Shown here piece by piece: positions 1-64,000 of a stretch of DNA of 64,000 nt. Numbering within the stretch: the first letter of the stretch is position 1; each line of letters opens with the position of its first letter. The stretch covers positions 62,001-126,000 of the IMG/VR virus record IMGVR_UViG_3300010389_000001, one strand, 5' to 3'. Under the pieces are notes generated by a model that was not told where the DNA came from, searched no databases, and saw only the letters and a program-made list of their open reading frames with translations. The DNA comes from a virus. The position numbers and the translations under genes were made by a program.

Positions 1-560
1 TGCATCTAACCTCCTGCATTAACTCTGGCTTATCTATCGTCGGTGTGAACGCTGAGGTTGCAAAGGGTCAGTGGGAGTATCAGGTTGGTGGTCCCGGAGT
101 CAATGTTGTTGCTGCCTGTGATCATCTTTGGGTTTCAAGATTCCTTCTTCAGAGGGTGTGTGAGCTTCAGGGTGTTTCGGTATCATTTGATCCAAAGCCA
201 GTGACCGGAGATTGGAACGGAAGCGGAATGCATACAAACTTCTCAACGAGATCCATGAGAGAAGCTGGTGGCATTAACGCTATCAATAAGGCGTGCGAGC
301 TACTCGGGGAGGAGTCTGCGCTTATGGCGGCCAGAGCCAATTACGGAGAGGGCCTTGAAAGAAGGCTTACTGGGAAGCATGAGACTGCAAATATCGATGA
401 GTATTCTTTTGGTGTTGCCGATAGGTCTGCGTCAGTAAGAATTCCTCTTCACGTTTCTAGAGATGGACAAGGCTATCTTGAAGATAGGCGCCCAAACTCA
501 AACGCTGACCCCTACCGTGTTACTGCGGTACTGGTATCTAGCCTTGGAGGCTTAGGCTAG
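1..560 (+). CDS. glnA: Glutamine synthetase, type II (C-terminal part, cut by window edge)
   Basis: Glutamine synthetase makes glutamine from glutamate, ammonia and ATP. The frame is open from base 3, so the gene begins left of the window. Visible motifs are typical of the GSII (eukaryote/GlnII) type: NAEVAKGQWEYQVG, a conserved block with SFDPKPVTGDWNGSGMHTN carrying ATP and metal ligands, RLTGKHET, and GVADRSASVRIP followed by EDRRPNSNADPY near the C-terminus. The active-site segments are intact, so the enzyme is probably functional. In a phage it would supply glutamine for nucleotide synthesis during infection, which fits the IMPDH and adenylosuccinate synthetase genes further right. It ends two bases before the next gene. 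Family assignment is firm; GlnA or GlnII subclass naming is less so. Confidence 0.93.
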   Translation, partial: HLTSCINSGLSIVGVNAEVAKGQWEYQVGGPGVNVVAACDHLWVSRFLLQRVCELQGVSVSFDPKPVTGDWNGSGMHTNFSTRSMREAGGINAINKACELLGEESALMAARANYGEGLERRLTGKHETANIDEYSFGVADRSASVRIPLHVSRDGQGYLEDRRPNSNADPYRVTAVLVSSLGGLG

Positions 561-562
561 TC

Positions 563-979
563 GTGGGCAGAAAAATCGACAAATACTATAAATACCTTGA
601 GGTTGATCAGGGTAATGGTATTACGGCTTTTGGGTGGACCGATGCTGATTCTATAGATAAGAATCAAGATTATGTATTAAGCTATCCGTCTAGATCAAAG
701 AAAACTTCAGAAGAAGATCTGGAGTGGTCAAGCAAAGAAGGCTGTAGCGCAACTGCGCTTGTCGATTACGCAACTTACGTTGAGAGGCTAACTGGGGAAT
801 CTCCGCAGGGCTTCTTCGATGAGTGGGAAGAAAAAATAGACTTATACGATGAATCTAAAGAAAGCTGGAGAGAGGGATCTGCGGAGTTTATATTAAATCT
901 ATGCAGACTAATCTTGGGAGAGAAAGCTAGCTTCACACAATTTGGAAGAGTTTATAAAAGAGTCAATGTCGAAAGCTAA
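563..979 (+). CDS. Hypothetical protein, 138 aa
   Basis: No family recognised. The start is a GTG two bases after the glutamine synthetase stop, suggesting coupled translation. The product is acidic and soluble, rich in Glu, Asp, Tyr and Trp, with no membrane segment or signal peptide. Its C-terminus overlaps the start of the SpoU methyltransferase gene. The neighbours suggest it belongs to the same operon, but nothing in the sequence gives a function. Confidence 0.7.
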   Translation: MGRKIDKYYKYLEVDQGNGITAFGWTDADSIDKNQDYVLSYPSRSKKTSEEDLEWSSKEGCSATALVDYATYVERLTGESPQGFFDEWEEKIDLYDESKESWREGSAEFILNLCRLILGEKASFTQFGRVYKRVNVES

Positions 980-1532
980 AAAGATCTATTATAGCAATCC
1001 TGTTAATCCGCACAATTTTCGAGATAGAACCAGGCGACAAAGATATGAAACAAAAAAGTCTAATTCCAACGACTTAAATCTATCAATAGCAACGATAAAC
1101 TTCTCTAATGATGAGAACTTGGCCTTCACGATTAGGGGTGCTGCTTGTTTCGGAGTAAGAGACATTTACATTATAGGTTCTGTGCCGCCCAGATCTTTTC
1201 TAAATTCCAGGTCTGGGTCACTGTACGATTACGTAAACATTAAGTCTTTCTCAAGGCCCTCAACTTTTCTGAGATTCTGCAGAGATAATGAGATCGACTT
1301 ATTTAGTTTAGATATTACGGATGACTCACGGTCAATATATGATGTGGAGTTTTCTGCAGAAAAAAAGTCTGCAATCGTCCTGGGGCATGAAACAATGGGC
1401 ATTCCTGCAGAGATCTTGTTTAACAGCAAACATATTCATATTCCGATGCCAGGAGTTGGATACTGTTTAAATGTAAGTCAAGCCGGCACAGTTGCCATGA
1501 GCGAGTTCTTTAGAAAGACACTAACACGATAG
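966..1532 (+). CDS. SpoU/TrmH-family RNA methyltransferase
   Basis: SAM-dependent 2'-O-ribose methyltransferase of the SPOUT superfamily, acting on tRNA or rRNA. The three SpoU motifs are seen in order: NFSNDENLAFTIRGAACFGV near residue 40 (motif 1), AIVLGHETMGIP near residue 135 (motif 2) and IPMPGVGYCLNVSQAGTVAM near residue 155 (motif 3), which forms the trefoil knot and SAM pocket. I start it at ATG 966; a TTG at 942 is in frame but would lengthen the overlap with the previous gene. At about 188 aa it is a minimal catalytic domain with only a short basic N-terminus and no separate RNA-binding domain. The target RNA cannot be told. Confidence 0.88.
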   Translation: MSKAKKIYYSNPVNPHNFRDRTRRQRYETKKSNSNDLNLSIATINFSNDENLAFTIRGAACFGVRDIYIIGSVPPRSFLNSRSGSLYDYVNIKSFSRPSTFLRFCRDNEIDLFSLDITDDSRSIYDVEFSAEKKSAIVLGHETMGIPAEILFNSKHIHIPMPGVGYCLNVSQAGTVAMSEFFRKTLTR

Positions 1533-1541
1533 GGAGCAAAA

Positions 1542-1733
1542 ATGAGCGAAGAAAGAGAAGACTTTATTTACTTTACCTACGACAATCGAACTTCAGGAAA
1601 TGCTGAAGGGCAAGGCGGGAGTGATGAGCGCCGTAAAGTGCAGGTCTCTAGAGAGACATGGGAGAGGGGTTGGCTCAATTACTGGAAGCATGTTGAGCGA
1701 ACTATGGCTACAGAGCTGCCCTCAGAAGAGTAG
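1542..1733 (+). CDS. Hypothetical protein, 63 aa
   Basis: No family recognised. The ATG follows an AGGGAGC ribosome-binding site, nine bases after the methyltransferase stop, so it is likely the last gene of that operon. The product is small, polar and strongly charged (many Glu, Arg and Trp), with no membrane segment. Downstream it converges with the only substantial minus-strand gene of the window. Confidence 0.65.
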   Translation: MSEEREDFIYFTYDNRTSGNAEGQGGSDERRKVQVSRETWERGWLNYWKHVERTMATELPSEE

Positions 1734-1747
1734 GTCGAAAAGCCCTG

Positions 1748-2797
1748 TTACCCTTGGCCCACAGCCTCTTTTGCTAGGCTGTGGATTTTCTCTTTTATGG
1801 GACTCCAATGCTTTTCGGATAGATGCTCTGAGGCAAGCTCTATCCCCAAGAGTCCAAATATTTGGAATAGGAAATCTCCGATGCCAAAGATAACGGCCGC
1901 AATCTTTGTTAGCACTGGTTCGGGGGCAGCAAGTAAAGCTAAGCTGATTGTATCAAGTATCAGTGCGATACCGTTTGTAATAGAGAATACTAGGTCTAGC
2001 TGAAATGCTTTAATCACCGATGATATTTCAAGTATCTCCATAAGCTTTTTTGGATCATCAGAGTTTACATCAACTTGGTTATCTAGCGCATCAATAGCTC
2101 CGCCAGGTTTTATTGCATCAGATACCGATAAGCCATAATCTGAAAGAGGAAGGTTTGATAAAATATTCAGACCATTATTATAAGTCTCATTTACATTTTT
2201 TGTAAAAAGCGTAAGGGACGCAAGAGCGCCAGCCACTTGTAAGAATGCTCTTTTAAATATGCCCTTATTCAAATTCGCTTGCCCTTCTGGTAGCCCAATA
2301 ATAGACGATATAGCTTTATCGGTATCCGCCTGGAGCTTGTCAAAGTCCGATGTTATAATTGGCAAATCTTCGGTCATCTGATCATCTGCTGAATTTTTCG
2401 CTTGACCAATTAGCTCGGACAGGTTACCAGAGAGGAGGGGTAGGATCTCCTCTCTTTCGTCGTCAGATTTTTTCGGTATGTTTCCTTTAGCCCTGGCGGC
2501 CTCAGTGTCTTTGCTTAGTCTTCTAGATATTTCTTTCATATCTATTTCATAAGGAAACTTTTCATTTCCCTCAATTGCTTTTAGCAATTCCTCCCAAGCT
2601 CTGAGCTTATCAGGGTCTTGTTCTTCTTTTTCGCCTTCTGGCTCCATTCCAAGATTTGGACCAACACCCTTTAGGGCTTCTAGAACTTCCTTAATCCTAG
2701 AAGACTCTGCGAGCGCAAGCTTTCCGGCAAATTCAGACTCATCACGGAGTCCATAATGACTCAGTAAATAAGATAAAGAACTTAGTTTTCTAATCAC
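1748..2797 (-). CDS. Hypothetical protein with N-terminal helical motif and hydrophobic C-terminal segments
   Basis: The only convincing minus-strand gene here. I prefer GTG 2797 as start because a TTGAGG site lies just upstream; TTG 2809 is the alternative. The N-terminus (IRKLSSLSYLLSHYGLRDES) matches the short helical motif found in the genes at 6751, 7378 and 8470. The middle is acidic and probably coiled (residues about 40-150). The last third has two hydrophobic stretches (ISLALLAAPEPVLTKIAAVI and FLFQIFGLLGIEL) that could span or perturb a membrane, or pack in a virion shell. Function unknown; a virion component is a guess from the shared motif. Confidence 0.75.
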   Translation of the reverse strand: MIRKLSSLSYLLSHYGLRDESEFAGKLALAESSRIKEVLEALKGVGPNLGMEPEGEKEEQDPDKLRAWEELLKAIEGNEKFPYEIDMKEISRRLSKDTEAARAKGNIPKKSDDEREEILPLLSGNLSELIGQAKNSADDQMTEDLPIITSDFDKLQADTDKAISSIIGLPEGQANLNKGIFKRAFLQVAGALASLTLFTKNVNETYNNGLNILSNLPLSDYGLSVSDAIKPGGAIDALDNQVDVNSDDPKKLMEILEISSVIKAFQLDLVFSITNGIALILDTISLALLAAPEPVLTKIAAVIFGIGDFLFQIFGLLGIELASEHLSEKHWSPIKEKIHSLAKEAVGQG

Positions 2798-2835
2798 TTG
2801 TAACCTCAAGATAACACTTAATATTAGTAGTAAAA

Positions 2836-3111
2836 ATGAACAAGCTAGATGACTTTAGAGAAATGATCGATGGTATTGACGACGAGCTTCTGTTAGAAGC
2901 TGGACTTGCCTTAACTAGAGATATGATTCGTTACAATGAAATGAAGAGGGAGATGGCCAAAATCGAAGAGTCTTTCACAGAGGGGCAGAAGGCTATTTTC
3001 TATTTCTTTGCAGACTCTCTGGATGAAGATGAGATTGTTTTTGCCGCAGAAAGAATCTCCGGAAGAATGAAGAGGCTTCAGACAAAATCAGTGAAAAAGG
3101 ATGGCGAATAA
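2836..3111 (+). CDS. Hypothetical protein, 91 aa
   Basis: No family recognised. It is divergent from the minus-strand gene at 1748-2797, with about 27 bases between them that must hold both starts. The product is an acidic, Met- and Glu-rich helical protein, probably a single helical bundle, with a basic C-terminus. Its stop codon lies inside the long inverted repeat that precedes groEL, so its 3' end and the groEL leader are physically linked. Confidence 0.65.
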   Translation: MNKLDDFREMIDGIDDELLLEAGLALTRDMIRYNEMKREMAKIEESFTEGQKAIFYFFADSLDEDEIVFAAERISGRMKRLQTKSVKKDGE

Positions 3112-3157
3112 TGGTAAGATAGCTATTGATAAATAGCTGTTTGCGATTACCATTATT
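3107..3157 (+). promoter_or_regulatory. Long inverted repeat in the groEL leader
   Basis: AATAATGGTAA (3107-3117) and TTACCATTATT (3147-3157) are perfect 11-bp complements. They enclose a second perfect hairpin, AGCTATT-GATA-AATAGCT (3121-3138). No T-tract follows, so it is not a simple terminator. The repeat ends four bases before the TAGGAGA ribosome-binding site of groEL. Its position recalls CIRCE operators of bacterial groE, but the sequence is different. It could be an operator, an RNase III site or an mRNA structure controlling groEL. Confidence 0.6.
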
Positions 3158-3171
3158 ACATAGGAGATATA

Positions 3172-4773
3172 ATGTCGAAAGAAGTTTCGTTTGGAGCCGA
3201 GGCAAGAGCGGCTCTGCAAGAAGGTCTTGATATTCTTGCTAATGCTGTTAAGTCAACTCTGGGCCCAAGAGGGAGGCACGCCGCCATTGATAGGGGCTAT
3301 GGACCGCCTCTTATTACAAAAGATGGCGTAACTGTAGCACGCTCCATTACGCTTAGCGATAAGCTAAAGAATATGGGAGCTTCTCTAGTAAAAGACGTTG
3401 CATCATCCACTAATTCTTTAGCTGGCGATGGAACGACTACTGCTACGGTTCTTGCGCAAGCCATCTATAATGAGGGCGCTAAGATGGTTGCCGCTGGGCA
3501 CAATCCTGTCCTAATTAAAAGAGGTGTTGATTTAGCTACGGAGCGCGTAACATCAAGGCTTTTGGATGTATCAATTGACGTTTCTAGTCAGGAGATGCTT
3601 GAAAGTATTGCGGTTATTTCTGCAAACAATGATGACGCATTAGGAAGGCTAATTGCAGAAGCAGTTGCAGCAGTAGGCGAGAACGGACTAATCTCTGTCG
3701 AAGAGTCAACAGGAGCGGATACGACGGTTGCTTACTCCGACGGCCTATCGTTTGACCGTGGTTATATCCATCCAATTTTCGTAACGAATCAGGATAGATA
3801 TGTAGCGGAACTTGAGAATCCTTTTATCCTTTTCTACGATGGAAAGATAACAAATACAACAGACATAATGAAGGTAGCAACAGAGGTATCAGAAACAAAG
3901 AGACCGCTTCTGGTTGTAGCTCAAACAGTTATGGATGAAGCACTTGAGACTCTAAAGCTAAATAAGCAGCGCGGAGCACTGGCTTCCTGCGTGGTTAGAG
4001 CGCCTGGGTTCGGAGATATTAGGCGCGATATGCTGCTGGATCTAGCCGCTGTGACCGGAGGAAAGGTTCTTTCCTCTGATACTGAAGATCAGCTTTTGAG
4101 CGTCAGTCTATCAGATTTAGGCCAAGCAAGAAGAGTTCTGGTAACGCGAGATACCACTACTATTATTGACGGTGCTGGTGATGATGAAGAGGTTAGTCGC
4201 AGAGAAGAATCTATTAAGCAAAGAATGAGAACAGAAGCTCTTGAGACATACGAGATTGCTGCCTTTAGAGAGAGGCTGTCAAAGCTTGCTGGGTCTGTTG
4301 CCGTCTTTAGGGTGGGCGGAGTATCTGAGGCAGAAGTCAAGGAAAAGAAGGATAGAGTCGAGGATGCCATCAACGCCGTTAAGGCGGCTATAGAGCAGGG
4401 CGTTGTTCCGGGCGGCGGCTCCGCTCTCTTGCACTGTGTTGAGGATCTAGAGGCATTTATAAAGAGCGGGGACTTTATGCACGAAGAGGTTGTTGGAATG
4501 GAGGTTGTATCTCGTGCAATCAGAGCGCCATTTTCGCAGATACTAAATAATGCCGGCCTTGATTACCACCTTCATATGGAGACAATAATTAGGACGGACA
4601 ACATACAGTCAGGCTTTAATGCATTGAGGATGCAGCTTGAGGATAATATGGTTGAGGCTGGTGTAATTGATCCAGTTAAAGTTGTTCGAACTGCTCTTGA
4701 GAATGCAGCATCATCTGCCGGCACGCTGTTGACAACTCAGGTTGCTATTTTTGATGAAGAAAACCCGAAATAA
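3172..4773 (+). CDS. groEL: Phage-encoded chaperonin GroEL (Hsp60)
   Basis: ATP-driven folding chaperonin that forms double heptameric rings. Signatures are clear: KSTLGPRGR near residue 25, KDGVTVA near residue 49, GDGTTTATVLAQAI near residue 83 (nucleotide loop with the catalytic Asp), ISANND in the equatorial part, and RVEDAINAVKAAIEQGVVPGGG near residue 395, which contains the second ATPase Asp. At 533 aa it is slightly short, and the C-terminus ends DEENPK without the usual Gly-Gly-Met tail. No GroES gene is visible in this window, so it may use host GroES or one encoded elsewhere. The ribosome-binding site is TAGGAGA at 3161. Likely role: folding of phage virion proteins. Confidence 0.96.
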   Translation: MSKEVSFGAEARAALQEGLDILANAVKSTLGPRGRHAAIDRGYGPPLITKDGVTVARSITLSDKLKNMGASLVKDVASSTNSLAGDGTTTATVLAQAIYNEGAKMVAAGHNPVLIKRGVDLATERVTSRLLDVSIDVSSQEMLESIAVISANNDDALGRLIAEAVAAVGENGLISVEESTGADTTVAYSDGLSFDRGYIHPIFVTNQDRYVAELENPFILFYDGKITNTTDIMKVATEVSETKRPLLVVAQTVMDEALETLKLNKQRGALASCVVRAPGFGDIRRDMLLDLAAVTGGKVLSSDTEDQLLSVSLSDLGQARRVLVTRDTTTIIDGAGDDEEVSRREESIKQRMRTEALETYEIAAFRERLSKLAGSVAVFRVGGVSEAEVKEKKDRVEDAINAVKAAIEQGVVPGGGSALLHCVEDLEAFIKSGDFMHEEVVGMEVVSRAIRAPFSQILNNAGLDYHLHMETIIRTDNIQSGFNALRMQLEDNMVEAGVIDPVKVVRTALENAASSAGTLLTTQVAIFDEENPK

Positions 4774-4779
4774 AAAATA

Positions 4780-4807
4780 TTGCACCATATCCCAGCCCGG
4801 TTATAGG
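4780..4807 (+). promoter_or_regulatory. Repeated promoter-like element, copy 1
   Basis: TTGCAC, 16 bases, TATAGG. The sequence from 4780 to 4807 is identical base for base to 17109-17136 and shares its first half with 10377-10404. It lies between the groEL stop and a GGAGG site for the gene at 4834, so it probably starts a new transcription unit. It could be read by host sigma70 or by the phage sigma factor. Confidence 0.65.
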
Positions 4808-4833
4808 TTGGTGTAGAGCGGAGGCTAGGTTTT

Positions 4834-5097
4834 ATGAGTGACTCTAATGTTGTAGAGATTGTCAGCACTTTGCGAGATAGTGGTGTTGATGAGTCGGTTC
4901 TTTATAGGTTGGCGGCCCTGGGCATCAATTATGTTTATTCCTCGTATCGCTCTGATAAAGTAGAGCTTATGAGGCAATACGGAATGTTGCCTAAGAAAGT
5001 TTTGATTGAGATGTGGGATGACTTAGATGTAAAGCTTAAGGTTGAGTATGTTAACGAAAATTCCGAAGACTTCAAAGAGTGGATGAGAAATGGCTGA
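4834..5097 (+). CDS. Hypothetical protein, 87 aa
   Basis: No family recognised. It is the first gene after the repeated promoter-like element and has a GGAGG site nine bases upstream of its ATG. The protein is acidic and helical; the segment VDESVLYRLAALGINYVYSSYRSDK resembles a single HEAT-type or armadillo-type helical unit, although this is weak. It overlaps the next gene by eight bases, so the two are coupled. Confidence 0.65.
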   Translation: MSDSNVVEIVSTLRDSGVDESVLYRLAALGINYVYSSYRSDKVELMRQYGMLPKKVLIEMWDDLDVKLKVEYVNENSEDFKEWMRNG

Positions 5098-5923
5098 TGC
5101 AATCGACAAGTTTGTTGCGGAAGGTCTTAGTTCTATCTTCGTTGGCGGGTATAGGTCGCGCGGAATTAATGGCTTTGGTCTTCAGATTCTAAACGATCCG
5201 GCGTTTGAGGTATACTTCTCGAATCTTATTAGTTCAGATGATTGGACTTCGGAGGCGGCACTTCACCGTATTGCAAAGACATTTTTGCAGGCGAAAGAAG
5301 ACGAAAATGGGGCGGAACCATCATCCTTCTGGAAGGATAGCTTTGCACGCTTTTCCAGCCCAGAGTATGTATCAAAGCATGTTGCAGGCTACGTCAGAGG
5401 TAACTGTCCTCATATTGAGTATGGCATGGAGATTAATGATAATCTTCAGACGTACACCCTGTTTGAGCTAGTCAGCGATAATCTCATCAAGAACAACTGG
5501 ATTAATTCAAGGTGGCTGTATCTCCTGAATAGGCTAGGCGAAGAAAGCCCGCTATCTCTCAAGCTATTGGTTGATACCAAGTTGTTTGGCAAGAGCAAGG
5601 CTGGTCGCCCAAAGTCTGCCGTTAGAGGTCGCATGTACCGAAAGTACATTGAGTGTGGCTTTCTTGATCTAAAGACTGCAAGAAAGATTCGCTCCGAATC
5701 TTCGGAAGAAGCCTCAGTCGCAGGAGTTAAGGCCCTGCTCGAATGTGGGGATATTTACGAAAATCATACGGACCTGTTGCTTAGCTTTTCTGATTCAAGG
5801 TATCCTGATGTTCTTTACGCCCTAGCCAATGGACTTCCAGTTTACCTTCTATCTTCTCTGCTTGGAACAGAGAATGATTGGGTCAGGCGTACAGTAGAAG
5901 CAAGGATGAATTCCGGAGAGTGA
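5090..5923 (+). CDS. HEAT-like helical protein, paralogue of 13047 and 13813 genes
   Basis: Not matched to a named family. It is 277 aa, all-helical in appearance, with repeating units of a hydrophobic helix pair toward the C-terminus, like HEAT or armadillo repeats. The last helix ends W-V-R-R-T-V-E-A-R-MNSGE; the products at 13047 and 13813 end in the same W...LE.RMNSG style. That shared C-terminal signature suggests a small paralogous family made for protein-protein contacts. It overlaps the preceding gene and is followed by the next after two bases. Confidence 0.68.
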   Translation: MADAIDKFVAEGLSSIFVGGYRSRGINGFGLQILNDPAFEVYFSNLISSDDWTSEAALHRIAKTFLQAKEDENGAEPSSFWKDSFARFSSPEYVSKHVAGYVRGNCPHIEYGMEINDNLQTYTLFELVSDNLIKNNWINSRWLYLLNRLGEESPLSLKLLVDTKLFGKSKAGRPKSAVRGRMYRKYIECGFLDLKTARKIRSESSEEASVAGVKALLECGDIYENHTDLLLSFSDSRYPDVLYALANGLPVYLLSSLLGTENDWVRRTVEARMNSGE

Positions 5924-5925
5924 TT

Positions 5926-6192
5926 ATGGATGACTTTGTGTGGTTGGAAAAGCCTTTGCATAAAAATAACTTTCCAAAGAACTTCTTTGAAGATAATAAG
6001 GGAGTTCTAGAAACTTTAAAGCTGTCATTTGATGGCTCTATTGTTGCCGTGAAGCGCGATCTAGTTGAGAAAGAATTTGAAGCTCAACAGGTAGATATGA
6101 TGAGGCTTGGATATAAGCCATGGCCAGAAAAGGTGAGGGTTGAATCTGTAGAATCATTCTATAATTACCTGGCCCTTTGGGTTGAGATGTAA
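5926..6192 (+). CDS. Hypothetical protein, 88 aa
   Basis: No family recognised. I start it at ATG 5926, two bases after the previous stop, rather than at an in-frame upstream start that would overlap that gene by 46 bases. The protein is basic to neutral, rich in Lys, Phe and Trp, without membrane segment. It is the last gene before a strong terminator, closing the unit that begins at 4834. Confidence 0.65.
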   Translation: MDDFVWLEKPLHKNNFPKNFFEDNKGVLETLKLSFDGSIVAVKRDLVEKEFEAQQVDMMRLGYKPWPEKVRVESVESFYNYLALWVEM

Positions 6193-6213
6193 AAAACAGC
6201 TAATAAAAAATAT

Positions 6214-6247
6214 AAAGCCGAGAGGATTTTTCCTCTCGGCTTTTTTT
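6214..6247 (+). terminator. Rho-independent terminator
   Basis: AAAGCCGAGAGGA, loop TTTT, TCCTCTCGGCTTT, followed by a run of T. The stem is a perfect 13 bp and is the clearest terminator of the window. It closes the unit 4834-6192. Confidence 0.93.
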
Positions 6248-6286
6248 GTTATATGCATCATGGAATTCAATTAGGTAGAATAAAAT

Positions 6287-6733
6287 ATGGATAACTTTAT
6301 ATCTCATAAACAAAAGTTAGTGAAGCTTGCCGGCCCCGAAGAGGGAGGGCTCAATGATCCAAGGACAGGGCTTCCGATTTATGTGACAACGACTGTGAGA
6401 AAAAAGTATAGAGAATACTTCTCTGAGGAAAAGGCTCTAAGGTATGATCGAGAGATTTACTCTGACCTGAGAAACAAGCAGCTAAACCAAATAATTGCTC
6501 AGGACTTTGCTGCAAGCGCCAATGGGGTTGTTCATCATTTCTTAGCAAACTCTTCCGATGTAGCTTCCCGCAAGAGACATTGGATAGAAATAAGAAAAGT
6601 TTATACAATGAGAAGGCCTTTTAACATTTTTCTATCTATAATTGGATCAAGTTTTATAACAATAATTGGAGTCAACACATCCTACTTTAAGCCAAAAAAA
6701 CCTAGAATGATGTCTCCAAAGGCTTTTAATTAA
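6287..6733 (+). CDS. Hypothetical protein, 148 aa
   Basis: No family recognised. The N-terminal two thirds is charged and helical. Near residue 112 there is a hydrophobic stretch (FNIFLSIIGSSFITIIGV) that could be one membrane segment, followed by a short basic tail with KPKKPRMM. It is the first gene after the 6214 terminator and leads into a run of proteins that share a helical motif. A virion or membrane-linked role is possible but unproven. Confidence 0.68.
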   Translation: MDNFISHKQKLVKLAGPEEGGLNDPRTGLPIYVTTTVRKKYREYFSEEKALRYDREIYSDLRNKQLNQIIAQDFAASANGVVHHFLANSSDVASRKRHWIEIRKVYTMRRPFNIFLSIIGSSFITIIGVNTSYFKPKKPRMMSPKAFN

Positions 6734-6750
6734 AAAGAATCGGAATTGAA

Positions 6751-7317
6751 ATGTATAAAAAGGCAAACTCACCTCCTCCATACTGGCAATCTATTTTAAC
6801 AAAGATAAAGAATCTAGGGCTAAGGCCAGAGATAATGGCGATGCTTAACAACTTCAATCAGATAGTGTGGGATGCGGCCCCGCCTCCTTCTGAGCCAAAT
6901 GCTGTAGCGTATGTTACAAATGAAGACAAGAATGGTGACGGAAAGATAGATAAGATACACTTTGTTTTAAGCAAATTTCCTCCAAACGCAAATGAGGATG
7001 AGATGGATGCCATTGTTGAGATGGTTGCAAAAACTTTGGTGCATGAATATGGTCATATCGAAGATTTTAATCCAGAAACAGGCGAATTTCCCGGAGGCGA
7101 AGCTGCCGCAGAACAGGCGGAGAGAGCATTCGAGCCGGTGCTAAGACAAAGGCTTGAGCAAATGGCTCCAGCTAATAACAATAGTTCCTTTGAAGGAATG
7201 TCTGCTGCAGCAAAGCTGGAGATTATTAGAGATTTGGTTAAGATATCAAACGCCCTGGATAAGCATGGCTTGATTAAAGAAGCAGATATACTAGATGGAT
7301 TGATCAAAAAGAGTTAA
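6751..7317 (+). CDS. HExxH zinc metallopeptidase-like protein with EF-hand-like loop
   Basis: The central motif LVHEYGHIEDF (near residue 98) is an HExxH zinc site. A downstream GGEAAAEQAERAF segment could give the third ligand, as in zincins. Before it lies DKNGDGKID (near residue 64), a textbook calcium loop of EF-hand or dockerin type. The C-terminus has the helix LVKISNALDKHGLIKEADIL, the motif repeated in neighbouring proteins. No signal peptide is seen. Likely a small calcium-stabilised metalloprotease acting on virion precursors or carried in the virion; the substrate is unknown. The zinc motif is directly seen, the role is inference. Confidence 0.78.
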   Translation: MYKKANSPPPYWQSILTKIKNLGLRPEIMAMLNNFNQIVWDAAPPPSEPNAVAYVTNEDKNGDGKIDKIHFVLSKFPPNANEDEMDAIVEMVAKTLVHEYGHIEDFNPETGEFPGGEAAAEQAERAFEPVLRQRLEQMAPANNNSSFEGMSAAAKLEIIRDLVKISNALDKHGLIKEADILDGLIKKS

Positions 7318-7377
7318 GAATCCTACTAATAATTCATGTTATTTGGAATGACAAACAAAATATCTGGAGATATTAAA

Positions 7378-8466
7378 ATGCTAAAAGAATTAGTAAAGCT
7401 AGCAAATCATCTAGACTCTATTGGTCATAGAGACTTATCTGATGATTTAGACTCTGTTATAAGAAAGATGGCTCAAGCCACGACGGGCCAGACTATGAGC
7501 GGAGCACTTTCTGAATTTGAATATGGCAAGTCATTGCTAACCCCCTCTCGTGAGGCGGCGGTTAAAAAGACCAAAGAGATCCTTGCGAATATAGAGAACT
7601 CTGTGTATGGCGATCAAGTTACACAGTTATTCCGTGGTTCGCCAACTGGCAGAAAACTCTCTGGTGCAGCCCCCGATTTTGAGCAGGCTCCCGCTCTCAG
7701 GTGGCAGCTAGAGACGATTATTAAGTCATTAGGCGAAGCCAATTTGCCCTTTGAAAAAGAACTCCTTGAGGAAGATAAGGATGAACTCAAAGCCTACATT
7801 GAAAGGGCCGAAACGGAGAAGAAAAGTGTGATGCTTGCTGAGCAGGCCATGGCTCAAGAGACGGACTCAGAATCTGATACCATGGCGGCCAGGGGCGATA
7901 TGCCCGATGAGTCAGAGGGCGTTATTCGTAATAACGAAGATATAATGGCTATCGAGAGTATAATTGGGGCACAGGCCACTGGCCAATTTCCTTTCAACAA
8001 GGGAACTTATTTTGCTCTCAAGGCATTCTTAGAGGCTAATGCTGATAAGCTGTCTCACTCAGAGCATAGCCCGGAAGATTATGTGCAAACAATCCTCGAT
8101 ACTGGCCCGGAAGGGTTTTCTGTAAGGGGCGGAGAGCATGCGAGAATAACGGGCAGAAGCTTCCGAGACTGGCGAAATCTTATAGAGGATCTTCAGATGA
8201 CCACAAGAAGAGGCGTCGCCCAGACAGCCCAGATGGTAACAGCCTCTCATGATGGCGATTACATGTCAGAGTTTCACGCTAGAAGCATTGAAAATAGTGC
8301 CGAGGAGATCGTAGGGGATTTGGAAAGAGGCAAGAAACTTGACCCTTGGCAAAAGTCTTACTTAGCGCAAGCTGATCAAATGACGGACAGTGTTGAAGAA
8401 AGGCTTGATCAAGAGGCTAAGATTGAGGCTATGACAAAAGCTTTGGATAAGCTTTTCAAGTATTAA
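7378..8466 (+). CDS. Hypothetical virion-type protein with helical motif
   Basis: No named family. I choose ATG 7378 because CTGGAG lies 11 bases upstream and the protein then begins directly with the helical motif LKELVKLANHLDSIGHRDLS; an upstream start at 7336 is possible. The product is about 362 aa, acidic, soluble and rich in Ala, Glu, Asp and Gln, with predicted long helices and no cysteine-rich sites. It sits between two other motif-bearing proteins, four bases before the next gene. A structural or scaffold-like role is plausible but not shown. Confidence 0.72.
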   Translation: MLKELVKLANHLDSIGHRDLSDDLDSVIRKMAQATTGQTMSGALSEFEYGKSLLTPSREAAVKKTKEILANIENSVYGDQVTQLFRGSPTGRKLSGAAPDFEQAPALRWQLETIIKSLGEANLPFEKELLEEDKDELKAYIERAETEKKSVMLAEQAMAQETDSESDTMAARGDMPDESEGVIRNNEDIMAIESIIGAQATGQFPFNKGTYFALKAFLEANADKLSHSEHSPEDYVQTILDTGPEGFSVRGGEHARITGRSFRDWRNLIEDLQMTTRRGVAQTAQMVTASHDGDYMSEFHARSIENSAEEIVGDLERGKKLDPWQKSYLAQADQMTDSVEERLDQEAKIEAMTKALDKLFKY

Positions 8467-8469
8467 AAA

Positions 8470-10311
8470 ATGGCCGGCTCAGATAACGAATTATCAATAA
8501 TTGATTTAATAGAGTATTATGAGCCGGGACCGGTTTTGAAAGAGCGAACACCCAATTTAAATAGAACATCATTTTATCCTGGCGACGGCGAGCATCATGC
8601 AGAAGATGGTGAGCCCGAGCCGGGCAAAAAGGTTACAAAAAAAGCAAGGCTGGATATTATTCGGAAAAAGGCGCTTGGGTTAACCGATGTTCCCCGTGCT
8701 GCAATTCCGGGTAATGAAGGGTATCTTGGAAGAAGAGACCCCGGCACTGAAGAGGGTCAGGAAGAATTTACGACATGGTTCGGAGGGCAGGAAGATTTTG
8801 TTCTAGATAATCTTGAAAAAGAAGATAAGCTACCTACTAATAAAAAAAGAAATGAAAATAAACCTGAATCAGGAGATTTAAATAAAATGAGCTTCGAAAA
8901 ATCTGAATTACTAAAACTAGCTAAAGCCCTGAGCGTCAGAGGGCAGGTCTCTGCGTCTGATTCTGTTATTAGATTGACAAAGCAGGCTGACACGAATTCC
9001 GGTAGTAACTCGGCATTCTTCGATGGATGGGAGGAACTAACGAGGGGTGCTGGTCAAAGCCTGAGAAGCTTGACGACATGGGGAGGGGGTTACTTACCCA
9101 AAAACGCGCTGAAGGAAAGAATAGCAGATATGTGGGTCACATATGGGGGCGAACTTCGATTTGTTGATCAGAGTGGCGTAGAGAAAACTCTAGAAGCTCT
9201 TATCGAATTCTGGATAAGTCAAGATCTGAAATTTGGCCGAGGAGGAGAGCCTAATGACACAGACAAAGCAAGAGTTAAGACTTTCCTCGATGGGAAAAAA
9301 AGCACAGAGATTACTGTTGAAGGACTAATTGGCGTTATGTGGAATGACGGAGAAAGTGGATATAAGACAGGTATAGGCCAGGCTCAAACTAGCTTTACGG
9401 ACATGGTGCAGGATGAAACAAAAACATTTGTTGATGCATGGAATAGTGTAATTAGGTACAAGCAGAAGCAGGGCACTGGCACATCAACCGGCCAGCCTGT
9501 TGCGGGTACAACTCAATCATTACCGGGAGGGACTAGCGCAGCTAAAGAGGAGCCCTGGGTGCCAGTACAGAAGAGAATTAACGAGTTATTTGCTGACGGT
9601 GGAGCACTGCAATCAAGAAGGCCCGATCCATGGGAGCCTCTAGCGACCGATGGAGATATGGGTGAGAAGTCTACCACTGCTTACAACGCAGCTACAGGAT
9701 CTAACTATGATCCCAATGCTAGACCGTGGCCTATACCAAAAGCGTTAACCCCGGAGCAGGCACTAGATGAGTTGAATGCTCAGATCGAAGAAGTCGTTGC
9801 CCCAACACCCTCTGAGCCTGCGGATACTACAAGGGGAGGAGGGCCAGGTGAGGTAGCTCCAGAAGAATCACCTATTGCCGAGGGCAAGGCCACAGGAGAC
9901 CTACAAGACTGGTATATAGCGGACTCGGATGATGGAAGCCATTATGTCGGGATAGGAAAAGAAGGAACTGAATATGCATACCAGATATTTGCAATATCAA
10001 AAGAGCCGAATGAAAGCGGCAGGCATGATGCCGTAAGAATAACCGATAGAGGTGATGATCCCAGATTCACTGGAGCAAGATTCTTGGAGGGCAAAGAGGA
10101 CGGAAGACTTATATCTCAGATAAGAAGAGATAGGCTGGGTCGAGCGCAGAGAACAAGATATACTGATGTGATCAGGGGACAGAGAAAGAGCGTTAAGGGC
10201 GATACCCGGAGAGGCAGAAGAAGAGGCGCTGAGAGAGCGGAGAGAGCCGCAGCTGGAACCAGAAGAAGAGACCTTAGGCAGAGGGGAAGATCCGAAAGAC
10301 GAAGAAGATAG
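8470..10311 (+). CDS. Hypothetical protein with Arg-rich tail and internal helical motif
   Basis: 613 aa, no named family. Residues 1-139 are acidic and disordered. At residue 140 an internal ATG (8887), preceded by AGGAG, starts the helical motif (KSELLKLAKALSVRGQVSAS) that heads other proteins here, so a shorter product may also be made. The middle contains Pro/Gly/Thr-rich linkers. The C-terminus (last 55 residues) is extremely basic, with many Arg and blocks such as GRRRGAERAER, suggesting DNA or RNA contact. The acidic front and basic tail would suit a packaged internal head protein, but that is inference. A terminator follows 34 bases later. Confidence 0.72.
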   Translation: MAGSDNELSIIDLIEYYEPGPVLKERTPNLNRTSFYPGDGEHHAEDGEPEPGKKVTKKARLDIIRKKALGLTDVPRAAIPGNEGYLGRRDPGTEEGQEEFTTWFGGQEDFVLDNLEKEDKLPTNKKRNENKPESGDLNKMSFEKSELLKLAKALSVRGQVSASDSVIRLTKQADTNSGSNSAFFDGWEELTRGAGQSLRSLTTWGGGYLPKNALKERIADMWVTYGGELRFVDQSGVEKTLEALIEFWISQDLKFGRGGEPNDTDKARVKTFLDGKKSTEITVEGLIGVMWNDGESGYKTGIGQAQTSFTDMVQDETKTFVDAWNSVIRYKQKQGTGTSTGQPVAGTTQSLPGGTSAAKEEPWVPVQKRINELFADGGALQSRRPDPWEPLATDGDMGEKSTTAYNAATGSNYDPNARPWPIPKALTPEQALDELNAQIEEVVAPTPSEPADTTRGGGPGEVAPEESPIAEGKATGDLQDWYIADSDDGSHYVGIGKEGTEYAYQIFAISKEPNESGRHDAVRITDRGDDPRFTGARFLEGKEDGRLISQIRRDRLGRAQRTRYTDVIRGQRKSVKGDTRRGRRRGAERAERAAAGTRRRDLRQRGRSERRRR

Positions 10312-10344
10312 TTTAATCATCAGATAAGGGAAAGAGACCCAATT

Positions 10345-10376
10345 AAAGCCTTCCGAAATAACGGAAGGCTTTTTTC
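10345..10376 (+). terminator. Rho-independent terminator
   Basis: AAAGCCTTCCG, loop AAATAA, CGGAAGGCTTT then TTT. The stem is a perfect 11 bp. It closes the 6287-10311 unit and is immediately followed by copy 2 of the repeated promoter-like element. Confidence 0.9.
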
Positions 10377-10404
10377 TTGCACCATATCCCATTCGGGTTA
10401 TCCC
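10377..10404 (+). promoter_or_regulatory. Repeated promoter-like element, copy 2
   Basis: TTGCACCATATCCC is shared exactly with the copies at 4780 and 17109; the second half differs (TATCCC instead of TATAGG). The element directly follows a terminator and precedes the gene at 10424, whose GAGGAGG site starts at about 10409. The position supports a promoter role even though the -10 half is poor for sigma70. Confidence 0.55.
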
Positions 10405-10423
10405 ATTCCGAGGAGGCGCCCCC

Positions 10424-11014
10424 ATGAGCCCAAAGTCGATCAGTATATTCGATACAGCCCAAACAAAGAAGCGGACGAACCGCAATAACAAGCAAAAGAA
10501 AAGTACGGCAGAAAAGCAGCGAATTGCAGATAAAGAAGCTCTGGGTAAGGCGGCTCTTCAAAAGTTAAATCCAATGGTCATCCCTCTACTTGCAGCCCAA
10601 GAAAGGCCGTCTGGATTTATCACTTCTTCAATCGATGTAATTCAGAACAATCCTCATCGTCTATCGGATAATTGGATTGAGAAGCTAAATAAGTGGGTTG
10701 ATGATGTAGCTGCCGCATCAATTTTAGAGGAGCCCGATATTAAGATCGGAGAGAGAATCGATATTGGCCCCATCATGGTAGATCGGATTATTCCTCCAAA
10801 GCTTGAATCCCAATATCCTATGCCAGCCATTATGTGCAAGGACGAAAGAGGCTGGAAGTGGTACTTTAAAACAAGTAAGGCTGGACAGTTCTCTTCTGGC
10901 GACTATATTACCTTCAGGGCAATTCCCTCCGGTCACGGAGAGGGGATTACCTTTCTGCGCAGGCCAACTAAATTGGTTAAGGTAGAAAAGAATATGGAGG
11001 AAGATAGTGATTAG
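10424..11014 (+). CDS. Hypothetical protein, 196 aa, with basic N-terminus
   Basis: No family recognised. A strong GAGGAGG site precedes the ATG. Residues 1-45 are very basic and low-complexity (Lys, Asn, Gln, Arg), then a helical segment, and from about residue 95 a beta-rich part with IDIGPIMVDRIIPPK and GDYITFRAIPSGHGEGITF that looks like a small beta-barrel or SH3-like domain. That combination would suit nucleic-acid binding. It is the first gene of the purine-related unit. Confidence 0.7.
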   Translation: MSPKSISIFDTAQTKKRTNRNNKQKKSTAEKQRIADKEALGKAALQKLNPMVIPLLAAQERPSGFITSSIDVIQNNPHRLSDNWIEKLNKWVDDVAAASILEEPDIKIGERIDIGPIMVDRIIPPKLESQYPMPAIMCKDERGWKWYFKTSKAGQFSSGDYITFRAIPSGHGEGITFLRRPTKLVKVEKNMEEDSD

Positions 11015-11097
11015 TCAGGAAGGTAGATTTGATCTATCATTAAAATATAATCTTCTATATTTTTGTTTTTACAAAATTCTATAGCAGCAGCTTTTTT

Positions 11098-11149
11098 GGC
11101 TCCTATTAATTGCCTTGGGATTAATAGAAAAGCCCAACTCCCCAAGGCA
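11098..11149 (+). promoter_or_regulatory. Possible pseudoknot or switch in the adenylosuccinate synthetase leader
   Basis: Stem 1 is CTATTAAT (11103-11110) with ATTAATAG (11120-11127), extended by GGCT/AGCC (11098-11101/11131-11134). Its loop TGCCTTGGG (11111-11119) is perfectly complementary over 9 bases to CCCAAGGCA (11141-11149), which lies 11 bases before the AAGGAGGTG ribosome-binding site. The two pairings can form a pseudoknot or be mutually exclusive hairpins. No known riboswitch consensus is recognised. Confidence 0.5.
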
Positions 11150-11174
11150 GTCATTAGAGAAAAGGAGGTGCTTT

Positions 11175-12222
11175 ATGTCCAAGCTAATCAGACTCGCAGA
11201 TGTTGTAGTTGGTTTAGCTTGGGGTTAACTACCCCGGCGATGAAGCAAAAGGGAAAATTACTGCCCAACTCGCATCAACAAGGTCAGCGTCAAACGGTGG
11301 CTCATTCTACGATTACATCGTCCGTTGGGCCGGTGGTAATAACGCAGGCCACACTGTATGGGTTGGCGGAGAAAAATTTAAGACACACTTGGTTCCATCC
11401 GGAGTATTCTATGGTGTGAAATCGATTGTTGGCCCTGGCTGTGTTTTGCACCAGGAGCACTTTAATGTGGAGCTTTCTTATCTGGAGAAGAACGGCTTTG
11501 ACCCAGGGCTGGTAAAGGTTTCTCCAAGATGCCATATTGTAACTGATGAGCACCTTGAGTATGACCGAAATAATCTTGCTAAAAAGCTTGGAACTACAGG
11601 ACGAGGAATTGCTCCAGCTTACTCTGCAAAGTTTGCAAGAACCGGAATTCTAGCAAAGGATGTTCTTCCAAGTCATATGCTGTGGGATGAGCGGCTAGAT
11701 GGCAATGTCCTATGCGAAGGAGCACAGGGCGTATGGCTTGACATTGATCATGGTCTTTATCCTTATGTAACTTCATCAACGACTCTGCCTTATGGAGCTT
11801 GCAGCGTCGGCTTTCCTCCTCAGAAGATTCGCAATATTTGGGGTGCAGCAAAGATTTATGATACAAAGTCTGGAGAGGATCCAAGATTTCCTGACTCACT
11901 CTTAGATGATCCAAAGCTTTTGAATGTTGCGAATCTTGGACAAGAATATGGCGTAACCACGGGGCGAAGAAGAAAGGTTAATTGGCTAAATTTAAATATG
12001 CTAATTGACTCTATAAATCTTTCTGGCACAACCAACTTGGTTATAAGTAAATGTGATATACTGCTTGATCTTGGAGAAGGATACTTTAATCTGTTCTATA
12101 ATGATAATATGGTGAGTTTTGCATCATTAAAGAATATGTGTGAGTTCATCACCAACGAAGTTACTTTAAACTGTCCTCTGGTAACTGAGATAAGGTATTC
12201 AAGCTCCCCTATGGAGATTTGA
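11175..12222 (+). CDS. purA: Adenylosuccinate synthetase (short PurA/PurZ0-like), reading frame interrupted in the P-loop
   Basis: Converts IMP, aspartate and GTP to adenylosuccinate, the first step to AMP. Starting at ATG 11175 with a perfect AAGGAGGTG site, the protein reads MSKLIRLADVVVGLAWG and then meets TAA at 11226. The next frame continues GDEAKGKI, NNAGHTV (catalytic His), KLGTTGRGIAPAY (IMP loop), GAQGVWLDIDHGLYPYVTSS, TTGRRRKVNW and ISKCDIL, all intact to 12222. Total length would be about 345 aa, like short archaeal and phage forms. The downstream frame has no start codon before TTG 11389, which is past the P-loop and His. An active enzyme therefore needs recoding of the 13-base break, unless it is a mutation. 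The Asp of WGDE is kept, unlike PurZ of 2-aminoadenine phages. Confidence 0.85.
11221..11238 (+). other. Candidate translational bypass site (take-off GGT, stop, hairpin, landing GGC)
   Basis: GGGGT (11221-11225) pairs with ACCCC (11231-11235) around loop TAACT. The glycine codon GGT (11223-11225) is followed at once by TAA (11226-11228); the glycine codon GGC (11236-11238) follows the stem and is in frame with the rest of the enzyme. One tRNA-Gly (GCC anticodon) can read both. A hop from GGT to GGC gives W-G-D-E-A-K-G-K, the exact conserved P-loop. The layout mirrors T4 gene 60. No other read-through or single frameshift restores the motif without adding residues. Confidence 0.5.
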
Positions 12223-12223
12223 T

Positions 12224-13045
12224 TTGTCTAACGTAACTGTTCTTTATCACGCAGGCTGCCCCGATGGCTTTGGCTCTGCGTGGTCTTTCTACAAAAAGTA
12301 TGGCACTAAAGCTGAGTATATACCCGTTCGTCACGGAGATCTTCCTCCAGACGTTACAGGAAAGACTGTTTTTATTGTTGACTTTTCTTATCCCAGGACT
12401 ATACTGGAGGAAATGCACGCGGCAGCAGAATCGCTGACGGTAATAGACCATCACATTACTGCCCAAGAAAGTCTGCATGGCTTAGACTATTGCCACTTTG
12501 ATATGTCTCATTCCGGCGCTTATTTATCATGGGCCTTTCTCTTTGGAGAAGAAGACGTACCGCTTTTAATTAGGTATATTGAGGATAGAGATTTGTGGAA
12601 GTGGCAGCTTCCTTCTGCAGAGCAGATTTTATCTGCTATAGATTCGTATGACAAGAGCTTCTCCACTTGGGACTCTTTAAATGAGAAGCTAGATGAGCCT
12701 CATTCGAGGTCATGGTTTAAGCTGCACATTGAGGGCTCTGCAATCTTGCGCTATAACAAGCAGCTTATCGAGAGGCTGAAAAAGAAAGAGCATACAGTAA
12801 AGATTGGCGATGATACTATCCGCGCTGTAAATTCTCCATTTTTTCAATCAGAGATAGGCGCTCAATTGAGTCGCGGTGAAAAGTATGCTGCTGTTTACTA
12901 TTATGATGGAGAAAAGTATGTCTTCTCGCTTAGGTCGGACGAAGATGGAGAGAATGTCTCTGTAGTGGCCAAAAAGTTTGGAGGAGGAGGCCATAAGAAA
13001 GCTTCTGGTTTTTCGGTTATGAACATCTCTGATTTGGAAAAGTAA
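12224..13045 (+). CDS. DHH/DHHA1-family phosphoesterase
   Basis: Manganese-dependent phosphoesterase of the RecJ/NrnA superfamily, which degrades oligonucleotides or cyclic dinucleotides. Motifs in order: HAGCPDGFGSAW near residue 8 (first metal site), IVDFSY near residue 50, VIDHH near residue 75 (DHH motif) and GGGGHKKASGF near residue 253 (DHHA1 substrate motif). At 273 aa it matches compact NrnA-like proteins rather than RecJ. The start is TTG 12224 with GGAG seven bases upstream; it follows purA after one base. It may recycle nano-RNA or pApA to mononucleotides, feeding the purine genes around it. Confidence 0.87.
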   Translation: MSNVTVLYHAGCPDGFGSAWSFYKKYGTKAEYIPVRHGDLPPDVTGKTVFIVDFSYPRTILEEMHAAAESLTVIDHHITAQESLHGLDYCHFDMSHSGAYLSWAFLFGEEDVPLLIRYIEDRDLWKWQLPSAEQILSAIDSYDKSFSTWDSLNEKLDEPHSRSWFKLHIEGSAILRYNKQLIERLKKKEHTVKIGDDTIRAVNSPFFQSEIGAQLSRGEKYAAVYYYDGEKYVFSLRSDEDGENVSVVAKKFGGGGHKKASGFSVMNISDLEK

Positions 13046-13046
13046 A

Positions 13047-13811
13047 TTGACTATCAAGAACAGTGTAACGAAGAAGATTCGCGGAATGAAGCTGCCGCAT
13101 AATCCGTCAACTCCATGGAGGTCGGTAGAGCTTCTGAGCGTTGACTCCATGCTAGAAGACGCCGATGAATCGGAATGCCTTTCCATTGCCATGGATGAGA
13201 CGGCATTAACTGAAATCGCAAGACATTTGCATTCGAGAATGTCAAAGAACGGCCTTCCAACATCCCCTTGGTATGAGCGTTATATTGAGAATAAGCTTTG
13301 CGCTTCTTTTATTATGAAGCTTGCCAGCAAATCGGATGAGCTTCTTAAGAAGTCAAAGAACCATCGCCTAAAGTTGGCTCTATTTACCGGAGGACACTAT
13401 CAGTCAGTCGAAATGATTGATTGGATTGCCGAAAATTCAGAAGATATAGATCTTGTTGTTGCCGCATCAAGAGTATGTTCAATTTCAGTTCTTAGAAAAA
13501 TATCGAAGAAGAAGGATGCCCTTAGGTTGGTCAAGACTATCGCATACGAAAGGCTAGGGCCTGTAGAGTGTCTTGATGAAATGATTAATGATAAATACGC
13601 AAAGAATAGAGAGATGGGTTATAACTATGCTCCGCATGGCTATCCGCCCCTAGAAGAGAAGGCTCTAACCGAAATCGCAAAGGGGCCTACGATAGCTTTA
13701 ATTAAAAAGCTAAGCTCGGAGTATTTGCCAATGCTAATGGCGAATAGGAATGTATTAAAGAATCGGTGGATTGCTAGTTATCTTGAAAAAAGAATGAACT
13801 CGGGAAAGTAA
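13047..13811 (+). CDS. HEAT-like helical protein, paralogue of the 5090 gene
   Basis: Unnamed family. It begins at TTG 13047, one base after the phosphoesterase stop; an ATG at 13086 is possible but has no good ribosome-binding site. The 254-aa product is predominantly helical with repeats such as ENSEDIDLVVAASRVCSISVLRKISKK, resembling armadillo/HEAT units. It ends WIASYLEKRMNSGK, the same C-terminal signature as the 5090 product. Likely a protein-interaction scaffold; its partner is unknown. Confidence 0.68.
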   Translation: MTIKNSVTKKIRGMKLPHNPSTPWRSVELLSVDSMLEDADESECLSIAMDETALTEIARHLHSRMSKNGLPTSPWYERYIENKLCASFIMKLASKSDELLKKSKNHRLKLALFTGGHYQSVEMIDWIAENSEDIDLVVAASRVCSISVLRKISKKKDALRLVKTIAYERLGPVECLDEMINDKYAKNREMGYNYAPHGYPPLEEKALTEIAKGPTIALIKKLSSEYLPMLMANRNVLKNRWIASYLEKRMNSGK

Positions 13812-13812
13812 T

Positions 13813-14757
13813 ATGTACTTCGGTGATGTAACTGTTGAAGCAAAAGATGTAGAGCTAAACTCATTTCCGGATGAGGTGTATGAATATGCCCTGGTACACG
13901 CCTGCCAGGAGTATTCTTATTGGAATAACAATAAAACTTCTGTTATTACAAGCTTCTTTACTGGAGGCAGGCTCCTAAAGATCTGGAACAATTACCCTAA
14001 CCTAAGGGATAGTATATTTGATAATATTGTTCTGAGATTTTCGGTTGTAGATAGATCTCTTTCCGCAAAGAATATGGTGACCGAACGTCAAGATATTAGG
14101 CGCTCGTGCTCTGAGATTGCCAAGAAAATCTTGGAAAGTCAGTCTGACAACTTTTCCAGACATTGGGTCGATAAAGTTGACCGAATGGTAGGGGCTGGCA
14201 TTCTGAGTAAAAGCTGGGACCATAAGAGCATTCTTTCTTCTATGGAGGAGTATGACGAAGAGTATATGTACTGGCTTAAGAAGTATATTAAAACTCTAAA
14301 ACAAGGAGATGAGAAGGCTTTCGAGGAGCTTTATTTCTCTGTAAAAAGAGGAAAGGGAGCAACGGAAGTAAGAGACTTTATTTTAAGGAAGTCCTTGGAG
14401 TACGGAGCTTTGTCAAATAAGATTCTTGAAAAAATTGCTAAGTCCTCGCCAATCTCTCTTCGCAGAACGATCGTACAATGGCTTTCTGCCGATAAGCACG
14501 ACCTACTTAATCGACTCTCCTATATGAAGAGGAACGATTATAATGGAGGGTATACGGATGAAGATTTCAAGGATATGCAAGAAAAAGCTGACGCCATAGA
14601 TTCTAAGCTTATACTGTTTGCGCCCATTCAAGATATGAATGTTCAGATTAAGTTGGTCGATGTGCTGAGTAAAGATAATCTTGTATGGTGTGTTCCTGCC
14701 GTTTCCTCCCTAGGGAGTTCATGGCTATCTTCAAGACTAGAAAAGAATATGTCATAA
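13813..14757 (+). CDS. HEAT-like helical protein, third paralogue
   Basis: Unnamed family, 314 aa. The ATG lies one base after the previous stop. Helical repeat character is seen throughout (for example ISLRRTIVQWLSADKHDLL), and it ends WLSSRLEKNMS, a divergent version of the W..xLExRMNSG ending of the 5090 and 13047 products. Two of the three paralogues are adjacent here, so a tandem duplication is likely. Confidence 0.65.
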   Translation: MYFGDVTVEAKDVELNSFPDEVYEYALVHACQEYSYWNNNKTSVITSFFTGGRLLKIWNNYPNLRDSIFDNIVLRFSVVDRSLSAKNMVTERQDIRRSCSEIAKKILESQSDNFSRHWVDKVDRMVGAGILSKSWDHKSILSSMEEYDEEYMYWLKKYIKTLKQGDEKAFEELYFSVKRGKGATEVRDFILRKSLEYGALSNKILEKIAKSSPISLRRTIVQWLSADKHDLLNRLSYMKRNDYNGGYTDEDFKDMQEKADAIDSKLILFAPIQDMNVQIKLVDVLSKDNLVWCVPAVSSLGSSWLSSRLEKNMS

Positions 14758-14772
14758 AAGACTGGAGTAATT

Positions 14773-14961
14773 ATGTCAAAAGGTCTGCTGTTAAAAATTA
14801 AGGTTACCAACCTAGACTCAAAGCAAGAGTATATTCACTCAAATGTTCCGCTAGATCACGTAGAGATGATTAAGATGAATCCAAACCTAAGAGTAGAGGT
14901 TATAGGAAGAAGTCGCGGCCGCACTAGGGGGCCTAGAAATCAGGACGAATCGAGTCAGTAA
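14773..14961 (+). CDS. Hypothetical protein, 62 aa
   Basis: No family recognised. Small protein with a beta-rich front (LLLKIKVTNLDSKQEYIHS) and a basic Arg/Gly tail (GRSRGRTRGPRN) that could touch nucleic acid. ATG 14773 is preceded by CTGGAG with a short spacer. It ends the helical-protein group; about 50 bases of intergenic sequence follow. Confidence 0.6.
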   Translation: MSKGLLLKIKVTNLDSKQEYIHSNVPLDHVEMIKMNPNLRVEVIGRSRGRTRGPRNQDESSQ

Positions 14962-15009
14962 TATATCAAGTGTGATAATGCAAGCTATAGCTGGAGGCAA
15001 GAACAGGTA

Positions 15010-15660
15010 ATGTATACGGCCAGTTTTGTTGACCATATCAAGAATACTATATTCATCTTATTTTTTTCGATTTACTCAGCCACCTTAAGTGCTGAGGCGG
15101 CTGAGCCTTATAAGAGTTCATTTATCAAGCATGTCAGAACCGAGACCGTTATGGACAAAGTTCTGGTTATCGAGAATGGAAGCTCTAGGCTCAAAACGCC
15201 GGTCACCATATCTTATGAGGTGGGTAAGGGCGACTATATTCGACAAAAGTATACCGAAGAATATATCAAAAATAACTTTGCATTATCGCACATGATTGTT
15301 ATGGATGAGCTAAAGGGTATTGGTGTTACTCCAATCGAGTGTCGCTCTCCCTACGAGTTGCATATTTTTATCCTTCATCCAGACACAATGTACTCTTCGA
15401 ATTTATTTCAGAAATTCAGAGAAGAATATAACTACCATTATAAAATTCACGCCTTTTTTGATGCAACGGTTGAAGTAAAGGGGCACAACAATATTCTTCT
15501 ATCTGACATGGGCGACTGGGAAAATTACCAATCTATCCAGCATGAACATGCTCATTATTGGTGGCTCCGGTATTGTCTAAAGAAGCATTATCCATCTTCA
15601 GAAGACTTTGCTCGTTTGATAGAGAGAAAAGCGGAGACAACTTACAATGAATATTTTTAG
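15010..15660 (+). CDS. Secreted HExxH zinc metallopeptidase-like protein
   Basis: The N-terminus has a basic start, a hydrophobic core (TIFILFFSIYSATLSA) and a small-residue cleavage region near AEAAEP, so it is a probable Sec signal peptide. The mature part ends with QHEHAHYWWLRYC near residue 176: HEHAH fits the HExxH zinc motif, and E-R-K-A-E-T later could supply a third ligand. It is 216 aa. A phage-encoded exported zinc peptidase could act in the periplasm or cell wall at lysis or for exclusion of other phages; this is inference. Its 3' end overlaps the IMPDH gene by 14 bases. Confidence 0.68.
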   Translation: MYTASFVDHIKNTIFILFFSIYSATLSAEAAEPYKSSFIKHVRTETVMDKVLVIENGSSRLKTPVTISYEVGKGDYIRQKYTEEYIKNNFALSHMIVMDELKGIGVTPIECRSPYELHIFILHPDTMYSSNLFQKFREEYNYHYKIHAFFDATVEVKGHNNILLSDMGDWENYQSIQHEHAHYWWLRYCLKKHYPSSEDFARLIERKAETTYNEYF

Positions 15661-16741
15661 GCCAGGAGACTCTCTCGAAAAGTTAGATGCCCCACCGGCT
15701 TTTGATGATGTGCTGCTTGTTCCAAGATACTCTGGGCTTGCCTCTCGATTGGAACCGAATATTAGCACTTCACTTTCCACCTCTTTCGCCTTAGAGGTTC
15801 CGGTCGTATCTTCTCCGATGGATACTGTTACCGGATCTCAGATGGCTTCTGCTATCGGCAGAGAGGGCGCAATGGGTGTGGTTCACAGGTTTATGTCTCC
15901 AGAAGATCAGGCCGGAGAGCTTCACCGTGTATCTGACTTAAATCAAGGCCCAGGAGATCCTGCTCCACTTGCCTTTGCGGTCGGAGTGGGCTCTTCTGAG
16001 AAAGAGAGATTCGATAAAGTTTATTCTCAATTTGAATCTGCCATCGATTGGGTATCCATAGACGTTGCAAACGGTCACTCTAAGTATATGGCCGAAATGC
16101 TAAGCTGGATAAAGGATCGAGTATCACCTGATACAAATATTATGGTTGGCAATGTTGCGACTGGCGATGGGTACAAGTTTCTTGCTGATCGTGGCGCCGA
16201 TGCAATTCGCGTTGGGATAGGTGGCGGAAGCATCTGTAAAACCAGAATTATGACAGGCTTTGGCGTTCCTACTCTTGCTTCAGTTGCGGATTGTTATAAG
16301 GCAAAGTTGAGCGGCAATTATAACTCGTCAATTATTGCCGATGGAGGAATCAGGTATCCATCCGATTTGGTTAAGTCTTTGGCCTTCGGGGCAGACGCAA
16401 TAATGGCTGGAAGAATATTTGCGGGAACCTTAGAGTCACCTGGCGAAACAGTTATTGTTGACGGCGTAAAATCAAAAACCTATAGAGGGATGGCGTCAAG
16501 AGAGGTTCAGGAGGACAAGCGCGGAGGCTTAAAGCCTGGAACCTGCGCAGAGGGTGTATCAACCCATATTCCAATAAAGGGTAAGGCCAGATATATTCTA
16601 GAAGAGTTCTCGGGCGGTTTGAGGTCTGCCATGACTTACTGTAACGCAAGAGATATTGCAGAACTCAGAGAGAATGTTAGGTTCATTAGAATGTCTCCGT
16701 CATCTCTCGACGAGTCTCATGCATTTGGAACAAAAGTTTAG
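15647..16741 (+). CDS. guaB: IMP dehydrogenase without CBS domains
   Basis: Oxidises IMP to XMP, the committed step to GMP. Motifs: [13 protein letters not shown] near residue 18, [16 protein letters not shown] near residue 51, [20 protein letters not shown] near residue 230 (phosphate site), [17 protein letters not shown] near residue 195 with the catalytic Cys, [12 protein letters not shown] near residue 282, and [15 protein letters not shown] near residue 325. At 364 aa the two CBS domains are absent, as in phage and some bacterial short forms. GMP reductase has a related fold, but [13 protein letters not shown] and GGLRSAM favour IMPDH. With adenylosuccinate synthetase it covers both branches from IMP. 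Confidence 0.88.
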
Positions 16742-16749
16742 GAGGTAGC

Positions 16750-17079
16750 ATGTCGAATGCCGACTTTGAAAATGCTGTTTTAGATAGGCTTTCGTCTATT
16801 GAGAACAGGCTTTCTTCAATCGAAGATAGTCTAACTGGAATAGGTGATTTTGCATCAGATATTATTTCTGACGAATCGAGCCCGCTAAATCTAGAGATGC
16901 TAGAGTCACTGAAGACGACTCTATCTTCACTATCTGTTCCGCTCGATTCATTTGATCCGACTCAAGGAGTCGATAAAGATAATATGTCATTCGAGGAGGT
17001 GGTTGGATCATTAAACGAGTTTAAAGATAGAATTGCAGGCATCAGAAACGCTATGGCTGCAGCAACTGAAAAAAGTTAG
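16750..17079 (+). CDS. Hypothetical coiled-coil protein, 109 aa
   Basis: No named family. A strong AGGAGGT site precedes the ATG, eight bases after the IMPDH stop. The first 35 residues form a heptad pattern with two near-repeats (LDRLSSIENRLSSIEDSLTG), a typical oligomerising coiled coil. The remainder is acidic. It probably closes the purine unit, since copy 3 of the promoter-like element follows. Confidence 0.65.
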   Translation: MSNADFENAVLDRLSSIENRLSSIEDSLTGIGDFASDIISDESSPLNLEMLESLKTTLSSLSVPLDSFDPTQGVDKDNMSFEEVVGSLNEFKDRIAGIRNAMAAATEKS

Positions 17080-17108
17080 TAGGCAAACTGAATTCGGGTG
17101 CAAATTTC

Positions 17109-17136
17109 TTGCACCATATCCCAGCCCGGTTATAGG
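17109..17136 (+). promoter_or_regulatory. Repeated promoter-like element, copy 3
   Basis: TTGCAC, 16 bases, TATAGG; identical over 28 bases to 4780-4807. It lies ahead of the MoxR ATPase gene, with an unusually GC-rich stretch (17137-17170) between the element and the ribosome-binding site. It probably drives the 17190-19510 unit, which ends at a terminator. Confidence 0.65.
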
Positions 17137-17189
17137 TAGGCGTGGCACCGGGCCGCGCCGAAAATTTCCCCCCAAAGAGGTTGTTTAAG

Positions 17190-18266
17190 ATGAATATTGC
17201 ACAGACCAAAGAAGTTCTCAAGGATATGCCTGCCGATAAGTCGGTTATGCTTCACGCTAAGCACGGCGTTGGAAAGTCCTCTGTTGTTCGCCAGGCTGCA
17301 GAAGAAATTGCTGCTTCTACTGGCGAAGAGTGCGGGTTTTTCGATGTTCGACTTTCGCAGTGCGAAGTTGGCGACATTAAGGGAATGCCTGTTACTGATG
17401 AGGAGCGAGACATTATTCGCTTCCTAAAGCAAGAGTGGTGGCCCCGTGCTATGGATTCAAAGGGCATCCTTTTCTTCGATGAGCTTAACCGAGCATCAAA
17501 GGATGTTCTTCAGGCTGTCTTTGAGATTTGCCTTGACCGTCGCCTTGATGGCGAAAAGCTGCCTGATGGTTGGCGCGTAGTCGCTGCGGTTAACTCCGAT
17601 GATGACTACGATGTTGTTGAGCTTGACCCTGCTCTGCATGATCGCTGGTTCCATATCGAGTTTGACCCCTCTGCTGAAGAGTGGCTCACCTGGGCTCGTA
17701 GCAATGGAGTCCACAAGGCTGTCGTGGAGTTTGTTAACCGCAATCAGAATCTTCTGGACCCTCCCGTTGGAAACCTGGAAGCAGGTCGCGTTTACCCGTC
17801 GCGTCGTAGCTGGGTTTCACTCTCTGATACCATGATCTACATGGGACTTGATTCTCGAACGGATGATGGTATGCTAACCCAAATCACTAAGGGCTGGGTT
17901 GGTCGAGAGATTGCTGTAATGTTCCAGAAGTTCATTACCAATGAGTTCTCAAACCTTCGTCCAGAAGAAGTCATTGACTCCTACGATAAGGTATCTGGAA
18001 AGATTGAAGCTGCTTGCAATGACATTGAGGTTATCGCAGCCCTTTCCCGCTCTGTTGTAGCGGAGGTCAATGAGCGTAGCCTTACGACTATGAAGGAAAA
18101 GCAGCGTACCAATCTTCGCAAGTTCTTTATGGCTCTGCCGCCTGACGTAGCATCGCAGGCTTGGGTCGGTCTTCTTGCCGGTAAGAAGTCGAAGAAGATT
18201 GTTATGGAGTGGCAGTCTGATGAGGACTTCCGTGAGCATCTTAAGGTGATTTACCTTAGCAACTGA
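17190..18266 (+). CDS. MoxR-type AAA+ ATPase
   Basis: ATP-dependent chaperone-like AAA+ protein. Walker A is HAKHGVGKSS near residue 25; Walker B is GILFFDELNRA near residue 92; AAVNSDDDYDVVELDPALHD near residue 130 carries sensor 1 and the following helix, and the arginine finger region is DRW. About 358 aa. I start at ATG 17190 with AAGAGG upstream; an earlier in-frame GTG at 17142 lies in the GC-rich leader. It is followed by a VWA/metallopeptidase gene, the typical MoxR-VWA pair, which in bacteria remodels complexes or inserts metals. In a phage it may help virion assembly. Confidence 0.85.
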   Translation: MNIAQTKEVLKDMPADKSVMLHAKHGVGKSSVVRQAAEEIAASTGEECGFFDVRLSQCEVGDIKGMPVTDEERDIIRFLKQEWWPRAMDSKGILFFDELNRASKDVLQAVFEICLDRRLDGEKLPDGWRVVAAVNSDDDYDVVELDPALHDRWFHIEFDPSAEEWLTWARSNGVHKAVVEFVNRNQNLLDPPVGNLEAGRVYPSRRSWVSLSDTMIYMGLDSRTDDGMLTQITKGWVGREIAVMFQKFITNEFSNLRPEEVIDSYDKVSGKIEAACNDIEVIAALSRSVVAEVNERSLTTMKEKQRTNLRKFFMALPPDVASQAWVGLLAGKKSKKIVMEWQSDEDFREHLKVIYLSN

Positions 18267-18364
18267 TTTGGGGAAACCCACAGGGGGGCACAGGGTTATC
18301 AGGTGTCCCGCTCACTCTTTCCTCAAAAGATATTGAAACCCACCTGTTTGCGAGGGGATAAACA

Positions 18365-19510
18365 ATGGCTAACTCACAGATTAGAGCGCGACTTGATTCC
18401 GCTATTTCAAAACTTATCTCTTTTCAGCCGCTTTACGGTGAGGTTTTCCTTCATCTAAACAAGCGCGAAAACAAGGAGATTCCAACGATGGGCGTTGGAG
18501 TTATCCGTCGCGTAGATTTGGCTCTTTACTACAATCCAGATTTCGTCGCAGGACTTAGCTCAACTGAGCTTAGAAGCGTCCTTAAGCATGAGGCTTTGCA
18601 CGTTCTTCTGCATCATCTTACGCGAGCAAAGCACTTTGCTTACAATCCTCGTGGATACAACATTGCTGCAGATTGTGCAATTAACTGTCATATTGAGGGG
18701 CTTCCAGATGGAGCCCTTTATCCAAAGCAGTTTAACCTCGATGATAACCAGTCTTCTGAGTTCTACTACGAGAAGCTAAAGAAGGAAGCAGAGGACAAGC
18801 ATGGAGGAGACTTCGACAAGGCGATTGAAGGCAAGGGAGATACTGTAGACGACCACGGTATGTGGGGCGAATTTGACGACGATATTATCGAAGAGAAGGT
18901 CCGCAATATCGCAGAGAAGGCTATTAAGGAACAGGAGAAGAAGGGCTGGGGAAGCATTCCTGGCGGCCTTGCAGGTCAGATTATTGCTGCAAACAAGCCT
19001 GTTGTAAACTGGAAGAAGGAAGCTCGTTGGTTTATCAACAAGGTTGTTATGATGGGTCGTCGCAGTACCCGTATGCGCCCTAATCGTCGCTACGGAACAT
19101 CGCAGCCTGGGAGCAAGAGAAACTACACTAGTCGCCTTCTTGTTGCGTTTGATACTTCTGGCTCTGTTTCAAATAAGCAACTTGAATACTTTGCTACAGA
19201 GCTAAACGGTATGATTGACCACGTTCAGGCTGACTTTATTCAGTTTGATACCCAAATCTATGGAAAGCCAGAGCCTTACTCAAAGCGCGCTGCCAAGCTG
19301 GACATTAAGGGTCGAGGAGGCACTTGCTTTGCTCCAGTCATTCACATGGCCGATGAAGAGAGGTATGATGGTCTAGTTATCTTTACGGACGGTTATGCTC
19401 CATTCCCTGCAAAGCCAAAGACCCGTGTGATGTGGGCTGTTTGTGAGCGTGATTCAGCCGTAGAGTTTCCATACGGAAAGAAGGTTGTGATCGAAGAAAA
19501 GTCTCGATAA
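18365..19510 (+). CDS. VWA-like protein with metallopeptidase domain (DUF2201 type)
   Basis: Partner of the MoxR ATPase. The N-terminal domain has LKHEALHVLLHHLTRA near residue 75, an HExxH zinc motif, and AADCAINCHIEGLP beyond it. The C-terminal domain (about residue 255 on) has LLVAFDTSGSVSNKQL, a DxSGS MIDAS-like metal site of VWA domains, and VIFTDGYA. 381 aa. This N-terminal peptidase-like plus VWA pairing downstream of a MoxR ATPase is widespread in bacteria and large phages, with unclear substrate. An acidic linker (about residues 140-170) separates the two. A terminator follows. Confidence 0.85.
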   Translation: MANSQIRARLDSAISKLISFQPLYGEVFLHLNKRENKEIPTMGVGVIRRVDLALYYNPDFVAGLSSTELRSVLKHEALHVLLHHLTRAKHFAYNPRGYNIAADCAINCHIEGLPDGALYPKQFNLDDNQSSEFYYEKLKKEAEDKHGGDFDKAIEGKGDTVDDHGMWGEFDDDIIEEKVRNIAEKAIKEQEKKGWGSIPGGLAGQIIAANKPVVNWKKEARWFINKVVMMGRRSTRMRPNRRYGTSQPGSKRNYTSRLLVAFDTSGSVSNKQLEYFATELNGMIDHVQADFIQFDTQIYGKPEPYSKRAAKLDIKGRGGTCFAPVIHMADEERYDGLVIFTDGYAPFPAKPKTRVMWAVCERDSAVEFPYGKKVVIEEKSR

Positions 19511-19521
19511 TAAATGTCGCG

Positions 19522-19563
19522 GGGGCGGGCTGGGTTTATCCTATGCCTGCCCCTATTTTTTTT
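19522..19563 (+). terminator. Rho-independent terminator
   Basis: GGGGCGGGC (19522-19530) pairs with GCCTGCCCC (19545-19553) with one G-T pair, loop of 14, then TATTTTTTTT. It closes the MoxR/VWA unit. An in-frame ATG at 19543 for the next gene lies inside it, so the real start of that gene is further on. Confidence 0.82.
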
Positions 19564-19617
19564 GGCTTACCAACTGAGCCTCGCCGGGCAAAGCACTTAC
19601 ATTTTAATAGGATTTTT

Positions 19618-20814
19618 ATGATTCACGAAATAACAAAGACTCATTCTAGAATTGCGACCATCATAGTAGCATTTGATGCTGGCTCAAGAAACGAGAAGAG
19701 ATCAAGGCATAATTATGGCATAGCTCATATGCTTGAGCATTCTATCTTTAAGGGCACTCAAGAGATGAGTGCAATGGAGATCCAAAAGAAGATAGCTTTT
19801 TTGGGAGGAAGATCTAACGCCTTTACTTCGCATGAGATGGTAGCATACTATATCACTGTTCCTTATGAAAACATAGAATCCTGCATGAGCATTCTTTCGG
19901 ACATGGTATTTAATCCGGTTTTTCCTGAAGAAGAAATTATCAGAGAAATTGAGGTTGTGAAAGAGGAGGAAATGTCAACAAAGGACGATACCGAGGGATA
20001 TATCTGGAATGAATTTTCCTCTAAATTCTTTGGCGACCATTATCTTGGCGTTCCAGTCATTGGGTATCAGGATACGATCTCTAGGTTTACCAGGGATGAG
20101 ATCGATTCATTTCACAAAAGATTCTGCAGCAGAAAGGATGCTATCGTATCTCTTTGCAGTAACTTAACCAAAAAAGACTCAAAGGCTTTGCTTACTAAGT
20201 ATTTTGGCAAAGCCAGCGGCAGAACAAAGACGCACTACAAGTTTGATGACCCAGTTTACGGCGATTCATGCGAGCTAAACCTTTCTAGAACGGGGCTGGA
20301 GCATTCATACGTGTGGATGGGTATGCCATCTATAACCAAGTCCTCAGACATGGGGCCTTCCGTGAGGCTTCTTACGTCTATACTCGGATCCGGTATGGAC
20401 TCAAGGCTATTTGAGGAGGTAAGGGAAAAGCGAGGACTTGTATACGGGGTATCTGCATCATCCAGCGAATGGCAAAATGGAGGGCTATCTCTGGTTGAAT
20501 TTTCCACTAGAGAGGCAAACGTAGAAGAGGGTATGCAGGTGGTCCTGGGTGAGCTAGAGAAGATCAAGACCACACTTGTTAGCGACGAGGAAATCCAGAG
20601 AGCAAAAAACAAGATTAGAGCTTCTTTCTATTCGGCTATAGAGGATAGTTACAACCTAGCATCCTGGGCTCTAAAGAAGAGGCTCGTAGGTATACCTGAG
20701 ATTGATGATTATATGAGGATGATAGATGAAGTGAGCCCAGAGGATATAAGGGCTGCTGCAAAAGAAATATATAATACAGATAAGCTTTTGACATGCATCT
20801 GTAGAGGCGATTGA
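19618..20814 (+). CDS. M16-family zinc peptidase (insulinase/processing peptidase type)
   Basis: Zinc peptidase with the inverted motif HMLEHSIFKG near residue 39 (HxxEH), and the downstream Glu ligand in VVKEEEMSTKDD near residue 117. The second half has the inactive lobe features SGMDSRLFEEVREKRGLVYGV near residue 260, typical of M16 binding of substrate. About 398 aa, the size of a single M16B subunit that normally dimerises. I start at ATG 19618 with an AGGA site; the upstream ATG 19543 sits in the terminator. No signal peptide. It probably cleaves phage or host polypeptides in the cytoplasm. Confidence 0.9.
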   Translation: MIHEITKTHSRIATIIVAFDAGSRNEKRSRHNYGIAHMLEHSIFKGTQEMSAMEIQKKIAFLGGRSNAFTSHEMVAYYITVPYENIESCMSILSDMVFNPVFPEEEIIREIEVVKEEEMSTKDDTEGYIWNEFSSKFFGDHYLGVPVIGYQDTISRFTRDEIDSFHKRFCSRKDAIVSLCSNLTKKDSKALLTKYFGKASGRTKTHYKFDDPVYGDSCELNLSRTGLEHSYVWMGMPSITKSSDMGPSVRLLTSILGSGMDSRLFEEVREKRGLVYGVSASSSEWQNGGLSLVEFSTREANVEEGMQVVLGELEKIKTTLVSDEEIQRAKNKIRASFYSAIEDSYNLASWALKKRLVGIPEIDDYMRMIDEVSPEDIRAAAKEIYNTDKLLTCICRGD

Positions 20815-20825
20815 GTCGCTTACCC

Positions 20826-20850
20826 CCCCGGCAGTGATGCTGGGGTTTTT
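20826..20850 (+). terminator. Rho-independent terminator
   Basis: CCCCGGCA, loop GTGA, TGCTGGGG then TTTTT; eight pairs with one G-T. It ends the M16 peptidase transcript. Confidence 0.85.
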
Positions 20851-20853
20851 AAT

Positions 20854-20884
20854 TTGTGGACCGCTCTAATGCTGTGCCTATAAT
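20854..20884 (+). promoter_or_regulatory. Possible sigma70-like promoter of the small-gene region
   Basis: A perfect TATAAT lies at 20879-20884; the -35 is weak (TTGTGG at 20854 with a 19-base spacer). Predicted start near 20891 leaves a ten-base leader before TTG 20901. It directly follows a terminator, which supports a promoter here. Confidence 0.45.
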
Positions 20885-20900
20885 ATGGGAGAGGGGTAGC

Positions 20901-21095
20901 TTGAGCGACTTTACCAATTCAAATCCTGCTGATATAGCTTGCCTAACCAATCACCTAATAGCCGCTATAGATAGTTACATTAGGGAAGTGCCAACCTATA
21001 AGGAGGATCTTTATAGGGCGGAATCTGAGGTTAGTAGATATCTTTTTGATTTAGCAAATTATTGCGACGAAAAAGGTCATGCAGATGAGCGGTAA
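20901..21095 (+). CDS. Hypothetical protein, 64 aa
   Basis: No family recognised. I choose TTG 20901 because a GAGGGG site lies four bases upstream; GTG 20856 is in frame but falls in the promoter region right after the terminator. The product is acidic and helical (CLTNHLIAAIDSYIREVPTY). It is the first gene of the long run of small genes. Confidence 0.55.
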   Translation: MSDFTNSNPADIACLTNHLIAAIDSYIREVPTYKEDLYRAESEVSRYLFDLANYCDEKGHADER

Positions 21096-21123
21096 TGGGT
21101 AGCCGTCTATCCGGGAGAATGAT

Positions 21124-21360
21124 ATGGCAAGATACAATTACATGCTTCCGAGAACGGAGCAGATTAGAAGGTGCAGTAACGGACTAGAGCATTATTACGT
21201 CCCCATATCTGTGTGCGCGAGCACAAATAGTGTTGGCGTTCGCTTTGTATGCAAGAGATGCGAAGCTCTAGCCGCAGGATTCTTTACAGAAGAAGAATAC
21301 GAGCTTAGAAGAAATACTATAGAAAAAGCAATAGAGAAAGCGGGAGGAACTTTGGCATGA
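21124..21360 (+). CDS. Small possible zinc-binding protein, 78 aa
   Basis: No named family. It has a half zinc-ribbon look: RRCSNGLEH, then VCAST and FVCKRCEALAAG near residue 45, giving Cys and His pairs spaced as in small zinc ribbons. The C-terminus is a charged helix (YELRRNTIEKAIEKAG). It overlaps the DUF3310 gene by four bases (ATGA). Confidence 0.62.
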   Translation: MARYNYMLPRTEQIRRCSNGLEHYYVPISVCASTNSVGVRFVCKRCEALAAGFFTEEEYELRRNTIEKAIEKAGGTLA

Positions 21361-21584
21361 AGGAGCAGGTTAATCATCCCGGCCACTACCAGTTTGGAGA
21401 GAAGGACGCAGATGGAACTTCGAAGTACGAGGCAATAAAGGTAATTGAAGCTTGGGATTTGGACTTTCATCTTGGGAATGTTGTAAAATATGTTTCGAGA
21501 GCGGGAAGAAAAAGCGAGTCTCCGCTCCAAGATATTAAAAAGGCAAAGTGGTATCTTGATAGGTGGCTGGAGAAAAATAGTTAG
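21357..21584 (+). CDS. DUF3310 protein
   Basis: Small phage protein of the DUF3310 family, often labelled nucleotide kinase or MazG-like without proof. Conserved pattern seen: VNHPGHYQFG at the N-terminus, YEAIKVIEAWDLDFHLGNVVKY near residue 28, VSRAGRK near residue 50 and DIKKAKWYLDRWLE at the end. 75 aa. The family is common in phages beside nucleotide-metabolism genes, which fits the purine genes nearby. It overlaps the preceding gene by four bases. Confidence 0.85.
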   Translation: MKEQVNHPGHYQFGEKDADGTSKYEAIKVIEAWDLDFHLGNVVKYVSRAGRKSESPLQDIKKAKWYLDRWLEKNS

Positions 21585-21594
21585 GAGGGTTGAG

Positions 21595-21885
21595 GTGAAT
21601 TATACAAATCAATATTATCCAGTGGCTATAGCTCTAACTAATGAGTGGGGCTGGCAAGCGATCTATGAAGGCTTTGACTTTAGGGGCCTCACCTTTGAAA
21701 AGGTCTTTTGGTTGCGGAGTCCATCAGATGAGCTTGGGCTGCAAGTTGGGCTTTACACAAGTCAGAATAGTTCTAGCGAACTTGCTGGCGGAGAGAATAT
21801 GCTTGTGCCTGAGCTATACCGAATGATAAAGTCATTCGATATTGAGCTTGATTTGGAAAAGATAAAGGAAGATGGCCGAAAATGA
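21595..21885 (+). CDS. Hypothetical protein, 96 aa
   Basis: No family recognised. The start is GTG 21595 after a strong TTAGGAGGG site; an earlier in-frame ATG would lie deep inside the DUF3310 gene. Beta-rich front with aromatic residues (YPVAIALTNEWGWQAIYEGF) and an acidic C-terminal helix. It overlaps the next gene by four bases. Confidence 0.62.
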   Translation: MNYTNQYYPVAIALTNEWGWQAIYEGFDFRGLTFEKVFWLRSPSDELGLQVGLYTSQNSSSELAGGENMLVPELYRMIKSFDIELDLEKIKEDGRK

Positions 21886-22370
21886 GGTTTGTTGACGTAT
21901 TTGATCTTCCGGAGGAAAGGCCCAAGAGAATCGTTATAGCCTCAGGTTATTTTAATCCTTTGCACGTAGGGCATGTGGAGTATCTGCATTTGGCCAAATC
22001 ATGCGGAGACGAACTATGTGTTATCGTAAACAATGATGTTCAGCGCGCCTTAAAAGGTTCGAGCTATTTTATGAATGAGCAAGAAAGGCTGTTAATTATC
22101 AAAAGCCTGAGAGATGTTGATCATGTTATTCTTTCAATAGATGATGACAGAACCGTGTGCAATACTCTTCGTGAAATAAGTAAGGTTCATGCTCCGAAGT
22201 GGCATAATAATTGTAACCTTTATTTTGCAAACGGCGGCGATCAAAAAAATGACTCAATCCCAGAGAGAGCAGTTTGCGAAGAGCTAGGCATAGCCCTAAT
22301 TGATCGACTGGGCGAAAAGATTCAGTCTTCATCATGGCTTATAGATGGAGGTAGAAATGAGCCTTATTAG
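21882..22370 (+). CDS. Cytidylyltransferase-like nucleotidyltransferase
   Basis: Member of the HIGH-motif nucleotidyltransferase superfamily (glycerol-3-phosphate cytidylyltransferase, RfaE C-domain, FAD synthetase). It shows ASGYFNPLHVGHVEYLHLAK near residue 20, where HVGH is the HxGH catalytic motif, then IVNNDVQRALKG and MNEQERLLIIKSL. It ends with a SSSW segment where these enzymes usually have a RTSTI-type motif. 162 aa. It joins a nucleotide to a phosphorylated small molecule; the substrate cannot be told. Its end overlaps the start of the next gene. Confidence 0.82.
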   Translation: MRFVDVFDLPEERPKRIVIASGYFNPLHVGHVEYLHLAKSCGDELCVIVNNDVQRALKGSSYFMNEQERLLIIKSLRDVDHVILSIDDDRTVCNTLREISKVHAPKWHNNCNLYFANGGDQKNDSIPERAVCEELGIALIDRLGEKIQSSSWLIDGGRNEPY

Positions 22371-22569
22371 AAAGAGCGCATTTCATATGGTTGTTCGCTG
22401 TGGATTGGGCGCTCACGGAGCAATTCATTTGATTGAATTTTTCATAAACTTGTTTGAGCGAGCCTGGGGATCTGCATTCTTCACGCTTTTGGCGGCCTTA
22501 CTAATGCTGTCAGGCGCCTTAATTGATTATCAGCACCATTCTGAGGGAAAATATGAAGTACCAAGTTGA
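22357..22569 (+). CDS. Small membrane protein, 70 aa
   Basis: No family recognised. ATG 22357 follows a GGAGG site and overlaps the previous gene by 14 bases. Hydrophobic segments AIHLIEFFINLF and WGSAFFTLLAALLMLSGALI suggest one or two inner-membrane helices, with a short polar tail. It could modify the host envelope, but nothing specific is seen. Confidence 0.6.
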   Translation: MSLIRKSAFHMVVRCGLGAHGAIHLIEFFINLFERAWGSAFFTLLAALLMLSGALIDYQHHSEGKYEVPS

Positions 22570-22921
22570 CGTAGATTACATTGGAGCAAACACTAAAATT
22601 GTGTGGACTTACAATGGCGAAAAACATTGTGAGCATGGACCTGCAGTTTGGTGGCAAGACGGAACTTATGACTTTTATTTAAATGGGGTATCGCTTTCGG
22701 TAAGCGAGTGGGAAGAGGCTGTTGACAGGCAGTGGAACCCTCAAGCAAAAAGGTCATCAAGAAGGGAGTTCCCCAAAGTTTATCTCGTAACGAAAGTTAC
22801 TTCGAATGGTGCCTCCGAACCTGTTGCAACTTTCGATTCCCTGGCGAAAGTTGATGAGTTTATTCTGAAGAATGAAACTGATGAAATTTGGTTCAACTGG
22901 GTTCAAGTAGAGCTTAGGTGA
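22553..22921 (+). CDS. Hypothetical protein with MORN-like and NETDE modules, 122 aa
   Basis: I start it at ATG 22553, after GAGGGAAA, overlapping the previous gene by 17 bases. The N-terminal half has NGEKHCEHGPAVWW and DGTYDFYLNGV, a pattern like phage MORN-type antitoxin-like repeats. The C-terminal half (KVYLVTKV ... FDSLAKVDEFILKNETDEIWF) matches the whole small protein at 24087, so this appears to be a fusion of two small modules. Function unknown. A palindrome follows its stop. Confidence 0.65.
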   Translation: MKYQVDVDYIGANTKIVWTYNGEKHCEHGPAVWWQDGTYDFYLNGVSLSVSEWEEAVDRQWNPQAKRSSRREFPKVYLVTKVTSNGASEPVATFDSLAKVDEFILKNETDEIWFNWVQVELR

Positions 22922-22966
22922 TCTGCACGCGCGCTTGCAAGTGCGCCTGAAATGGAGGCTTCAGAT

Positions 22967-23203
22967 ATGAGAAAGAAAAAGGTAGTTGGAGATTTATGTC
23001 CTAGCTGCGATGATTCAGTAGAGTGGTATCCGATTCCTGATTCACTGGCATCAGCCTGCGAAGATTGCGGATTCGTCAGAATTTACTTAGGAGAAAAGGA
23101 TGCTGAAGGAAACTTACTTTATGATGTAGGCGTCTCAATCCCCGAATGGTTGCAGAGTCTTTATGAGCCAGATGTTAGCGGCAGCCTGCGGAGGGCAAAG
23201 TGA
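22967..23203 (+). CDS. Small zinc-ribbon protein, 78 aa
   Basis: GDLCPSCDDS near residue 8 and SACEDCGFVRI near residue 28 give a Cys4 zinc ribbon. I choose ATG 22967, eight bases after a GGAGG; ATG 22952 is also in frame but sits on that site. The C-terminus ends in a short basic stretch. Zinc ribbons of this size usually bind nucleic acid or proteins; the target is not known. It overlaps the next GTG. Confidence 0.65.
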   Translation: MRKKKVVGDLCPSCDDSVEWYPIPDSLASACEDCGFVRIYLGEKDAEGNLLYDVGVSIPEWLQSLYEPDVSGSLRRAK

Positions 23204-23349
23204 CCAAAGGAAACGATCGCTTATTTTGCTCAACTAATAATAAACATTTGTTTATTTTGAAATCCGATTGCTCTCATGACTGGATCTATCTCGGCGGTCA
23301 CAATGAGCTTTGGGTTTGCAAGAAATGCGGAACTAAGGAAAGGCGATGA
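23200..23349 (+). CDS. Very small zinc-ribbon protein, 49 aa
   Basis: Starts at GTG 23200 with a GGAGGG site, overlapping the previous stop, and ends at TGA 23347, overlapping the next ATG. It contains SDCSHDWIYLGG and VCKKCGTKERR, the C-x-H...C-x-x-C arrangement of small phage zinc fingers. Tight overlaps on both sides and a good ribosome-binding site support a real gene despite its size. Confidence 0.6.
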   Translation: MTKGNDRLFCSTNNKHLFILKSDCSHDWIYLGGHNELWVCKKCGTKERR

Positions 23350-23552
23350 AAGTCGGTGATAGAGTAAGAGTCAAGAAAGATGGGCAACTTTGTTGGGCGA
23401 AGTCAGGCAGGATATATGTTCCAGACTTTTATATCGGATATGTGACTTATGTGAATCACGGGAATGGAAATCTGATGGTTCATCTGGAAGAATTAGATGA
23501 CAGAGTTCAGACTAGCATTGAGCACTGGATTGAGGTAGAGAGCGAAGAATGA
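23346..23552 (+). CDS. Small SH3-like protein, 68 aa
   Basis: Opens MKVGDRVRVKKDG and is beta-rich throughout (YIGYVTYVNHGNGNLMVHLEE), the pattern of small phage SH3/KOW-like barrels. The next gene and the one at 31209 open the same way. No function is known. Overlaps both neighbours by four bases. Confidence 0.6.
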   Translation: MKVGDRVRVKKDGQLCWAKSGRIYVPDFYIGYVTYVNHGNGNLMVHLEELDDRVQTSIEHWIEVESEE

Positions 23553-23749
23553 AAGTCAGAGATCTTGTAAGGCCAAAAAGTCAGTGGGATGAAAACTTCA
23601 AAAAGAAAAAGCATGATATTGGTCTTTTAATAGACATTGAAAAAGACTTCTATCGCCACAACGATTATTTTCAAGATCGTTTGACTATCTTGTGGTCACA
23701 TGGTGAAATAACAAAAGAGCCCCCTGGCTATGTGGAGGTTATGAAATGA
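23549..23749 (+). CDS. Small SH3-like protein, 66 aa
   Basis: MKVRDLVRPKSQWD then GLLIDIEKD, LTILWSHGEITKEPPGYVEV. This is a familiar small phage protein layout in which the MKVGDLVR strand, a G(I/L)V strand and a W-S-x-G-x-I strand form a barrel ending PPGYLEV. Together with 23346 and 31209 it forms a scattered family. Overlaps neighbours by four bases. Confidence 0.62.
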   Translation: MKVRDLVRPKSQWDENFKKKKHDIGLLIDIEKDFYRHNDYFQDRLTILWSHGEITKEPPGYVEVMK

Positions 23750-24087
23750 GCAACGAAGATCAAATCGCAAAAGAAATCGCTAAAATGACTGATGATGAAG
23801 TTATTCAAAATGTCGAGAAGTATTTCCCGAAATGGACTGCAACCGAGTCTATGAAGCGTATGCTCACCAAATACGGACGTTTGGATGAACAAGTTTATTT
23901 TCTTGAGATTCTTCGTCTTGAGTCTCTTTGTCGCAGAGCGGCAGAGGAGATCAAAATGCTTGATGATAAGTTGCAAGAGATTTCGCCCGATCCAGATGGC
24001 ACTCACACCTCTGTAAATCTGCTTTCAAGACTTGACGGACGGATTGGTGGGTGGTATACTATGACTGAGCCAAACGAGGAGAAGTGA
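23746..24087 (+). CDS. Hypothetical protein, 113 aa
   Basis: No family recognised. Charged, helical protein (EDQIAKEIAKMTDDEVIQNV) with Arg and Glu-rich centre and no membrane segment. Its stop overlaps the next ATG. Its 3' end contains a good sigma70-like promoter. Confidence 0.6.
   Translation: MSNEDQIAKEIAKMTDDEVIQNVEKYFPKWTATESMKRMLTKYGRLDEQVYFLEILRLESLCRRAAEEIKMLDDKLQEISPDPDGTHTSVNLLSRLDGRIGGWYTMTEPNEEK
24032..24060 (+). promoter_or_regulatory. Sigma70-like promoter inside the 23746 gene
   Basis: TTGACG (24032-24037), 17 bases, TATACT (24055-24060). Near consensus in both boxes and in spacing. It would drive 24087 and following genes. Being inside a coding region it could be fortuitous. 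Confidence 0.5.
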
Positions 24088-24281
24088 TGAAAGTTTGGGT
24101 CGTAACAAAACGATGGGTTCACGAAGATCGTATGAATGTTGCCGTTTTTTCAACGGAAACGGCAGCGTACAATTTTGTTAGAGACAATGAGACAGACGAC
24201 AATTGGCGAGTTTGTTTTGATGTTGAAGAGTGGGAGGTTGATAGTGAGTGTAAAATGGCGAAGGCTTGTGATATTATTTGA
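24087..24281 (+). CDS. NETDE-module protein, 64 aa
   Basis: Opens MKVWVVTKRW and contains VFSTETAAYNFVRDNETDD NW; this aligns with the C-terminal half of the 22553 product (KVYLVTKV ... NETDEIWF). ATG 24087 overlaps the previous stop; GTG 24084 is an alternative. Probably a small alpha/beta domain. Function unknown. Confidence 0.6.
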   Translation: MKVWVVTKRWVHEDRMNVAVFSTETAAYNFVRDNETDDNWRVCFDVEEWEVDSECKMAKACDII

Positions 24282-24297
24282 TTTGTAAGGAGAAATA

Positions 24298-24603
24298 ATG
24301 AGCGCTGACAAGACTGGGTGTCCTAAGTGTGTAACTGGATCTATTCAAGAAACTTATCTCACTCCCCCAGATAAAGGAAAAGTGAAGGGATGTAATCGCT
24401 GTTCATATTTTCATTACGACCCATACGAAGTGGATTGGGGTGCTCTTCCACCAGAGGTCTTCGACCAATACACAAATGCCTGTGAAGAGGTTAAGAACCC
24501 TGTGATTGTTGAATCCACACCAAAAAAGAAGCAAAGTCACTTCGAGAAGTTGTATCACATGAATCTTCTCGTGAACGAAAAAAAAGTTGACACAGAGACC
24601 TAA
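24298..24603 (+). CDS. Small zinc-ribbon protein, 101 aa
   Basis: TGCPKCVTG near residue 6 and GCNRCSYFHYD near residue 31 make a Cys4 zinc ribbon. The rest is acidic then Lys-rich. ATG 24298 follows a TAAGGAGA site. The 3' end carries the -35 box of the promoter for the structured RNA locus. Confidence 0.65.
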   Translation: MSADKTGCPKCVTGSIQETYLTPPDKGKVKGCNRCSYFHYDPYEVDWGALPPEVFDQYTNACEEVKNPVIVESTPKKKQSHFEKLYHMNLLVNEKKVDTET

Positions 24604-24615
24604 GTGGGCTATACT
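24587..24615 (+). promoter_or_regulatory. Strong sigma70-like promoter for the structured RNA
   Basis: Consensus TTGACA (24587-24592), 17 bases, TATACT (24610-24615). Expected start about seven bases later is 24622, exactly the first base of the acceptor-like stem of the RNA below. It is the best promoter in the window together with 46340. Confidence 0.8.
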
Positions 24616-24621
24616 GTGAAC

Positions 24622-24743
24622 ATAGAGTGAGGCGGTATTACGCAGGGTTCTACTGAGACGATACACGACCCGGTTCAAGGAATAAGCGTCTAACAAAGGA
24701 ATACTTGAACATCTGTGGGTTTAAACCCCACCACTCTATTCCA
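24622..24743 (+). ncRNA. tRNA-like structured RNA with enlarged anticodon loop and variable arm
   Basis: A cloverleaf can be drawn: acceptor TAGAGTG/CACTCTA (24623-24629/24732-24738), short D-like stem GCG/CGC (24632-24634/24641-24643), anticodon-like stem GGGTT/GACCC (24645-24649/24667-24671) with a 17-base loop, a variable arm GTTCAAG/CTTGAAC (24673-24679/24704-24710) with a 24-base loop, and T arm GTGGG-TTTAAAC-CCCAC (24715-24731). CCA follows at 24741. AGACG (24656-24660) in the anticodon loop can pair with CGTCT (24687-24691) in the variable loop. About 117 bases is too long for a tRNA, and the D loop lacks the GG pair. It may be a repurposed or decayed tRNA. Confidence 0.5.
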
Positions 24744-24860
24744 TAATGAAGTTACCCCGATTGTAAGGATCAAGCAGGAGAGGGATAAACTCCATGATTG
24801 CTAATCTGCGGGTGGGGCTGGAAACAGTCAGTTAGGTGGGTTGGTTGCCTAACACCTTTT
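24744..24860 (+). ncRNA. Second structured RNA segment or leader of the 24872 gene
   Basis: Nested short helices can be drawn: ACCC/GGGT, GATT/AATC, ATCA/TGAT and GGAG/CTCC around loop AGGGATAAA. They are followed by a GNRA hairpin GGCTG-GAAA-CAGTC and a hairpin GTTAGG/CCTAAC. No open reading frame is visible. It may be the 3' part of the same transcript as the tRNA-like RNA, or the 5' leader of the next gene. Confidence 0.35.
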
Positions 24861-24871
24861 GGGAGAGAAGA

Positions 24872-25171
24872 ATGAATGATAGACAAGGGCACCCAGAGCC
24901 AGAAGATTGTTGGCTTTATTACTGTGTGAGCCTGAAAGAAGAATACAGAACCGAAGAAGGGCAAATTCGCATTCATCCATCACTTCCTATCGAGGGGGTG
25001 GTTAGTGCGGATCTAACCGATCCTGATGTTTTTTGTGTGGTTCACGGAACAGGATCAATGGTGAGAATGCTCCAAGAACACAAAGGGTTTTATGAAAAGA
25101 AGGAATATGCAAACGAGTTTGCTGAATTTATGTTCAGTTTTGCTCAACAAAACTTGGAGAGAAGAAAATGA
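24872..25171 (+). CDS. Hypothetical protein, 99 aa
   Basis: No family recognised. ATG 24872 follows a GGGAGAGAAG site; an upstream in-frame start would run into the structured RNA. Mixed alpha/beta with Trp, Tyr and two Cys (DCWLYYCVSLKEEY) and a helical C-terminus ending in Arg/Lys. Overlaps the next gene by four bases. Confidence 0.6.
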   Translation: MNDRQGHPEPEDCWLYYCVSLKEEYRTEEGQIRIHPSLPIEGVVSADLTDPDVFCVVHGTGSMVRMLQEHKGFYEKKEYANEFAEFMFSFAQQNLERRK

Positions 25172-25491
25172 GCGATGAGTTTGTAGACAAGAAAGGTATT
25201 CGGTGGCATCCCAAAGAAATGCTCAATGACCTATCACAGCGTCTCGAAACAGCCAAAGCATTTCACAGAGTTGCCGTAAAAGAAAGAGATTACGAGAGAA
25301 CTCTCTGCGACCGATACAAAAAAGAACTGTACGAACTTCGCTCACTTTACGAAGGTGTTCTTTCTCGCATAAACAAGTTGGAAGACGATACAAGGTCAGC
25401 GATAGAGTTTGCCGACCTCGCAGAAGACGATAAGGGAACAGAAATGATCTTAGAATTCTGCGATGATATTACAAAGTTGGTTGGAGAGTGA
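25168..25491 (+). CDS. Hypothetical coiled-coil protein, 107 aa
   Basis: No family recognised. Mainly charged helix with heptad character (ETAKAFHRVAVKERDYERTL, KELYELRSLYEGVLSRINKL), so it probably oligomerises. Overlaps the previous ATG and the next GTG by four bases. Confidence 0.6.
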   Translation: MSDEFVDKKGIRWHPKEMLNDLSQRLETAKAFHRVAVKERDYERTLCDRYKKELYELRSLYEGVLSRINKLEDDTRSAIEFADLAEDDKGTEMILEFCDDITKLVGE

Positions 25492-25724
25492 AGGTGAGCC
25501 AACAAGAGGTAAAACAAGCAGTTGCTCCGATGTGGATAAATCTTGATGCTGCCAACAACCGTCTTAGGCAAATCTCACAACTTTGCTGGGAACTTGTAAA
25601 CGAACTAAGAGAAGCAGACAATCTTCTTGTTGGCGAATACCCAGATGAATTTTCAAAAGTTTTTGACGTAGCAAACGAAATAGAGTCTTGGCTTATTGAG
25701 GGAAAGCAAAATGAAAACAGTTAG
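25488..25724 (+). CDS. Hypothetical helical protein, 78 aa
   Basis: No family recognised. Starts at GTG 25488 or GTG 25494. Acidic helical protein with a Leu-rich centre (NNRLRQISQLCWELVNEL). Overlaps the next gene by 14 bases. Confidence 0.55.
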   Translation: MKVSQQEVKQAVAPMWINLDAANNRLRQISQLCWELVNELREADNLLVGEYPDEFSKVFDVANEIESWLIEGKQNENS

Positions 25725-26091
25725 TTCTATTGTTCAATCAGAGATTCTTCAGCAACTGCTGGAAAACCAAAGGCGTTTTGCCGAGGTTGCTAAACCTCCT
25801 TTCTATCCTAAAACTTGGAAGGAGTTTCGCAATCGAGAACTCGCAAACTATATGAGCCGCGAAAGGGGAAAGAAGCGTCTTCGTAAGAAAAAGGCTCTCA
25901 AGAGAATGCGAGAAGTCTGGGGTTTCTATCTTCTTACCCGACCAGTAAGCCATTTTGTGAACTACCAAGAGCTGGGAAGAAAGCTGTTCCCCGTCCAGCC
26001 TCTCCCAGATGGCGCAAAGCTCATTTACAGCAACCACACTGATAACGAAAGGCATCGCATCGCAGAGATTATCAGAGGGAAGATCGAATGA
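25711..26091 (+). CDS. Basic hypothetical protein, 126 aa
   Basis: No family recognised. ATG 25711 after a GAGGG site. A strongly basic stretch (near residues 45-65, ERGKKRLRKKKALKRM) suggests nucleic acid or ribosome binding. The rest is mixed with aromatic residues. It could be a host-takeover protein, but this is only a guess from charge and context. Confidence 0.6.
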   Translation: MKTVSSIVQSEILQQLLENQRRFAEVAKPPFYPKTWKEFRNRELANYMSRERGKKRLRKKKALKRMREVWGFYLLTRPVSHFVNYQELGRKLFPVQPLPDGAKLIYSNHTDNERHRIAEIIRGKIE

Positions 26092-26378
26092 GTTCTAGCG
26101 TCGAAATCAAAACGGACGGATGCAAGTCTCTTTACCTTGATATAAAGACCACAGGTGTAGAGTTTGAGGCTTGGAATCAAGATTATCCAGAAGCGGAACT
26201 CATTACGATGTGGTTTGATCTGAAAGACAAGGAAGATCGAAAGGCAATCAAGAATCTTATTTCACATCTCCAGCATCAGTTGCAGGTTCATGAATCACCT
26301 CCCTATTCTACCTGTCCTTCCTGTTCTTGGCTAAAAAGAGAGCGAGGTGTTGAGGCCTGTGAGGAGCATAGCAAATGA
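26088..26378 (+). CDS. Hypothetical protein, 96 aa, with C-terminal Cys pair
   Basis: No named family. Beta-rich start (VEIKTDGCKSLYLDIKTTGV) then a helix and a tail with STCPSCSWLKRERGVEACEEH, which resembles one half of a zinc site. Overlaps both neighbours by four bases. Confidence 0.58.
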   Translation: MSSSVEIKTDGCKSLYLDIKTTGVEFEAWNQDYPEAELITMWFDLKDKEDRKAIKNLISHLQHQLQVHESPPYSTCPSCSWLKRERGVEACEEHSK

Positions 26379-26779
26379 TTGGAACAGCAAAGAGGCTTGT
26401 TGAATGTCGCTATTTCCGATGGCTTCCGGGTATGCGAGACTTGGGCGGAAACTTTTATCTTGGGCAAAGAGCAAATGCACCAGAAGGCGTTCATATGTGG
26501 GCCGGTTTTGATAGGGGAAGTTGGGAGTGGAACGAAACAGAGTTTGGACTACCAGACCTTGAAGATCCCGCAACCCTTGGGTGCGTTCTTGCTTTGGTTC
26601 GCAACGCTTGGAAAGACGATGGTATTGCGTGTGTAACGGGTTCTTACACCGCAGAGTCAGGTTACAGGTTTCGCATCATTGGTGGAATGCGCCAAGATAC
26701 AAAGTTCTTTATGATGAGCCAAAAGCATTACCTTTCAGAAGGCGAGGCACTTGTTGCTGCTTTGGAGTTGGCAGGATGA
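26375..26779 (+). CDS. Hypothetical protein, 134 aa
   Basis: No family recognised. Alpha/beta with many aromatics (FRWLPGMRDLGG, HMWAGFDRGSWEW). A C-terminal helix EGEALVAALELAG follows. The family of small phage proteins ending GEALVAALE...A is common, with no assigned role. Overlaps both neighbours. Confidence 0.6.
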   Translation: MIGTAKRLVECRYFRWLPGMRDLGGNFYLGQRANAPEGVHMWAGFDRGSWEWNETEFGLPDLEDPATLGCVLALVRNAWKDDGIACVTGSYTAESGYRFRIIGGMRQDTKFFMMSQKHYLSEGEALVAALELAG

Positions 26780-26958
26780 CTAACGAAGATTTCAACAAGA
26801 ATATGAGCAGAATGTTCTTTCGTCTTGGAAATGCTTTCCGCGATGTAAGAGACAATATGATCGAAAACTTTGGAAGAGAAAACGATACATCAGAACTTCT
26901 CTTTCGCCTTGAAGAAGTTTGCGATATTATGATTGAGCATTATGGGGAGGAAGAATGA
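26776..26958 (+). CDS. Hypothetical helical protein, 60 aa
   Basis: No family recognised. ATG 26776 overlaps the previous stop. Single charged helix with repeated Phe, Arg and Asn (MFFRLGNAFRDVRDNMIENF), then an acidic tail. Overlaps the next gene by four bases. Confidence 0.55.
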   Translation: MTNEDFNKNMSRMFFRLGNAFRDVRDNMIENFGRENDTSELLFRLEEVCDIMIEHYGEEE

Positions 26959-27257
26959 TTTCTCTTTACGGAATCAGGGAAGAACATGAATATGGTTACG
27001 GCGGCTGGACAGGAAACCGAGAGACTATCCGAGAGCTTGTTGCTACTTTCGATGAAGTTCAAGATGCAAAAGACTATGTGAAAAACTCAACGCTTGCAGC
27101 AGCAGATAAGCCCTACTTTCGTGCTGATCCCATTTCGGGAAAGTTTAGATATAGAAAAGGTTCTTTACTTCGCCATTATGAAAGCTGCGAGATTGAGATT
27201 GAGGAAGAAGAAAACCCTCCTCCTCATAATCCGATAATGCCAAATGGAGACTATTAA
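26955..27257 (+). CDS. Hypothetical protein, 100 aa
   Basis: No family recognised. N-terminal strand and a Gly/Tyr loop (HEYGYGGWTGNRE), a central helix (VATFDEVQDAKDYV) and an acidic Pro-rich tail. VATFDEVQDAKDYVKNS is similar in layout to the FDSLAKVDEFI part of the NETDE module, so it may be a distant member. Confidence 0.55.
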   Translation: MISLYGIREEHEYGYGGWTGNRETIRELVATFDEVQDAKDYVKNSTLAAADKPYFRADPISGKFRYRKGSLLRHYESCEIEIEEEENPPPHNPIMPNGDY

Positions 27258-27508
27258 TGAAACAAGATGCTGCATACATCAATTCCTACAATGCCGGATA
27301 CCACAGAGGTCTAAATACTGAATACCACGATATTCCAATCAACATTCTTTTCACTAAATGGATTGCTGATGTTCGCAGACCAGCATCAGAGGCACTTGAT
27401 ATTGTTGCTTTTGAGAAAGGCTTCAATGACGGCATAGAAGATTATGAAGATTCTCTGAAAGAATTCGGAGACGGAGCAGCAACTACAGCAGGTTGGGAGA
27501 AAAAATGA
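27257..27508 (+). CDS. Hypothetical protein, 83 aa
   Basis: No family recognised. It has two related segments, INSYNAGYHRGLN and AFEKGFNDGIEDYE, which resemble the YxxGYxDGxxD helices found in many small phage proteins. Its stop overlaps the next ATG. Confidence 0.58.
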   Translation: MKQDAAYINSYNAGYHRGLNTEYHDIPINILFTKWIADVRRPASEALDIVAFEKGFNDGIEDYEDSLKEFGDGAATTAGWEKK

Positions 27509-27750
27509 AAGAAACACTTGAAGACTTTATGAAACAATTGCACCACAACCACACCTCATTTGAGGAATTGGCTCATTGGTATCATGATTTAGAAAAAGAA
27601 TGTGCAAACCTTAAAGAGAAAAACGAAAAGATGTTTGAGGTCCTAAGGATTATTTGGGATGCCGATGCACTTCAGCAGTGGGCTTGGGAAGATCCTGATG
27701 ATGAAGGTTCAATTGCTGACTTGGTTCGTGAAGTTGTGAGAGGCAAATAA
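27505..27750 (+). CDS. Hypothetical coiled-coil protein, 81 aa
   Basis: No family recognised. ATG 27505 is chosen because it overlaps the previous stop and follows GGGAGAAA. The centre is a heptad helix (HDLEKECANLKEKNEKMFEV). Acidic tail with SIADLVREVVRG. Confidence 0.56.
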   Translation: MKETLEDFMKQLHHNHTSFEELAHWYHDLEKECANLKEKNEKMFEVLRIIWDADALQQWAWEDPDDEGSIADLVREVVRGK

Positions 27751-27752
27751 CA

Positions 27753-27974
27753 ATGGATATTAGACCAGAAAACAACAAAGACACTTTTCGCGGAAGAGGC
27801 AAAACCATCGAGGAGTTGAGAGATCAAGTTAATTTCTTAAATGAAGAACGAGAGCGCTTAATCAAGAAGCTTGAAAAGATCGAAAATCTTTCTCGGTACG
27901 CTTGGGAACAAGTTAGCAGAAATCCGGAAGAAGCAGTAGAGCTTTTTAGAATGATAAACTTTGAGAGTAAGTGA
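27753..27974 (+). CDS. Hypothetical coiled-coil protein, 73 aa
   Basis: No family recognised. Charged helix with EELRDQVNFLNEERERLIKK and a short C-terminal helix with NPEEAVELFRMI. Its stop TGA shares bases with the next ATG. Probably the partner or relative of the adjacent coiled-coil proteins. Confidence 0.56.
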   Translation: MDIRPENNKDTFRGRGKTIEELRDQVNFLNEERERLIKKLEKIENLSRYAWEQVSRNPEEAVELFRMINFESK

Positions 27975-28492
27975 TGAACGATTATTTTGAAGATCTATCT
28001 TACGAACTAAGAGAAGAGGTTAGCGATCTAAAAGAACAACTTGGCGCTCTAAAGTCTATTATTCGCCAAACCTACAAGGCGATTGGCTGCTCTGACGATA
28101 TTATCGAAGGAGAAGATTGGGGAGGTTTGCCTTCAAGGGTTGCTTGTCTCAAAGCGGCTGTTGACCTATCGATTCAGCGAGGAAAGGAAGCTGAGAAAAA
28201 TCTTGAGATCTATCGACGGATTGATCAGTTGGAGTCAATTGTAGAGTCTGTGCTTGATGATAGAGATATTGAGGACTCTTACTACGTTTTGAAAACAGAC
28301 TATGACGCCTATCAAGAAGAGCATTACGCGATCAAGCACGACCGTCCTCACAAGGAAGTAGGAAGAGGAAGGGCGGCGAAGGTTCATAGAGTTCCAACTG
28401 CTGACGAGATGGTTGCGTCTCAACAAATGACAGCACCAACAAGGCTGGAAATTGAATGGAGAAACATTCAAAAGGTGAATGAGAATGAGTAA
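27974..28492 (+). CDS. Hypothetical protein, 172 aa
   Basis: No family recognised. ATG 27974 overlaps the previous stop; GTG 27971 is an alternative. The N-terminal helix is a coiled coil (LREEVSDLKEQLGALKSI); the C-terminus (HDRPHKEVGRGRAAKVHRVP) is basic. Overlaps the next gene by eight bases. Confidence 0.58.
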   Translation: MNDYFEDLSYELREEVSDLKEQLGALKSIIRQTYKAIGCSDDIIEGEDWGGLPSRVACLKAAVDLSIQRGKEAEKNLEIYRRIDQLESIVESVLDDRDIEDSYYVLKTDYDAYQEEHYAIKHDRPHKEVGRGRAAKVHRVPTADEMVASQQMTAPTRLEIEWRNIQKVNENE

Positions 28493-28709
28493 CTATCAAC
28501 TATTGCAAAAACTCAAAAAAGCGTTTGAAAAAGCCAAGAAGACCGACCGTTCTTTTGAAAGAGCCCTGCATTTCAGAGGGGATATGTTCAGACTTGAAGA
28601 AGAGTTGTTTGAAGCACTCGGAGCAAAAGACACCTCAAAGTGGTATGACTGCGCTCATTGTGATGCCGGATACCCAGACCAAGAATGTACTTGTGAGAAC
28701 GAAGAATGA
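28485..28709 (+). CDS. Hypothetical protein with zinc-like tail, duplicated with 30567 gene
   Basis: Opens with helices KAFEKAKKTDRSFERALHFR and MFRLEEELFEALG, nearly the same as in the product at 30567, and the DNA is also very similar, so one is a recent copy of the other. This copy has an extra tail YDCAHCDAGYPDQECTCENEE with four Cys, a possible small zinc site. ATG 28485 is chosen; ATG 28479 is in frame. It ends ENEE like several neighbours. Confidence 0.6.
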   Translation: MSNYQLLQKLKKAFEKAKKTDRSFERALHFRGDMFRLEEELFEALGAKDTSKWYDCAHCDAGYPDQECTCENEE

Positions 28710-28780
28710 AATGGCTCTTTGCACACTTTATATTTCTGCCCTTTATTTGGATCATGGATAAGCTTGGAATTAGGCCATAG
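28706..28780 (+). CDS. Micro-protein with membrane segment, 24 aa
   Basis: ATG 28706 overlaps the previous stop in the same junction (GAGAACGAAGAATGA) used by annotated neighbours. The product is a single hydrophobic helix (WLFAHFIFLPFIWIMDKLG). Size makes it uncertain, but position and hydrophobicity are typical of phage membrane peptides. Confidence 0.4.
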   Translation: MKWLFAHFIFLPFIWIMDKLGIRP

Positions 28781-28787
28781 GTGAAAG

Positions 28788-28883
28788 ATGACACGTAGAG
28801 AAATTATTTGTGTGATTACTGGTGCTTTAATTGTGGTAGTCCCACAGTGGATCAGCGTACTTTGTCAATTGATATTGTCGTAA
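28788..28883 (+). CDS. Micro-protein with membrane segment, 31 aa
   Basis: Starts at ATG 28788, after GTGAAAG, and ends at TAA 28881. It has a basic start MTRRE and then a hydrophobic helix (CVITGALIVVVPQWISVLC). It could be an inner-membrane peptide. There is no family match and the size lowers confidence. Confidence 0.4.
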   Translation: MTRREIICVITGALIVVVPQWISVLCQLILS

Positions 28884-28898
28884 AGGAGAGCAAAAAAA

Positions 28899-29075
28899 AT
28901 GAAAAAGTGGGCAGTTTATCAATCGCGTTCAAAGTATGATCTCTCAAAAGGTTTTCGTAAGAATCCAAAAGGTTATGTGATTGCGGAGACTGAGGACGAA
29001 GCACACGTTGAAGTGGGCAAATATATTTTTATTCCAGATGGCTATTGGGCCAAAGTTGTCGAGGTGGAAGAATGA
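28899..29075 (+). CDS. Hypothetical protein, 58 aa
   Basis: ATG 28899 follows a clear AAAGGAGAG site. The product opens MKKWAVYQSRSK and contains GYVIAETEDEAHVEV, so it is a small alpha/beta module of the same general layout as the KVYLVTK/NETDE proteins. It overlaps the next ATG by four bases. Confidence 0.55.
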   Translation: MKKWAVYQSRSKYDLSKGFRKNPKGYVIAETEDEAHVEVGKYIFIPDGYWAKVVEVEE

Positions 29076-29272
29076 AGGTTCGCATTGACTACTCACACTA
29101 CGTTATTGTAGATGTGCCGGACAGTATCATTAAACAAGATGAGAACGGATATTATGGCGATTTGCCATTTGAGTTTGATGAAATGTTTGAAGTTCTAAAG
29201 GCCCATGTCCCAGAGGGGGCAGAGGTAGAGGGTTGGGAATATCCAGACTTGTTGCCAGAGGGTGGAGAATGA
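29072..29272 (+). CDS. Hypothetical protein, 66 aa
   Basis: No family recognised. ATG 29072 overlaps the previous stop. Acidic, beta-rich start (VRIDYSHYVIVDVPDSIIKQ) then a Pro/Gly/Glu tail. Overlaps the next gene by four bases. Confidence 0.58.
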   Translation: MKVRIDYSHYVIVDVPDSIIKQDENGYYGDLPFEFDEMFEVLKAHVPEGAEVEGWEYPDLLPEGGE

Positions 29273-29511
29273 AGGATGGTGATTTCTACAAATTTAACTA
29301 TGACTTCAAGCCATTTGTTACTTTTTTTCAGTCAAAAGTCGCGAATCCTGACGCGATCTTTCTGTACTTGTTTAACAACAGGTTTCGTGTGAATTATACA
29401 CATAATAAGTCCGAAACAAGAGAGACAGGCTTTTACTTTCATGTCTTTATGCCAGAAAGCTGGTACTTACAGGTCTGTTTTTGCAATCACAACTTTGGAT
29501 TTACTTGGTAA
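29269..29511 (+). CDS. Hypothetical protein, 80 aa
   Basis: No family recognised. ATG 29269 is chosen by its overlap with the previous stop and GGTGGAG upstream. Very aromatic (many Phe and Tyr: FYKFNYDFKPFVTFFQ), probably a compact beta-rich domain. Thirteen bases of spacer with an AAGGAGAG site lead to the next gene. Confidence 0.58.
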   Translation: MKDGDFYKFNYDFKPFVTFFQSKVANPDAIFLYLFNNRFRVNYTHNKSETRETGFYFHVFMPESWYLQVCFCNHNFGFTW

Positions 29512-29523
29512 GGAGAGCGAAGA

Positions 29524-29916
29524 ATGAATGGTAGTATTAACGTAACCCATCACCCGGAACATAACTTCACAATTTATCGTGGAAATTCTGGCACAGGCAA
29601 AACAGCGCTATTGGCAGGTCGAGCAACTCAAGCAAATTGGCATGGCAAAAAGGTGCTGTGGCTTTCTACTGATATTGCAAACGATCACATTCGTAACATT
29701 GCAACTGATTGCATTAGGGTTTATGATCTGTCAACACTGCGTCAAATTATGGACAGCGATCAGTTTCATCTTTATGATATGGTTGTATTCGATGATATTG
29801 GGCGATTGGACGTTCCCATGGATATGCTAAGTGCTCAGTGCATTGCAGACTTTCGCAGTCGCAACAAAAGGGATGGGCAAGTTCGATTGTGCTCGCTCAC
29901 GGTGAGGAAAATGTAA
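29524..29916 (+). CDS. P-loop ATPase domain, possibly truncated by frameshift
   Basis: Walker A GNSGTGKTALLAG near residue 20 and Walker B YDMVVFDDIGRLD near residue 78 mark an ATPase, with VLWLSTDI in the second strand. The last 20 residues (after FRSRNK) turn into an Arg-rich tail. In the -1 frame the DNA instead reads KKGWASSIVLAHGEENV, a convincing hydrophobic strand, which leads into the next gene. Either a natural end at 29916 or a frameshift near the AAAA run at about 29870. Role unknown; it is the only NTPase in the small-gene region. Confidence 0.65.
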   Translation: MNGSINVTHHPEHNFTIYRGNSGTGKTALLAGRATQANWHGKKVLWLSTDIANDHIRNIATDCIRVYDLSTLRQIMDSDQFHLYDMVVFDDIGRLDVPMDMLSAQCIADFRSRNKRDGQVRLCSLTVRKM

Positions 29917-30230
29917 TGAATTATTATGTAGAAGAAGAGGCCAGTAAGGCTGGCTATAGGCCTATTGAACAAGATGAGTGGGAAGAAGTTGTTTCAGAGG
30001 GCTTTATTTACAATGATGTAACCAAGGTAGGGTTTAGGCGATACAGAATTGTTGAATTAAATGAGCGATGGTATTGCTGGGTTACTGAACCCCGTTATGC
30101 TCAGCCTGCTGATCCTAAAACATGGCACACTTGCTGGGAAATTGATTCAAAGATTGAGATTAGCATAGAAGGCTTTCAGCGCTATCGAAATTTTTTTATT
30201 GAGATAGAACAGCTTATTAGTGATAAATAA
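29916..30230 (+). CDS. Hypothetical protein, 104 aa
   Basis: No family recognised. I take ATG 29916, overlapping the previous stop, with GGTGAGGAAA upstream. Aromatic alpha/beta protein (KVGFRRYRIVELNERWYCW) with an acidic helical start. It could be the C-terminal part of the ATPase if a frameshift joins them. Confidence 0.55.
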   Translation: MNYYVEEEASKAGYRPIEQDEWEEVVSEGFIYNDVTKVGFRRYRIVELNERWYCWVTEPRYAQPADPKTWHTCWEIDSKIEISIEGFQRYRNFFIEIEQLISDK

Positions 30231-30240
30231 CGAGGTCATT

Positions 30241-30570
30241 GTGAATTTTTCCGTAGAAGAAGAAGTCCGCTCCCTTATATTAGGTGAGCGATTTGCTGGT
30301 GAGTTTCAGGGCGTCTCTTACGAGGTAAAGATTTGTTGGAGCGAAGACTGGACCGTAAACGTTGACCTGTTAAAATTTAAACCGCGCATGGGTTCGCACA
30401 CACATTTCTGGCTGAGTAAAATTACAAACGTGATTATCGAAGAAGTTCTTTACGATGCTATCTACGAACTTCCAGAAGTAGTAGATTTTCAAAAGCGGAT
30501 TGATGCTATGCGAGATGTTGATGAAGATGTTTTGGATAGCATTATTGAAAAGGTGGAGAACGAAGAATGA
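30241..30570 (+). CDS. Hypothetical protein, 109 aa
   Basis: No family recognised. GTG 30241 with GAGG five bases upstream; GTG 30220 is an alternative. Beta-rich centre (YEVKICWSEDWTVNVDLLKF) and an acidic helical C-terminus ending VENEE. Overlaps the next gene by four bases. Confidence 0.56.
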   Translation: MNFSVEEEVRSLILGERFAGEFQGVSYEVKICWSEDWTVNVDLLKFKPRMGSHTHFWLSKITNVIIEEVLYDAIYELPEVVDFQKRIDAMRDVDEDVLDSIIEKVENEE

Positions 30571-30734
30571 AACCACCTGACCTGACTCTTTTAATCATGG
30601 AACTCAGAGAAGCATTTAGAGAAGCCAAGAAGTCTGATCGCTCTTTTGAAAGAGCCCTGCACTTTAGGGCTGCTATGTTTCAACTTGAAGAAGAGTTGTT
30701 TTTATTTCTTGAATCTATGGAGAATGAAGAATGA
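30567..30734 (+). CDS. Small helical protein, 55 aa, paralogue of the 28485 gene
   Basis: ATG 30567 overlaps the previous stop in a GAGAACGAAGAATGA junction. The helices EAFREAKKSDRSFERALHFR and MFQLEEELF match the 28485 product almost residue for residue. The Cys-rich tail of that paralogue is missing; this copy ends MENEE. A recent duplication is clear at DNA level. It overlaps the next ATG. Confidence 0.58.
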   Translation: MKPPDLTLLIMELREAFREAKKSDRSFERALHFRAAMFQLEEELFLFLESMENEE

Positions 30735-30922
30735 AAAAGGTATCTGCAACAATTACTATTGATGTTGCTGCATGGGTAAAGGACAACTATGATACTGATG
30801 AGCTTATCCAATATCTCAAGTGCTACTATGATGGCGCTGTGCCAGATGGCTGGCTCCATGAGATTGAGGAGTTGGAAGGCAAGCAAACAGTATCTAATGT
30901 TGTAGTGGAGAACGAAGAATGA
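30731..30922 (+). CDS. Hypothetical protein, 63 aa
   Basis: No family recognised. Opens with MKKVSATITIDVAAWVKDNY (strand then helix), a plan seen in several small phage proteins, and ends VENEE. It overlaps both neighbours by four bases. Confidence 0.56.
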   Translation: MKKVSATITIDVAAWVKDNYDTDELIQYLKCYYDGAVPDGWLHEIEELEGKQTVSNVVVENEE

Positions 30923-31191
30923 CTAAAATGAAGAAGAAAAACAGAATGGGAGCACAGACAGAAGAATACATTTTTATTCTAAAGCACCAAAAAACGATGG
31001 GCGAGGACGATCAATTTTTCTGTGTTCAAGTGCAAATTGAAGGCGGTCGACCTGACTATGTCCAAGAGATTATTGACAGTGTAATAGAAGACTTAGAGGC
31101 TAAGCATAACGCATCCGTTCTCTATTGCACAAATCTAAACTGTGTAGAATATTATCGTGCAGAAACAGGCATTAGATTAATTGAAATGTAA
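30919..31191 (+). CDS. Hypothetical protein, 90 aa
   Basis: No family recognised. A basic start (TKMKKKNRMG) then an alpha/beta domain with FCVQVQIEGGRPDYVQEIID and two Cys near the end. ATG 30919 overlaps the previous stop. It ends the run of ENEE junctions. Confidence 0.56.
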   Translation: MTKMKKKNRMGAQTEEYIFILKHQKTMGEDDQFFCVQVQIEGGRPDYVQEIIDSVIEDLEAKHNASVLYCTNLNCVEYYRAETGIRLIEM

Positions 31192-31208
31192 AGCGTAGGG
31201 AGTAAAGA

Positions 31209-31409
31209 ATGAAAGTCGGCGATACTGTAAGGCACATTCCGCTTTCAAACGGCGCCTCTCTGGGTAACGGAGAAGTCCTGAGAGTCGGAAGTGATAAGGT
31301 CGAACATGATGTAGTTCTCGTAAACTTTTATGATTACGATGGGAAGCTGCCAGTTCGATGGATGCTCCCAGAGACCATTGAGTTGGTAGACAGTCAGCGC
31401 AATGATTGA
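31209..31409 (+). CDS. Small SH3-like protein, 66 aa
   Basis: Opens MKVGDTVRHIPL and continues as a beta-rich domain (GEVLRVGSDK, VVLVNFYDYDG). Same opening and plan as the products at 23346 and 23549. The site GTAGGGAG lies upstream of the ATG. Function unknown. Confidence 0.6.
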   Translation: MKVGDTVRHIPLSNGASLGNGEVLRVGSDKVEHDVVLVNFYDYDGKLPVRWMLPETIELVDSQRND

Positions 31410-31722
31410 AGAAGAGGAGATTGAGGCGGCTCTAATATTGCTCGAAAGATCTAATGATGTAAGAGTTAGGGATAGAATAGCAATGGATCTTTGCGAAATG
31501 CAGGTCGAAGAGATAGTCCCTGTTCTAACGAGGGTGTTGCCCCAGCAAAGAGTTATTGGAAAGAGGTCCACGCTGATTTATGCTCTAGGAAAAATTGAGA
31601 GAAAAGAAGCATTTACTCCAGAGATTATCTCAGTCCTTCGGTACATCGATGAAACTGACGAAGGTGGAGCCGGCGCTGAAGCTGAGATTATCCTAAAAAG
31701 ACTGCGTGAGGATAAAGAATGA
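31402..31722 (+). CDS. HEAT-repeat-like protein, 106 aa
   Basis: All-helical with repeats such as DVRVRDRIAMDLCEMQVEEI and STLIYALGKIERKEAFTPEI; the latter carries the YALGKI pattern typical of HEAT/PBS-lyase repeats. Likely a protein-interaction module of two or three repeats. Overlaps both neighbours. Confidence 0.6.
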   Translation: MIEEEEIEAALILLERSNDVRVRDRIAMDLCEMQVEEIVPVLTRVLPQQRVIGKRSTLIYALGKIERKEAFTPEIISVLRYIDETDEGGAGAEAEIILKRLREDKE

Positions 31723-32069
31723 ATGAAAATCTAAGTAAGATGTACCGCTACTTAAGAGAACATAAAGTCATTGGCGAAGAGCAACTCAGAGAGCTTGAGT
31801 CGATGGGTATGATTCCAAGAGACAAGCTTAAGGACAGAGCCTATTACAGAGGCATCTGCCGAAACACCAGCATTGCTATGTGGGTGGAAAGTCCAGGCTG
31901 GCCTTCAAAGGATGAATTGCCCTCCCCAAATCTAGACAGAGGGCCTTGCTTTTATCATATGAGGGAGAAGGCAAATGTAATCTATGTAGAAACGATTAAC
32001 CATCCAGCCGATGATGATGGCTTTGATCTTTTTATTCCGGTTGAAGAATTGTTGCCATATGATGAATAA
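31719..32069 (+). CDS. Hypothetical protein, 116 aa
   Basis: No family recognised. Helical start (RYLREHKVIGEEQLRELESM), then an alpha/beta part with PGWPSKDELPSP and ending EELLPYDE. It is the last gene of the small-gene run; about 155 bases with no clear gene follow (32070-32224), AT-rich, with only a 22-codon open stretch lacking a start. Confidence 0.58.
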   Translation: MNENLSKMYRYLREHKVIGEEQLRELESMGMIPRDKLKDRAYYRGICRNTSIAMWVESPGWPSKDELPSPNLDRGPCFYHMREKANVIYVETINHPADDDGFDLFIPVEELLPYDE

Positions 32070-32224
32070 ATATTATATTGAAAAATATAGTTGCTTAAAA
32101 CAAAAGATTTCATATTAAAATCTATCACCTTATTACTTTTTGAGCATGGGATAAGAAAAGGCTTTCTGACGAAGAAGGCTTCAAAGAGGGCGGAAAAAGT
32201 TATTCAGACTATTAGGAGCAAGGT

Positions 32225-32809
32225 ATGAAGCCGGAGCTAGACGAAAAGCTGGTAAAAGCTTTTCCAAATCTTTACTCAGATCGTTATATTGGAAATAAGT
32301 CTAGCGGAATGCGCTGGGGCTTTTCTTGCGGAGATGGATGGTTGGATATCATCTGGGATTTAAGCTCAAAGCTTGAAAAGATAATAGAAGATTATATTCA
32401 AGAAAATCCAGATATGTCTTGTGCAAATTGCGCTTGTTCTAAAGCTAAGCACTATGGCTCAAAGACTATTTCTCCCGGTAGGTGTCTTTCGATTCATATA
32501 GACCCAGAATCAGAAGGAGAGCCTCCAGAAAATTATTATGCTTGTTTCTGCGATAAGTACAGGGGAGATTACCCAAGGGCGCTACAAGTAAAGGAGAAGT
32601 TTGGTGGCTTAAGATTTTATATGACATCAGCAAGTGATCAAATATATGATCTTATTCGAAAGGCAGAAGAAGAATCGTATTCAACTTGCGAATATTGCGG
32701 AAGCAATGGAGAGCTAAGGGATACTCGCTGGAGGAGAACCCTTTGTGATGACTGCTATTCAGAGCAGCTTGGGGTGCAAGCCTCTGATGATGGCATAACT
32801 GTTAGGTGA
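32225..32809 (+). CDS. Zinc-ribbon protein, 194 aa
   Basis: Unnamed phage protein. It has MSCANCACSKAKHYG near residue 60 and ACFCDKYRGDYP near residue 103, and a C-terminal Cys4 ribbon STCEYCGSNGEL with RRTLCDDCYSEQ near residue 180. The sequence VKEKFGGLRFYM near residue 120 is a recurring signature of this small phage family. AGGAGCAAGG precedes the ATG. The molecular role is not known. Confidence 0.7.
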   Translation: MKPELDEKLVKAFPNLYSDRYIGNKSSGMRWGFSCGDGWLDIIWDLSSKLEKIIEDYIQENPDMSCANCACSKAKHYGSKTISPGRCLSIHIDPESEGEPPENYYACFCDKYRGDYPRALQVKEKFGGLRFYMTSASDQIYDLIRKAEEESYSTCEYCGSNGELRDTRWRRTLCDDCYSEQLGVQASDDGITVR

Positions 32810-32815
32810 CCGATC

Positions 32816-33313
32816 ATGGAAGATGACGTTATAAGAATAGCTTTTTATAAAAATGGAAGAGGCCTAGTCCATAACGTTGTTAGGTGGTATACGAATAGCA
32901 AATATTCACATGCAGAGTTGATTATGCCAGATGGCACAACTTGGATTACAATAAGTCCATTTTATAATTCAAGAGTTACTCCAAGAATTGTAAGCGAATA
33001 TGATGAAGATAAATGGGACTTTATAGATCTTCCGCTAAGTCAGAGAGATCCCGTTAGAGAATACCAAAAAATAAACTTGGTTAAATTTATAGAGGATACT
33101 TCTGGAGATAGATACGACTGGCCGGGTATGTTGCTTTCAAATCTAACTCCCTTTAAAGTTCGTAGGGCAAACAGGTGGTATTGTTCCGAATGGATTGCTT
33201 ACGCCCTTATATACTCCAGAATAATAATGTGGGATGAAATAAAAATGTACAACGCACCGGACATGAGTCCCGGAAGGTTGCACGGTCTATTGAATTCTCT
33301 AACCGCCAAGTAA
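32816..33313 (+). CDS. Permuted papain-fold (YiiX/NlpC-like) hydrolase
   Basis: Resembles the circularly permuted NlpC/P60 group: NSKYSHAELIMPDG near residue 26 provides a His, and RWYCSEWIAYALI near residue 120 provides the Cys with CSE(W/L) context. DRYDWPGMLL near residue 98 is another family hallmark. 165 aa. Such enzymes are amidases, lipid-acyl or peptidase hydrolases; in phages they are often linked to the envelope or virion. The active Cys and His are directly seen; the substrate is unknown. Confidence 0.75.
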   Translation: MEDDVIRIAFYKNGRGLVHNVVRWYTNSKYSHAELIMPDGTTWITISPFYNSRVTPRIVSEYDEDKWDFIDLPLSQRDPVREYQKINLVKFIEDTSGDRYDWPGMLLSNLTPFKVRRANRWYCSEWIAYALIYSRIIMWDEIKMYNAPDMSPGRLHGLLNSLTAK

Positions 33314-33562
33314 CGGTTGTCAAAGTTAATTCTGAACGAGGCAAAAAAATATGATAACCAATAACTAATGGGGTAAGATAAGGTGTTGACTAACATCGCC
33401 ATGTGTTTACTATGGTTTTGGCCAAGGGGCCGAGAGCAAAAAAATCGGGCAAAAGGTTTACATAAATACCGGCGCTTTTTAAGAAGCCGCGCGATAATGC
33501 GACAGTATTAAAAAAATATTGATAATTATAGATAAATAAAGTATATATAAGATGAAGGTAAT
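33314..33562 (+). promoter_or_regulatory. Intergenic region with a promoter-like site
   Basis: No gene is seen. TTGACT (33386-33391), 16 bases, TACTAT (33408-33413) is a fair sigma70-like promoter. Downstream small hairpins can be drawn (GGCC-AAGG-GGCC near 33420 and CGGC/GCCG near 33474), with several A and T runs. It probably serves the 33563 gene and its followers; a small RNA is possible but not demonstrated. Confidence 0.4.
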
Positions 33563-33886
33563 ATGGATTTTGTTGATCTTGTAATATTCCTCCTGGTATC
33601 AGCCGGGGCAACTTCTGGAGTTGTAGGAAGCTCGCTTCTTGAGCCGGTAAGATTTTTTATATTTTCTAGATCAGATTTTCTAAAAGAACTTTTGAGCTGC
33701 CCAATGTGTACCGGACTTTGGGTTGGAGTATTCTTTTCTGCCTTCTTTGGCATGAATCCCGTGTATGCCGGCTTGTCCTCAAGTCTAGTTAGTTGGCTTG
33801 CATATTCTTTTGCTGATGCATTAAACACGGTTACTTTTTATTTTGAAACATTAATTGAAAAAGAGGAATCAGATAGCGATGACTAA
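33563..33886 (+). CDS. DUF1360-family membrane protein
   Basis: Small integral membrane protein with hydrophobic segments LVIFLLVSAGATSGVVG, GLWVGVFFSAFFGMNPVYAG and LVSWLAYSFADAL. The motif LSCPMCTGLWVG is the hallmark of DUF1360. Family function is unknown; some members are sporulation or phage membrane proteins. ATG 33563 follows GAAGGTAA. Overlaps the Hsp20 gene by eight bases. Confidence 0.78.
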   Translation: MDFVDLVIFLLVSAGATSGVVGSSLLEPVRFFIFSRSDFLKELLSCPMCTGLWVGVFFSAFFGMNPVYAGLSSSLVSWLAYSFADALNTVTFYFETLIEKEESDSDD

Positions 33887-34409
33887 AGATGGAAACCTAA
33901 AGGCAGAGGCGGTCAGAATATCAGTTCCAGGCAGAGTCTGGGATTTGCTGTGGAGGGACGATGAGTTTTACAGAGAAGTTTCTTCAAACAAAAAGGTATC
34001 CTCGTCTGGAAAGTTCCCTAGATGCGACCAATGGTGCGATTCAGATGGCTTTCATATGGCCTTCGCATTAGCCGGATACAGCCCTGGCGATATTAGCATT
34101 AACGTTCGTGGTAACGAGGTAGAAATTAGGGGCTTTTGCGAAAAGCTCGGAGAAGCACTCGGCGATTCTAGTGATCGATCCGTGCCTTCGGATGAAGAGG
34201 ACTATCCGGCGCTAACTCCGACCGTTGCCGTGCAAAGAGGCATGATACTAAGAGGAATTGCCAGGAGAAATTTTCAGGCAAAATATTTTATTCACACTTC
34301 ATTTGATCCCTCAAGTATGCGGGCAGCGATGGTGAATGGCTTACTTGAAATAGTCATTCCCGCAAGAGATGAAGTTCAATCTGTAAGCATAGATATATTG
34401 GAGAAGTAA
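33879..34409 (+). CDS. Small heat-shock protein (Hsp20/alpha-crystallin)
   Basis: Holdase chaperone. The alpha-crystallin domain begins SDGFHMAFALAGYSPGDISI near residue 55 with NVRGNEVEIRG, and closes with ARRNFQAKYFIHTSF and NGLLEIVIPARDE near residue 160, the G-x-L-x-I-x-I-P type end. Between lies an acidic loop with SDRSVPSDEEDYP. ATG 33879 overlaps the previous gene. 176 aa. With GroEL it makes a second chaperone in this phage, likely to protect virion proteins. Confidence 0.85.
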   Translation: MTKDGNLKAEAVRISVPGRVWDLLWRDDEFYREVSSNKKVSSSGKFPRCDQWCDSDGFHMAFALAGYSPGDISINVRGNEVEIRGFCEKLGEALGDSSDRSVPSDEEDYPALTPTVAVQRGMILRGIARRNFQAKYFIHTSFDPSSMRAAMVNGLLEIVIPARDEVQSVSIDILEK

Positions 34410-34678
34410 TGTCTAACCCAGTTTTTAAAGATTTAGAGCAAACGCTTAGAACCTTAGTTCTATCGATTATAGACAGCCAAGATCTTCTTGAAGTGGAGAC
34501 GCAGGAGGTTGATTCCGGCGTATCCTTTGAGGTGAAGGTCGGCGCAGAAGATGTTGGAAAGATCATTGGTAAGGGCGGAAGAATCGCCAGTTCAATAAGA
34601 ACTGTAATGAAGGCCGCTGGAGCCAAGCTGTCAACGAAAGTTATGGTAAGCATTTCTAATAAGCCAGCTGGAGACTAG
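34409..34678 (+). CDS. KH-domain RNA-binding protein (KhpA-like)
   Basis: Single KH domain with the GxxG loop in DVGKIIGKGGRIASSIRTVM near residue 51 and the closing strand STKVMVSI. 89 aa, like bacterial KhpA, an RNA-binding partner of KhpB. ATG overlaps the previous stop by one base. It might modulate translation or phage mRNA. Confidence 0.85.
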   Translation: MSNPVFKDLEQTLRTLVLSIIDSQDLLEVETQEVDSGVSFEVKVGAEDVGKIIGKGGRIASSIRTVMKAAGAKLSTKVMVSISNKPAGD

Positions 34679-34680
34679 TC

Positions 34681-35058
34681 ATGGTTGAATGGCAGGATAG
34701 ATGCAAAAAATATCCAGGCATAGTTTTTGGCGAAGCTTTAAGGAAAGCTAGAAAGAGATCACAGAAAAGAAGAGTTCCGTTTAATATAGATAAAGATTAT
34801 CTTATTGATTTATTTGAAAAGCAAAACGGAAGGTGTTATTATTCCGGATTAAATCTAAACATGGTTAAAGAAGACAGGCTTATAAACGACCCGATGAAGA
34901 TGTCGCTAGATTGCATTGATCCAGACAGGGGCTATACAATCGGCAATGTTGTTTGGTGCGCGTATTGCGTAAATGTATTTAAGCAAAAGATGTCAGTAAA
35001 CCAAATGATCGATATATGTGGCGGAATAATCAAGACCTCGGCAGTCGGAAGGTCTTAA
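34681..35058 (+). CDS. HNH-like endonuclease
   Basis: Pattern NGRCYYSGLNLNMVKED near residue 52 and MSLDCIDPDRGYTIGNVVWC near residue 76 match the HNH subfamily whose core reads SLDRID...GYx.GNVVW. Basic N-terminus (KARKRSQKRRVP). 125 aa. This is a typical free-standing homing-type nuclease inserted between genes. It sits two bases after the KH gene and could be a selfish element. The expected His/Arg of the core appears as Cys in SLDCID, so activity is uncertain. Confidence 0.75.
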   Translation: MVEWQDRCKKYPGIVFGEALRKARKRSQKRRVPFNIDKDYLIDLFEKQNGRCYYSGLNLNMVKEDRLINDPMKMSLDCIDPDRGYTIGNVVWCAYCVNVFKQKMSVNQMIDICGGIIKTSAVGRS

Positions 35059-35061
35059 GCT

Positions 35062-35283
35062 ATGGCTGAGGAAAAAGAAAAAAAGAAAGAGAAGATAAAT
35101 GAAGCTCTCTTGAGAAAGATATACAAGATATATGAAAACTACGGGATTGATCCGGAGGGACTAGACGAGGGAGATATAAGCATAGTATATAATTTCTATC
35201 ACAGGAATCCGGATAAACTTGAGTCAGATTATAATAACTCAAGAAATCTTCCTGTAAAATTCGATGAAGAAGAAATAATATAA
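35062..35283 (+). CDS. Hypothetical protein, 73 aa
   Basis: No family recognised. Highly charged helical protein (Glu and Lys rich start, then RKIYKIYENYGIDPEGLDE). It follows the HNH gene after three bases. No membrane segment. Function unknown. Confidence 0.56.
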   Translation: MAEEKEKKKEKINEALLRKIYKIYENYGIDPEGLDEGDISIVYNFYHRNPDKLESDYNNSRNLPVKFDEEEII

Positions 35284-35320
35284 TTGCTATTAATAAAATA
35301 TAATACATTGACTAGCACGC

Positions 35321-35332
35321 ACACGCGCGTGT
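35321..35332. repeat. 12-bp perfect palindrome upstream of HU
   Basis: ACACGCGCGTGT, perfectly self-complementary, 16 bases before the HU ATG. It is GC-rich in an AT-rich gap and could be an operator half-site pair. A partial outer pairing (CAC/GTG) extends it. Confidence 0.45.
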
Positions 35333-35347
35333 ACGAGTGAGAAAATT

Positions 35348-35632
35348 ATGATAAACAAAAAAGAACTAGCTAAAAGAATCTCGAAGAAGACTCTTCTGAC
35401 TCAAAAAGAGTCTTTGGATATTTTAGAGGTAGCGCTAGAAGAAATAGTATCTTCGCTCGAAGAAGGCAATGAAGTTTCCCTTGTTGGTTTTGGAAAGTTT
35501 TACCTATATGAGCACAGCCCAAGGCCGGTTCGAAACCCAAAAACTCAAGAAGAAATGATGCTCAAGACTTATAAGTCGGTTAAGTTTAAAGTCAGTGAGA
35601 AAATAAAGAAACATTTTAAAAATCTTGAGTAG
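35348..35632 (+). CDS. HU/IHF-family DNA-binding protein
   Basis: Histone-like protein of 94 aa. The N-terminal helices (NKKELAKRISKKT, SLDILEVALEEIV) and the beta-saddle with VSLVGFGKFYLYEHSPR PVRNPKTQEEM follow the HU pattern; the RNPKT arm-turn is conserved and carries the DNA-intercalating Pro. It bends DNA and would help phage genome organisation, replication or recombination. A palindrome precedes it and a structural gene follows after five bases. Confidence 0.9.
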   Translation: MINKKELAKRISKKTLLTQKESLDILEVALEEIVSSLEEGNEVSLVGFGKFYLYEHSPRPVRNPKTQEEMMLKTYKSVKFKVSEKIKKHFKNLE

Positions 35633-35637
35633 ATTAA

Positions 35638-37695
35638 ATGGCTGTAGACAACAATAGCAAATTAACGAAGTTTAAGTCAGCAACCACAATCGTTACGGCA
35701 GACTATGCCAATTCGGTATATGGCGGTTTGTATGGCTCTTCGGAGGCTGATAATTTAGCGCCCGATGATCCGCGGGTCATTGGGCATGTCCATGATGGGG
35801 TTAAGGCAGATGGACACGCCGGAAAGATAGACCTCGTAGATCATGTTGATAATCAGCTTTTAAATGTTAATTTGGCTGATGATGCTGTAACAAAAAGGAA
35901 TGTAAGGGAAACCGAGTATCAAGATCAGGCAATACCGGAGCTTGAGGTAATTGACGGTATAACTTATTATTATCTTGATCTAACCGCAGTAAGAACTGAC
36001 TTTACCTTTATAGAGGACGACTCTCCTAGTTCAGCTGCTTCTGCGATATCCGAAAATGCACTTATAAGACAAAGAAGCCAATACTATGATGGCTCATCCT
36101 TTGTTGACATACCCGATGTGTGGGGAAGGACAACTGGGAGAGACTTTGTATTTGGCTCACCGTCATTGGAGGATATTGATGACGGTGGCGATGGTGATAG
36201 CCGCTTCTTCTTTGACAAAAGCAAGGGAACTTTTCATGCTGGGCTGGCCAACTCAACGCAGTGGGACGAGGCAAATAGGGGCGTCGGCACTGCCGTATTC
36301 GGAGTAAATAATGCCGCATCATCGAACGCATCCGCTGCCTTTGGATCTGGAAATAGCCTAACTTCTTCTGACTACTCCGCAGTATTTGGCCTGGATAATA
36401 CAGTTCAGAATTCGGAGTATTCAGTTGTTCTTGGGAATGCAAATGCTGTAGGCAACTCAAACTATGCGTTTGTCGGGCCATCAGACAGCTCTGTTATAAT
36501 AAACAATTTATATTCTTCTATTTATTCAGGGTTCAGCGGGGAGATCACAGATACATCTTCTCCGGACCCATCATTTATCGCTTTTCATAACTCTATTTTA
36601 AGTGGAAGTAGTGGCCAAATTAACAGCTCTAGGTTTTCTTATATTAGTGGTGGGAATAGCAACTCAATAGAGGGCGGCCAGCACTCCAGGGTGATGGGCG
36701 GTGAGTTTAATGTCATAACAGGAACGTGGTCTGTATCCGGTGGGCCTTTCAAGATCTTTAGCAGCAGCTCAAAGTATTCCCAGATATTAAATGGAAGTTA
36801 TAATTACATTACAGATGCATCTTATTCGCTGATAAAGGGCGGCAATCTTAATGCTATAGCAATTTCTCAAGAATATAATTCATCTGAAACTCCAGACTAC
36901 TCCTCTGTATTTGGGAAAAGCGCAACATCATATGCCTACGGTCAGAATGCTCAGTCATCAGGAACCTTTGATCCGTCTGATGCTCCGTTAAATACTTTTT
37001 CTACGACCTTCCCTCCTGCTGGCTCAGAGTGGGTTCTGCTCGTTCCGGATCAAGGCGGGGCCCAAACATTTACAATGACGATGTTTGGAAACTTCCAGTA
37101 TGAGTCAACTGATCTTATCCCTCTCACTCTAAATACTCCCCAGACAATGATTGCGAATCTTGATAACGGGCAAGATTCATCTTCTCCAGGAAGGCCGTTC
37201 AGACCAAGGGTAAATGCTTCTTATTCTATAAAAACAATAGGGACAATCTCTTTTTCAGAGCCCGATCCTGCGCCGCCCTATGGGCCTATAAGAACGATGA
37301 GGCACTCCGTTACGTTTGAGCTTCATACGGGCATTACGGTTCAAAATGATGGCTCTATACTGTACAATACAGACTCTTTTGTAATAACCCACGATTCAAG
37401 GGATCTTTACGGCTTTGGATCAGTTAGGTTTAGCGTTCCGGGAACTACGAATCCGAATGATGATTTTCGCTTATGGTTCACGCATGATACGACGACTCCT
37501 GTAAATCGTTCGTCCGCACTGATCGGGCCTCCAGGCCTTCCTCCTGGTTATGGATTTTCTTTTGTTCTAGAGAATAGAACATTCTTAAATAACGGAGGTC
37601 CCGGCACTAGTTCTGGCTCAGTCTTATACGGAGAGGCCCTGTCAGCGAGAATGGACGTAACAGAGTTAAGCATAAATCTCTATAGACAAGTTTAG
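35638..37695 (+). CDS. Virion fibre/adhesin-like protein, YadA-like head repeats
   Basis: 685 aa. The N-terminus (TKFKSATTIVTADYANSVYG, then VIGHVHDGVKADGHAGKI) matches the next protein and is probably the attachment domain. The centre (about residues 215-420) has many short Gly/Ser/Asn repeats of the type SSAVFGLDNTVQ and GGNSNSIEGGQHSRVMGG, like YadA left-handed beta-roll head repeats that trimerise. The C-terminal third is beta-rich. It is a likely tail fibre or baseplate spike that meets the host surface. Specificity is unknown. Confidence 0.75.
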   Translation: MAVDNNSKLTKFKSATTIVTADYANSVYGGLYGSSEADNLAPDDPRVIGHVHDGVKADGHAGKIDLVDHVDNQLLNVNLADDAVTKRNVRETEYQDQAIPELEVIDGITYYYLDLTAVRTDFTFIEDDSPSSAASAISENALIRQRSQYYDGSSFVDIPDVWGRTTGRDFVFGSPSLEDIDDGGDGDSRFFFDKSKGTFHAGLANSTQWDEANRGVGTAVFGVNNAASSNASAAFGSGNSLTSSDYSAVFGLDNTVQNSEYSVVLGNANAVGNSNYAFVGPSDSSVIINNLYSSIYSGFSGEITDTSSPDPSFIAFHNSILSGSSGQINSSRFSYISGGNSNSIEGGQHSRVMGGEFNVITGTWSVSGGPFKIFSSSSKYSQILNGSYNYITDASYSLIKGGNLNAIAISQEYNSSETPDYSSVFGKSATSYAYGQNAQSSGTFDPSDAPLNTFSTTFPPAGSEWVLLVPDQGGAQTFTMTMFGNFQYESTDLIPLTLNTPQTMIANLDNGQDSSSPGRPFRPRVNASYSIKTIGTISFSEPDPAPPYGPIRTMRHSVTFELHTGITVQNDGSILYNTDSFVITHDSRDLYGFGSVRFSVPGTTNPNDDFRLWFTHDTTTPVNRSSALIGPPGLPPGYGFSFVLENRTFLNNGGPGTSSGSVLYGEALSARMDVTELSINLYRQV

Positions 37696-37703
37696 GCGGA
37701 GTA

Positions 37704-39569
37704 ATGGCGAGCGATAACGAAAAGAAACTAACTAGATATACATCGTCTGCGACAGTAATTACTGCCGACGCCATGAATAGGATTTATGGTGGAGAGTTTG
37801 GGTTTAGAGATGATGTCGATGAATTTGATCCTCTTGTTTTTGGCCATGTACACGACGGAACTCATGAGGACGGCCATGCATCAAAGATTCTTTTGACAAA
37901 CGGCGCTCACATTAGGGGCTTTTTGTCTAACGCAAACTTGGGCGGGACAAACGGCAGCAATCCAGCTGTTAGATATACAAATATAGTTTGCTACTCTGAG
38001 TCGGTATATGGAACGCCTGCTGCCAGAAGGGCTGCCGCAGCAGCTGGGGGTTATGATCTTGAGATATTGGCGATACCAGAATACACCGAAGACCCGCTGA
38101 CAGGAGATCGCTGTTATTATCTTGACCTATCAAATTCAGCAGGTGGAGTCGACGGGTCTGTTCAATTCAATGAGGCAGGCTCTTTCGGTGGAAATGACGA
38201 CCTTTTTTATGACTATTCAAATTTAAAGCTTGGAGTTGGAACTAATTCTCCGCAGAGAAAGATACACATAGCAGACGGCTCTAGTCCCCCGGTTAGAATT
38301 GAGGGTATTTCCCCTGGTACTGGCGTTGTTCTGGTCGTAGATGGCAGCGGGGATGTATACGGTGATCCATCAATCGTAAGTCAAGATTCTTTTAAAAGAA
38401 TTAATTTAATTAACGTTGGCGGAGGCTCTGCGACCGGAGGGCCTGTTGTTGCGGACAGTCCAAATGATCAGCTTTATCTGGATGCAGGAACAAATATCGT
38501 TCTAACTGGCGATGCTGGAAACGATAGAGTTACTATATCAGCTAGCGTACCAGATCAAGATCTGTACAACACAGTAGATCTGACGGCTACCAGCGGAACT
38601 CAGACGGGGGACGCAACCTTATCTGCAGATTCTCCCACAGAGACGCTAACCCTCGCTGCTGGGCCGAATATAACTTTGGATGGCGATGCCGCATCTGACA
38701 CCGTAACAATATCTGCAGAAGATGCTCCAAGAAAGTTTTTCTCTCAATGGATTGACGTAGATCAGGCAGTGATACCTAAGGATTCAGGAAGCAGGGGAAA
38801 TACTCTACTCGGAGACAGAATAATAGCCTACAAATATAAGGTAGGCCTTGGGGATCTCGGAATTAGCGATTTCTTTATAAATGTTTCGATGCCACTTGAC
38901 GGTCAGCTCGGACAGGCGCAGACTGGATCCCTTACAACGGATGGCTCATTCCAAGGCGGGCTGACAGGCTATCCGGTCGGAAACAACATATCAGATACAG
39001 CTAATGATGCCCCAACCTCCTGTAGGGTGACGGCATATTTTGTTCTAGACAGAACAAATGACACTCTACCGGGCTTGCCGTCAGGTGAAACACCTAGCAG
39101 CCTAGAGGGGGGCGCGGACTTAACGGTAAGTGTTGCATATGGCAATTTGACTGGCATAGTTCCTCCGCCGCAAACAAGGATTGTTCCAGTTGCAGATGCT
39201 GAGTTCCTGCAGAATCACAACGGACTTGGAGTCGTCAGAGATTGGGGCACAAATGATTCCTCTGATTCTTTTGCTCTTCAAAATACTCACTCATATTCCG
39301 GAGGAATAAATCCGGGACCGCCACCTTCCCCATTTGGAACCGTACAGGATGGGATGATGGTTGTAAGTGATTTTTCCCCACTAAAGCTACAAACTCAGCT
39401 ACCTACGGATGGCCTTGCAAATTTCAGAATAACTCTTAGCGATATTAGCGGCTCATTTTATTTAACAGAGACTCCTGAGCCAGCAGATCCTTATGCGGAG
39501 ATGGATAACGAAGACAAGGCCGCATGCACCAGACTGGTTGGCGTAAGACTTTTGTGGATTTGGGAATAA
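37704..39569 (+). CDS. Virion fibre-like protein, paralogous N-terminus
   Basis: 621 aa. Begins like the previous protein: TRYTSSATVITADAMNRIYG then VFGHVHDGTHEDGHASKI. The middle contains repeated modules of the form TLSADSPTETLTLAAGPNIT LDGDAASDTVTISA, typical of phage fibre shafts. C-terminal region beta-rich with Pro/Ser/Gly. A GGCGGAG site precedes the ATG. The two genes may share an attachment site and differ in receptor-binding parts. Confidence 0.73.
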   Translation: MASDNEKKLTRYTSSATVITADAMNRIYGGEFGFRDDVDEFDPLVFGHVHDGTHEDGHASKILLTNGAHIRGFLSNANLGGTNGSNPAVRYTNIVCYSESVYGTPAARRAAAAAGGYDLEILAIPEYTEDPLTGDRCYYLDLSNSAGGVDGSVQFNEAGSFGGNDDLFYDYSNLKLGVGTNSPQRKIHIADGSSPPVRIEGISPGTGVVLVVDGSGDVYGDPSIVSQDSFKRINLINVGGGSATGGPVVADSPNDQLYLDAGTNIVLTGDAGNDRVTISASVPDQDLYNTVDLTATSGTQTGDATLSADSPTETLTLAAGPNITLDGDAASDTVTISAEDAPRKFFSQWIDVDQAVIPKDSGSRGNTLLGDRIIAYKYKVGLGDLGISDFFINVSMPLDGQLGQAQTGSLTTDGSFQGGLTGYPVGNNISDTANDAPTSCRVTAYFVLDRTNDTLPGLPSGETPSSLEGGADLTVSVAYGNLTGIVPPPQTRIVPVADAEFLQNHNGLGVVRDWGTNDSSDSFALQNTHSYSGGINPGPPPSPFGTVQDGMMVVSDFSPLKLQTQLPTDGLANFRITLSDISGSFYLTETPEPADPYAEMDNEDKAACTRLVGVRLLWIWE

Positions 39570-39599
39570 ATCTGACTATAACCTCTATGAGCATGGCTA

Positions 39600-39947
39600 A
39601 TGGATATAATGATAATATTGGGTTGCAACGGACTTGTCGATGAAAATAACTTTGTTTACTGCAACTCTGCAGCTAATCCGATTATTGATCTATCAAAAAT
39701 TGGCGCGTCTAAGAGAGAGAAAATTATAGCCTTTCTGGAGAGAGCTTGCGGACTCTTTGATGGGCCATGCTTTGACTATAACAAGAGCGTAAATATAATA
39801 AACTTATTATACAGACAGTTCGGTATAATAGAAGAAGAAAAGCTCCATATGATACAGGCATTTATAAAAATGCATAAATCTTGCGGTATCTATGTTATGC
39901 TTATGCTAGAGGAGGACTATTGTGAGCAAACTAAACATTCCGGCTAA
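39600..39947 (+). CDS. Hypothetical protein, 115 aa
   Basis: No family recognised. Mixed helical protein with several Cys (ILGCNGLVDENNFVYCNS) and a long helix at the end. Start 39600 has only a weak ribosome-binding site; ATG 39609 is in frame. It overlaps the next GTG by 26 bases. Confidence 0.55.
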   Translation: MDIMIILGCNGLVDENNFVYCNSAANPIIDLSKIGASKREKIIAFLERACGLFDGPCFDYNKSVNIINLLYRQFGIIEEEKLHMIQAFIKMHKSCGIYVMLMLEEDYCEQTKHSG

Positions 39948-40275
39948 TAACAAATACTTGCAATCTAAGGCTGCTGCGAGAAACACTGTGGAGAAGGCCT
40001 TCGATGATTTCAAGACCCTTCTGAAAGACAAGACTCATCCAGATAATCAAACTCCGGCTTACCATAACAATGTAGTTTCAGTTTTAAATCGACTGCTGGT
40101 CGCAGCAGATAAGTTAGATGAGGAAAATCCGGGAGAGGGCATCTTTGGGCTAATAGTCCTATCTCTAAGGTCTTCTTTAAAATTGAGGGACGAAAATATA
40201 AAGCTAGAAGTAAAGCTTGCTGAGCTGGAGAGAGAGCTGAAGCGGGTAAAGAAAAACCAGGGAGCCAGAAAGTGA
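39922..40275 (+). CDS. Hypothetical coiled-coil protein, 117 aa
   Basis: No named family. GTG 39922 follows a GGAGGA site. The C-terminus (DENIKLEVKLAELERELKRV) is a strong coiled coil; the N-terminal half is a helical domain. It overlaps the next gene by four bases and leads into the FtsK-like ATPase. It might be a partner of that ATPase, but this is only from position. Confidence 0.62.
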   Translation: MSKLNIPANNKYLQSKAAARNTVEKAFDDFKTLLKDKTHPDNQTPAYHNNVVSVLNRLLVAADKLDEENPGEGIFGLIVLSLRSSLKLRDENIKLEVKLAELERELKRVKKNQGARK

Positions 40276-40499
40276 CGGACAAAGACCTTGCTGGATGGCT
40301 TATGAAAAAAATACAGGATGAAGCTGCCATAATCAGGGCGCTGGAGGATCGGGGGGCGAAGCTTTCCCTTGACCTTACCGGCGATCGTGCTTATATTGCC
40401 CATGTGGCCTATAAGCAGGCCCTCGAAGATGTATTGCAAAAGCTGAGAGGTTTTGATGGGGCAGTTTCAAGAGTGCGAAGTACCGTTTCAGGTTTATGA
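40272..40499 (+). CDS. Hypothetical protein, 75 aa
   Basis: No family recognised. GTG start inside the previous stop overlap. Helical and basic (AAIIRALEDRGAKLSLDL, then AYKQALEDVLQKLRGF). Overlaps the next gene by 44 bases. Confidence 0.55.
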   Translation: MTDKDLAGWLMKKIQDEAAIIRALEDRGAKLSLDLTGDRAYIAHVAYKQALEDVLQKLRGFDGAVSRVRSTVSGL

Positions 40500-41556
40500 T
40501 ATTGATGAGTCAAGGCTTCTAAATATCCTGAAATCCTTTAAGGTGAGCGTTTCCTCGATCACCCTGGAGAGAGGGAGGTTTTTCGACTATTACTATATTA
40601 AGCTTTCGCCTGGAGTTAGAGCTTCGAAGCTCGATCGTCTGCTGAAAGACATTGGGTTGGCGCTTGGAGCCCAAACTCTTCCGACTGGAACCCTCCTAAT
40701 GAGTAAGGGGGTTTATAGGCTATCGGTTCAGCGAGAAGAGATTGAGTCTCCAACTTTTGGCGATATGCTTAACGGTTATAATGGATCCTATTATATGCCA
40801 TTGTTCATTGGCATCTCAGAGTCCGGAGAGGCCATTTACAGTGATCTAAATAAAATGCCCAACCTCATTGTTGGGGGCACAACGGGCTCTGGAAAGAGCG
40901 TTCTACTTCATTCCTTGGCAATGTCTCTTCTAAAGCACGGAACAAGCCTTTACCTTTGTGATCCAAAAATGGTTGAGTTCGACCGATACGCAAAGTTCGA
41001 TGGAGTAAAAAAAGTTGTAAGCTCCCCAGAGGATACCTCTGCAGTAATTAAAGAATTAACGGCAAAGATGAATCAAAGATTCTCAGTCCTTAAGAGAGCT
41101 GGAGCAAGAAGCGCCAATGAATTTGTAGACCAAAATGGTCGCGAAAAAATCAATCCGATATGTCTAATCATTGATGAGTGGGCAGACTTGGTTCTGCAGG
41201 AAAAGGGATTGCAGAAGCAGCTGTGTGTTCTTGCGCAAAAGGGCCGGGCTGCAGGCATCTCTGTGGTGCTAGCCACTCAGAGGCCGGCATCTTCAGTTAT
41301 CTCGGGGCTAGTTAAGGCAAACTTTCCTGGCAGAATTGCCATGCGAGTAGCATCGGCGGTTGACAGCAGAGTTATTCTTGATAAGGCTGGCGCAGAAAAG
41401 ATAGACAATATCGGAGTCGGACTTATTCTTGACGGCAGAAGCTCCGAGCCGACCCTATTCAGGGCTCCAAATATAAGCGACATCGACAAGGAGCTATCGG
41501 CCCTAAATCTAAAGAAGTCTAGGGCGTCAGGAATATTTGGGTTTTTTGGGTTCTAA
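40456..41556 (+). CDS. FtsK/SpoIIIE-like DNA translocase ATPase
   Basis: ATPase of the FtsK/HerA superfamily. Walker A VGGTTGSGKSVLL near residue 140, Walker B LIIDEWADLVLQ near residue 237, and KGRAAGISVVLATQRPASSVI near residue 260, the FtsK signature that includes the glutamine sensor. PNLIVGG and LYLCDPKMVEF complete the family pattern. 366 aa, with a small N-terminal domain but no membrane part or gamma domain. ATG 40456 is chosen (GAGG site). FtsK-like proteins move DNA; here it sits beside primase-type, SbcD and SbcC genes, suggesting a role in replication, recombination or packaging. Confidence 0.87.
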   Translation: MGQFQECEVPFQVYDIDESRLLNILKSFKVSVSSITLERGRFFDYYYIKLSPGVRASKLDRLLKDIGLALGAQTLPTGTLLMSKGVYRLSVQREEIESPTFGDMLNGYNGSYYMPLFIGISESGEAIYSDLNKMPNLIVGGTTGSGKSVLLHSLAMSLLKHGTSLYLCDPKMVEFDRYAKFDGVKKVVSSPEDTSAVIKELTAKMNQRFSVLKRAGARSANEFVDQNGREKINPICLIIDEWADLVLQEKGLQKQLCVLAQKGRAAGISVVLATQRPASSVISGLVKANFPGRIAMRVASAVDSRVILDKAGAEKIDNIGVGLILDGRSSEPTLFRAPNISDIDKELSALNLKKSRASGIFGFFGF

Positions 41557-42092
41557 TGTATTTTTCTAAAGAACAAATTCTGCTAAATGTAAAGATATCA
41601 GACGTTGCCGAGATCATGGGAATTGCCATGGAAGAGGTAAGTACGGGGAACTTTACTCATCGCTGCAAGTGTCCAAGCCCAGAGCATAAGGGTGGCCTCG
41701 AAAGAACAGGTTCTCTTTATATTGATAACGAAAGAAACAATTTTTATTGCTTTGGATGCAATGCATCAAATAATGTAATCGACTTTTACATACTATGCAC
41801 TGACAAGGGCTTCTCAGACGCGATAAGAGATTTATCAGAGCATGTTGATGAAGCTAACCTGAAAAAGGTTAAGACTTATTCAAAGAATACCATATTCTCA
41901 AGCCTATTGGATATTTCGCATTATTACCGGGAGCTTTTGATGGCCCACCCAGACGATTCAGATTGGATAGAAATGATGATGAAGAGAACGGATCATTACA
42001 TTTCGGAAATGGGAAGGTACGATGTTGCGTCGGCAAAAAAGCTTATGCTAAATATAAAAAGAGCTGCCATCAGGAGGTATAGCAGAAAATGA
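41556..42092 (+). CDS. Primase-type CHC2 zinc-binding domain protein
   Basis: The N-terminal 80 residues match the DnaG zinc domain: KISDVAEIMGI, then HRCKCPSPEHKGG with ligands C and H, GSLYIDNERNNFYCFGCNA with the two further Cys, and VIDFYILCT. A helical C-terminal part follows (ISHYYRELLMAHPDDSDWIE). No TOPRIM domain is present, so alone it cannot be a full primase; it may be the DNA-binding subunit of one, or a regulator. It overlaps the FtsK-like gene by one base. Confidence 0.83.
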   Translation: MYFSKEQILLNVKISDVAEIMGIAMEEVSTGNFTHRCKCPSPEHKGGLERTGSLYIDNERNNFYCFGCNASNNVIDFYILCTDKGFSDAIRDLSEHVDEANLKKVKTYSKNTIFSSLLDISHYYRELLMAHPDDSDWIEMMMKRTDHYISEMGRYDVASAKKLMLNIKRAAIRRYSRK

Positions 42093-43255
42093 GAGCTATT
42101 ATATGCGGTGATGCTCATATCGGAGCTATCTTTGGGCTTGGAAGGCCAGACGGCAATGGCGGAAACACCAGGGTAAATGATTATGTTAAAAGTCTAAATC
42201 ATATTGTAGATTACGCGATTTCTTCTAAAGCCGATATATTCATTCAGACCGGTGATATATTTGAGCATAGAGATCCGGACGTTAGACACATGGCGATTGT
42301 TGATTCAGCACTAAAAAAGCTATCAAATGCTGGTGTCTCTACTTTTGTTATTATGGGTAATCATGATTACAGAAGAAACGGCTCTAGCTTTACGAGTTCC
42401 ATTACATCCCTGGCTGCAGCAGATTATCCGAACGTTCGAATGGTGTTGGACCCCGAAGTTATAGAGGTATCGAACAACGATGGCGATTCATCGAATTTGC
42501 TGCTCATTCCTTTTCGGGACCAAAGAATGTATGCAGGCAAGGGGAATCGGGACAAGTCCGATAACTTTGAGAAAGAAATACGAAGTTTGATTGAGGGGAT
42601 ACAAAACCAGAATCCTACAATCGCTGTGGGGCATAACTTCTTTTTTGAAGGAAGTTACAACGACTACGGCGGATCTGAACTTATGGCTAGGCCCGCAGCG
42701 TTCGAAGGCTGTGACGTAGCCCTAATGGGTCACCTTCATCAGTTTAGAGTTTTAAGAAAAAGATCGCCAGTTTGTATCTATACTGGATCGATGGAAAAGT
42801 CGAACTTTGGTGATGCAAACGTTGAGAAGTATTTCATTGATTATGATATTTCCACAAAAAAGGCTTCCTTTAAAAAGGTCCCAAGCAGGGATCTTGTTGA
42901 TGCATCTATAGACCTGACTGGCCTTGACTTTGCTGATATATCAGATGGTATCGACAAGGAGATTGCGAAGCATGACCTTTCTGATAAAATTGTAAGATTT
43001 AAATTTGTTATTGATGAAAAGGTTCTTCCTGCAGTAGACAAGAAATCTATAACAGACAAACTGTATGCCGCTGGGGCTTTTTATGTATCAAAGATTATTA
43101 TTGAAGTCGTAGCGAAAAGAATTGTTCGAGACAATTCTGTCCTTGAGCACAAAGATGATTATTCTATGTTTAAGGCTTTTGTGGAAAAGCAGGGCTTGGA
43201 TGCATCAATGCTAGAAGAGATGCTGAAAGAAGCTAAGGTCATAATGGAGGCATAA
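42089..43255 (+). CDS. sbcD: SbcD/Mre11-type nuclease
   Basis: Metallophosphoesterase subunit of the SbcCD complex. Motifs: GDAHIGAIFG at the N-terminus, IQTGDIFEHRDPD near residue 52, VIMGNHDYRR near residue 88, VGHNFFFEGSYND near residue 180, and LMGHLHQFR near residue 213. 388 aa. It is paired with the SbcC gene that begins at its stop. Together they process DNA ends, hairpins and stalled forks during replication. Confidence 0.93.
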   Translation: MRAIICGDAHIGAIFGLGRPDGNGGNTRVNDYVKSLNHIVDYAISSKADIFIQTGDIFEHRDPDVRHMAIVDSALKKLSNAGVSTFVIMGNHDYRRNGSSFTSSITSLAAADYPNVRMVLDPEVIEVSNNDGDSSNLLLIPFRDQRMYAGKGNRDKSDNFEKEIRSLIEGIQNQNPTIAVGHNFFFEGSYNDYGGSELMARPAAFEGCDVALMGHLHQFRVLRKRSPVCIYTGSMEKSNFGDANVEKYFIDYDISTKKASFKKVPSRDLVDASIDLTGLDFADISDGIDKEIAKHDLSDKIVRFKFVIDEKVLPAVDKKSITDKLYAAGAFYVSKIIIEVVAKRIVRDNSVLEHKDDYSMFKAFVEKQGLDASMLEEMLKEAKVIMEA

Positions 43256-45360
43256 TGATTCCGACCAGATTACATTTGAAAAATTTCTTTTCTCATAAGG
43301 ACAGCGAGATAGATTTCACCACATTCGATTCTGCGTTGCTTATTGGCAATACGGAGGGCGACTACGATAAGTCGAATGGCTCTGGAAAAAGCTCTATATT
43401 TGAATCGATGCTCTGGTGCTTGTTTAATAAGTCTAGGCAGTCGATGATGGATGATATCGTCCGATGGGGAGAGACGGAATGCTCTGTTACTCTTGAGTTT
43501 GTTCATAGCGATACAAAGTATCGTGTTATTCGAACAAGGAACAGGCTAAGCTCTACATCAAGCGTGTCTCTTTATTACGTTGATATGGCGGGCGACTGGG
43601 TAGATATATCTGGTTCGACAGCTGGCTACACAAACTCCAAGATAGAAGATCTAATTAAGCTAGAATACAAAACTTTTATCAACTCGGTGTATTTCAGGCA
43701 AAATGATATATCAGAATTTGCGGAAGCGGAGCCTTCTAGGAAGAAGGAGATTTTGAAATCAATAATAGATATATCTAGATGGGACTCCTATGAGAAGACC
43801 GCCAAAAAACTTTCAAAGGATATTTCTGACGAATGCAAGGTGTTGGTAAAGTCTACCGAGTCCTATGACGAACAATATCAGAGTCTGATTGATCTTAGGG
43901 CGGAAATAGAAGACAAGAAGTCTGTTATATCATCTTTGGGCAAAGATATTGCAAGTTTGGCCGAATCAAAGAGGGCCTTATCAAGGCGGTATGATGAAAT
44001 CAAGAATTCACTTGACACTGATACTTACGATAGAGTGATTGATGATCTAGAAAAGCTCAGAGAGCAGAGAGCATATCTTATCAAATCTGAGGCAAGCCAG
44101 CAGAGTCAAATAGAAGAAACGGAGAAGGAAGCGGGAAGGTATGCGGAACTCGTAGGAAAATTAAAAGATTTTCTTGCTTCAAAGGAAACAATAGAAGTAA
44201 GTGAGTCTGAAATTCAAGCTTATAAAGATGAGCTTATAAGCTTAAAAGCCGAGAAGAAATCATGCGAAGAGTTTGTAGCTTCGCTGGATGAAATTTCTAT
44301 TACACCAGATCAGTGCTATGTATGCAAACAAGGTATTGATGAAGATCTTTATTCAAAATTGGTCAGAGACATAGAGGGTAAGAAGAGCGATTACAATGAT
44401 AAAAAGGTTAGAGCAATAAATCTAATTATCGAGCATGAAGAAAAGCTTAACGCTCTGCAGGAAACAGTAAAGATAAATAAGAAGATCGCTTTAGCAGAAG
44501 AAAAGCTGTCTGATTCAGAGCCAACCTTAGAGCTGCTTAACTCAAATTGTGACAAGCAGAGAGAGAGATTGGGCGAAATATCAGATAAGCTAAGAACTGT
44601 GATGATGAGTATTGAGACAAATATCGGCATCCTGAACTCTATCAAGCGAGAGGACTTCCAGGAAATCAGGAAGAAGCTGAGAGAGACTGAGGAAAAAGAG
44701 ACTAAGTTGAAAGAGGCGGCTTCGCTGGAGGATAGGGAGCTTGGAAGGCTAATCGAGAGGGAATCGCTGTTAAAAGAGGCGGTGGATAAGATTCTTGAGG
44801 ACAAAAAGAAAGTAACAAGCAAGATGGAAAAAGCATCGCTCTTTGTTCGCCTCTCAAAGATGTTTGGCAAAAACGGTATACAGTCTATTCTTCTTGATGC
44901 AATTATTGAAGATCTAGAAAAGACATCTAACATTACTCTTTCATCAATATGCAATGAGCCTGCTACAATTGTTCTTGAGACGCAGAGAGTCGGCTCAGAT
45001 GGCTCTTCCCTCATAGAGACGCTTGACCTAAAGGTTAGAAAGGATGGAAATCTTCAGAGCTTTAAGTCTTTGAGCGGCGGGGAGAAGTTCAGAATATCTC
45101 TTGCCCTAAGAATTGCTCTTAGCGAGATATCCTCAAGATACGGAGGGTCATCCTTGGAATTTCTTCTGCTAGATGAAGTTAACTCGCCATTGGACCGATT
45201 CGGCGTCGAGACCTTATTCGTAAATGTAATAAAGTCTCTAGAAGAAAAGTACAAGATTATGGTCATTACTCATGATGAGTCACTAAAGGAAAAGTTTGAT
45301 AATATCATTGATTCCACAAAGATCAACGGCGATACAGAGATTGTCTTTACGAGAAGATAA
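43255..45360 (+). CDS. sbcC: SbcC/Rad50-type ATPase
   Basis: ABC-type ATPase partner of SbcD. Walker A with SNGSGKSSIFESML near residue 42, long antiparallel coiled coils, zinc hook DQCYVCKQGID near residue 355, signature LSGGEKFRISLALRIAL near residue 605, Walker B FLLLDEVNSPLD near residue 640 and the terminal His in VITHDES. 701 aa, shorter than E. coli SbcC, as in phage gp46-like forms. It overlaps SbcD by one base and should form a complex with it for DNA end processing. Confidence 0.93.
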   Translation: MIPTRLHLKNFFSHKDSEIDFTTFDSALLIGNTEGDYDKSNGSGKSSIFESMLWCLFNKSRQSMMDDIVRWGETECSVTLEFVHSDTKYRVIRTRNRLSSTSSVSLYYVDMAGDWVDISGSTAGYTNSKIEDLIKLEYKTFINSVYFRQNDISEFAEAEPSRKKEILKSIIDISRWDSYEKTAKKLSKDISDECKVLVKSTESYDEQYQSLIDLRAEIEDKKSVISSLGKDIASLAESKRALSRRYDEIKNSLDTDTYDRVIDDLEKLREQRAYLIKSEASQQSQIEETEKEAGRYAELVGKLKDFLASKETIEVSESEIQAYKDELISLKAEKKSCEEFVASLDEISITPDQCYVCKQGIDEDLYSKLVRDIEGKKSDYNDKKVRAINLIIEHEEKLNALQETVKINKKIALAEEKLSDSEPTLELLNSNCDKQRERLGEISDKLRTVMMSIETNIGILNSIKREDFQEIRKKLRETEEKETKLKEAASLEDRELGRLIERESLLKEAVDKILEDKKKVTSKMEKASLFVRLSKMFGKNGIQSILLDAIIEDLEKTSNITLSSICNEPATIVLETQRVGSDGSSLIETLDLKVRKDGNLQSFKSLSGGEKFRISLALRIALSEISSRYGGSSLEFLLLDEVNSPLDRFGVETLFVNVIKSLEEKYKIMVITHDESLKEKFDNIIDSTKINGDTEIVFTRR

Positions 45361-45393
45361 TATGCTAATCTCTATCGTTATATAGAGGATATG

Positions 45394-46299
45394 ATGATAG
45401 AGCTAACCTTATATGAAAGCGAAAGTCAAATTATCTCCGGAATCCCGGAGTATGTTGAGCTTGAGGCTAATGTCACTTCAAATATATTCTATACTCTTGA
45501 CGGCACAGACCCTACGGAAGACTCGCTTATAGCACTTGGAAAAGTATATCTTCCAACCTCGGGGCTGACCGTAAGGATAAGGGCCATAGCAATATCCGCA
45601 GATGATTCCTCGGATATTTTAGACCAGGATTATAGCTCTGACTCAACTAACTTAGATGGCCCAAGAAATATAGGGGAGGGGGTGTCTGTTCTGCCCGCTG
45701 GCTCATTATCGGTTAACAATCTCTCCTTTGATTCAAGTGGCGCCGCCGCTCAAGAAAGTTCTATAAACTTTGTTGAACTAGACATTAAGGCCTCCCCTCT
45801 AGAGGGGACGAAAGAGACCTCCATTCCATTTATAAACTTTACAGAGGTTCTCAAGTCCGATGATGAGTTTTCTGCCTCAAGTGTTAATGGCACGTCTTAT
45901 TTCGATCCAAAGGCAAAACTTATTCTTATAGATGGCAGTACAGACGACGCGCTAAATAGCCAGCAGGTAAGGCTGATTAATCGAACTTACAATGCGATGG
46001 ATCCAACTTCCAGGCTTTACACAGAAAGGCTCGGCCAGAAGGAGCCTATAATTACAGGTAATTATGTAAGAAGCTACTTTAACCCCAGAACAAATGAATA
46101 CGTATCCTTTTATTATGAGAGCACAGATTCTCGCTGGATAATTTCAAAGCAAAAAGTGAAGAATACAGAGACGAAGAGAGGACATACGTCAGGCGGCTCT
46201 GGAGGAGGAAAGTTCGTCTACAGATGGGTAGAAGATCCGGGAATCTCGACTGCAACAGCCTCCGTGTCAGCTTTAATTGGCAAGACCAGCTCTAGCTGA
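45394..46299 (+). CDS. Beta-rich virion-like protein with chitobiase C-terminal-type domain
   Basis: 302 aa. The N-terminal 90 residues have NIFYTLDGTDPTEDS, a pattern of the chitobiase/hexosaminidase C-terminal-type beta domain (CHB_HEX_C) used for surface or sugar contact. The rest is beta-rich and Gly/Ser/Thr-rich (YVRSYFNPRTNEYVSFYYES). ATG 45394 follows GAGG at 45385; ATG 45391 is an alternative. Odd for its place between SbcC and a nuclease gene; could be a virion surface protein. Confidence 0.62.
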   Translation: MIELTLYESESQIISGIPEYVELEANVTSNIFYTLDGTDPTEDSLIALGKVYLPTSGLTVRIRAIAISADDSSDILDQDYSSDSTNLDGPRNIGEGVSVLPAGSLSVNNLSFDSSGAAAQESSINFVELDIKASPLEGTKETSIPFINFTEVLKSDDEFSASSVNGTSYFDPKAKLILIDGSTDDALNSQQVRLINRTYNAMDPTSRLYTERLGQKEPIITGNYVRSYFNPRTNEYVSFYYESTDSRWIISKQKVKNTETKRGHTSGGSGGGKFVYRWVEDPGISTATASVSALIGKTSSS

Positions 46300-46339
46300 A
46301 AGAAAAGCCTTTCGGAAGTCATGTCTTAATCAATATTGG

Positions 46340-46368
46340 TTGTCAAAATCGGCACCTGCGCCTATAAT
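46340..46368 (+). promoter_or_regulatory. Strong sigma70-like promoter
   Basis: TTGTCA (46340-46345), 17 bases, TATAAT (46363-46368). It lies in the gap ahead of the RecB-type nuclease gene, so the nuclease, sigma factor and following genes have a host-recognised promoter, typical of an earlier expression class. Confidence 0.75.
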
Positions 46369-46391
46369 GTCTGGGAAAACAGGAGAATAAT

Positions 46392-47162
46392 TTGATTACC
46401 AAATTTTCAGTATCTTCTTTGGATACACACAAGAAGTGTCCAAAGAAATACCATTATAGATATATAGAGAAGCCTGATGTAAAAGTTGAGAAGTGGGCTT
46501 TCACAGAGCTTGGCTCTTGCGCTCACAGAATAATCGAACTTTTCCACGAAAGACTTTTGAAGGGCAATGTTGAGCGGGCAGACTTCCCTTTCGTAATGAA
46601 GGAGTGCTTTGTTGCTGGGGTAAAAGAATTCGACCTAAGGCTTCTGCAGCAAGAAACTTGGATGCCATCAGGCGAAATGCCAGGAACGATGGCGTTAAAG
46701 ATTATGATTCAAGATTACCTGGATAACCTAAGGGGTCTTGAGGATCTGCCCAATGTTATAGCAAATGAAATGCCCTACAGCTTTGAGCTGGATGACAAGA
46801 CAGTAGTACGAGGCTACATCGATAGGGTCGATCAAATTTCCGAGGATACATATGCTGTAGTCGACTACAAGACCAGCAAGGATCCCAAGTATCTAAACAA
46901 CTTTCAGCTTCTGGTGTACGCAGAAGCTCTTCGTCGTAAGTTTAAAAATGTCAAAAAGGTATACGGCTCTTATGTTATGCTCAAACACAAGTCTAGCTCA
47001 AAAGATTATGAGTTTAATGTATATGATATGGACAAGTGCAATGAAAAGCTGCATAAGAAAGCGAGCTTAATATACGAAGATAAAACTTGGGTAAAGAAGC
47101 CGTCTATACTTTGCAGATATTGCGATTACAGATCTATATGCCAAGATGCATGGGCGGAGTAG
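46392..47162 (+). CDS. RecB/Cas4-type PD-(D/E)XK nuclease
   Basis: Nuclease of the PDDEXK_1 group. Starts at TTG 46392 with AGGAG six bases upstream. Motifs: VSSLDTHKKCPKKYHYRY at the N-terminus, a GSCAHRIIELFHE helix near residue 40, EMPYSFEL strand, VRGYIDRVDQ with catalytic Asp, and YAVVDYKTSKDPKY with D...(D/E)xK near residue 155. QLLVYAEALRR follows. The end has CRYCDYRSIC, which with the N-terminal Cys could bind an iron-sulphur cluster as in Cas4 and AddB. 256 aa. Probably a recombination or host DNA degradation exonuclease. Confidence 0.87.
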   Translation: MITKFSVSSLDTHKKCPKKYHYRYIEKPDVKVEKWAFTELGSCAHRIIELFHERLLKGNVERADFPFVMKECFVAGVKEFDLRLLQQETWMPSGEMPGTMALKIMIQDYLDNLRGLEDLPNVIANEMPYSFELDDKTVVRGYIDRVDQISEDTYAVVDYKTSKDPKYLNNFQLLVYAEALRRKFKNVKKVYGSYVMLKHKSSSKDYEFNVYDMDKCNEKLHKKASLIYEDKTWVKKPSILCRYCDYRSICQDAWAE

Positions 47163-47166
47163 CATC

Positions 47167-47952
47167 ATGAAAAACTATGAAGGATTAGTCAGAATGTATG
47201 ATGAAGAAATCTTCATCAGCAAAATAACAAAAGTTGGCTATGATAAGGTCTTGAAGAGAATTGACCCATTACTATGTGGTTGGGCTTCCAGAGCCTACAT
47301 GCCGGGTTATTCTTTTGAGGATATAAAGCAAGAGGTATCACTGATTGCAATAGAAGGCATAGATGCTTATGACCCAGAAAAGAAGGTTAAATTAAGCTCT
47401 TTTCTGCAAACGCACATAAAGTATAAGGTAATATCTAAAATAAAAAGTCTAAATAAGCTTAGTAGTGATGCATCACTAATAAAGCTGTCCGATGAAGAAA
47501 GGTACTGCTCATGCAAAAATCCTGATTTAGATATTTTTGACAACATATGCAGAGGTTGCGACTCACCACCCAAGCCGGAGTATCGATCAACTAGAAGCGA
47601 GTATTCTTTTTCATCTTTAAATAACGACCTCAAATTAAACAGTGGAGAGCAGGTTTATTACGATAGCTCGGTGTCAAATTCTGATAATTTTTACTTTGAT
47701 GGTATAGATGAGTATGATAAAGCAGATATGGATATAGCACTGGACAGACTTGAAAATTCTTTGGATGAAAAAACGTTTAAGATATTAAAGTTAGTTTGGA
47801 TAGACGGTCACTCAAAGGAGCATGCGGCAACACAGGTAGGGATAACCGGATGGGCTGCAAGCCAAAAACTAAAAAAATTAGAAAAAAATAATGTTATTGC
47901 AGATCTTCTTTCTGACATAAGGCTAAAGAATCTAGATATAAAAGATGAATGA
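47167..47952 (+). CDS. Phage sigma factor with cysteine-rich insertion
   Basis: Region 2-like sequence: GYSFEDIKQEVSLIAIEGID near residue 50 followed by AYDPEKKVKLSSFLQTHIKYKV, matching the core-binding and -10 recognition part. Region 4-like helix-turn-helix: LDEKTFKILKLVWIDGHSKE then GITGWAASQKLKKLE near the end. Between them is a spacer with CSCKNPDLDIFDNICRGC, possibly a zinc knuckle unusual for sigma. 261 aa. ATG 47167 is chosen over an earlier in-frame start that overlaps the nuclease. Probably directs late or middle phage transcription by host RNA polymerase. Confidence 0.8.
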   Translation: MKNYEGLVRMYDEEIFISKITKVGYDKVLKRIDPLLCGWASRAYMPGYSFEDIKQEVSLIAIEGIDAYDPEKKVKLSSFLQTHIKYKVISKIKSLNKLSSDASLIKLSDEERYCSCKNPDLDIFDNICRGCDSPPKPEYRSTRSEYSFSSLNNDLKLNSGEQVYYDSSVSNSDNFYFDGIDEYDKADMDIALDRLENSLDEKTFKILKLVWIDGHSKEHAATQVGITGWAASQKLKKLEKNNVIADLLSDIRLKNLDIKDE

Positions 47953-49246
47953 AGAAATAGCAAAATTCATTAAGAATGAAAAAGAGATAGCTGAGTATAA
48001 GCTATCTCTTTTGCGTGCATCAAAAAGGAGAGGCTATACAAATAGGCTTATCTCAATGGAGGAAGAGTATATAGAGTTTGACTTTGAGTCTATAGGGTTT
48101 GATACGATCGAAGAGGCGAGAGAAGCTCTAATCTTATTTCGTATCGACAGACCGATGTTCAATAATAAATATTCAACAGTAGATGATGGCAAAAGAGCAT
48201 CCGCCTCTCAAGTCGAAAATCTGTTTAAAAGAATATCCTTTTTAAGCAATTCTTATAAGACGCTCATAGAAGACAGGATCTCCTCTGATGAGATCGACTC
48301 CTATGTGGCTGCAATCGTAGGAAAAAGCAGTGGGGCAATATTCGAAAAAGCAAAGGCCAGGATACAGATAATTATTTGCTCGTTATCTAGGCATATATTT
48401 GTTGAGACAAAAAAGCTTCGGGAAAAAATAGGCGACACACTGACAAGGGGGCAGTCCGTAGAGCTAAAGAAGATTGTAGACTCGCTCTATGAAAGTTCAA
48501 TTTATGAAGTTTTTAAATATTATAATGATTCTATAGATCAAACTTATAGTCTTCTAAATTCAAATAAAAATAGCGATTTTATTTTATCTATTTATCCGCT
48601 CACTAATCTGCTCGATAAGTATTCAGAAGATAGCTTCAAGATAGAAAGAATGCTAAACGTGGATAAGAACTTTTTCTCAAAGACGGGTAGGCCTATATCA
48701 AGAAAGTCTACGGAAAGGGGGTGGGGCATAAAGACTCCTCTGAACCGTGTAGGCAATGAAACGACAGAAGTTCTATACCGAACCATTTATTGTAACGACG
48801 ACACTTGCCTGGACAAGATTCTTGAGAGGGGGTTTTACAATGCAAGAATATCCGAAGGAGAATATGTAAAGGCGATATCGACAAAGCCGGTCTGGAACAT
48901 ATTGGCAGATAATCTAGATGATTCTTTGGCTTTAAAAATGTCTGATCTTTTAGGGATTAATCTTGAGTCGATATCCGCATCGAAGCTGTCTGATCCAGAG
49001 AAGATTAAGGCAATAAACTTATCTAATAATGTAATCGATATTGACTCAAGTCGCAGTAAAATACTTATTGCAGCAACAAGATCAGAGGCCTCAAAGCTTA
49101 ATGAGGCCAAAAGTTACATAGAGTTACTAATAAAAGAATTAAAAGAAGAATACGATAATGAATTCTGTGGTGGCAAGAATACTGTTGATAAACAGGGCTT
49201 CAGAAGAGATAAGATAAAAGAGATTATTGGGAGCATAGTGAGATGA
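47945..49246 (+). CDS. Hypothetical helical protein, 433 aa
   Basis: No family recognised. It overlaps the sigma factor gene by eight bases and the giant-protein gene by four. Mostly helical, Lys/Glu rich, with the region KLREKIGDTLTRGQSVEL and a central part NEVLYR-like (TTEVLYRTIYCNDDT). No membrane segment or nucleotide motif. Coupling suggests it works with the giant protein downstream. Confidence 0.68.
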   Translation: MNEEIAKFIKNEKEIAEYKLSLLRASKRRGYTNRLISMEEEYIEFDFESIGFDTIEEAREALILFRIDRPMFNNKYSTVDDGKRASASQVENLFKRISFLSNSYKTLIEDRISSDEIDSYVAAIVGKSSGAIFEKAKARIQIIICSLSRHIFVETKKLREKIGDTLTRGQSVELKKIVDSLYESSIYEVFKYYNDSIDQTYSLLNSNKNSDFILSIYPLTNLLDKYSEDSFKIERMLNVDKNFFSKTGRPISRKSTERGWGIKTPLNRVGNETTEVLYRTIYCNDDTCLDKILERGFYNARISEGEYVKAISTKPVWNILADNLDDSLALKMSDLLGINLESISASKLSDPEKIKAINLSNNVIDIDSSRSKILIAATRSEASKLNEAKSYIELLIKELKEEYDNEFCGGKNTVDKQGFRRDKIKEIIGSIVR

Positions 49247-52200
49247 TAAGCTCAAAGGAAGCGTTAAGCATATTTAAGATTTTTAAGTCACTGAAGTGGC
49301 TTAGAGAGAACTCCTCCAATTACATGGAGGTGATTAATCCGGCCGTAGAGATAGTTAGTATAGCGGGGTTTGACGAAGGAAGCACGTATAGCGAAGACTC
49401 TGAGGGTCTTGAGCCATATGGCGGTAACTTTGGCCCGATGTTCCCAGACGACTTTATTAATTCTTCAGAAGTTATTTTTTTTGACGATAGATCATCTGCG
49501 GAAGACTTTGGGGCTGTTTCAAGCCGATGTAACGAAATCATAGAGAAGCTAAAAGAAGTCGATGATGTAATCAAAAAGATTCGTGACCTTGGATTAGATG
49601 CAGAATTAAATGTAGATGAGATATCGCAAAAGAAAGAAGAATTAGATAAAAACTGCAAGCTCCTGAAGGAAAACCTTGAGGCTCTTGGTGAGGAGGGCAG
49701 GGAAAGATTTTCCATAGTGCTGGAGGATGGCGCAAATGCTGTTATGGATGAGGTTTTTGAGGCTCCGCAATATGCCACTCAGATAATTGCAGAAACATTC
49801 AAGAAGAATAAGCCCGAAGCTCCAGTCGAGCCATCCGAGCCCGCTGAATCCGAAAAGACTCCCGAGGAAGTAGCGGCGGAAACTGAGGCTACGGAGGTTG
49901 CAGAGGGTGAAGAGGGTGCGGCTCCTCCGCAGGAAGATATTGAGGCGGCATATAGCAAAACATTGCTTGAGAGCTATCGCTCCCTGGATACAGAGGAATA
50001 TAAAAGACTATTCTCTCCTAGAAAGAAGGGGCCGCCTACATTTCCAAATCTAGATGGAAGCTCCGTTTCGGACCCTACAACAAGAGATAAATACATGTCT
50101 TTTGTGGCCAAAAAAAACGAGAAAGATTCTGTCTATGAAAAAATCAAAGGCATAGAGGAACGCGGAAAATATTCTGAAGAATACGGCGGAAAAAGCTTTC
50201 TGGAGTTTGATGGGTCCATATTTTACGGCAAGTTTGAAAACATGGAAGATGCCATAGGCATAAATATAATAGAAAGCTCGATTGGCACTGATCCACTAAT
50301 TGAGGTAGATGACGAAAAGGTGGCTGCGACACTAAAGGTCGTAACAGACGAGATGGAGCGAATTATAGAACTTTCAAAAAAGCTTTACCCACTGACAGGC
50401 AAAGTTGCTAGGGAGGTTGCTGAGGACATAAACATTCGCAGAAGAATTTTGATTAACGATATTGAATATCTATTCGCCTCGATAAACCAAAGAGATAAAG
50501 AGGTCGCATCTTACATGGCGGAAATGTATCCTAAATCAGACATTTTGACAAAAGTTTTAATAAAGCATACGTTTATGGATCCAGAAATAGAATCGGGCAG
50601 CCTTTTGCGAGATCCTGAATTAGAGAGGTCATTCATAAAAGCCGTCTTATCTGTGGTTAGGCCAGAACTTGTTAGCAATATCCTGCATAAAAAGAAAGAG
50701 CGAGACTTTCGTGAAAAGTATGGTGTCAGATGGGTCGACGATGGCTTACGGTCCGAATATAATGACGTTGTAGCAAAAAATGCTATCAAAAAAATTAAAT
50801 CTTCCTTTTACGACGAAAGGATAGACTTGGTCACAAAAGACTTATACGATCTTAGCGCGAGCTACCTTGTGGCTGCCACAAGTGATCGTAAGCTCGACAA
50901 GGCTATGGTAAAAAAAGTACTAAAACTCTGCTCTGTCTGTGGCAAAGAAGTATGGTCCGACAATTACCTCAGAAGACGCAATGTTAAGGCGAGCGAAAAA
51001 GCTTCCAATAATCTGCAAGTGGAGCAATATTCGCTTTTTAGAGATATTGGATTCCTCGAAGGAAGATCGCCAATGATAACATTGGAGGAGCTGATTTCTC
51101 ATGGCAGATTTGTTCTATCGAGCGAGGATTCAGAGAGCATAAGGGAAGCTCTAGACTCTATGGGTCTTGGTGCTAGGATATCTGCCGGCAAAACGTGGGA
51201 AGAAATAGAACAAGATTATTATAGCGGCAATTATGCCAAAAATATAGAATCTATAATGCGCAAAAATTACGCCCTCAAAAGTCTTGGAGGCAAAAAACTG
51301 CCGGCGACCTTTAATCTTGCGGTCTCAAGATTTCGGTGCCCATTTGGCTCAGAGAAGGAAGCTGGCGCGACCGAAGCTGGGCAGTCTGCGCAATTTGACA
51401 CAAAGAGTGCTCTAAGAATTATTGAGAGAGCCAACAAATCTTTATATGCCAAGGATAAAGTAAAAGATAAAATTCTTGCAATACAAAATAAAGTTTTGGA
51501 GAGCGGCGCAAGCCATGACGAAGCAGTAAAAGCTGTTTCCAAAGTTATAGATGAGCTTAAATGGCTTGAGGACAAGTCTAAAACGGCAGCCAAGGCAGCG
51601 CTAAAGGGTCAGGTATCTTTTCGGCAGGGTGGCGCTAAAGATGAGTGGAATTGCGGCTTAGGATATAACGATCAAGCCCAAAGGGGCCTTGAGCTATACC
51701 TTGAGGAAGCAGAAGGCACTGGAGCTATAAGCAAAGAGCAAAAGGAAAAAATCATTGCATTATCTAGCGAGCAAAGCTTGGGCGGCTTCAAATTCTCTGC
51801 GAGATCCTTTGTATGCCCAACAGAAATAGACGCCTCAGGAGAGGATGCTCTAGACCTAATTGATAAGCACAAAATGCTTGTAGTTCCGATACGCTCTAAG
51901 GTCGGCCAAACAGAGCACCCGGCAACAGCTGCCGTACTAGGAGGGGGAAAGATACTTAGCTTACGCTGCGGAGCCCCCACTAGCATATCTCAATTTGATA
52001 GAATGAAGTTTTACGAGAACATCAAGGATCTTGTAGATGAGAAAAATCATGATGATTATATGAACTTAGTCAATTCTATGATCGAGCTTGGGGTAGACGT
52101 TACTGATATTCTACCATTTACGATGCTTAAGCATGCTAATAACGAAGATCTTACAGACGTGACTGCTGGATTGCTGCTTTCTGATGGAGGTATATCTGAT

Positions 52201-55200
52201 GCCGCTATTTTCAGAATGAACAAAATCTCTGGTCTGCTAAAGCAGGCTATGGCCACCACGGGTACAGGCGCCCAACGCGGCCAGCTAAATGTTTCCAAAT
52301 ATTTTGATTATATACAGAATATAGAATTAAACTGTATTCACGGGCACAGCTTTTCTCCAGGGCAGTCTGTGGCGTTCACCAAAGAGTTTATAGATATAAA
52401 CTTCGATCTAAAAACCAAGGAGCAGATAGTTAGAAGAAATATATTGGCAATGTCTGGAGAGGAGCAGCTGAAGGGAATTCTGGAGCTTAGCGGTAGCCCC
52501 ATTATCAGGAGGCTAAATATTGGCGAGAAAGCAAGGCCGTATTCTTCATATAAATATGGTGACAGAATAGCTGACATAGGATTTGGCGGACCAGACGCTG
52601 AAGGTAGCGATCTTATATATGCAGATAAAGCCGTAGGGAAAAACATATCGATGTATCCTGGGGCAGATGAAATTTATACAATTCCTAATAAAGCGAGCAT
52701 AATAAGGACAAAGGAAAGTACAGTGACTCTCCGCTCGGAATACGGCAGAGGCAAGTCGTCTTCGACAGTCGGCAAATCTGATGATAAAGGCATTACGGAC
52801 ATCATGAATACCGTCAAAGATCAGGGCCCCTCTCCTGATGCCTTACTAGAATCCTCCGGCGGGCAGGGACTAAGTAAAGCGTCGATAATGGCAGGTATGA
52901 ACAGTGCGAAACTTCAGGAAACTATTATTCTAGCTTTAATTCAGAGCAATATAACCACAATTCAGGAGCTTTTACTTACCGCAACATCCACAAGCAAGGA
53001 GGATGTATCGTTTTTCTCGCCTCGTCTGGCAGGCAAAACAATATCAGAAAAGATCGGCTCAAAAGAGTTTTTGGATGACCTAAGGGGCCTAATTGATTTT
53101 GTATTCAGAGAAAAGCTTTCCGAAGATGCCCTGGTAATGCTGGGTGAAAAGGGTCAGGCCGAGGATGGACTAAAAGAGAGCATCTACAGCAGTGTTAAGG
53201 AAAGAATTATTCGAGACATAGGGTCTCAGGAGGTTGCTTATGCATATGCCTCTAGAAAAGTTCTGCTTAATTATTTTTACGAAGTAATCATAAGTAGTTT
53301 TAAAAATCTCGCAGGAAGCCTGGGTAACGAAGATTTTTCGGTATCCGTCGAAGCTATAGGCTCTCTGACGCCCGAAGAGCTGTCGAATAAACTTCCAAGC
53401 TTTTTCTCACTAAAATCTATCGAGGAGTTCGAGGTTTCAGATTCAGTATCAGATTTTGCAAAAATTCTGACAGACCCCAAGGGAAGTCCCGACCAGATGC
53501 CGAAGCCTATGAAGGCAAAGGTAATGAACATAACAGAGCTATGGTTTGGAAAGCAGCTGGTTATTTCGGCTACTGCCTTTTATATGGCAGAGAGCTTGCT
53601 AAATATATATGATAGATTCTTCAATAAAGAATCTGTAGATTACCTTGGGTATAACCCGCTTAGAAATTTTCAGCCAAAAAGCGTTAACGATATAATCAAG
53701 ATAACTATAAGCGATGCTTTAATGGGAATCTCTGAAGAGCCCAGCAGGCTTTTGGGCATTTATGAGGAGATGATGGAAAAGGTTGCATCTGGGGAAGATA
53801 TGGGCCAGCTGGCAGGGTCAGCAGCCACACTTGTTCGCAAAATGAATGATGCGGCTAATGAGCTTGGAAGGGCTCATCACGGCGCTGAGTACGCCTGTAG
53901 AACGGAGAAGTATCAGGGGCTAGGCCTAGAATACATTAAAGCCGTGTATGCAGAGGCCCTAAGCATCGAAGATTCGAGCGACCCTCATGTTGAAAAAATT
54001 CTAAACAATGTTTTGACAAATACTAGAAATATTAGCGTATCGCTATCCGGTGAAGATGAAAAGTATTCAGGTTATTACGCTAAATTTGAAAATGCGCACA
54101 CACTACTCCCTCCAACTATGCAGAGGGTTCTGGAAGTAGATGAGAAAAAGACTAAGCTGACTAAACCAGTATATGTTATTTACGCCCCTGGCCTAAATGA
54201 TGATGAGCCATACCCCTTTGGAATAAGGCCGTCACTGGTCAAGGGTCGCCACTATGCATTTTTGGTTCACAATGATGACGCACAGTATTTTGATCAAATT
54301 ACTTCACTTGAAAGCAGCAAAAGCTTCGCTGAGGAACATGAGGCATTTTATCAAAATGGATGGAGGCTATATCTTGGCGGTAGAGAAGCCCAGGAAATTT
54401 ATAAAAATAAAGATATATCGACAAAGGGTAAAAGGGTTGAAAGCAGCAGTGTATCACTGATAGATCATCCTGGCACATATGTTGTATATGATGAGTTTGG
54501 AGATAGGTCTGGATATGCAAATGACACTGTAGGCTTAAGAACCGATGTAGGCTTTCATATTGGAACATACGGAGCGTGGACGAAAAAATCATCTTACGGT
54601 TCAGCATCTAAGTTTTACCCTCCCATGCCCAATGCTGACTGCGGAGTTGGCATTCCTATTCCAATAAGTATTCCGGCAGAGCTTGACAATTCCGAAAAAA
54701 AGGTGAGGGGCTCGACTATTAACATATCTATGTGTGATATTCCTGTCGATCTACCTACTGAGAGCGGAGAATTCTTGCGGGCAAATATTTCAGACCTTAT
54801 GATGAGAAGGCCCCCCGAGCTGGCTAGCAAGATGCTTTTCGAAATAGAAAAGGAGCACGCAAATTTCAAGAAGGAATATGGAGCCCTTTTTAGAAGCGGT
54901 GCCGATGAATCTGAGCTTGAAAAGTATAGAACTACCTATATTATGGGCGCCCGGCGCAAGATGGATCGATACAGAAGCCTGCCACTAAATGTGATTATGG
55001 ACTCTAACACAAGAACTCATATGAATGCCAAGGGAGGCTTCTCTCTGGCTCTAGGCGCTTATGCTCCCTTGGTTGACCCAATAACGGCCAATCGCTTCTT
55101 GACTCAAGAGTGCTTTTCTCAAGAATATGCAGGTCATCGCATATTTGGTGACGAAGTTGATCCTGAGTTGGCGAAAAGCTCCATAAGATCCTTCCTTGTT

Positions 55201-56217
55201 TCAGCATTCGGGTATGATAGACTGGCTGACATGATGAATGAGCACGACACTGCCGTTAAAACTGGCCGAAAAGTGGGCAACAAATATTCTATTTCCGGAG
55301 AGCCTATTGATGGCGAAGACCTCCTGTTTCCCGCCCAAATGCTCAATCTTCGCGGAGAAGGAGGCAAGGGGATATCTAAAGACGCGTTATATGGAGCCGG
55401 TGCGACTACTGACTTTGTATTGGATGAGGCAACGGGCAAGGTCATCCAGAAGGTTGTTGGCATCAAGGAGTTTGATAAGCTAAAGAGCATCTTGGGCCCG
55501 AAGCAATTTGCAATGCTCGCTCCATCTATATTCCCCATATTCGAAGACCCTGGAGACTTCTTTGGAGATGATTACGTTAAAAGAAATATGGACAAACTAA
55601 CCGGAGTTACCACTGCAAAGAGAGACATCGAAAAGCTTTTGGAGGCAATAAAAGCATCCTTTAATAAAAAGGGACAGGGAACAAGAATATCTGATAGATA
55701 CATTGAATCCTTCGACAAGACTTTGCCAGGCTGGAGATATCACACTCCGAAATTTAAACATCTTGGCGTAACGGGCTCTGGAGATATTGGGGGCGTAGAT
55801 TTTGAGGAGCCAAAGCTTGTTCTAGAAGGCCCTATATTTGCTCGCAGCAAAGAAGGGCCTCCTGGCAAAGAGAATATTCTGAGCTTTAGAGACTTGCTTC
55901 CGGTAGGAATCCAAAAGAGAATAACTCGTAAGCTGGGGATTTACGATTTTCATCATGCCTTAAACAAGTTCTTCTCCAAAAAATTCGAAGGAATAAAGGA
56001 TTACATCGAAGAATATAAGGAGACCTTAATAACAGCAGAGACATATGGCTTTGATAAAGAGTCCTTATTTGACCCGGCAGCCCTATTTAAGAAGACCTCT
56101 TCTATGATTATTTGCTCTGGCTTCATTAAGAAATCTGAAAAATACAAGACAGATATTTTCCAGGAGATTAGCATAAGGGACGAGGCAATTATCCGCCTCC
56201 TCGACAGGATCAACTAA
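49243..56217 (+). CDS. Giant protein of unknown function, 2324 aa
   Basis: The largest gene of the window, in one uninterrupted frame, and not recognised. Features seen: N-terminal coiled coil (near residues 105-150), acidic Pro/Glu/Ala linker (about 185-230), then a helical body. A set of Cys-bearing strands occurs at about residues 563 (LCSVCGKEVW), 695 (SRFRCPFGS), 803 (EWNCGLGYND), 856 (SFVCPTEI), 908 (SLRCGAPTS) and 1031 (ELNCIHGHSF), suggesting several zinc sites. The second half is mixed, with beta-rich stretches. No polymerase, helicase or nuclease motifs, no lysozyme or transmembrane block. It may be a virion-internal or tape-measure-like protein. Confidence 0.8.
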   Translation: MISSKEALSIFKIFKSLKWLRENSSNYMEVINPAVEIVSIAGFDEGSTYSEDSEGLEPYGGNFGPMFPDDFINSSEVIFFDDRSSAEDFGAVSSRCNEIIEKLKEVDDVIKKIRDLGLDAELNVDEISQKKEELDKNCKLLKENLEALGEEGRERFSIVLEDGANAVMDEVFEAPQYATQIIAETFKKNKPEAPVEPSEPAESEKTPEEVAAETEATEVAEGEEGAAPPQEDIEAAYSKTLLESYRSLDTEEYKRLFSPRKKGPPTFPNLDGSSVSDPTTRDKYMSFVAKKNEKDSVYEKIKGIEERGKYSEEYGGKSFLEFDGSIFYGKFENMEDAIGINIIESSIGTDPLIEVDDEKVAATLKVVTDEMERIIELSKKLYPLTGKVAREVAEDINIRRRILINDIEYLFASINQRDKEVASYMAEMYPKSDILTKVLIKHTFMDPEIESGSLLRDPELERSFIKAVLSVVRPELVSNILHKKKERDFREKYGVRWVDDGLRSEYNDVVAKNAIKKIKSSFYDERIDLVTKDLYDLSASYLVAATSDRKLDKAMVKKVLKLCSVCGKEVWSDNYLRRRNVKASEKASNNLQVEQYSLFRDIGFLEGRSPMITLEELISHGRFVLSSEDSESIREALDSMGLGARISAGKTWEEIEQDYYSGNYAKNIESIMRKNYALKSLGGKKLPATFNLAVSRFRCPFGSEKEAGATEAGQSAQFDTKSALRIIERANKSLYAKDKVKDKILAIQNKVLESGASHDEAVKAVSKVIDELKWLEDKSKTAAKAALKGQVSFRQGGAKDEWNCGLGYNDQAQRGLELYLEEAEGTGAISKEQKEKIIALSSEQSLGGFKFSARSFVCPTEIDASGEDALDLIDKHKMLVVPIRSKVGQTEHPATAAVLGGGKILSLRCGAPTSISQFDRMKFYENIKDLVDEKNHDDYMNLVNSMIELGVDVTDILPFTMLKHANNEDLTDVTAGLLLSDGGISDAAIFRMNKISGLLKQAMATTGTGAQRGQLNVSKYFDYIQNIELNCIHGHSFSPGQSVAFTKEFIDINFDLKTKEQIVRRNILAMSGEEQLKGILELSGSPIIRRLNIGEKARPYSSYKYGDRIADIGFGGPDAEGSDLIYADKAVGKNISMYPGADEIYTIPNKASIIRTKESTVTLRSEYGRGKSSSTVGKSDDKGITDIMNTVKDQGPSPDALLESSGGQGLSKASIMAGMNSAKLQETIILALIQSNITTIQELLLTATSTSKEDVSFFSPRLAGKTISEKIGSKEFLDDLRGLIDFVFREKLSEDALVMLGEKGQAEDGLKESIYSSVKERIIRDIGSQEVAYAYASRKVLLNYFYEVIISSFKNLAGSLGNEDFSVSVEAIGSLTPEELSNKLPSFFSLKSIEEFEVSDSVSDFAKILTDPKGSPDQMPKPMKAKVMNITELWFGKQLVISATAFYMAESLLNIYDRFFNKESVDYLGYNPLRNFQPKSVNDIIKITISDALMGISEEPSRLLGIYEEMMEKVASGEDMGQLAGSAATLVRKMNDAANELGRAHHGAEYACRTEKYQGLGLEYIKAVYAEALSIEDSSDPHVEKILNNVLTNTRNISVSLSGEDEKYSGYYAKFENAHTLLPPTMQRVLEVDEKKTKLTKPVYVIYAPGLNDDEPYPFGIRPSLVKGRHYAFLVHNDDAQYFDQITSLESSKSFAEEHEAFYQNGWRLYLGGREAQEIYKNKDISTKGKRVESSSVSLIDHPGTYVVYDEFGDRSGYANDTVGLRTDVGFHIGTYGAWTKKSSYGSASKFYPPMPNADCGVGIPIPISIPAELDNSEKKVRGSTINISMCDIPVDLPTESGEFLRANISDLMMRRPPELASKMLFEIEKEHANFKKEYGALFRSGADESELEKYRTTYIMGARRKMDRYRSLPLNVIMDSNTRTHMNAKGGFSLALGAYAPLVDPITANRFLTQECFSQEYAGHRIFGDEVDPELAKSSIRSFLVSAFGYDRLADMMNEHDTAVKTGRKVGNKYSISGEPIDGEDLLFPAQMLNLRGEGGKGISKDALYGAGATTDFVLDEATGKVIQKVVGIKEFDKLKSILGPKQFAMLAPSIFPIFEDPGDFFGDDYVKRNMDKLTGVTTAKRDIEKLLEAIKASFNKKGQGTRISDRYIESFDKTLPGWRYHTPKFKHLGVTGSGDIGGVDFEEPKLVLEGPIFARSKEGPPGKENILSFRDLLPVGIQKRITRKLGIYDFHHALNKFFSKKFEGIKDYIEEYKETLITAETYGFDKESLFDPAALFKKTSSMIICSGFIKKSEKYKTDIFQEISIRDEAIIRLLDRIN

Positions 56218-56230
56218 ATAGGAGAAAGTA

Positions 56231-56512
56231 ATGTCAGGAGTTTTGAGAATTTTTAATGAGGATGACGACAACAGCGAGAACACCACCTGGTCAATGGATG
56301 ATGTAAAGGCCTATGTAAAGCAGTACATGGTCTACGAAGTTCAGATTAAAGATCTTCAGACATCTCGAAGAGAGTGGTCGGCAGACTTCATTAAAAGCAA
56401 GAGTCTTCCAAAGAAGGAGCTTTCCCAGGCCCTTCGAGCGGCAAAGCAGGAGCTTGACATGGATGTTGTCAATGAGATCTATGACAACATTCAGACGATG
56501 GTAACTGAATAA
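56231..56512 (+). CDS. Small coiled-coil protein, 93 aa
   Basis: No named family. Acidic start, then a charged helix (YEVQIKDLQTSRREWSADFI) and KELSQALRAAKQELDMD, resembling GapR/DUF2312-like coiled coils that hold DNA, but the match is weak. GGAGAAAG precedes the ATG. A terminator follows. Confidence 0.6.
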   Translation: MSGVLRIFNEDDDNSENTTWSMDDVKAYVKQYMVYEVQIKDLQTSRREWSADFIKSKSLPKKELSQALRAAKQELDMDVVNEIYDNIQTMVTE

Positions 56513-56540
56513 GTAGACAAAAAAGTTTTTCTGATTAAGG

Positions 56541-56570
56541 TGGGTGCAAAGCAATTTGCACCCATTTTCT
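56541..56570 (+). terminator. Rho-independent terminator
   Basis: TGGGTGCAAA (56541-56550), loop GCAA, TTTGCACCCA (56555-56564), then TTTTCT. Perfect 10-bp stem. It separates the giant-protein unit from dnaE. Confidence 0.8.
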
Positions 56571-56592
56571 ATTTGGAAAGGAGAATATTTAA

Positions 56593-59256
56593 ATGCCAAA
56601 AGGTCCGTTCATATCGCTTCATAACCACACCGAGCTAGGCTCACCTCTCGATGGAATGAATGATGTAAAGGATTTATTCGTAAGAGCAAAAGAGGTGGAT
56701 CATCCGGCTGTAGCGGTTACAGACCATGGTACGATGACCGCAATGTATGATGCTTATCTCGCATCACAGGAAACTGGCGTAAAGTTAATCCCAGGAATGG
56801 AGGCTTATTTTGCTGATGATCTAGAGAATAAAAAGAGCCACCACCTTGTTTTGCTTGCGCAAAACCAAAAGGGTTACGAGAATATTCTTACCCTAAATTA
56901 CAAAGCTTTCCAAAATCAAGTCGCCGGATACATGGGAAAGAAGACCCCCAGAATTACATGGGAGCATATTCGGGATCACAATGAGGGGGTTATAGCTCTC
57001 ACGGCATGTTCAAATGGCCTTATCGCAAAAACCTTAATTACAGAGCAAGATGAAGCAAATGCCCTAAGGTATATCTCTATGTTTAAGTCTATTTTTGGAG
57101 ATAGATTTTTTCTTGAACTTCAGCCTCATGCTCTACATGCTGTGGGTAAAAATGGAAAGGAAGTAAATCAGCAAAAGCTGAATCGCTCTCTTCTAAGAAT
57201 ATCAAGAGATTATGATATCCCCTATGTAATTACTTGTGATGCTCACTATAGAGACAAAGAACATGCAAAGTATCACGACTTTATGCTTGCAATCAAGGAT
57301 AAAAAGGCCGTAGATGATCCGGATCGCTTTAGATACGGCGTTCAAGATATGTACCTCAAAACACATGAAGAAGTTATAGACTTCTTTGGACGTGATATTG
57401 CTGAAGTCGGCATGCAAAATACAATAAAGATCATGAATTCATGCCAAGATCCGCATTACATTGAGCCACAAGGGCCTCGGCTTCCCGCATTTCCCGTTCA
57501 AGATCAGGAGGATTATTCGGAGTTCTCAGATTGGAAGGAGAAGAGTCGGTCCACTATTCCAGAGGATCAGTCTTATCTTCGCTACAAATGTATCGAGGGC
57601 TTTAAAGAGAAGCTGTCACACTTATCCGAAGAAGATAGGGAACTTTATTGGGATCGGGTAAAGATGGAACTTTCAGTTTTGGAGGACAAGAACTTTTCAT
57701 CTTATATGCTGATCGTTTCCGATTATATTAACTGGGCCAAACAAAGAATGCCAGTTGGAGACGGAAGAGGGAGTTCGGCCGGATCCCTTGTCGCTTACCT
57801 AACAGGAATTACCGGCGTGGACCCAATTGAATACGATTTGATCTTCGAAAGGTTTCACAATAATCAAAAGAAGTCTTTCCCAGATATTGATACTGATTTT
57901 TCAGATCCTTCTCTGGTAAAAGAATACATTAAAGAAAAGTATGGCGAAGATAGAGTTGCGTCTATTTCAAACTGGAGCACTCTCTCTCCAAAGGTCGTAA
58001 TTAAAGATGTTGCCAGAAGCCTACGGCTTGGTGGCGATAAAACTGCTGCATTTAAGATTGCAAATCACATCACATCAATTATGCCCGATGCAAAGACCCT
58101 TGAGCAGGCGATGAGCGACAGCTCTCAGTTTGATGCTTACATGAAACAGTATCCAGAGCTTTATGAGTATGGAGAAAAGCTGCAGAATCTAACCAGAAAC
58201 TGGTCTGTACATGCCGCAGGAATGGTTATTGGAGAAGAACCGCTTCATAAGACCGTCCCGCTTAGAATCGATGATGAAGGCGGCGTCGTAACTCAGTGGG
58301 AAAAGAATCGCTGTGAAACAAATGGTCTAATTAAAATGGACCTTCTCGGCCTAAAGACCCTCACTGTTATCGATAATACTTTTAAGCTTATACAGTCTTC
58401 AACCGGAGAGAGCTTATCAACTGATGATATCGATCTTAACGACCAAGAAGTTTATAAGATGCTAGGTCGCGGAGAAACATCTGGTGTATTTCAGCTTGAG
58501 TCATCTCTTACTCCATTCTGCATAAAGCTAAAGCCAAACTGTATTGAGGATATCTCTGCCATTAATGCAATCGGAAGGCCCTCCTGTCTTCCGGAGGAAA
58601 GAAAGAAGTATGCAAAAAGAAGACTTGGCCTTGAGCCTACAAAGTATGACCATCCCAAGCTAGAAAGAGCGCTAAAGAAAACTTATGGAATTCTTGTTTA
58701 CGAAGAGCAGGCCATGTTTATTGCGCAAGACTGTGCCGGCTGGGACCTAAACCAGGCTGATTCTCTAAGAAAAATCAGCAAGCTAAAGGGCAAGGATCCA
58801 GATCTTGTGCTTAAGACCGAAGCAAACTTTGTTAAAGATTGCATGTCGCACTCCGGAATGGACTATAAAACTGCATGCCTAGTTTGGAAGCGGTATATCG
58901 AGGTTTTAGGAGGCTATGCGTTCAATAAGTCATTGCACTTTTCTGAGAAAGTAAGTATAATAAGAAACGGGGAGCCTTTAACCCTTGATATTCAAGACGT
59001 TAAAAAAGGCGACCTTGTACCTTCGAGAGACGAGAAAACAGGTGAAGACCTTCTGATTGAAGTAAAAGGCAATCATTACCACGGAAAACTGCCCGTACTG
59101 AAAGTTACGCTAGAAACTGGAGAAACTGTAACATGCACAAAGAATCACAAATTCAGAACCACAACCGGGGAAATGCTGCCCCTATGGCTAATCCTGGAGG
59201 CAAACATGGAGATCGTTGTTTCTGCGGAAAAGAATCAAAAACAAAGGGAGGCCTAG
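56593..59256 (+). CDS. dnaE: DNA polymerase III alpha subunit, N-terminal part with split-intein N half
   Basis: Replicative DNA polymerase (family C). The PHP domain starts with SLHNHTELGS (residues 9-17) and TDHGTM. The catalytic palm has GDGRGSSAGSLVAYLTG near residue 396 and SFPDIDTDFSD near residue 427 with the two Asp; LIKMDLLGLK near residue 578 gives the third. After GGYAFNK (residue 779) the host protein stops and the intein begins (S780), 108 residues, ending at TAG 59254. The rest of the polymerase is at 60219-61364. AAGGAG precedes the ATG. The extein total would be about 1120 aa, the normal size of DnaE. Confidence 0.93.
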   Translation: MPKGPFISLHNHTELGSPLDGMNDVKDLFVRAKEVDHPAVAVTDHGTMTAMYDAYLASQETGVKLIPGMEAYFADDLENKKSHHLVLLAQNQKGYENILTLNYKAFQNQVAGYMGKKTPRITWEHIRDHNEGVIALTACSNGLIAKTLITEQDEANALRYISMFKSIFGDRFFLELQPHALHAVGKNGKEVNQQKLNRSLLRISRDYDIPYVITCDAHYRDKEHAKYHDFMLAIKDKKAVDDPDRFRYGVQDMYLKTHEEVIDFFGRDIAEVGMQNTIKIMNSCQDPHYIEPQGPRLPAFPVQDQEDYSEFSDWKEKSRSTIPEDQSYLRYKCIEGFKEKLSHLSEEDRELYWDRVKMELSVLEDKNFSSYMLIVSDYINWAKQRMPVGDGRGSSAGSLVAYLTGITGVDPIEYDLIFERFHNNQKKSFPDIDTDFSDPSLVKEYIKEKYGEDRVASISNWSTLSPKVVIKDVARSLRLGGDKTAAFKIANHITSIMPDAKTLEQAMSDSSQFDAYMKQYPELYEYGEKLQNLTRNWSVHAAGMVIGEEPLHKTVPLRIDDEGGVVTQWEKNRCETNGLIKMDLLGLKTLTVIDNTFKLIQSSTGESLSTDDIDLNDQEVYKMLGRGETSGVFQLESSLTPFCIKLKPNCIEDISAINAIGRPSCLPEERKKYAKRRLGLEPTKYDHPKLERALKKTYGILVYEEQAMFIAQDCAGWDLNQADSLRKISKLKGKDPDLVLKTEANFVKDCMSHSGMDYKTACLVWKRYIEVLGGYAFNKSLHFSEKVSIIRNGEPLTLDIQDVKKGDLVPSRDEKTGEDLLIEVKGNHYHGKLPVLKVTLETGETVTCTKNHKFRTTTGEMLPLWLILEANMEIVVSAEKNQKQREA
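58930..59253 (+). other. Split intein, N-terminal half (DnaE-N intein)
   Basis: Begins with Ser1 right after the conserved AFNK of DnaE: SLHFSEKVSIIRNG then VKKGDLV (block A) and LETGETVTCTKNHKF (block B, TxxH-like). It is followed by an ordinary stop, so the two halves are made separately and splice in trans. Ser1 instead of Cys1 is less common. Both halves have the expected blocks. Confidence 0.85.
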
Positions 59257-60215
59257 GCAAGCATAAGGCAAAGTGTGTTGTTTACATTAAAAAAGCTTTG
59301 GAGATCGGTGAAATTATCCAATGCTCCCTTTGCGATCATAAGGCCAAGACTCTCAGGCGACATATAGAAAAAGAACATAAGGACATCTCCGTTGATCAGT
59401 ATGTTGAGTTGTACGGAAGCTATATGGCTCCAATTACAAGAGAAAAGAAGAAAAGGGCCGCCAAGCAAAATGGCTCTTGGTTTGCAAAGCTTTCTGCCGA
59501 TGAGAAGGCCGAAGTAAGGGCTGGCTGGATTGAGAATGGAAAGAAAATTAGCGATTCTATTATGAGCAATCCCGAAGAAAGAAAAAGAAGAGCTTCTATG
59601 CTGAAGGAAATGTGGGATGACCCGGATAAGGCGGCCATTTTCCGGGAGAATCAGAGCGAGACGGCAAAAAAGACATCCGCAAGAGCTGATGTTCAAGCCG
59701 CAAGGGCGGAAAGGTTAAAAAACTGGAGAGACAACAACCCCGAAGATTTTTATAATAAATGCACAAGAGCCATGCATAAAACGTGGACTTCCAAGCCTGA
59801 GAAAAGACTTCGGGCTTTCGCCCAATCAATAAACCCTTTATTTAAGGGAAATCAGCAGGTTAACTCGAACAAGCATTTTTTTACAAACAAAACCTGCAGA
59901 AAGCAAGTCGACCTTATTGACAAAGAGAATAAAATAATCATAGAGTTAGACGGCCCGCACCATTTCGATCCGATCTTTGGCGATGAAATCCTAAAGATTA
60001 ATAAGAAAAAGGATAAAGAGCTAGACAAGTTCTGTTTAGATGGCGGCTATCTTCTAATAAGAGTCTCGCATACGGAATACGATTACAGAAAGTCTTCCAA
60101 CGACTTTAGTACACGTACTTTAAATAAGGTCAGGGAAATACTGGACGCTGGCGCGCCTGGCGTTTATTATCTTGGCGAAGAGTACCTCGAAAAAAATATG
60201 CTTCCAAAGGAGTAG
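59184..60215 (+). CDS. Vsr/DUF559-like homing endonuclease between split-intein halves
   Basis: Free-standing nuclease gene placed between the two halves of dnaE, as in fractured genes described by Dassa and colleagues. I start at ATG 59184; ATG 59133 is in frame but lies deeper in the N-intein. N-terminal Cys/His fingers: DRCFCGKESK with KHKAKC, and CSLCDHKAKTLRRH. A basic middle with KKTSARADVQAARAERLKNW. The C-terminal nuclease core: CRKQVDLIDKENKIIIELDG then PHHFDP near residue 265, and GGYLLIRVSHTEYDY, of PD-(D/E)XK/Vsr type. 343 aa. It presumably cleaves unfilled dnaE genes at the intein site to spread. Confidence 0.85.
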   Translation: MANPGGKHGDRCFCGKESKTKGGLGKHKAKCVVYIKKALEIGEIIQCSLCDHKAKTLRRHIEKEHKDISVDQYVELYGSYMAPITREKKKRAAKQNGSWFAKLSADEKAEVRAGWIENGKKISDSIMSNPEERKRRASMLKEMWDDPDKAAIFRENQSETAKKTSARADVQAARAERLKNWRDNNPEDFYNKCTRAMHKTWTSKPEKRLRAFAQSINPLFKGNQQVNSNKHFFTNKTCRKQVDLIDKENKIIIELDGPHHFDPIFGDEILKINKKKDKELDKFCLDGGYLLIRVSHTEYDYRKSSNDFSTRTLNKVREILDAGAPGVYYLGEEYLEKNMLPKE

Positions 60216-60218
60216 CTC

Positions 60219-60329
60219 GTGGCTAAAATCATTTCTGCAGATAATGTAGGCGAAGAACATACTTATGATCTTGAGGTTGATCACCCTGATCATCAGTATT
60301 ATTTGGCGAACGGAATTTTAACTTCTAAT
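60219..60329 (+). other. Split intein, C-terminal half (DnaE-C intein)
   Basis: MAKIISADNVGEEHTYDLEV then HQYYLANGILTSN: block F and block G ending in the required Asn, with Ser as the first extein residue (SHS). It is 37 residues long, the usual size of a natural C intein. It pairs with the N half ending at 59253. Confidence 0.87.
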
Positions 60330-61364
60330 TCGCACTCTATTTCTTACTCACACATTTCTTTTTATACCGCGTGGCTTCGATGTCATTATCCAACGCAGTT
60401 TATGTGTGCTTTGCTAAACTCTGAAGATCCGAACTCCGATAAGGCGCAGGAATATCTTTCGGAATGCAAAAGCATGGGCATTAACATTGTCGCTCCCAAC
60501 GTAAACGACTCTGTTGGAAATTACAAAGTTCTTGAAAATATGGTTATTTCAACCGGGCTGTCTGCAATCAAGGGGGTTGGAGATAAGGCTATTGAATCGA
60601 TTGTAAATATGCAGCCATATAATTCTTTTATAGAGTTTGTATCAACAAATGACAGTCGCACGGTTGGAAAAACAGTTATTCAATCCCTGGCAAAAGCGGG
60701 CGCCTTAGACTTTACGGGTTTAACGAGAATGGATATGCATGATAACTATCAGAAGTATCGATCCAAGGCAAAGAACGCTATAAAGAAAGAGGTTGAAAAG
60801 GATATTCTTGCGGCCCATCCCGAAATAAAGAAGATAACAAAAGATGTGAGGGATCGCTATTTTGAGCAATTTGATATTCTTCCGGATTCGGAAAGATTCA
60901 ACAATATCGTTTCTGCCCTAACTTATACTCCGTCAGAAGATGAATGGGACAGAAAGGATATCTTGCTGTACGAGAGAGAAGTCCTTGGACGCTCTATATC
61001 CGGCAGCCTTCATGAAGTTTTCTCAAGCTTCTTTTCTGGAGGGCCTTTTGTTACGCCGCTAAAGAATATCGAAGAGCAAAGCAATGGTGCCAGAATAAAA
61101 ATCGAGGCTATAATTAAGACGAAGATTAAAGAATTTAAGATTAAGAACGGCAAAAATGTTGGAAGAAAGTTCGCCAAGTACTTGGTGGAAGATGTTAATG
61201 GCGATACATGCGGCTTAACCCTTTGGGCCGATGACTATGATAAATATAAATCCGTTCTAAAAGAAGGTCTGCCTATTAAGGCCATATGCAAGGTAAACGA
61301 ATATATGGGCCAGAAAGACCTTGCGCTATCATCACTTGAAAGAGTTTATGGGAGAAAGATATGA
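60219..61364 (+). CDS. dnaE: DNA polymerase III alpha subunit, C-terminal part with split-intein C half
   Basis: Starts at GTG 60219 with a perfect AAGGAG site. The first 37 residues are the C intein; the extein resumes SHSISYSHISFYTAWLRCHY, the DnaE finger/thumb region. IKGVGDKAIESIVN near residue 110 is the helix-hairpin-helix, and the C-terminal OB fold carries ARIKIEAIIKTKIKEF and LTLWADDYDKYK. Trans-splicing with the first half rebuilds the whole polymerase. 381 aa in total. The clamp-binding and tau-binding ends are short, as in many phage DnaE. Confidence 0.92.
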   Translation: MAKIISADNVGEEHTYDLEVDHPDHQYYLANGILTSNSHSISYSHISFYTAWLRCHYPTQFMCALLNSEDPNSDKAQEYLSECKSMGINIVAPNVNDSVGNYKVLENMVISTGLSAIKGVGDKAIESIVNMQPYNSFIEFVSTNDSRTVGKTVIQSLAKAGALDFTGLTRMDMHDNYQKYRSKAKNAIKKEVEKDILAAHPEIKKITKDVRDRYFEQFDILPDSERFNNIVSALTYTPSEDEWDRKDILLYEREVLGRSISGSLHEVFSSFFSGGPFVTPLKNIEEQSNGARIKIEAIIKTKIKEFKIKNGKNVGRKFAKYLVEDVNGDTCGLTLWADDYDKYKSVLKEGLPIKAICKVNEYMGQKDLALSSLERVYGRKI

Positions 61365-61870
61365 TTGATTGTAGAAAATGCAAATTCTCTGTGCAGCAGA
61401 GCATGCGTCATGCTCTATCAAATAATTGCTGCCCCGCTTGTGGAAGCGCCCTGCTTGGAGAGGTACACAGTAGAAGGCTTAGCTTATTTAAGAACAAGCT
61501 GTCAAACCAAGCTTTTTCCTCAAAGCTAGATGGTGACGATATATTTGACATAGCCCTGTTTATGCTGGTTGAATTTTTCCCGCCGAGCCTTGATGTCGAA
61601 AAGAAGGATGTCTCAGAGCCGGAAGAGGAGTCCGGAGAAGAAAAGGTAGCTAGAGTAAGCGCAGAGGTGGCTAAGCGCGAGAAAGAAGAGGAAGATTCTG
61701 AGTCTTACGAAGATATAAGGGATCAGGTTAGAATGGAAATGGTCAATTCTGCGGAAGAGCTTTCTGCCGAAGAAATGGACGAGGATCTTCGAATACAAAG
61801 GCTTAAGAGAATTGCTAAGGAAAACCAGATAAATAAGCCTGGAGCGGTTGTTAGAAGAGTCGGCTCGTGA
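61361..61870 (+). CDS. Zinc-ribbon protein with acidic helical tail
   Basis: N-terminal CRKCKFSVQQ and NNCCPACGSALLGE give a Cys4 ribbon within residues 4-33. The rest is very acidic and charged, likely a long helix (DRVSAEVAKREKEEEDSESY style). 169 aa. Overlaps the dnaE C half by four bases, so it may be a replisome accessory; family unknown. Confidence 0.65.
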   Translation: MIDCRKCKFSVQQSMRHALSNNCCPACGSALLGEVHSRRLSLFKNKLSNQAFSSKLDGDDIFDIALFMLVEFFPPSLDVEKKDVSEPEEESGEEKVARVSAEVAKREKEEEDSESYEDIRDQVRMEMVNSAEELSAEEMDEDLRIQRLKRIAKENQINKPGAVVRRVGS

Positions 61871-62196
61871 TTAGAGCCGTAGGTAACAAGAGGCTGGATC
61901 TTAACGATGCAGAATATGACTATTATCTTGAAATAAAAAAAGCCGTAGGAGATGCTGATTTTCTGGGGCTATTTGATACGGATAAAAATGGTTTAATTAC
62001 GGGGATAATGCCGCCGGTTGATAAGGGCATAAATGTAATGGTTATTTATTTCGTTTTAAACGTTATGATAAATCAAAGAATAAGGATTTTAGAATCCTCT
62101 ATTAAAAAAGTCGAAAGTTTCGTAGACCAGATCGGCGCGCTGCCTAATATAATTGAGAGGCTGGAACGGCTCGAAAGAAAGGAGGAGGAAAAATGA
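61867..62196 (+). CDS. Hypothetical protein with one membrane segment and coiled coil
   Basis: GTG 61867 overlaps the previous stop. After a polar front comes VMVIYFVLNVMI, a likely membrane helix, then a coiled coil (IRILESSIKKVESFVDQIGA) ending in Lys/Glu. 109 aa. It could tether replication proteins to the membrane; unproven. Confidence 0.6.
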   Translation: MIRAVGNKRLDLNDAEYDYYLEIKKAVGDADFLGLFDTDKNGLITGIMPPVDKGINVMVIYFVLNVMINQRIRILESSIKKVESFVDQIGALPNIIERLERLERKEEEK

Positions 62197-62747
62197 CGCT
62201 ACTGCACAAGGTTGCATTCAGCAATAATTTTTCACTGGACAATATTGACATTCAGCCAATTCGTGATATTATCGATATGCTGCCAAAGAATGGTGTTGTT
62301 GATCTAAACATCGCCGAAAGAGGTCTTCTGCTAACTCTTGAGGCCCAGAACCTCTGTCAGGAGCGAATTATTGAAATTGATCGACTAATTGGTTCTTTGG
62401 AGTCTGACAAAAATCGAGCATGGTCTAATGCGGCCCTAAGCAAAGCGAAGGAAGCTGGTTACAAAACTGCCAAAGATAAAGAGTGGTTTGCCCAAGCAGA
62501 TGACGAATACATTAAGGCTTGCAACAACTTGACTATGGCAAAGGCCTGCAAGAAGTGGCTTGAAAATAAGGCTAGCTATTTCTCTGGATGGCACTATTCT
62601 CTAAAGACATTTTTAAAGAGAGATTATTCTATTGAAATGTCTAGTAATATTCCATATAATGGAGTAGATGCATCTTCTGGAACACTCCCTTCCCGAAGAG
62701 AAGAAGATGATATCATCGTAGATGATAGCGACAGTCCCTGGGAGTAA
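62193..62747 (+). CDS. Hypothetical protein, 184 aa
   Basis: No family recognised. ATG overlaps the previous stop. Helical core (AQNLCQERIIEIDRLIGSL, EYIKACNNLTMAKACKKWL) and an acidic tail DDSDSPWE. No nuclease or ATPase motif seen. It lies upstream of SSB and may be part of the replication set. In layout it resembles phage recombination mediator-like proteins, but the match is weak. Confidence 0.6.
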   Translation: MTLLHKVAFSNNFSLDNIDIQPIRDIIDMLPKNGVVDLNIAERGLLLTLEAQNLCQERIIEIDRLIGSLESDKNRAWSNAALSKAKEAGYKTAKDKEWFAQADDEYIKACNNLTMAKACKKWLENKASYFSGWHYSLKTFLKRDYSIEMSSNIPYNGVDASSGTLPSRREEDDIIVDDSDSPWE

Positions 62748-62817
62748 ATCCTCAAAAAAACAATGGCGCTAATTTGCAATAATGCAATAATTGCCTAAAA
62801 ACAAATAGGAGTAAGAA

Positions 62818-63438
62818 ATGTCAAACATGGTATTTGGTGAAGTAGATTGGAATGCAGCAGACTCAGGTTCAGGCGGAAAGTCTGACTTCATGAGGCTCGA
62901 AGAGGGCGAGAACACCGTTCGAGTTATGGGTAACCCCGTTCAGTTTTACATCCACTGGATCGTAGGCTCAGACGGCAAGAAGGGTAAGATCAACTCTCCC
63001 GTCAACAATCCCGAGCTTGTCTCTAGGCTTGAGGACTCTGGTTTTAAGCGCCAGGCCCGATGGCTAATCAAGGTTCTTGATCGTAGTGACGATTGCTTCC
63101 GTCTTCTTGAGGTTGGCCCTCAGATTTACAACGGAATCAAGGCTCTTTACAACAACAGCCGGTGGGGAAAGGTAACTCAGTATGATATCACCATTCTCCG
63201 TGGAGCACCTGGGCAGCAGCCGCTTTACAGCGTGCAGCCAAACCCGAAGGAAAGTCTATCATCTGACTTTAAGGCTAAGTTTATGGAGTTTAACGACAGA
63301 GTTAATGTTGAAAAGGCAATTTCCCCTTCAACGGCTGAGGCTGTATGTGAGCGAATGGGCTGGTCAAGCAGCGATGCGTCCAGCTCAACGACTGACACGA
63401 CCGCAGCGGATGATGATTTTGACTTTGATTTTGAGTAG
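62818..63438 (+). CDS. Single-stranded DNA-binding protein (gp32-like)
   Basis: 206 aa with an OB-like core: FMRLEEGENTVRVMGNPVQF near residue 24 and HWIVGSDGKKGKI near residue 45. LIKVLDRSDDCFRLLEVGPQIYNGIK near residue 85 matches the gp32 pattern, and YDITILRG near residue 122 ends the core. The C-terminus is acidic (DFDFDFE), the usual partner-binding tail of phage SSB. No zinc site is visible. AGGAGTAAG precedes the ATG. It coats ssDNA during replication and recombination. A terminator follows. Confidence 0.82.
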   Translation: MSNMVFGEVDWNAADSGSGGKSDFMRLEEGENTVRVMGNPVQFYIHWIVGSDGKKGKINSPVNNPELVSRLEDSGFKRQARWLIKVLDRSDDCFRLLEVGPQIYNGIKALYNNSRWGKVTQYDITILRGAPGQQPLYSVQPNPKESLSSDFKAKFMEFNDRVNVEKAISPSTAEAVCERMGWSSSDASSSTTDTTAADDDFDFDFE

Positions 63439-63466
63439 TTTTTAGAAAAATAAAATTACTTTTCAG

Positions 63467-63499
63467 AGGCGCGTAAAGTATAATCTTTACGCGCCTTTT
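63467..63499 (+). terminator. Rho-independent terminator
   Basis: AGGCGCGTAAAG (63467-63478), loop TATAAT, CTTTACGCGCC (63485-63495), then TTTTGTT. Strong 11-bp stem. The next gene starts three bases after the T-run, so some read-through or a different start is needed for it. Confidence 0.9.
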
Positions 63500-63502
63500 G
63501 TT

Positions 63503-64000
63503 ATGAAGAAAGTAATTGGATTAGACATATCATCATCGACTGTCGGCTGGGCCGTTATGTCTTACGATAAAGATGGCTGCACCTTAGAAGAGTACGGTCA
63601 TATTAAGCCAATGAAGTCGGCAAAAGGATCCCTATCTGTTAGGTCGGCAGATTATCTCGATAAGATAATGAATTTCTTATCTGATAAATCTCCAGATTCT
63701 GTTGCCATAGAAGCTTATGCGAATAAGTTCTCAAGAGGAAGGAGTACTGCCAGGACAATTATTGTCTTATCAGTTTTTAATGAAGTAACGTCTATAGGCT
63801 CAATAAAGTCAGTTGGAATTGAGCCAAGCAGATATGCCGTTGTTTCAATTAGGTCTGTTTTATCTAAAATTGCAGGTAAGAAGATATCCTCTAAAGAGGA
63901 AGCCTTTGATTTTATTGTAGAAAAATTTAAAGGATTTGAGATAAGAAAGAAAAAAACAGGCTCTATAAAAGACGAGTGTTTCGACGAAGCTGACGCTATA
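63503..64000 (+). CDS. ruvC: RuvC-like Holliday junction resolvase (3' end beyond window)
   Basis: RNase-H-fold endonuclease. The N-terminus VIGLDISSSTVGWAVMS gives the first Asp, VAIEAYANKFSRG near residue 71 gives the Glu, and the last visible residues include DEADA, the C-terminal Asp pair of RuvC, so the active site is complete though the gene runs off the edge. It resolves Holliday junctions and branched DNA before packaging. It fits next to SbcCD and the RecB-type nuclease. The start lies just behind a terminator, with no clear ribosome-binding site. Confidence 0.85.
   Translation, partial: MKKVIGLDISSSTVGWAVMSYDKDGCTLEEYGHIKPMKSAKGSLSVRSADYLDKIMNFLSDKSPDSVAIEAYANKFSRGRSTARTIIVLSVFNEVTSIGSIKSVGIEPSRYAVVSIRSVLSKIAGKKISSKEEAFDFIVEKFKGFEIRKKKTGSIKDECFDEADAI

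Follow-up and report, generated by a model that had tools for sequence, protein, structure and literature searches.

A gene for adenylosuccinate synthetase (purA) lies, split by a short insert, in the window analysed here, i.e. a stretch of 64,000 nucleotides that is part of a 232,533-bp virus record; all positions are given in window coordinates. The features of the locus are as follows.

11163..11168, plus strand: Shine-Dalgarno sequence AGGAGG of ORF1, read directly from the letters
11175..11225, plus strand: ORF1, 17 codons, MSKLIRLADVVVGLAWG, the N-terminal strand and first P-loop Gly of adenylosuccinate synthetase
11223..11225, plus strand: take-off codon GGT (Gly), the last codon of ORF1
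11226..11228, plus strand: stop codon TAA, immediately 3' of the take-off GGT, read directly from the letters
11226..11238, plus strand: insert TAACTACCCCGGC, 13 nt including the landing codon, bypassed in the proposed reading
11236..11238, plus strand: landing codon GGC (all six purA inserts end in an RGY codon)
11217..11238, plus strand: take-off hairpin by folding, stem GCU/GGC plus GGGGU/ACCCC, loop UAACU
11239..12222, plus strand: ORF2, 327 codons plus TGA, from the catalytic-loop Asp onward (PF00709)

Past the insert, the reading frame picks up again at GAT 11239, remaining open until TGA 12220-12222. ORF2 is identified as adenylosuccinate synthetase by Pfam (PF00709, 1.2e-70) and also matches solved PurA structures; it comprises 327 codons after the landing codon, within a whole open frame of 334, and not the 340 codons that an earlier note on this DNA had given for the resumed frame. 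Joining ORF1 to ORF2 raises the PF00709 score by 19 bits, from 238.8 bits for ORF2 alone to 257.8 bits (gathering cut-off 27), with the profile now filled from position 1. Measured against PurA (PF00709), the whole enzyme is present save for the insert, the window protein being of a short phage type that scores below the NCBIfam equivalog cut-offs; assignment to PurZ of the aminodeoxyadenylate pathway is not supported (NCBIfam NF038379, 79 bits against a cut-off of 300). No second purA copy was found in the whole 232.5-kb record, and neither tRNA genes nor Rfam RNAs in the window. Host-type genes near purA, at 942-19510 of the window, include a SpoU methylase, a chaperonin (3172-4773), a DHH-like phosphoesterase (12224), an IMP dehydrogenase (15647-16741) and a pair of AAA ATPase and DUF2201 genes.

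The letters bear out what the earlier note had read at the break itself: GGT 11223 is followed by TAA, landing is at GGC 11236, and skipping 13 nt yields the motif WGDExKGK. The hairpin GGGGT-TAACT-ACCCC that it had described is likewise present, and in the fold its GGGGU/ACCCC stem is extended by pairing of GCU 11217-11219 with GGC 11236-11238. The complete structure (-12.1 kcal/mol; z = -2.86 against dinucleotide shuffles) encloses take-off codon, stop and landing codon. It occurs once in the 232.5-kb record, and even a looser form of it is expected only 0.02 times by chance in the window.

About 40 purA relatives were obtained by searching viral contigs at the protein level and with sequence patterns, with all cases coming from metagenome contigs and none from a cultured phage. 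Most relatives read TGG-GGN-GAY without interruption, and the length of the P-loop is invariant among all of these empty genes. Seven purA lineages are interrupted, all exactly at the Gly/Asp junction, by six distinct inserts.

TAACTACCCCGGC, 13 nt: the window and, identically, L018
TAAAACCCCAGT, 12 nt: L006 and L017
TAAACCCCAGGC, 12 nt: L021 and L189
TGACCTTCGGGTCAATCTCAATATAAAAGC, 30 nt: L001
TGACCTTCGGGTCAATCTCAACATAAAAAGGT, 32 nt: L004 and L005
TGACCCTTCGGGGTTAACAACAACAAAGC, 29 nt: L012

Conservation of the 13-base element, which the earlier note had proposed to look for, thus holds for L018 and not for the other interrupted relatives, which carry different inserts at the same junction. 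Every insert follows a GGT take-off codon, begins with a stop (TAA or TGA), ends in RGY and forms a hairpin that encloses take-off codon and stop (z-scores of -2.9 to -4.4). There is one hairpin per element, its 5' arm consisting of the last ORF1 codons and its 3' arm of the insert, and in the folds the landing codon sits at the base of the stem or just past it. Beyond stem and stop these hairpins have little in common; the loop is UUCG in L001, L004 and L012 and UAACU in the window. In three inserts the landing codon is AGY, which pairs at two of three positions with the take-off tRNA, and GGT and GGC are presumably served by one Gly tRNA through wobble. GGT stands at the junction in 6/6 distinct inserts as against 7/31 distinct empty sites (Fisher p = 0.0007, which is indicative since the sequences are related). 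Interrupted and uninterrupted relatives alike have a peptide equivalent to ORF1 (14-17 codons) ahead of the site.

Both ORFs are under purifying selection. ORF2 is open over 318-327 codons in all seven interrupted purA genes, with pS of 0.63-0.83, i.e. synonymous sites near saturation, pN of 0.16-0.27 and a median pN/pS of 0.315, as compared with 0.316 in uninterrupted relatives. The ORF1s of L001 and L004 have diverged at 6 of 8.3 synonymous sites, as compared with 1 of 33.7 nonsynonymous ones, and the inserts are almost identical. Because of this purifying selection and the near-identity of inserts, the purA genes and, in the L001/L004 pairs, also the elements can be regarded as maintained. 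The view of the earlier note that this is not an old pseudogene agrees with these ratios, and the comparison of homologues that it had set beforehand did uncover empty relatives, yet the interrupted genes are not drifting. In a protein tree the interrupted genes cluster, with two changes needed (on an unresolved backbone) and 0 of 500 shuffles as low. The 12-nt L006 stands beside the UUCG-type L001 and L004, and the 12-nt L021 beside the UUCG-type L012; these mixed insert types within groups of the tree suggest that elements have been exchanged or turned over.

When eleven genome records were compared, purA was the sole gene broken consistently across lineages, the other breaks lying in low-complexity linkers or being isolated nonsense changes, few in number. 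A lone in-frame stop (SLTER*NKKIEDAK; L214:13826 and L276:5153) is present in both assemblies of one phage, with an intact homologue in G002, and a nonsense change at L248:2168 affects one of two near-identical contigs (VPEF*VVSN in G009, VPEFEVVSN in G008). Further searches for such inserts yielded no additional purA case, i.e. no interrupted purA in 84,980 bacterial and archaeal species genomes and none in viral contigs when longer gaps, of 34-64 nt, were allowed. There were 16 bacterial or archaeal pattern matches, and where these fell in purA, the gene was an ordinary one that the pattern had matched upstream by chance; L064, L065 and L125 were rejected as interrupted purA as they are normal in another frame.

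Similar elements occur in other phage genes. Viral contigs were scanned for Gly-stop-CC-UUCG-GG-complement, with a short upstream and a long downstream frame as filter. Nine contigs (L390, L427, L441, L422, L464, L465, L480, L492 and L395) carry such an element in a gene probably encoding a metallophosphoesterase, an assignment that relies on motifs and annotated isolate homologues, Pfam support for the family being weak. Five inserts of 22-26 nt are found here at SDTHFG^H, with GGT or GGA as landing codon, and close relatives are uninterrupted. ORF2 is under purifying selection (pS 0.50-0.78, pN 0.07-0.26 in the close set), and in two contigs the loop has changed from UUCG to UGCG, which keeps the UNCG type. 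A GT9-like glycosyltransferase gene (L420:10231-10254; PF01075, 4e-9), a single case, has a 21-nt in-frame element at RSGAFG^DNIILTP, with a core almost the same as that of the phosphoesterase element. Inserts in both genes share TTTGGTTAGCCTTCGGGCTAACTA, which is no proof of common descent because the hairpin forces much of this sequence. In contrast to purA, joining ORF1 and ORF2 did not raise the Pfam score for the phosphoesterase (L441) or the GT9 gene, so that the evidence for these elements consists of the motif and, for the phosphoesterase, also of relatives and selection. No DNA match to either element was found in isolate phages.

In a type II topoisomerase gene (L293:6721-6768, IMGVR_UViG_3300002895_000002), a T4-like element of 45 nt extends from GGT to GGC at SDQDLDG^IHIRGL, i.e. 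at the same TOPRIM codon as in T4 gene 60, with an SD-like AAAGAG before the landing site; it lies behind another ORF that also splits the gene. A T4-like case is present in L412 as well. Thus, the purA, phosphoesterase, GT9-like and topoisomerase elements are each located at a Gly of a conserved motif. Two further phosphoesterase contigs differ in kind: in L541 the phosphoesterase motif (FHL^FHNNIIKYC, just before position 601) contains CTT-TGA-AGG-CTT, which resembles a natural stop-hop of 9 nt from one Leu codon to a matching one, and in L501 (540-600) a 10-nt insert with a TAG (CAT TAGATGCTAT TTC) and an inverted repeat of 13 bp, perfectly matched, lie close to this motif, with ORF2 intact. 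A TAA version of the UUCG stem-loop gave 26 matches in viral contigs and no convincing gene, and the UUCG matches in L332, L326/L304/L340, L372, L399, L402 and L456 look like terminators or chance.

The closest known counterpart is gene 60 of phage T4, where a gap is retained in the mRNA and skipped by the ribosomes (PMC3014915). Like the window purA, T4 gene 60 has a Gly take-off codon, an immediate stop, a stem-loop around both and a Gly landing codon, it is split by a non-coding gap yet under selection, and the insertion is at a Gly of a catalytic motif, with the genes themselves being different. Three purA inserts share even the layout of the T4 take-off stem-loop (GGA-UAG-CC-UUCG-GG-CUA-UCU in NC_000866, GGU-UGA-CC-UUCG-GG-UCA-AUC in L001), and the CC-UUCG-GG core is common to these three purA relatives and to the phosphoesterase and GT9 elements. 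The likeness that the earlier note had drawn to the T4 hairpin therefore stands for a stem-loop around take-off codon and stop; it does not extend to the loop, since the window has the 5-nt UAACU instead of the T4 UUCG tetraloop stem. There are also differences of scale, with a gap of 50 nt in T4 as opposed to 12-32 nt here (13 nt in the window) and an ORF1 of 46 codons as opposed to 11-17 (17 in the window). T4 bypassing requires a signal in the nascent peptide, located about 30 residues away from the P site (PMC5009743), as well as a 5' stem-loop (PMC5009743, PMC11194080). With an ORF1 of only 11-17 codons, a distant nascent-peptide signal of the T4 type is not possible, and the window contains neither this signal nor a visible separate 5' stem-loop or SD-like landing aid (in T4, GAG before the landing site). 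The T4 bypass region itself is matched in part or whole in 54 phage records, some of them distant (Proteus, Shewanella). Isolate phages of Salmonella, Proteus and Shewanella (OQ359887, NC_055727, MT457552) show partial matches of 72-81% identity, and in Shewanella phage Thanatos-1 the match is confined to the element region.

Two other systems are related in part. The byps of Magnusiomyces capitatus mitochondria are also short inserts in otherwise intact genes that ribosomes skip, and imperfect matches of take-off and landing codons occur there too (PMC5009743). However, they are mitochondrial, number 81 sites in one genome and seem context independent, whereas the elements described here are in phage genes, have a hairpin in every case and are accompanied by no other consistently broken gene in the same genomes. 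In laboratory stop-hops, a peptidyl-tRNA jumps over a stop to a nearby matching codon, with 9 nt between matched codons (PMC5009743), as is proposed here for purA; those constructs are synthetic and without hairpin, in contrast to natural conserved elements of 12-32 nt.

As judged from the sequences, the purA element is best explained as a short form of bypassing, with 12-32 nt to be skipped behind an ORF1 of 11-17 codons, and it is very likely that full-length adenylosuccinate synthetase is made in this programmed manner. The shorter bypass suggested in the earlier note is also favoured by six inserts that share Gly take-off, stop and hairpin at one codon. Weighing against it are the ORF1s, too short for the T4 nascent-peptide signal, the imperfectly matched AGY landing codons of three inserts, the open ORF2 frame through the window insert and the purely metagenomic origin of the purA cases. 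The ribosome would translate ORF1 as far as GGT 11223-11225, where, by analogy to T4, the stop and the hairpin starting at the take-off codon would hold off termination. Peptidyl-tRNA-Gly would detach, the mRNA would slide through the ribosome, and the tRNA would re-pair at GGC 13 nt downstream, with translation continuing from GAT to give WG-DEAKGK and a predicted junction peptide VVVGLAWGDEAK. Refolding of the hairpin behind the ribosome, in the manner of a zipper, might power the slide and fix its length: because the 5' arm is the end of ORF1, the 3' arm is the insert and the landing codon is at the stem base, refolding could fit the jump to the gap. Here we infer the hop itself, its efficiency and this zipper role.

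For most of the elements, simple readthrough or frameshifting is excluded. Since insert lengths of 12, 13, 29, 30 and 32 nt leave remainders of 0, 1 and 2 modulo three, no single frame event restores all purA genes; the ORF1 frame stops immediately in every insert, and the ORF2 frame, read back, meets a stop in five of six, whereas a hop that leaves GGT and lands on the final codon of the insert yields the ancestral WG-DEAKGK for every one. Only in the window is the ORF2 frame open through the insert (VNYPG), and a +1 frameshift at GGU-UAA-C, with the stop following the shift codon, would therefore be possible there in isolation, adding residues as in WG-NYPG-DEAK. Shifts of this type at a stop are known from bacterial release factor 2 genes. 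Yet such a shift fails elsewhere, as inserts of 12 and 30 nt preserve the frame but include a stop, and those of 29 and 32 nt have a stop in the ORF2 frame; it would lengthen a P-loop of constant length in empty relatives and leaves the GGC end and the hairpin unexplained, which makes it very unlikely for the window gene. Highly improbable, too, is removal of the insert from RNA or DNA before translation, as a miniature intron or excised element. The exact position, the restoration of the ancestral protein by clean removal and the presence of unrelated inserts at one site would all fit intron insertion, but 12-32 nt is below the size of any self-splicing intron we know of, the window has no Rfam match and the contig DNA copies still contain the insert. 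Moreover, T4 gene 60, with the same stem-loop layout, keeps its gap in the mRNA for ribosomes to skip (PMC3014915).

That purA is a pseudogene, or the insert an assembly error, is barely conceivable: in its favour, the inserts are inverted-repeat-like and destroy the frame, but seven genes with open ORF2s of 318-327 codons under purifying selection and the scarcity of other broken genes in the eleven records speak against it, as does recovery of the same inserts in separate contigs and samples. A conditional switch is an addition to bypassing rather than an alternative to it: ribosomes would mostly stop and make no enzyme, with purine supply, temperature or the state of the host controlling the hop. 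Bypassing in T4 does vary with temperature (PMC11194080), and purA is a metabolic gene. However, no ligand-binding RNA motif was found in the window, little is common to the hairpins apart from stem and stop, and topoisomerase and phosphoesterase genes have the same kind of element, so that we consider such regulation unlikely.

To our knowledge, T4 gene 60 has for decades stood alone among phages and bacteria as a well-established bypass. It has been called apparently unique in a review (PMC3014915); no natural in-frame bypass was known, and shorter counterparts have long been presumed (PMC5009743). In the open-access literature, no report of bypassing was found for the purA, phosphoesterase or GT9 gene. 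Short elements of natural origin, present in several genes with matched empty relatives and in some cases in-frame, make it possible to ask directly which components of the T4 signal are required and whether a hairpin alone can drive bypassing. Current annotation software would list genes with such elements as broken or truncated. That some relatives have an element and others do not may be due to mobility or to a protective role against homing nucleases, as has been proposed for T4 (PMC5009743); the elements may also have evolved repeatedly. Overall, we think it reasonably probable that these are members of a dispersed phage family of tiny translational introns, hairpin-plus-stop inserts that recur at Gly codons within catalytic motifs, with purine synthesis, metallophosphoesterase, glycosyltransferase and topoisomerase genes as the minimum of four families, and that would be removed only by a ribosome jump that is powered by refolding of a single hairpin and does not depend on a nascent-peptide signal.

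What the first reader, a model, noticed from the sequence alone, without database searches (positions are those of the whole stretch)
56593..61364. Fractured DNA polymerase III alpha: split Ser1 intein plus nuclease between halves
The polymerase stops after AFNK with an N intein, a free nuclease gene follows, then a second gene with the C intein and the rest of the polymerase. Trans-splicing would join AFNK to SHS exactly. The same arrangement (fractured genes) is described for other phage genes. Here both position 1 and the +1 residue are Ser. The intein lies in the invariant AFNKSHS active region, so it makes viral replication depend on splicing.
Basis: partly seen in the sequence, partly recalled or inferred. 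Interest (0 to 1): 0.75.

Follow-up and report, generated by a model that had tools for sequence, protein, structure and literature searches.

The report
Phage DNA polymerase split by mobile intein
A large phage keeps its only recognisable DNA polymerase as two genes, with a DNA-cutting enzyme gene between them and the two halves of a self-splicing protein (an intein) that should join the polymerase pieces back together; this insertion recurs in dozens of phages, has moved between them, and is related to the split inteins of cyanobacteria.

Summary
Window 56593-61364 holds a DnaE-type DNA polymerase III alpha gene cut at FNK|SHS by a split intein (Ser1, Ser+1) with a free-standing nuclease gene between the halves. 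A close relative (L002, 94% identical over the N-half) has the uninterrupted AFNKSHS, so splicing would be seamless. No other family A, B or C polymerase is found in the 232.5-kb record. The nuclease is a Ros/MucR-like zinc finger fused to a Vsr-fold domain, the arrangement called 'fractured genes' (Dassa 2009). I found 54 distinct split inteins at this DnaE site (37 Ser1, 14 Cys1, 3 Thr1), nearly all in phages. Silent sites of the whole element are 76% identical to those of L019, against 43% in the flanking polymerase (p=1.6e-10), so the element moved as a unit, as homing predicts. The nearest solved structures are cyanobacterial DnaE split inteins, but their site lies 4 residues upstream. 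Other phages carry split DnaE inteins at that exact cyanobacterial site (one 60% identical to Npu DnaE); one has both. Splicing and homing are inferred, not shown. Phages with intein-less split DnaE show that covalent joining may not always be essential. New variant of a known kind.

The parts
56593..59256 (+). DnaE N-half gene: PHP, palm and most of fingers, fused to the N-part of the split intein
56593..58929 (+). N-extein, ending GGYAFNK
   Evidence: AFNKSHS contiguous in L002
58930..59253 (+). split intein N-part, Ser1, 108 codons, block B TKNHKF (TxxH)
59133..60215 (+). longest ORF of the free-standing nuclease (360 aa); likely start ATG 59184, since the overlap zone is constrained only in the intein frame
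59217..59390 (+). zinc-finger segment of the nuclease (CxC...H...C and Ros/MucR-like CxxC...H...H)
59793..60212 (+). Vsr-fold nuclease domain with conserved E223, D260, DG..HF (273-278), D294
60206..60212 (+). Shine-Dalgarno-like AAAGGAG of the C-half gene
   Evidence: direct reading
60219..61364 (+). DnaE C-half gene: intein C-part plus rest of fingers, helix-hairpin-helix and C-terminal region
60219..60329 (+). split intein C-part, 37 codons, ending ILTSN (penultimate Ser, terminal Asn)
60330..61361 (+). C-extein starting at Ser+1 (SHSISYS)

Best explanation
This is a fractured polymerase gene: a mobile split intein with its own free-standing homing nuclease, seated in phage DnaE at FNK|SHS. 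The three genes are translated separately. The intein halves bind each other, Ser1 makes the N-to-O acyl shift, Ser+1 takes over the N-extein, the terminal Asn cyclises (without a penultimate His, as in cyanobacterial DnaE inteins), and the polymerase is joined as AFNK-SHS. The Vsr-fold zinc-finger nuclease cuts empty dnaE alleles near the site in mixed infections, and repair copies the whole element (intein-N, nuclease, intein-C) into the cut gene. Shown: anatomy, empty allele, relatives, fold of relatives, and horizontal transfer as a unit. Inferred: the splicing reaction, the cutting, its target, and the need of the phage for splicing.
For: Seamless empty allele in L002. Splicing residues in place and conserved in 7 aligned members. 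Best solved relatives are DnaE inteins; a contiguous relative (L039) models as an intein fold, best hit Npu DnaE 4kl5. Exteins under strong purifying selection (dN/dS 0.02-0.03 where dS could be estimated), intein and nuclease constrained too (0.14-0.23). Insert fourfold identity 95/125 versus exteins 165/382 between window and L019, p=1.6e-10, with the empty L002 about as far from the window as L019 is in the exteins. Polymerase tree puts window, empty L002 and split L019 together inside intein-less polymerases. Nuclease: 36 of 40 gap ORFs in one family; Foldseek best hits are Vsr endonuclease 1cw0 and 1vsr, prob 1.00 and 0.98; phrog_559 match, a family listed with a VSR domain in PMC11878797.
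Against: No splicing or cleavage assay. Foldseek E-values to Vsr are modest (1.8e-3), and DUF559/Ros matches of the window protein alone are below cut-off. The silent-site test rests on one pair of genomes with linked sites. No clear co-conversion of flanks is visible. Several relatives lack a nuclease, so it is not needed to keep the split state.
Confidence: 0.86

Rival explanations
1. The two halves work without splicing, as a non-covalent two-subunit polymerase; the intein parts are remnants.
For: Two-gene DnaE with no intein at the break exists in Rossellomorea phage phiT1 and Rhodococcus phage Weasels2; PMC7824862 describes a minimal split Pol III alpha in jumbo phages.
Against: Nucleophiles, TxxH, terminal Asn and Ser+1 are kept across divergent loci, and the intein parts are under purifying selection. 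In phiT1 and Weasels2 the break is elsewhere, not in the middle of FNKSHS.
Confidence: 0.07
2. The halves splice, but the nuclease is degenerate or unrelated to mobility: a domesticated split gene passed on vertically.
For: Nuclease absent in L038, L043, L044, L047, L056, L062, L075, L082 and replaced by unrelated genes in L012 and L026.
Against: In the window and L019 the nuclease is intact, constrained (dN/dS 0.14) and travels with the intein halves; silent-site contrast p=1.6e-10.
Confidence: 0.12
3. Assembly artefact or frameshift error in a normal dnaE.
For: Single metagenomic contig.
Against: Same order in dozens of contigs, with a separate start site and Shine-Dalgarno for the C-half.
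Confidence: 0.01

Closest known systems
Fractured genes with split inteins and Vsr-like free-standing endonucleases (Dassa et al. 2009, Nucleic Acids Res 37:2560)
   Same: Conserved enzyme gene cut by a split intein, free-standing endonuclease gene between the halves; here also Vsr-fold
   Different: Paper not held, its gene list could not be checked; from memory it covers helicase gp41, IMPDH and ribonucleotide reductases. Here the gene is DnaE and the nucleophile Ser, with Cys and Thr relatives
Cyanobacterial split DnaE inteins (Npu, Ssp)
   Same: Same host protein, nearest solved sequences, penultimate Ser instead of His, split at the same place of the intein
   Different: Site 4 residues downstream (FNK|SHS, not Y|CFN), Ser1/Ser+1, nuclease still present, separate clade in the tree
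gp41-1 and NrdJ-1 split inteins
   Same: Phage-type naturally split inteins of the same size
   Different: More distant in sequence (9.4e-13 and 9e-4 against 1e-20 for DnaE), other host genes
Cysteine-less split inteins (Aes123 PolB1, PMC11923092)
   Same: Serine at the splice junctions
   Different: The window intein keeps one cysteine (CTKNHKF) and is not close in sequence
Vsr endonuclease / DUF559
   Same: Fold and catalytic-type residues of the C-terminal domain
   Different: Fused to zinc fingers, sits in a split intein

Membership tests
Fractured genes (Dassa 2009) | conserved enzyme gene interrupted by a split intein | tested here: met
Fractured genes (Dassa 2009) | free-standing endonuclease gene between the intein halves | tested here: met
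Fractured genes (Dassa 2009) | endonuclease of Vsr-like (EDxHD) type | tested here: met
   Vsr fold prob 1.00; invariant E223, D260, H277, D294. The definition itself is recalled, paper not held
Fractured genes (Dassa 2009) | trans-splicing activity | not testable with these tools
   needs expression
Naturally split class 1 intein | nucleophile at 1, TxxH in block B, terminal Asn, nucleophile at +1 | tested here: met
   S1, TKNH, N137, S+1
Naturally split class 1 intein | two separate genes split near the usual endonuclease position (about 100 + 37 aa) | tested here: met
   usual sizes from PMC11923092
Naturally split class 1 intein | penultimate His | tested here: not met
   Ser; not obligatory, since cyanobacterial DnaE inteins also have Ser/Ala there (PMC5874633)
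Cyanobacterial split DnaE intein | insertion at Y|CFNKSHS | tested here: not met
   FNK|SHS, 4 residues downstream
Cyanobacterial split DnaE intein | Cys1 and Cys+1 | tested here: not met
   Ser1 and Ser+1
Cyanobacterial split DnaE intein | groups with Npu/Ssp in a tree | tested here: not met
   Npu/Ssp group with phage L103, L108, L116, L117 (95.9/100), not with the window
Cysteine-less split intein | no cysteine in the intein | tested here: not met
   one Cys before TKNHKF
Homing endonuclease | element absent from closely related alleles and transferred horizontally | tested here: met
   L002 empty; silent-site contrast
Homing endonuclease | cuts the empty allele | not testable with these tools
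   needs assay

The most novel reading that the evidence does not exclude
Phage dnaE genes are the arena in which split DnaE inteins arise: contiguous inteins with embedded nuclease, inteins split just after the nuclease (L117), split inteins with free-standing nucleases (window), and nuclease-less splits parted by unrelated genes (L012, L026, L103, L108, L116) all coexist, and the famous cyanobacterial split DnaE intein is a captured branch of this phage pool rather than a break that happened inside a cyanobacterial genome.
Probability: 0.25. Interest if true: 0.85.

Novelty: new variant of a known kind. Interest (0 to 1): 0.63.

Why it matters
How split inteins arise is still described as speculation (PMC5874633), and the cyanobacterial DnaE intein is the workhorse of protein trans-splicing. 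Here a natural series in one protein, and partly at the very same site, shows steps from mobile element to settled split gene, including phage relatives of the cyanobacterial intein that could be tested directly. The family also offers natural Ser1, Cys1 and Thr1 versions of one split intein for comparing splicing chemistry, and polymerases that would need two or more splicing events to become whole.

Tried and rejected
Assembly or frameshift error: rejected, the arrangement recurs. Second full-length polymerase in the record: not found for PF00136, PF00476 or PF07733. Intein slid from the cyanobacterial site: not needed, since L116 carries inteins at both sites at once. Nuclease relatives in the annotated phage collection: no match. 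Family in bacterial genomes: only 3 loci in about 85,000 species, on MAG contigs, two of them under 4 kb. Co-conversion tract next to the insertion: none clear. Sister-group relation between the FNK|SH family and the cyanobacterial-site clade: not resolved (84.9/61 and 46.4/25 at the relevant nodes). First alignment of intein halves to a contiguous relative (A5) put the N-halves wrongly on the C-part and was dropped. Dassa 2009 is not held, so whether DnaE was in its gene list is open. Promoter and terminator scans gave nothing clearly beyond shuffles.

Full report
What is there. The window is part of a 232,533-base virus record. At 56593-59256 lies the N-half of a DnaE-type polymerase (PHP, palm and finger domains), running without a break into an intein N-part that begins with Ser after AFNK. 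At 60219-61364 lies the C-half: 37 residues of intein C-part ending TSN, then SHSISYS and the rest of the polymerase. Between them, partly overlapping the N-half in another frame, is a nuclease ORF. The overlap zone is constrained in the intein frame (dN/dS 0.12) but not in the nuclease frame (1.5), and structure and conservation start later, so ATG 59184 is the likelier nuclease start than 59133. The C-half has its own strong Shine-Dalgarno (AAAGGAG, 60206-60212).

Is it an intein, and is the junction right? The joined halves match cyanobacterial DnaE inteins best among solved proteins (1.2e-13 for the single sequence, 1e-20 for the family profile). NCBI's model of the intein C-terminus is passed above its cut-off; the N-terminal model only weakly, below cut-off. 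A natural contiguous relative, L039, is predicted as an intein fold (pLDDT 79) with Npu DnaE as best structural hit. L002, 94% identical to the N-half, carries AFNKSHS without any insertion. Solved cellular Pol III alpha chains have FNKSHA at the same place, so the site is in a conserved finger motif; the catalytic aspartate motifs (from general knowledge of Pol III alpha) are all upstream in the N-half.

The family. Scans of viral contigs with the polymerase and with the intein alignment gave, after removing repeats, 54 distinct split inteins at FNK|SH: 37 Ser1, 14 Cys1, 3 Thr1, all with penultimate Ser. In most, a 300-430-residue nuclease ORF fills the gap; in eight the gap is nearly empty (42-264 bases), and in L012 and L026/L030 the halves lie 3.5 and 4.7 kb apart with unrelated genes between, including a TnpB-like and a methyltransferase gene. 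Bacterial and archaeal genomes gave only three MAG contigs. Contiguous inteins occur at the same site in Rhodococcus phage Weasels2 and other phages, some with an HNH-like domain by eye. L039 is contiguous but nested among split members (97.4/100), so it looks re-fused.

The nuclease. 36 of 40 gap ORFs fall into one family with invariant C64, C67, H77 and E223, D260, D273-G274, H277-F278, D294 (numbering from 59133). The N-terminal part resembles Ros/MucR zinc fingers (Pfam best 1.1e-8 among members, PDB 2jsp 1.3e-5); the C-terminal part has the Vsr fold (1cw0 prob 1.00, 1vsr 0.98). Other gaps hold a LAGLIDADG protein (L099), or Vsr/DUF559-type proteins of a second group (L085, L091, L097), so the nuclease has been exchanged while the site stayed.

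Mobility. Between window and L019 the exteins are near saturation at silent sites (fourfold identity 165/382, 43%), and the empty L002 is equally far (40-46%); the element itself is at 95/125, 76% (Fisher p=1.6e-10). The higher identity covers intein-N, nuclease and intein-C alike. In the C-extein tree window, L002 (empty) and L019 (split) group at 100/100 inside intein-less polymerases, and L013 groups with L012/L026 by polymerase but not by intein. This is what homing as a unit predicts. It does not show cutting.

Link to cyanobacteria. The cyanobacterial split DnaE intein sits at Y|CFNKSHS, four residues upstream of the site here. Phages with split DnaE inteins at exactly that site exist: L108 (60% identical to Npu DnaE over the intein), L116, L117 and L103. 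They form one clade with Npu and Ssp (95.9/100). In L117 the N-part is followed by a LAGLIDADG nuclease in the same frame and the C-half starts in an overlapping other frame, a split just behind the nuclease; in L103, L108 and L116 phage structural-type genes lie between the halves. L116 also has a contiguous HNH-type intein at FNK|SHS, so a four-residue extein, CFNK, lies between two inteins. The two sites are therefore distinct.

Polymerases in several pieces. L019, L048, L075 and L086 carry a second split intein in the palm region (GxxRG|SxxGS), and L041 at least its C-half, so their DnaE would need two trans-splicing events; L022-L024 have a contiguous intein of about 450 residues at that palm site.

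What is inferred. Splicing, cutting, the target and the dependence of replication on splicing. Phages with DnaE in two genes and no intein at the break (compare PMC7824862) keep a non-covalent rival alive. Novelty relative to the literature: none of the held papers found reports a split intein in phage DnaE, but the key paper (Dassa 2009) could not be read.

Noticed in passing
L116:10788-12890: Polymerase C-half begins with a cyanobacterial-type intein C-part, then only CFNK, then a contiguous HNH-type intein, then SHS: an extein of four residues between two inteins. Upstream genes of the same polymerase hold more inteins.
   Followed up: partly
L117:6497-9347: DnaE intein at the cyanobacterial site whose N-part is fused to a LAGLIDADG nuclease; the C-half starts in an overlapping frame, as if split just behind the nuclease.
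   Followed up: partly
L108:20-5776; L103:4543-10708: Phage split DnaE inteins at the exact cyanobacterial site with LamG-like or tail-fibre-like genes between the halves.
   Followed up: partly
L019:3449-9593: DnaE in three genes with two different split inteins, each with its own nuclease gene in the gap; double splits also in L048, L075, L086.
   Followed up: partly
L054, L082, L087 (N-part starts at the FN[KA] site): Split inteins with Thr at position 1.
   Followed up: no
L208:3187-4746 (record G000:C1:127686-129245, outside the window): RecA-like recombinase gene of the same phage with what looks like a contiguous mini-intein at GDPS|C...HN|TSPGG.
   Followed up: partly
window 3172-4773 and L208:1539-3176: Two GroEL-like genes in one phage (the first by phrog_5725, the second by eye).
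   Followed up: no
window 15647-16741: Uninterrupted IMP dehydrogenase gene, an enzyme I recall as a host of fractured genes in other phages.
   Followed up: no
window 49243-56217: 2324-residue ORF directly upstream with no PHROG match; a diverged counterpart lies at the same place in L019.
   Followed up: no
L026:8630-13310: TnpB-like gene, TadG-like pilus-type gene (by eye) and methyltransferase between the two intein halves, 4.7 kb apart.
   Followed up: no
L036:2986-6268; L034:1806-5559: DnaE divided over two genes with no intein at the break (Rossellomorea phage phiT1, Rhodococcus phage Weasels2).
   Followed up: partly
window 18365-19510: HNH endonuclease-type gene (phrog_1314).
   Followed up: no
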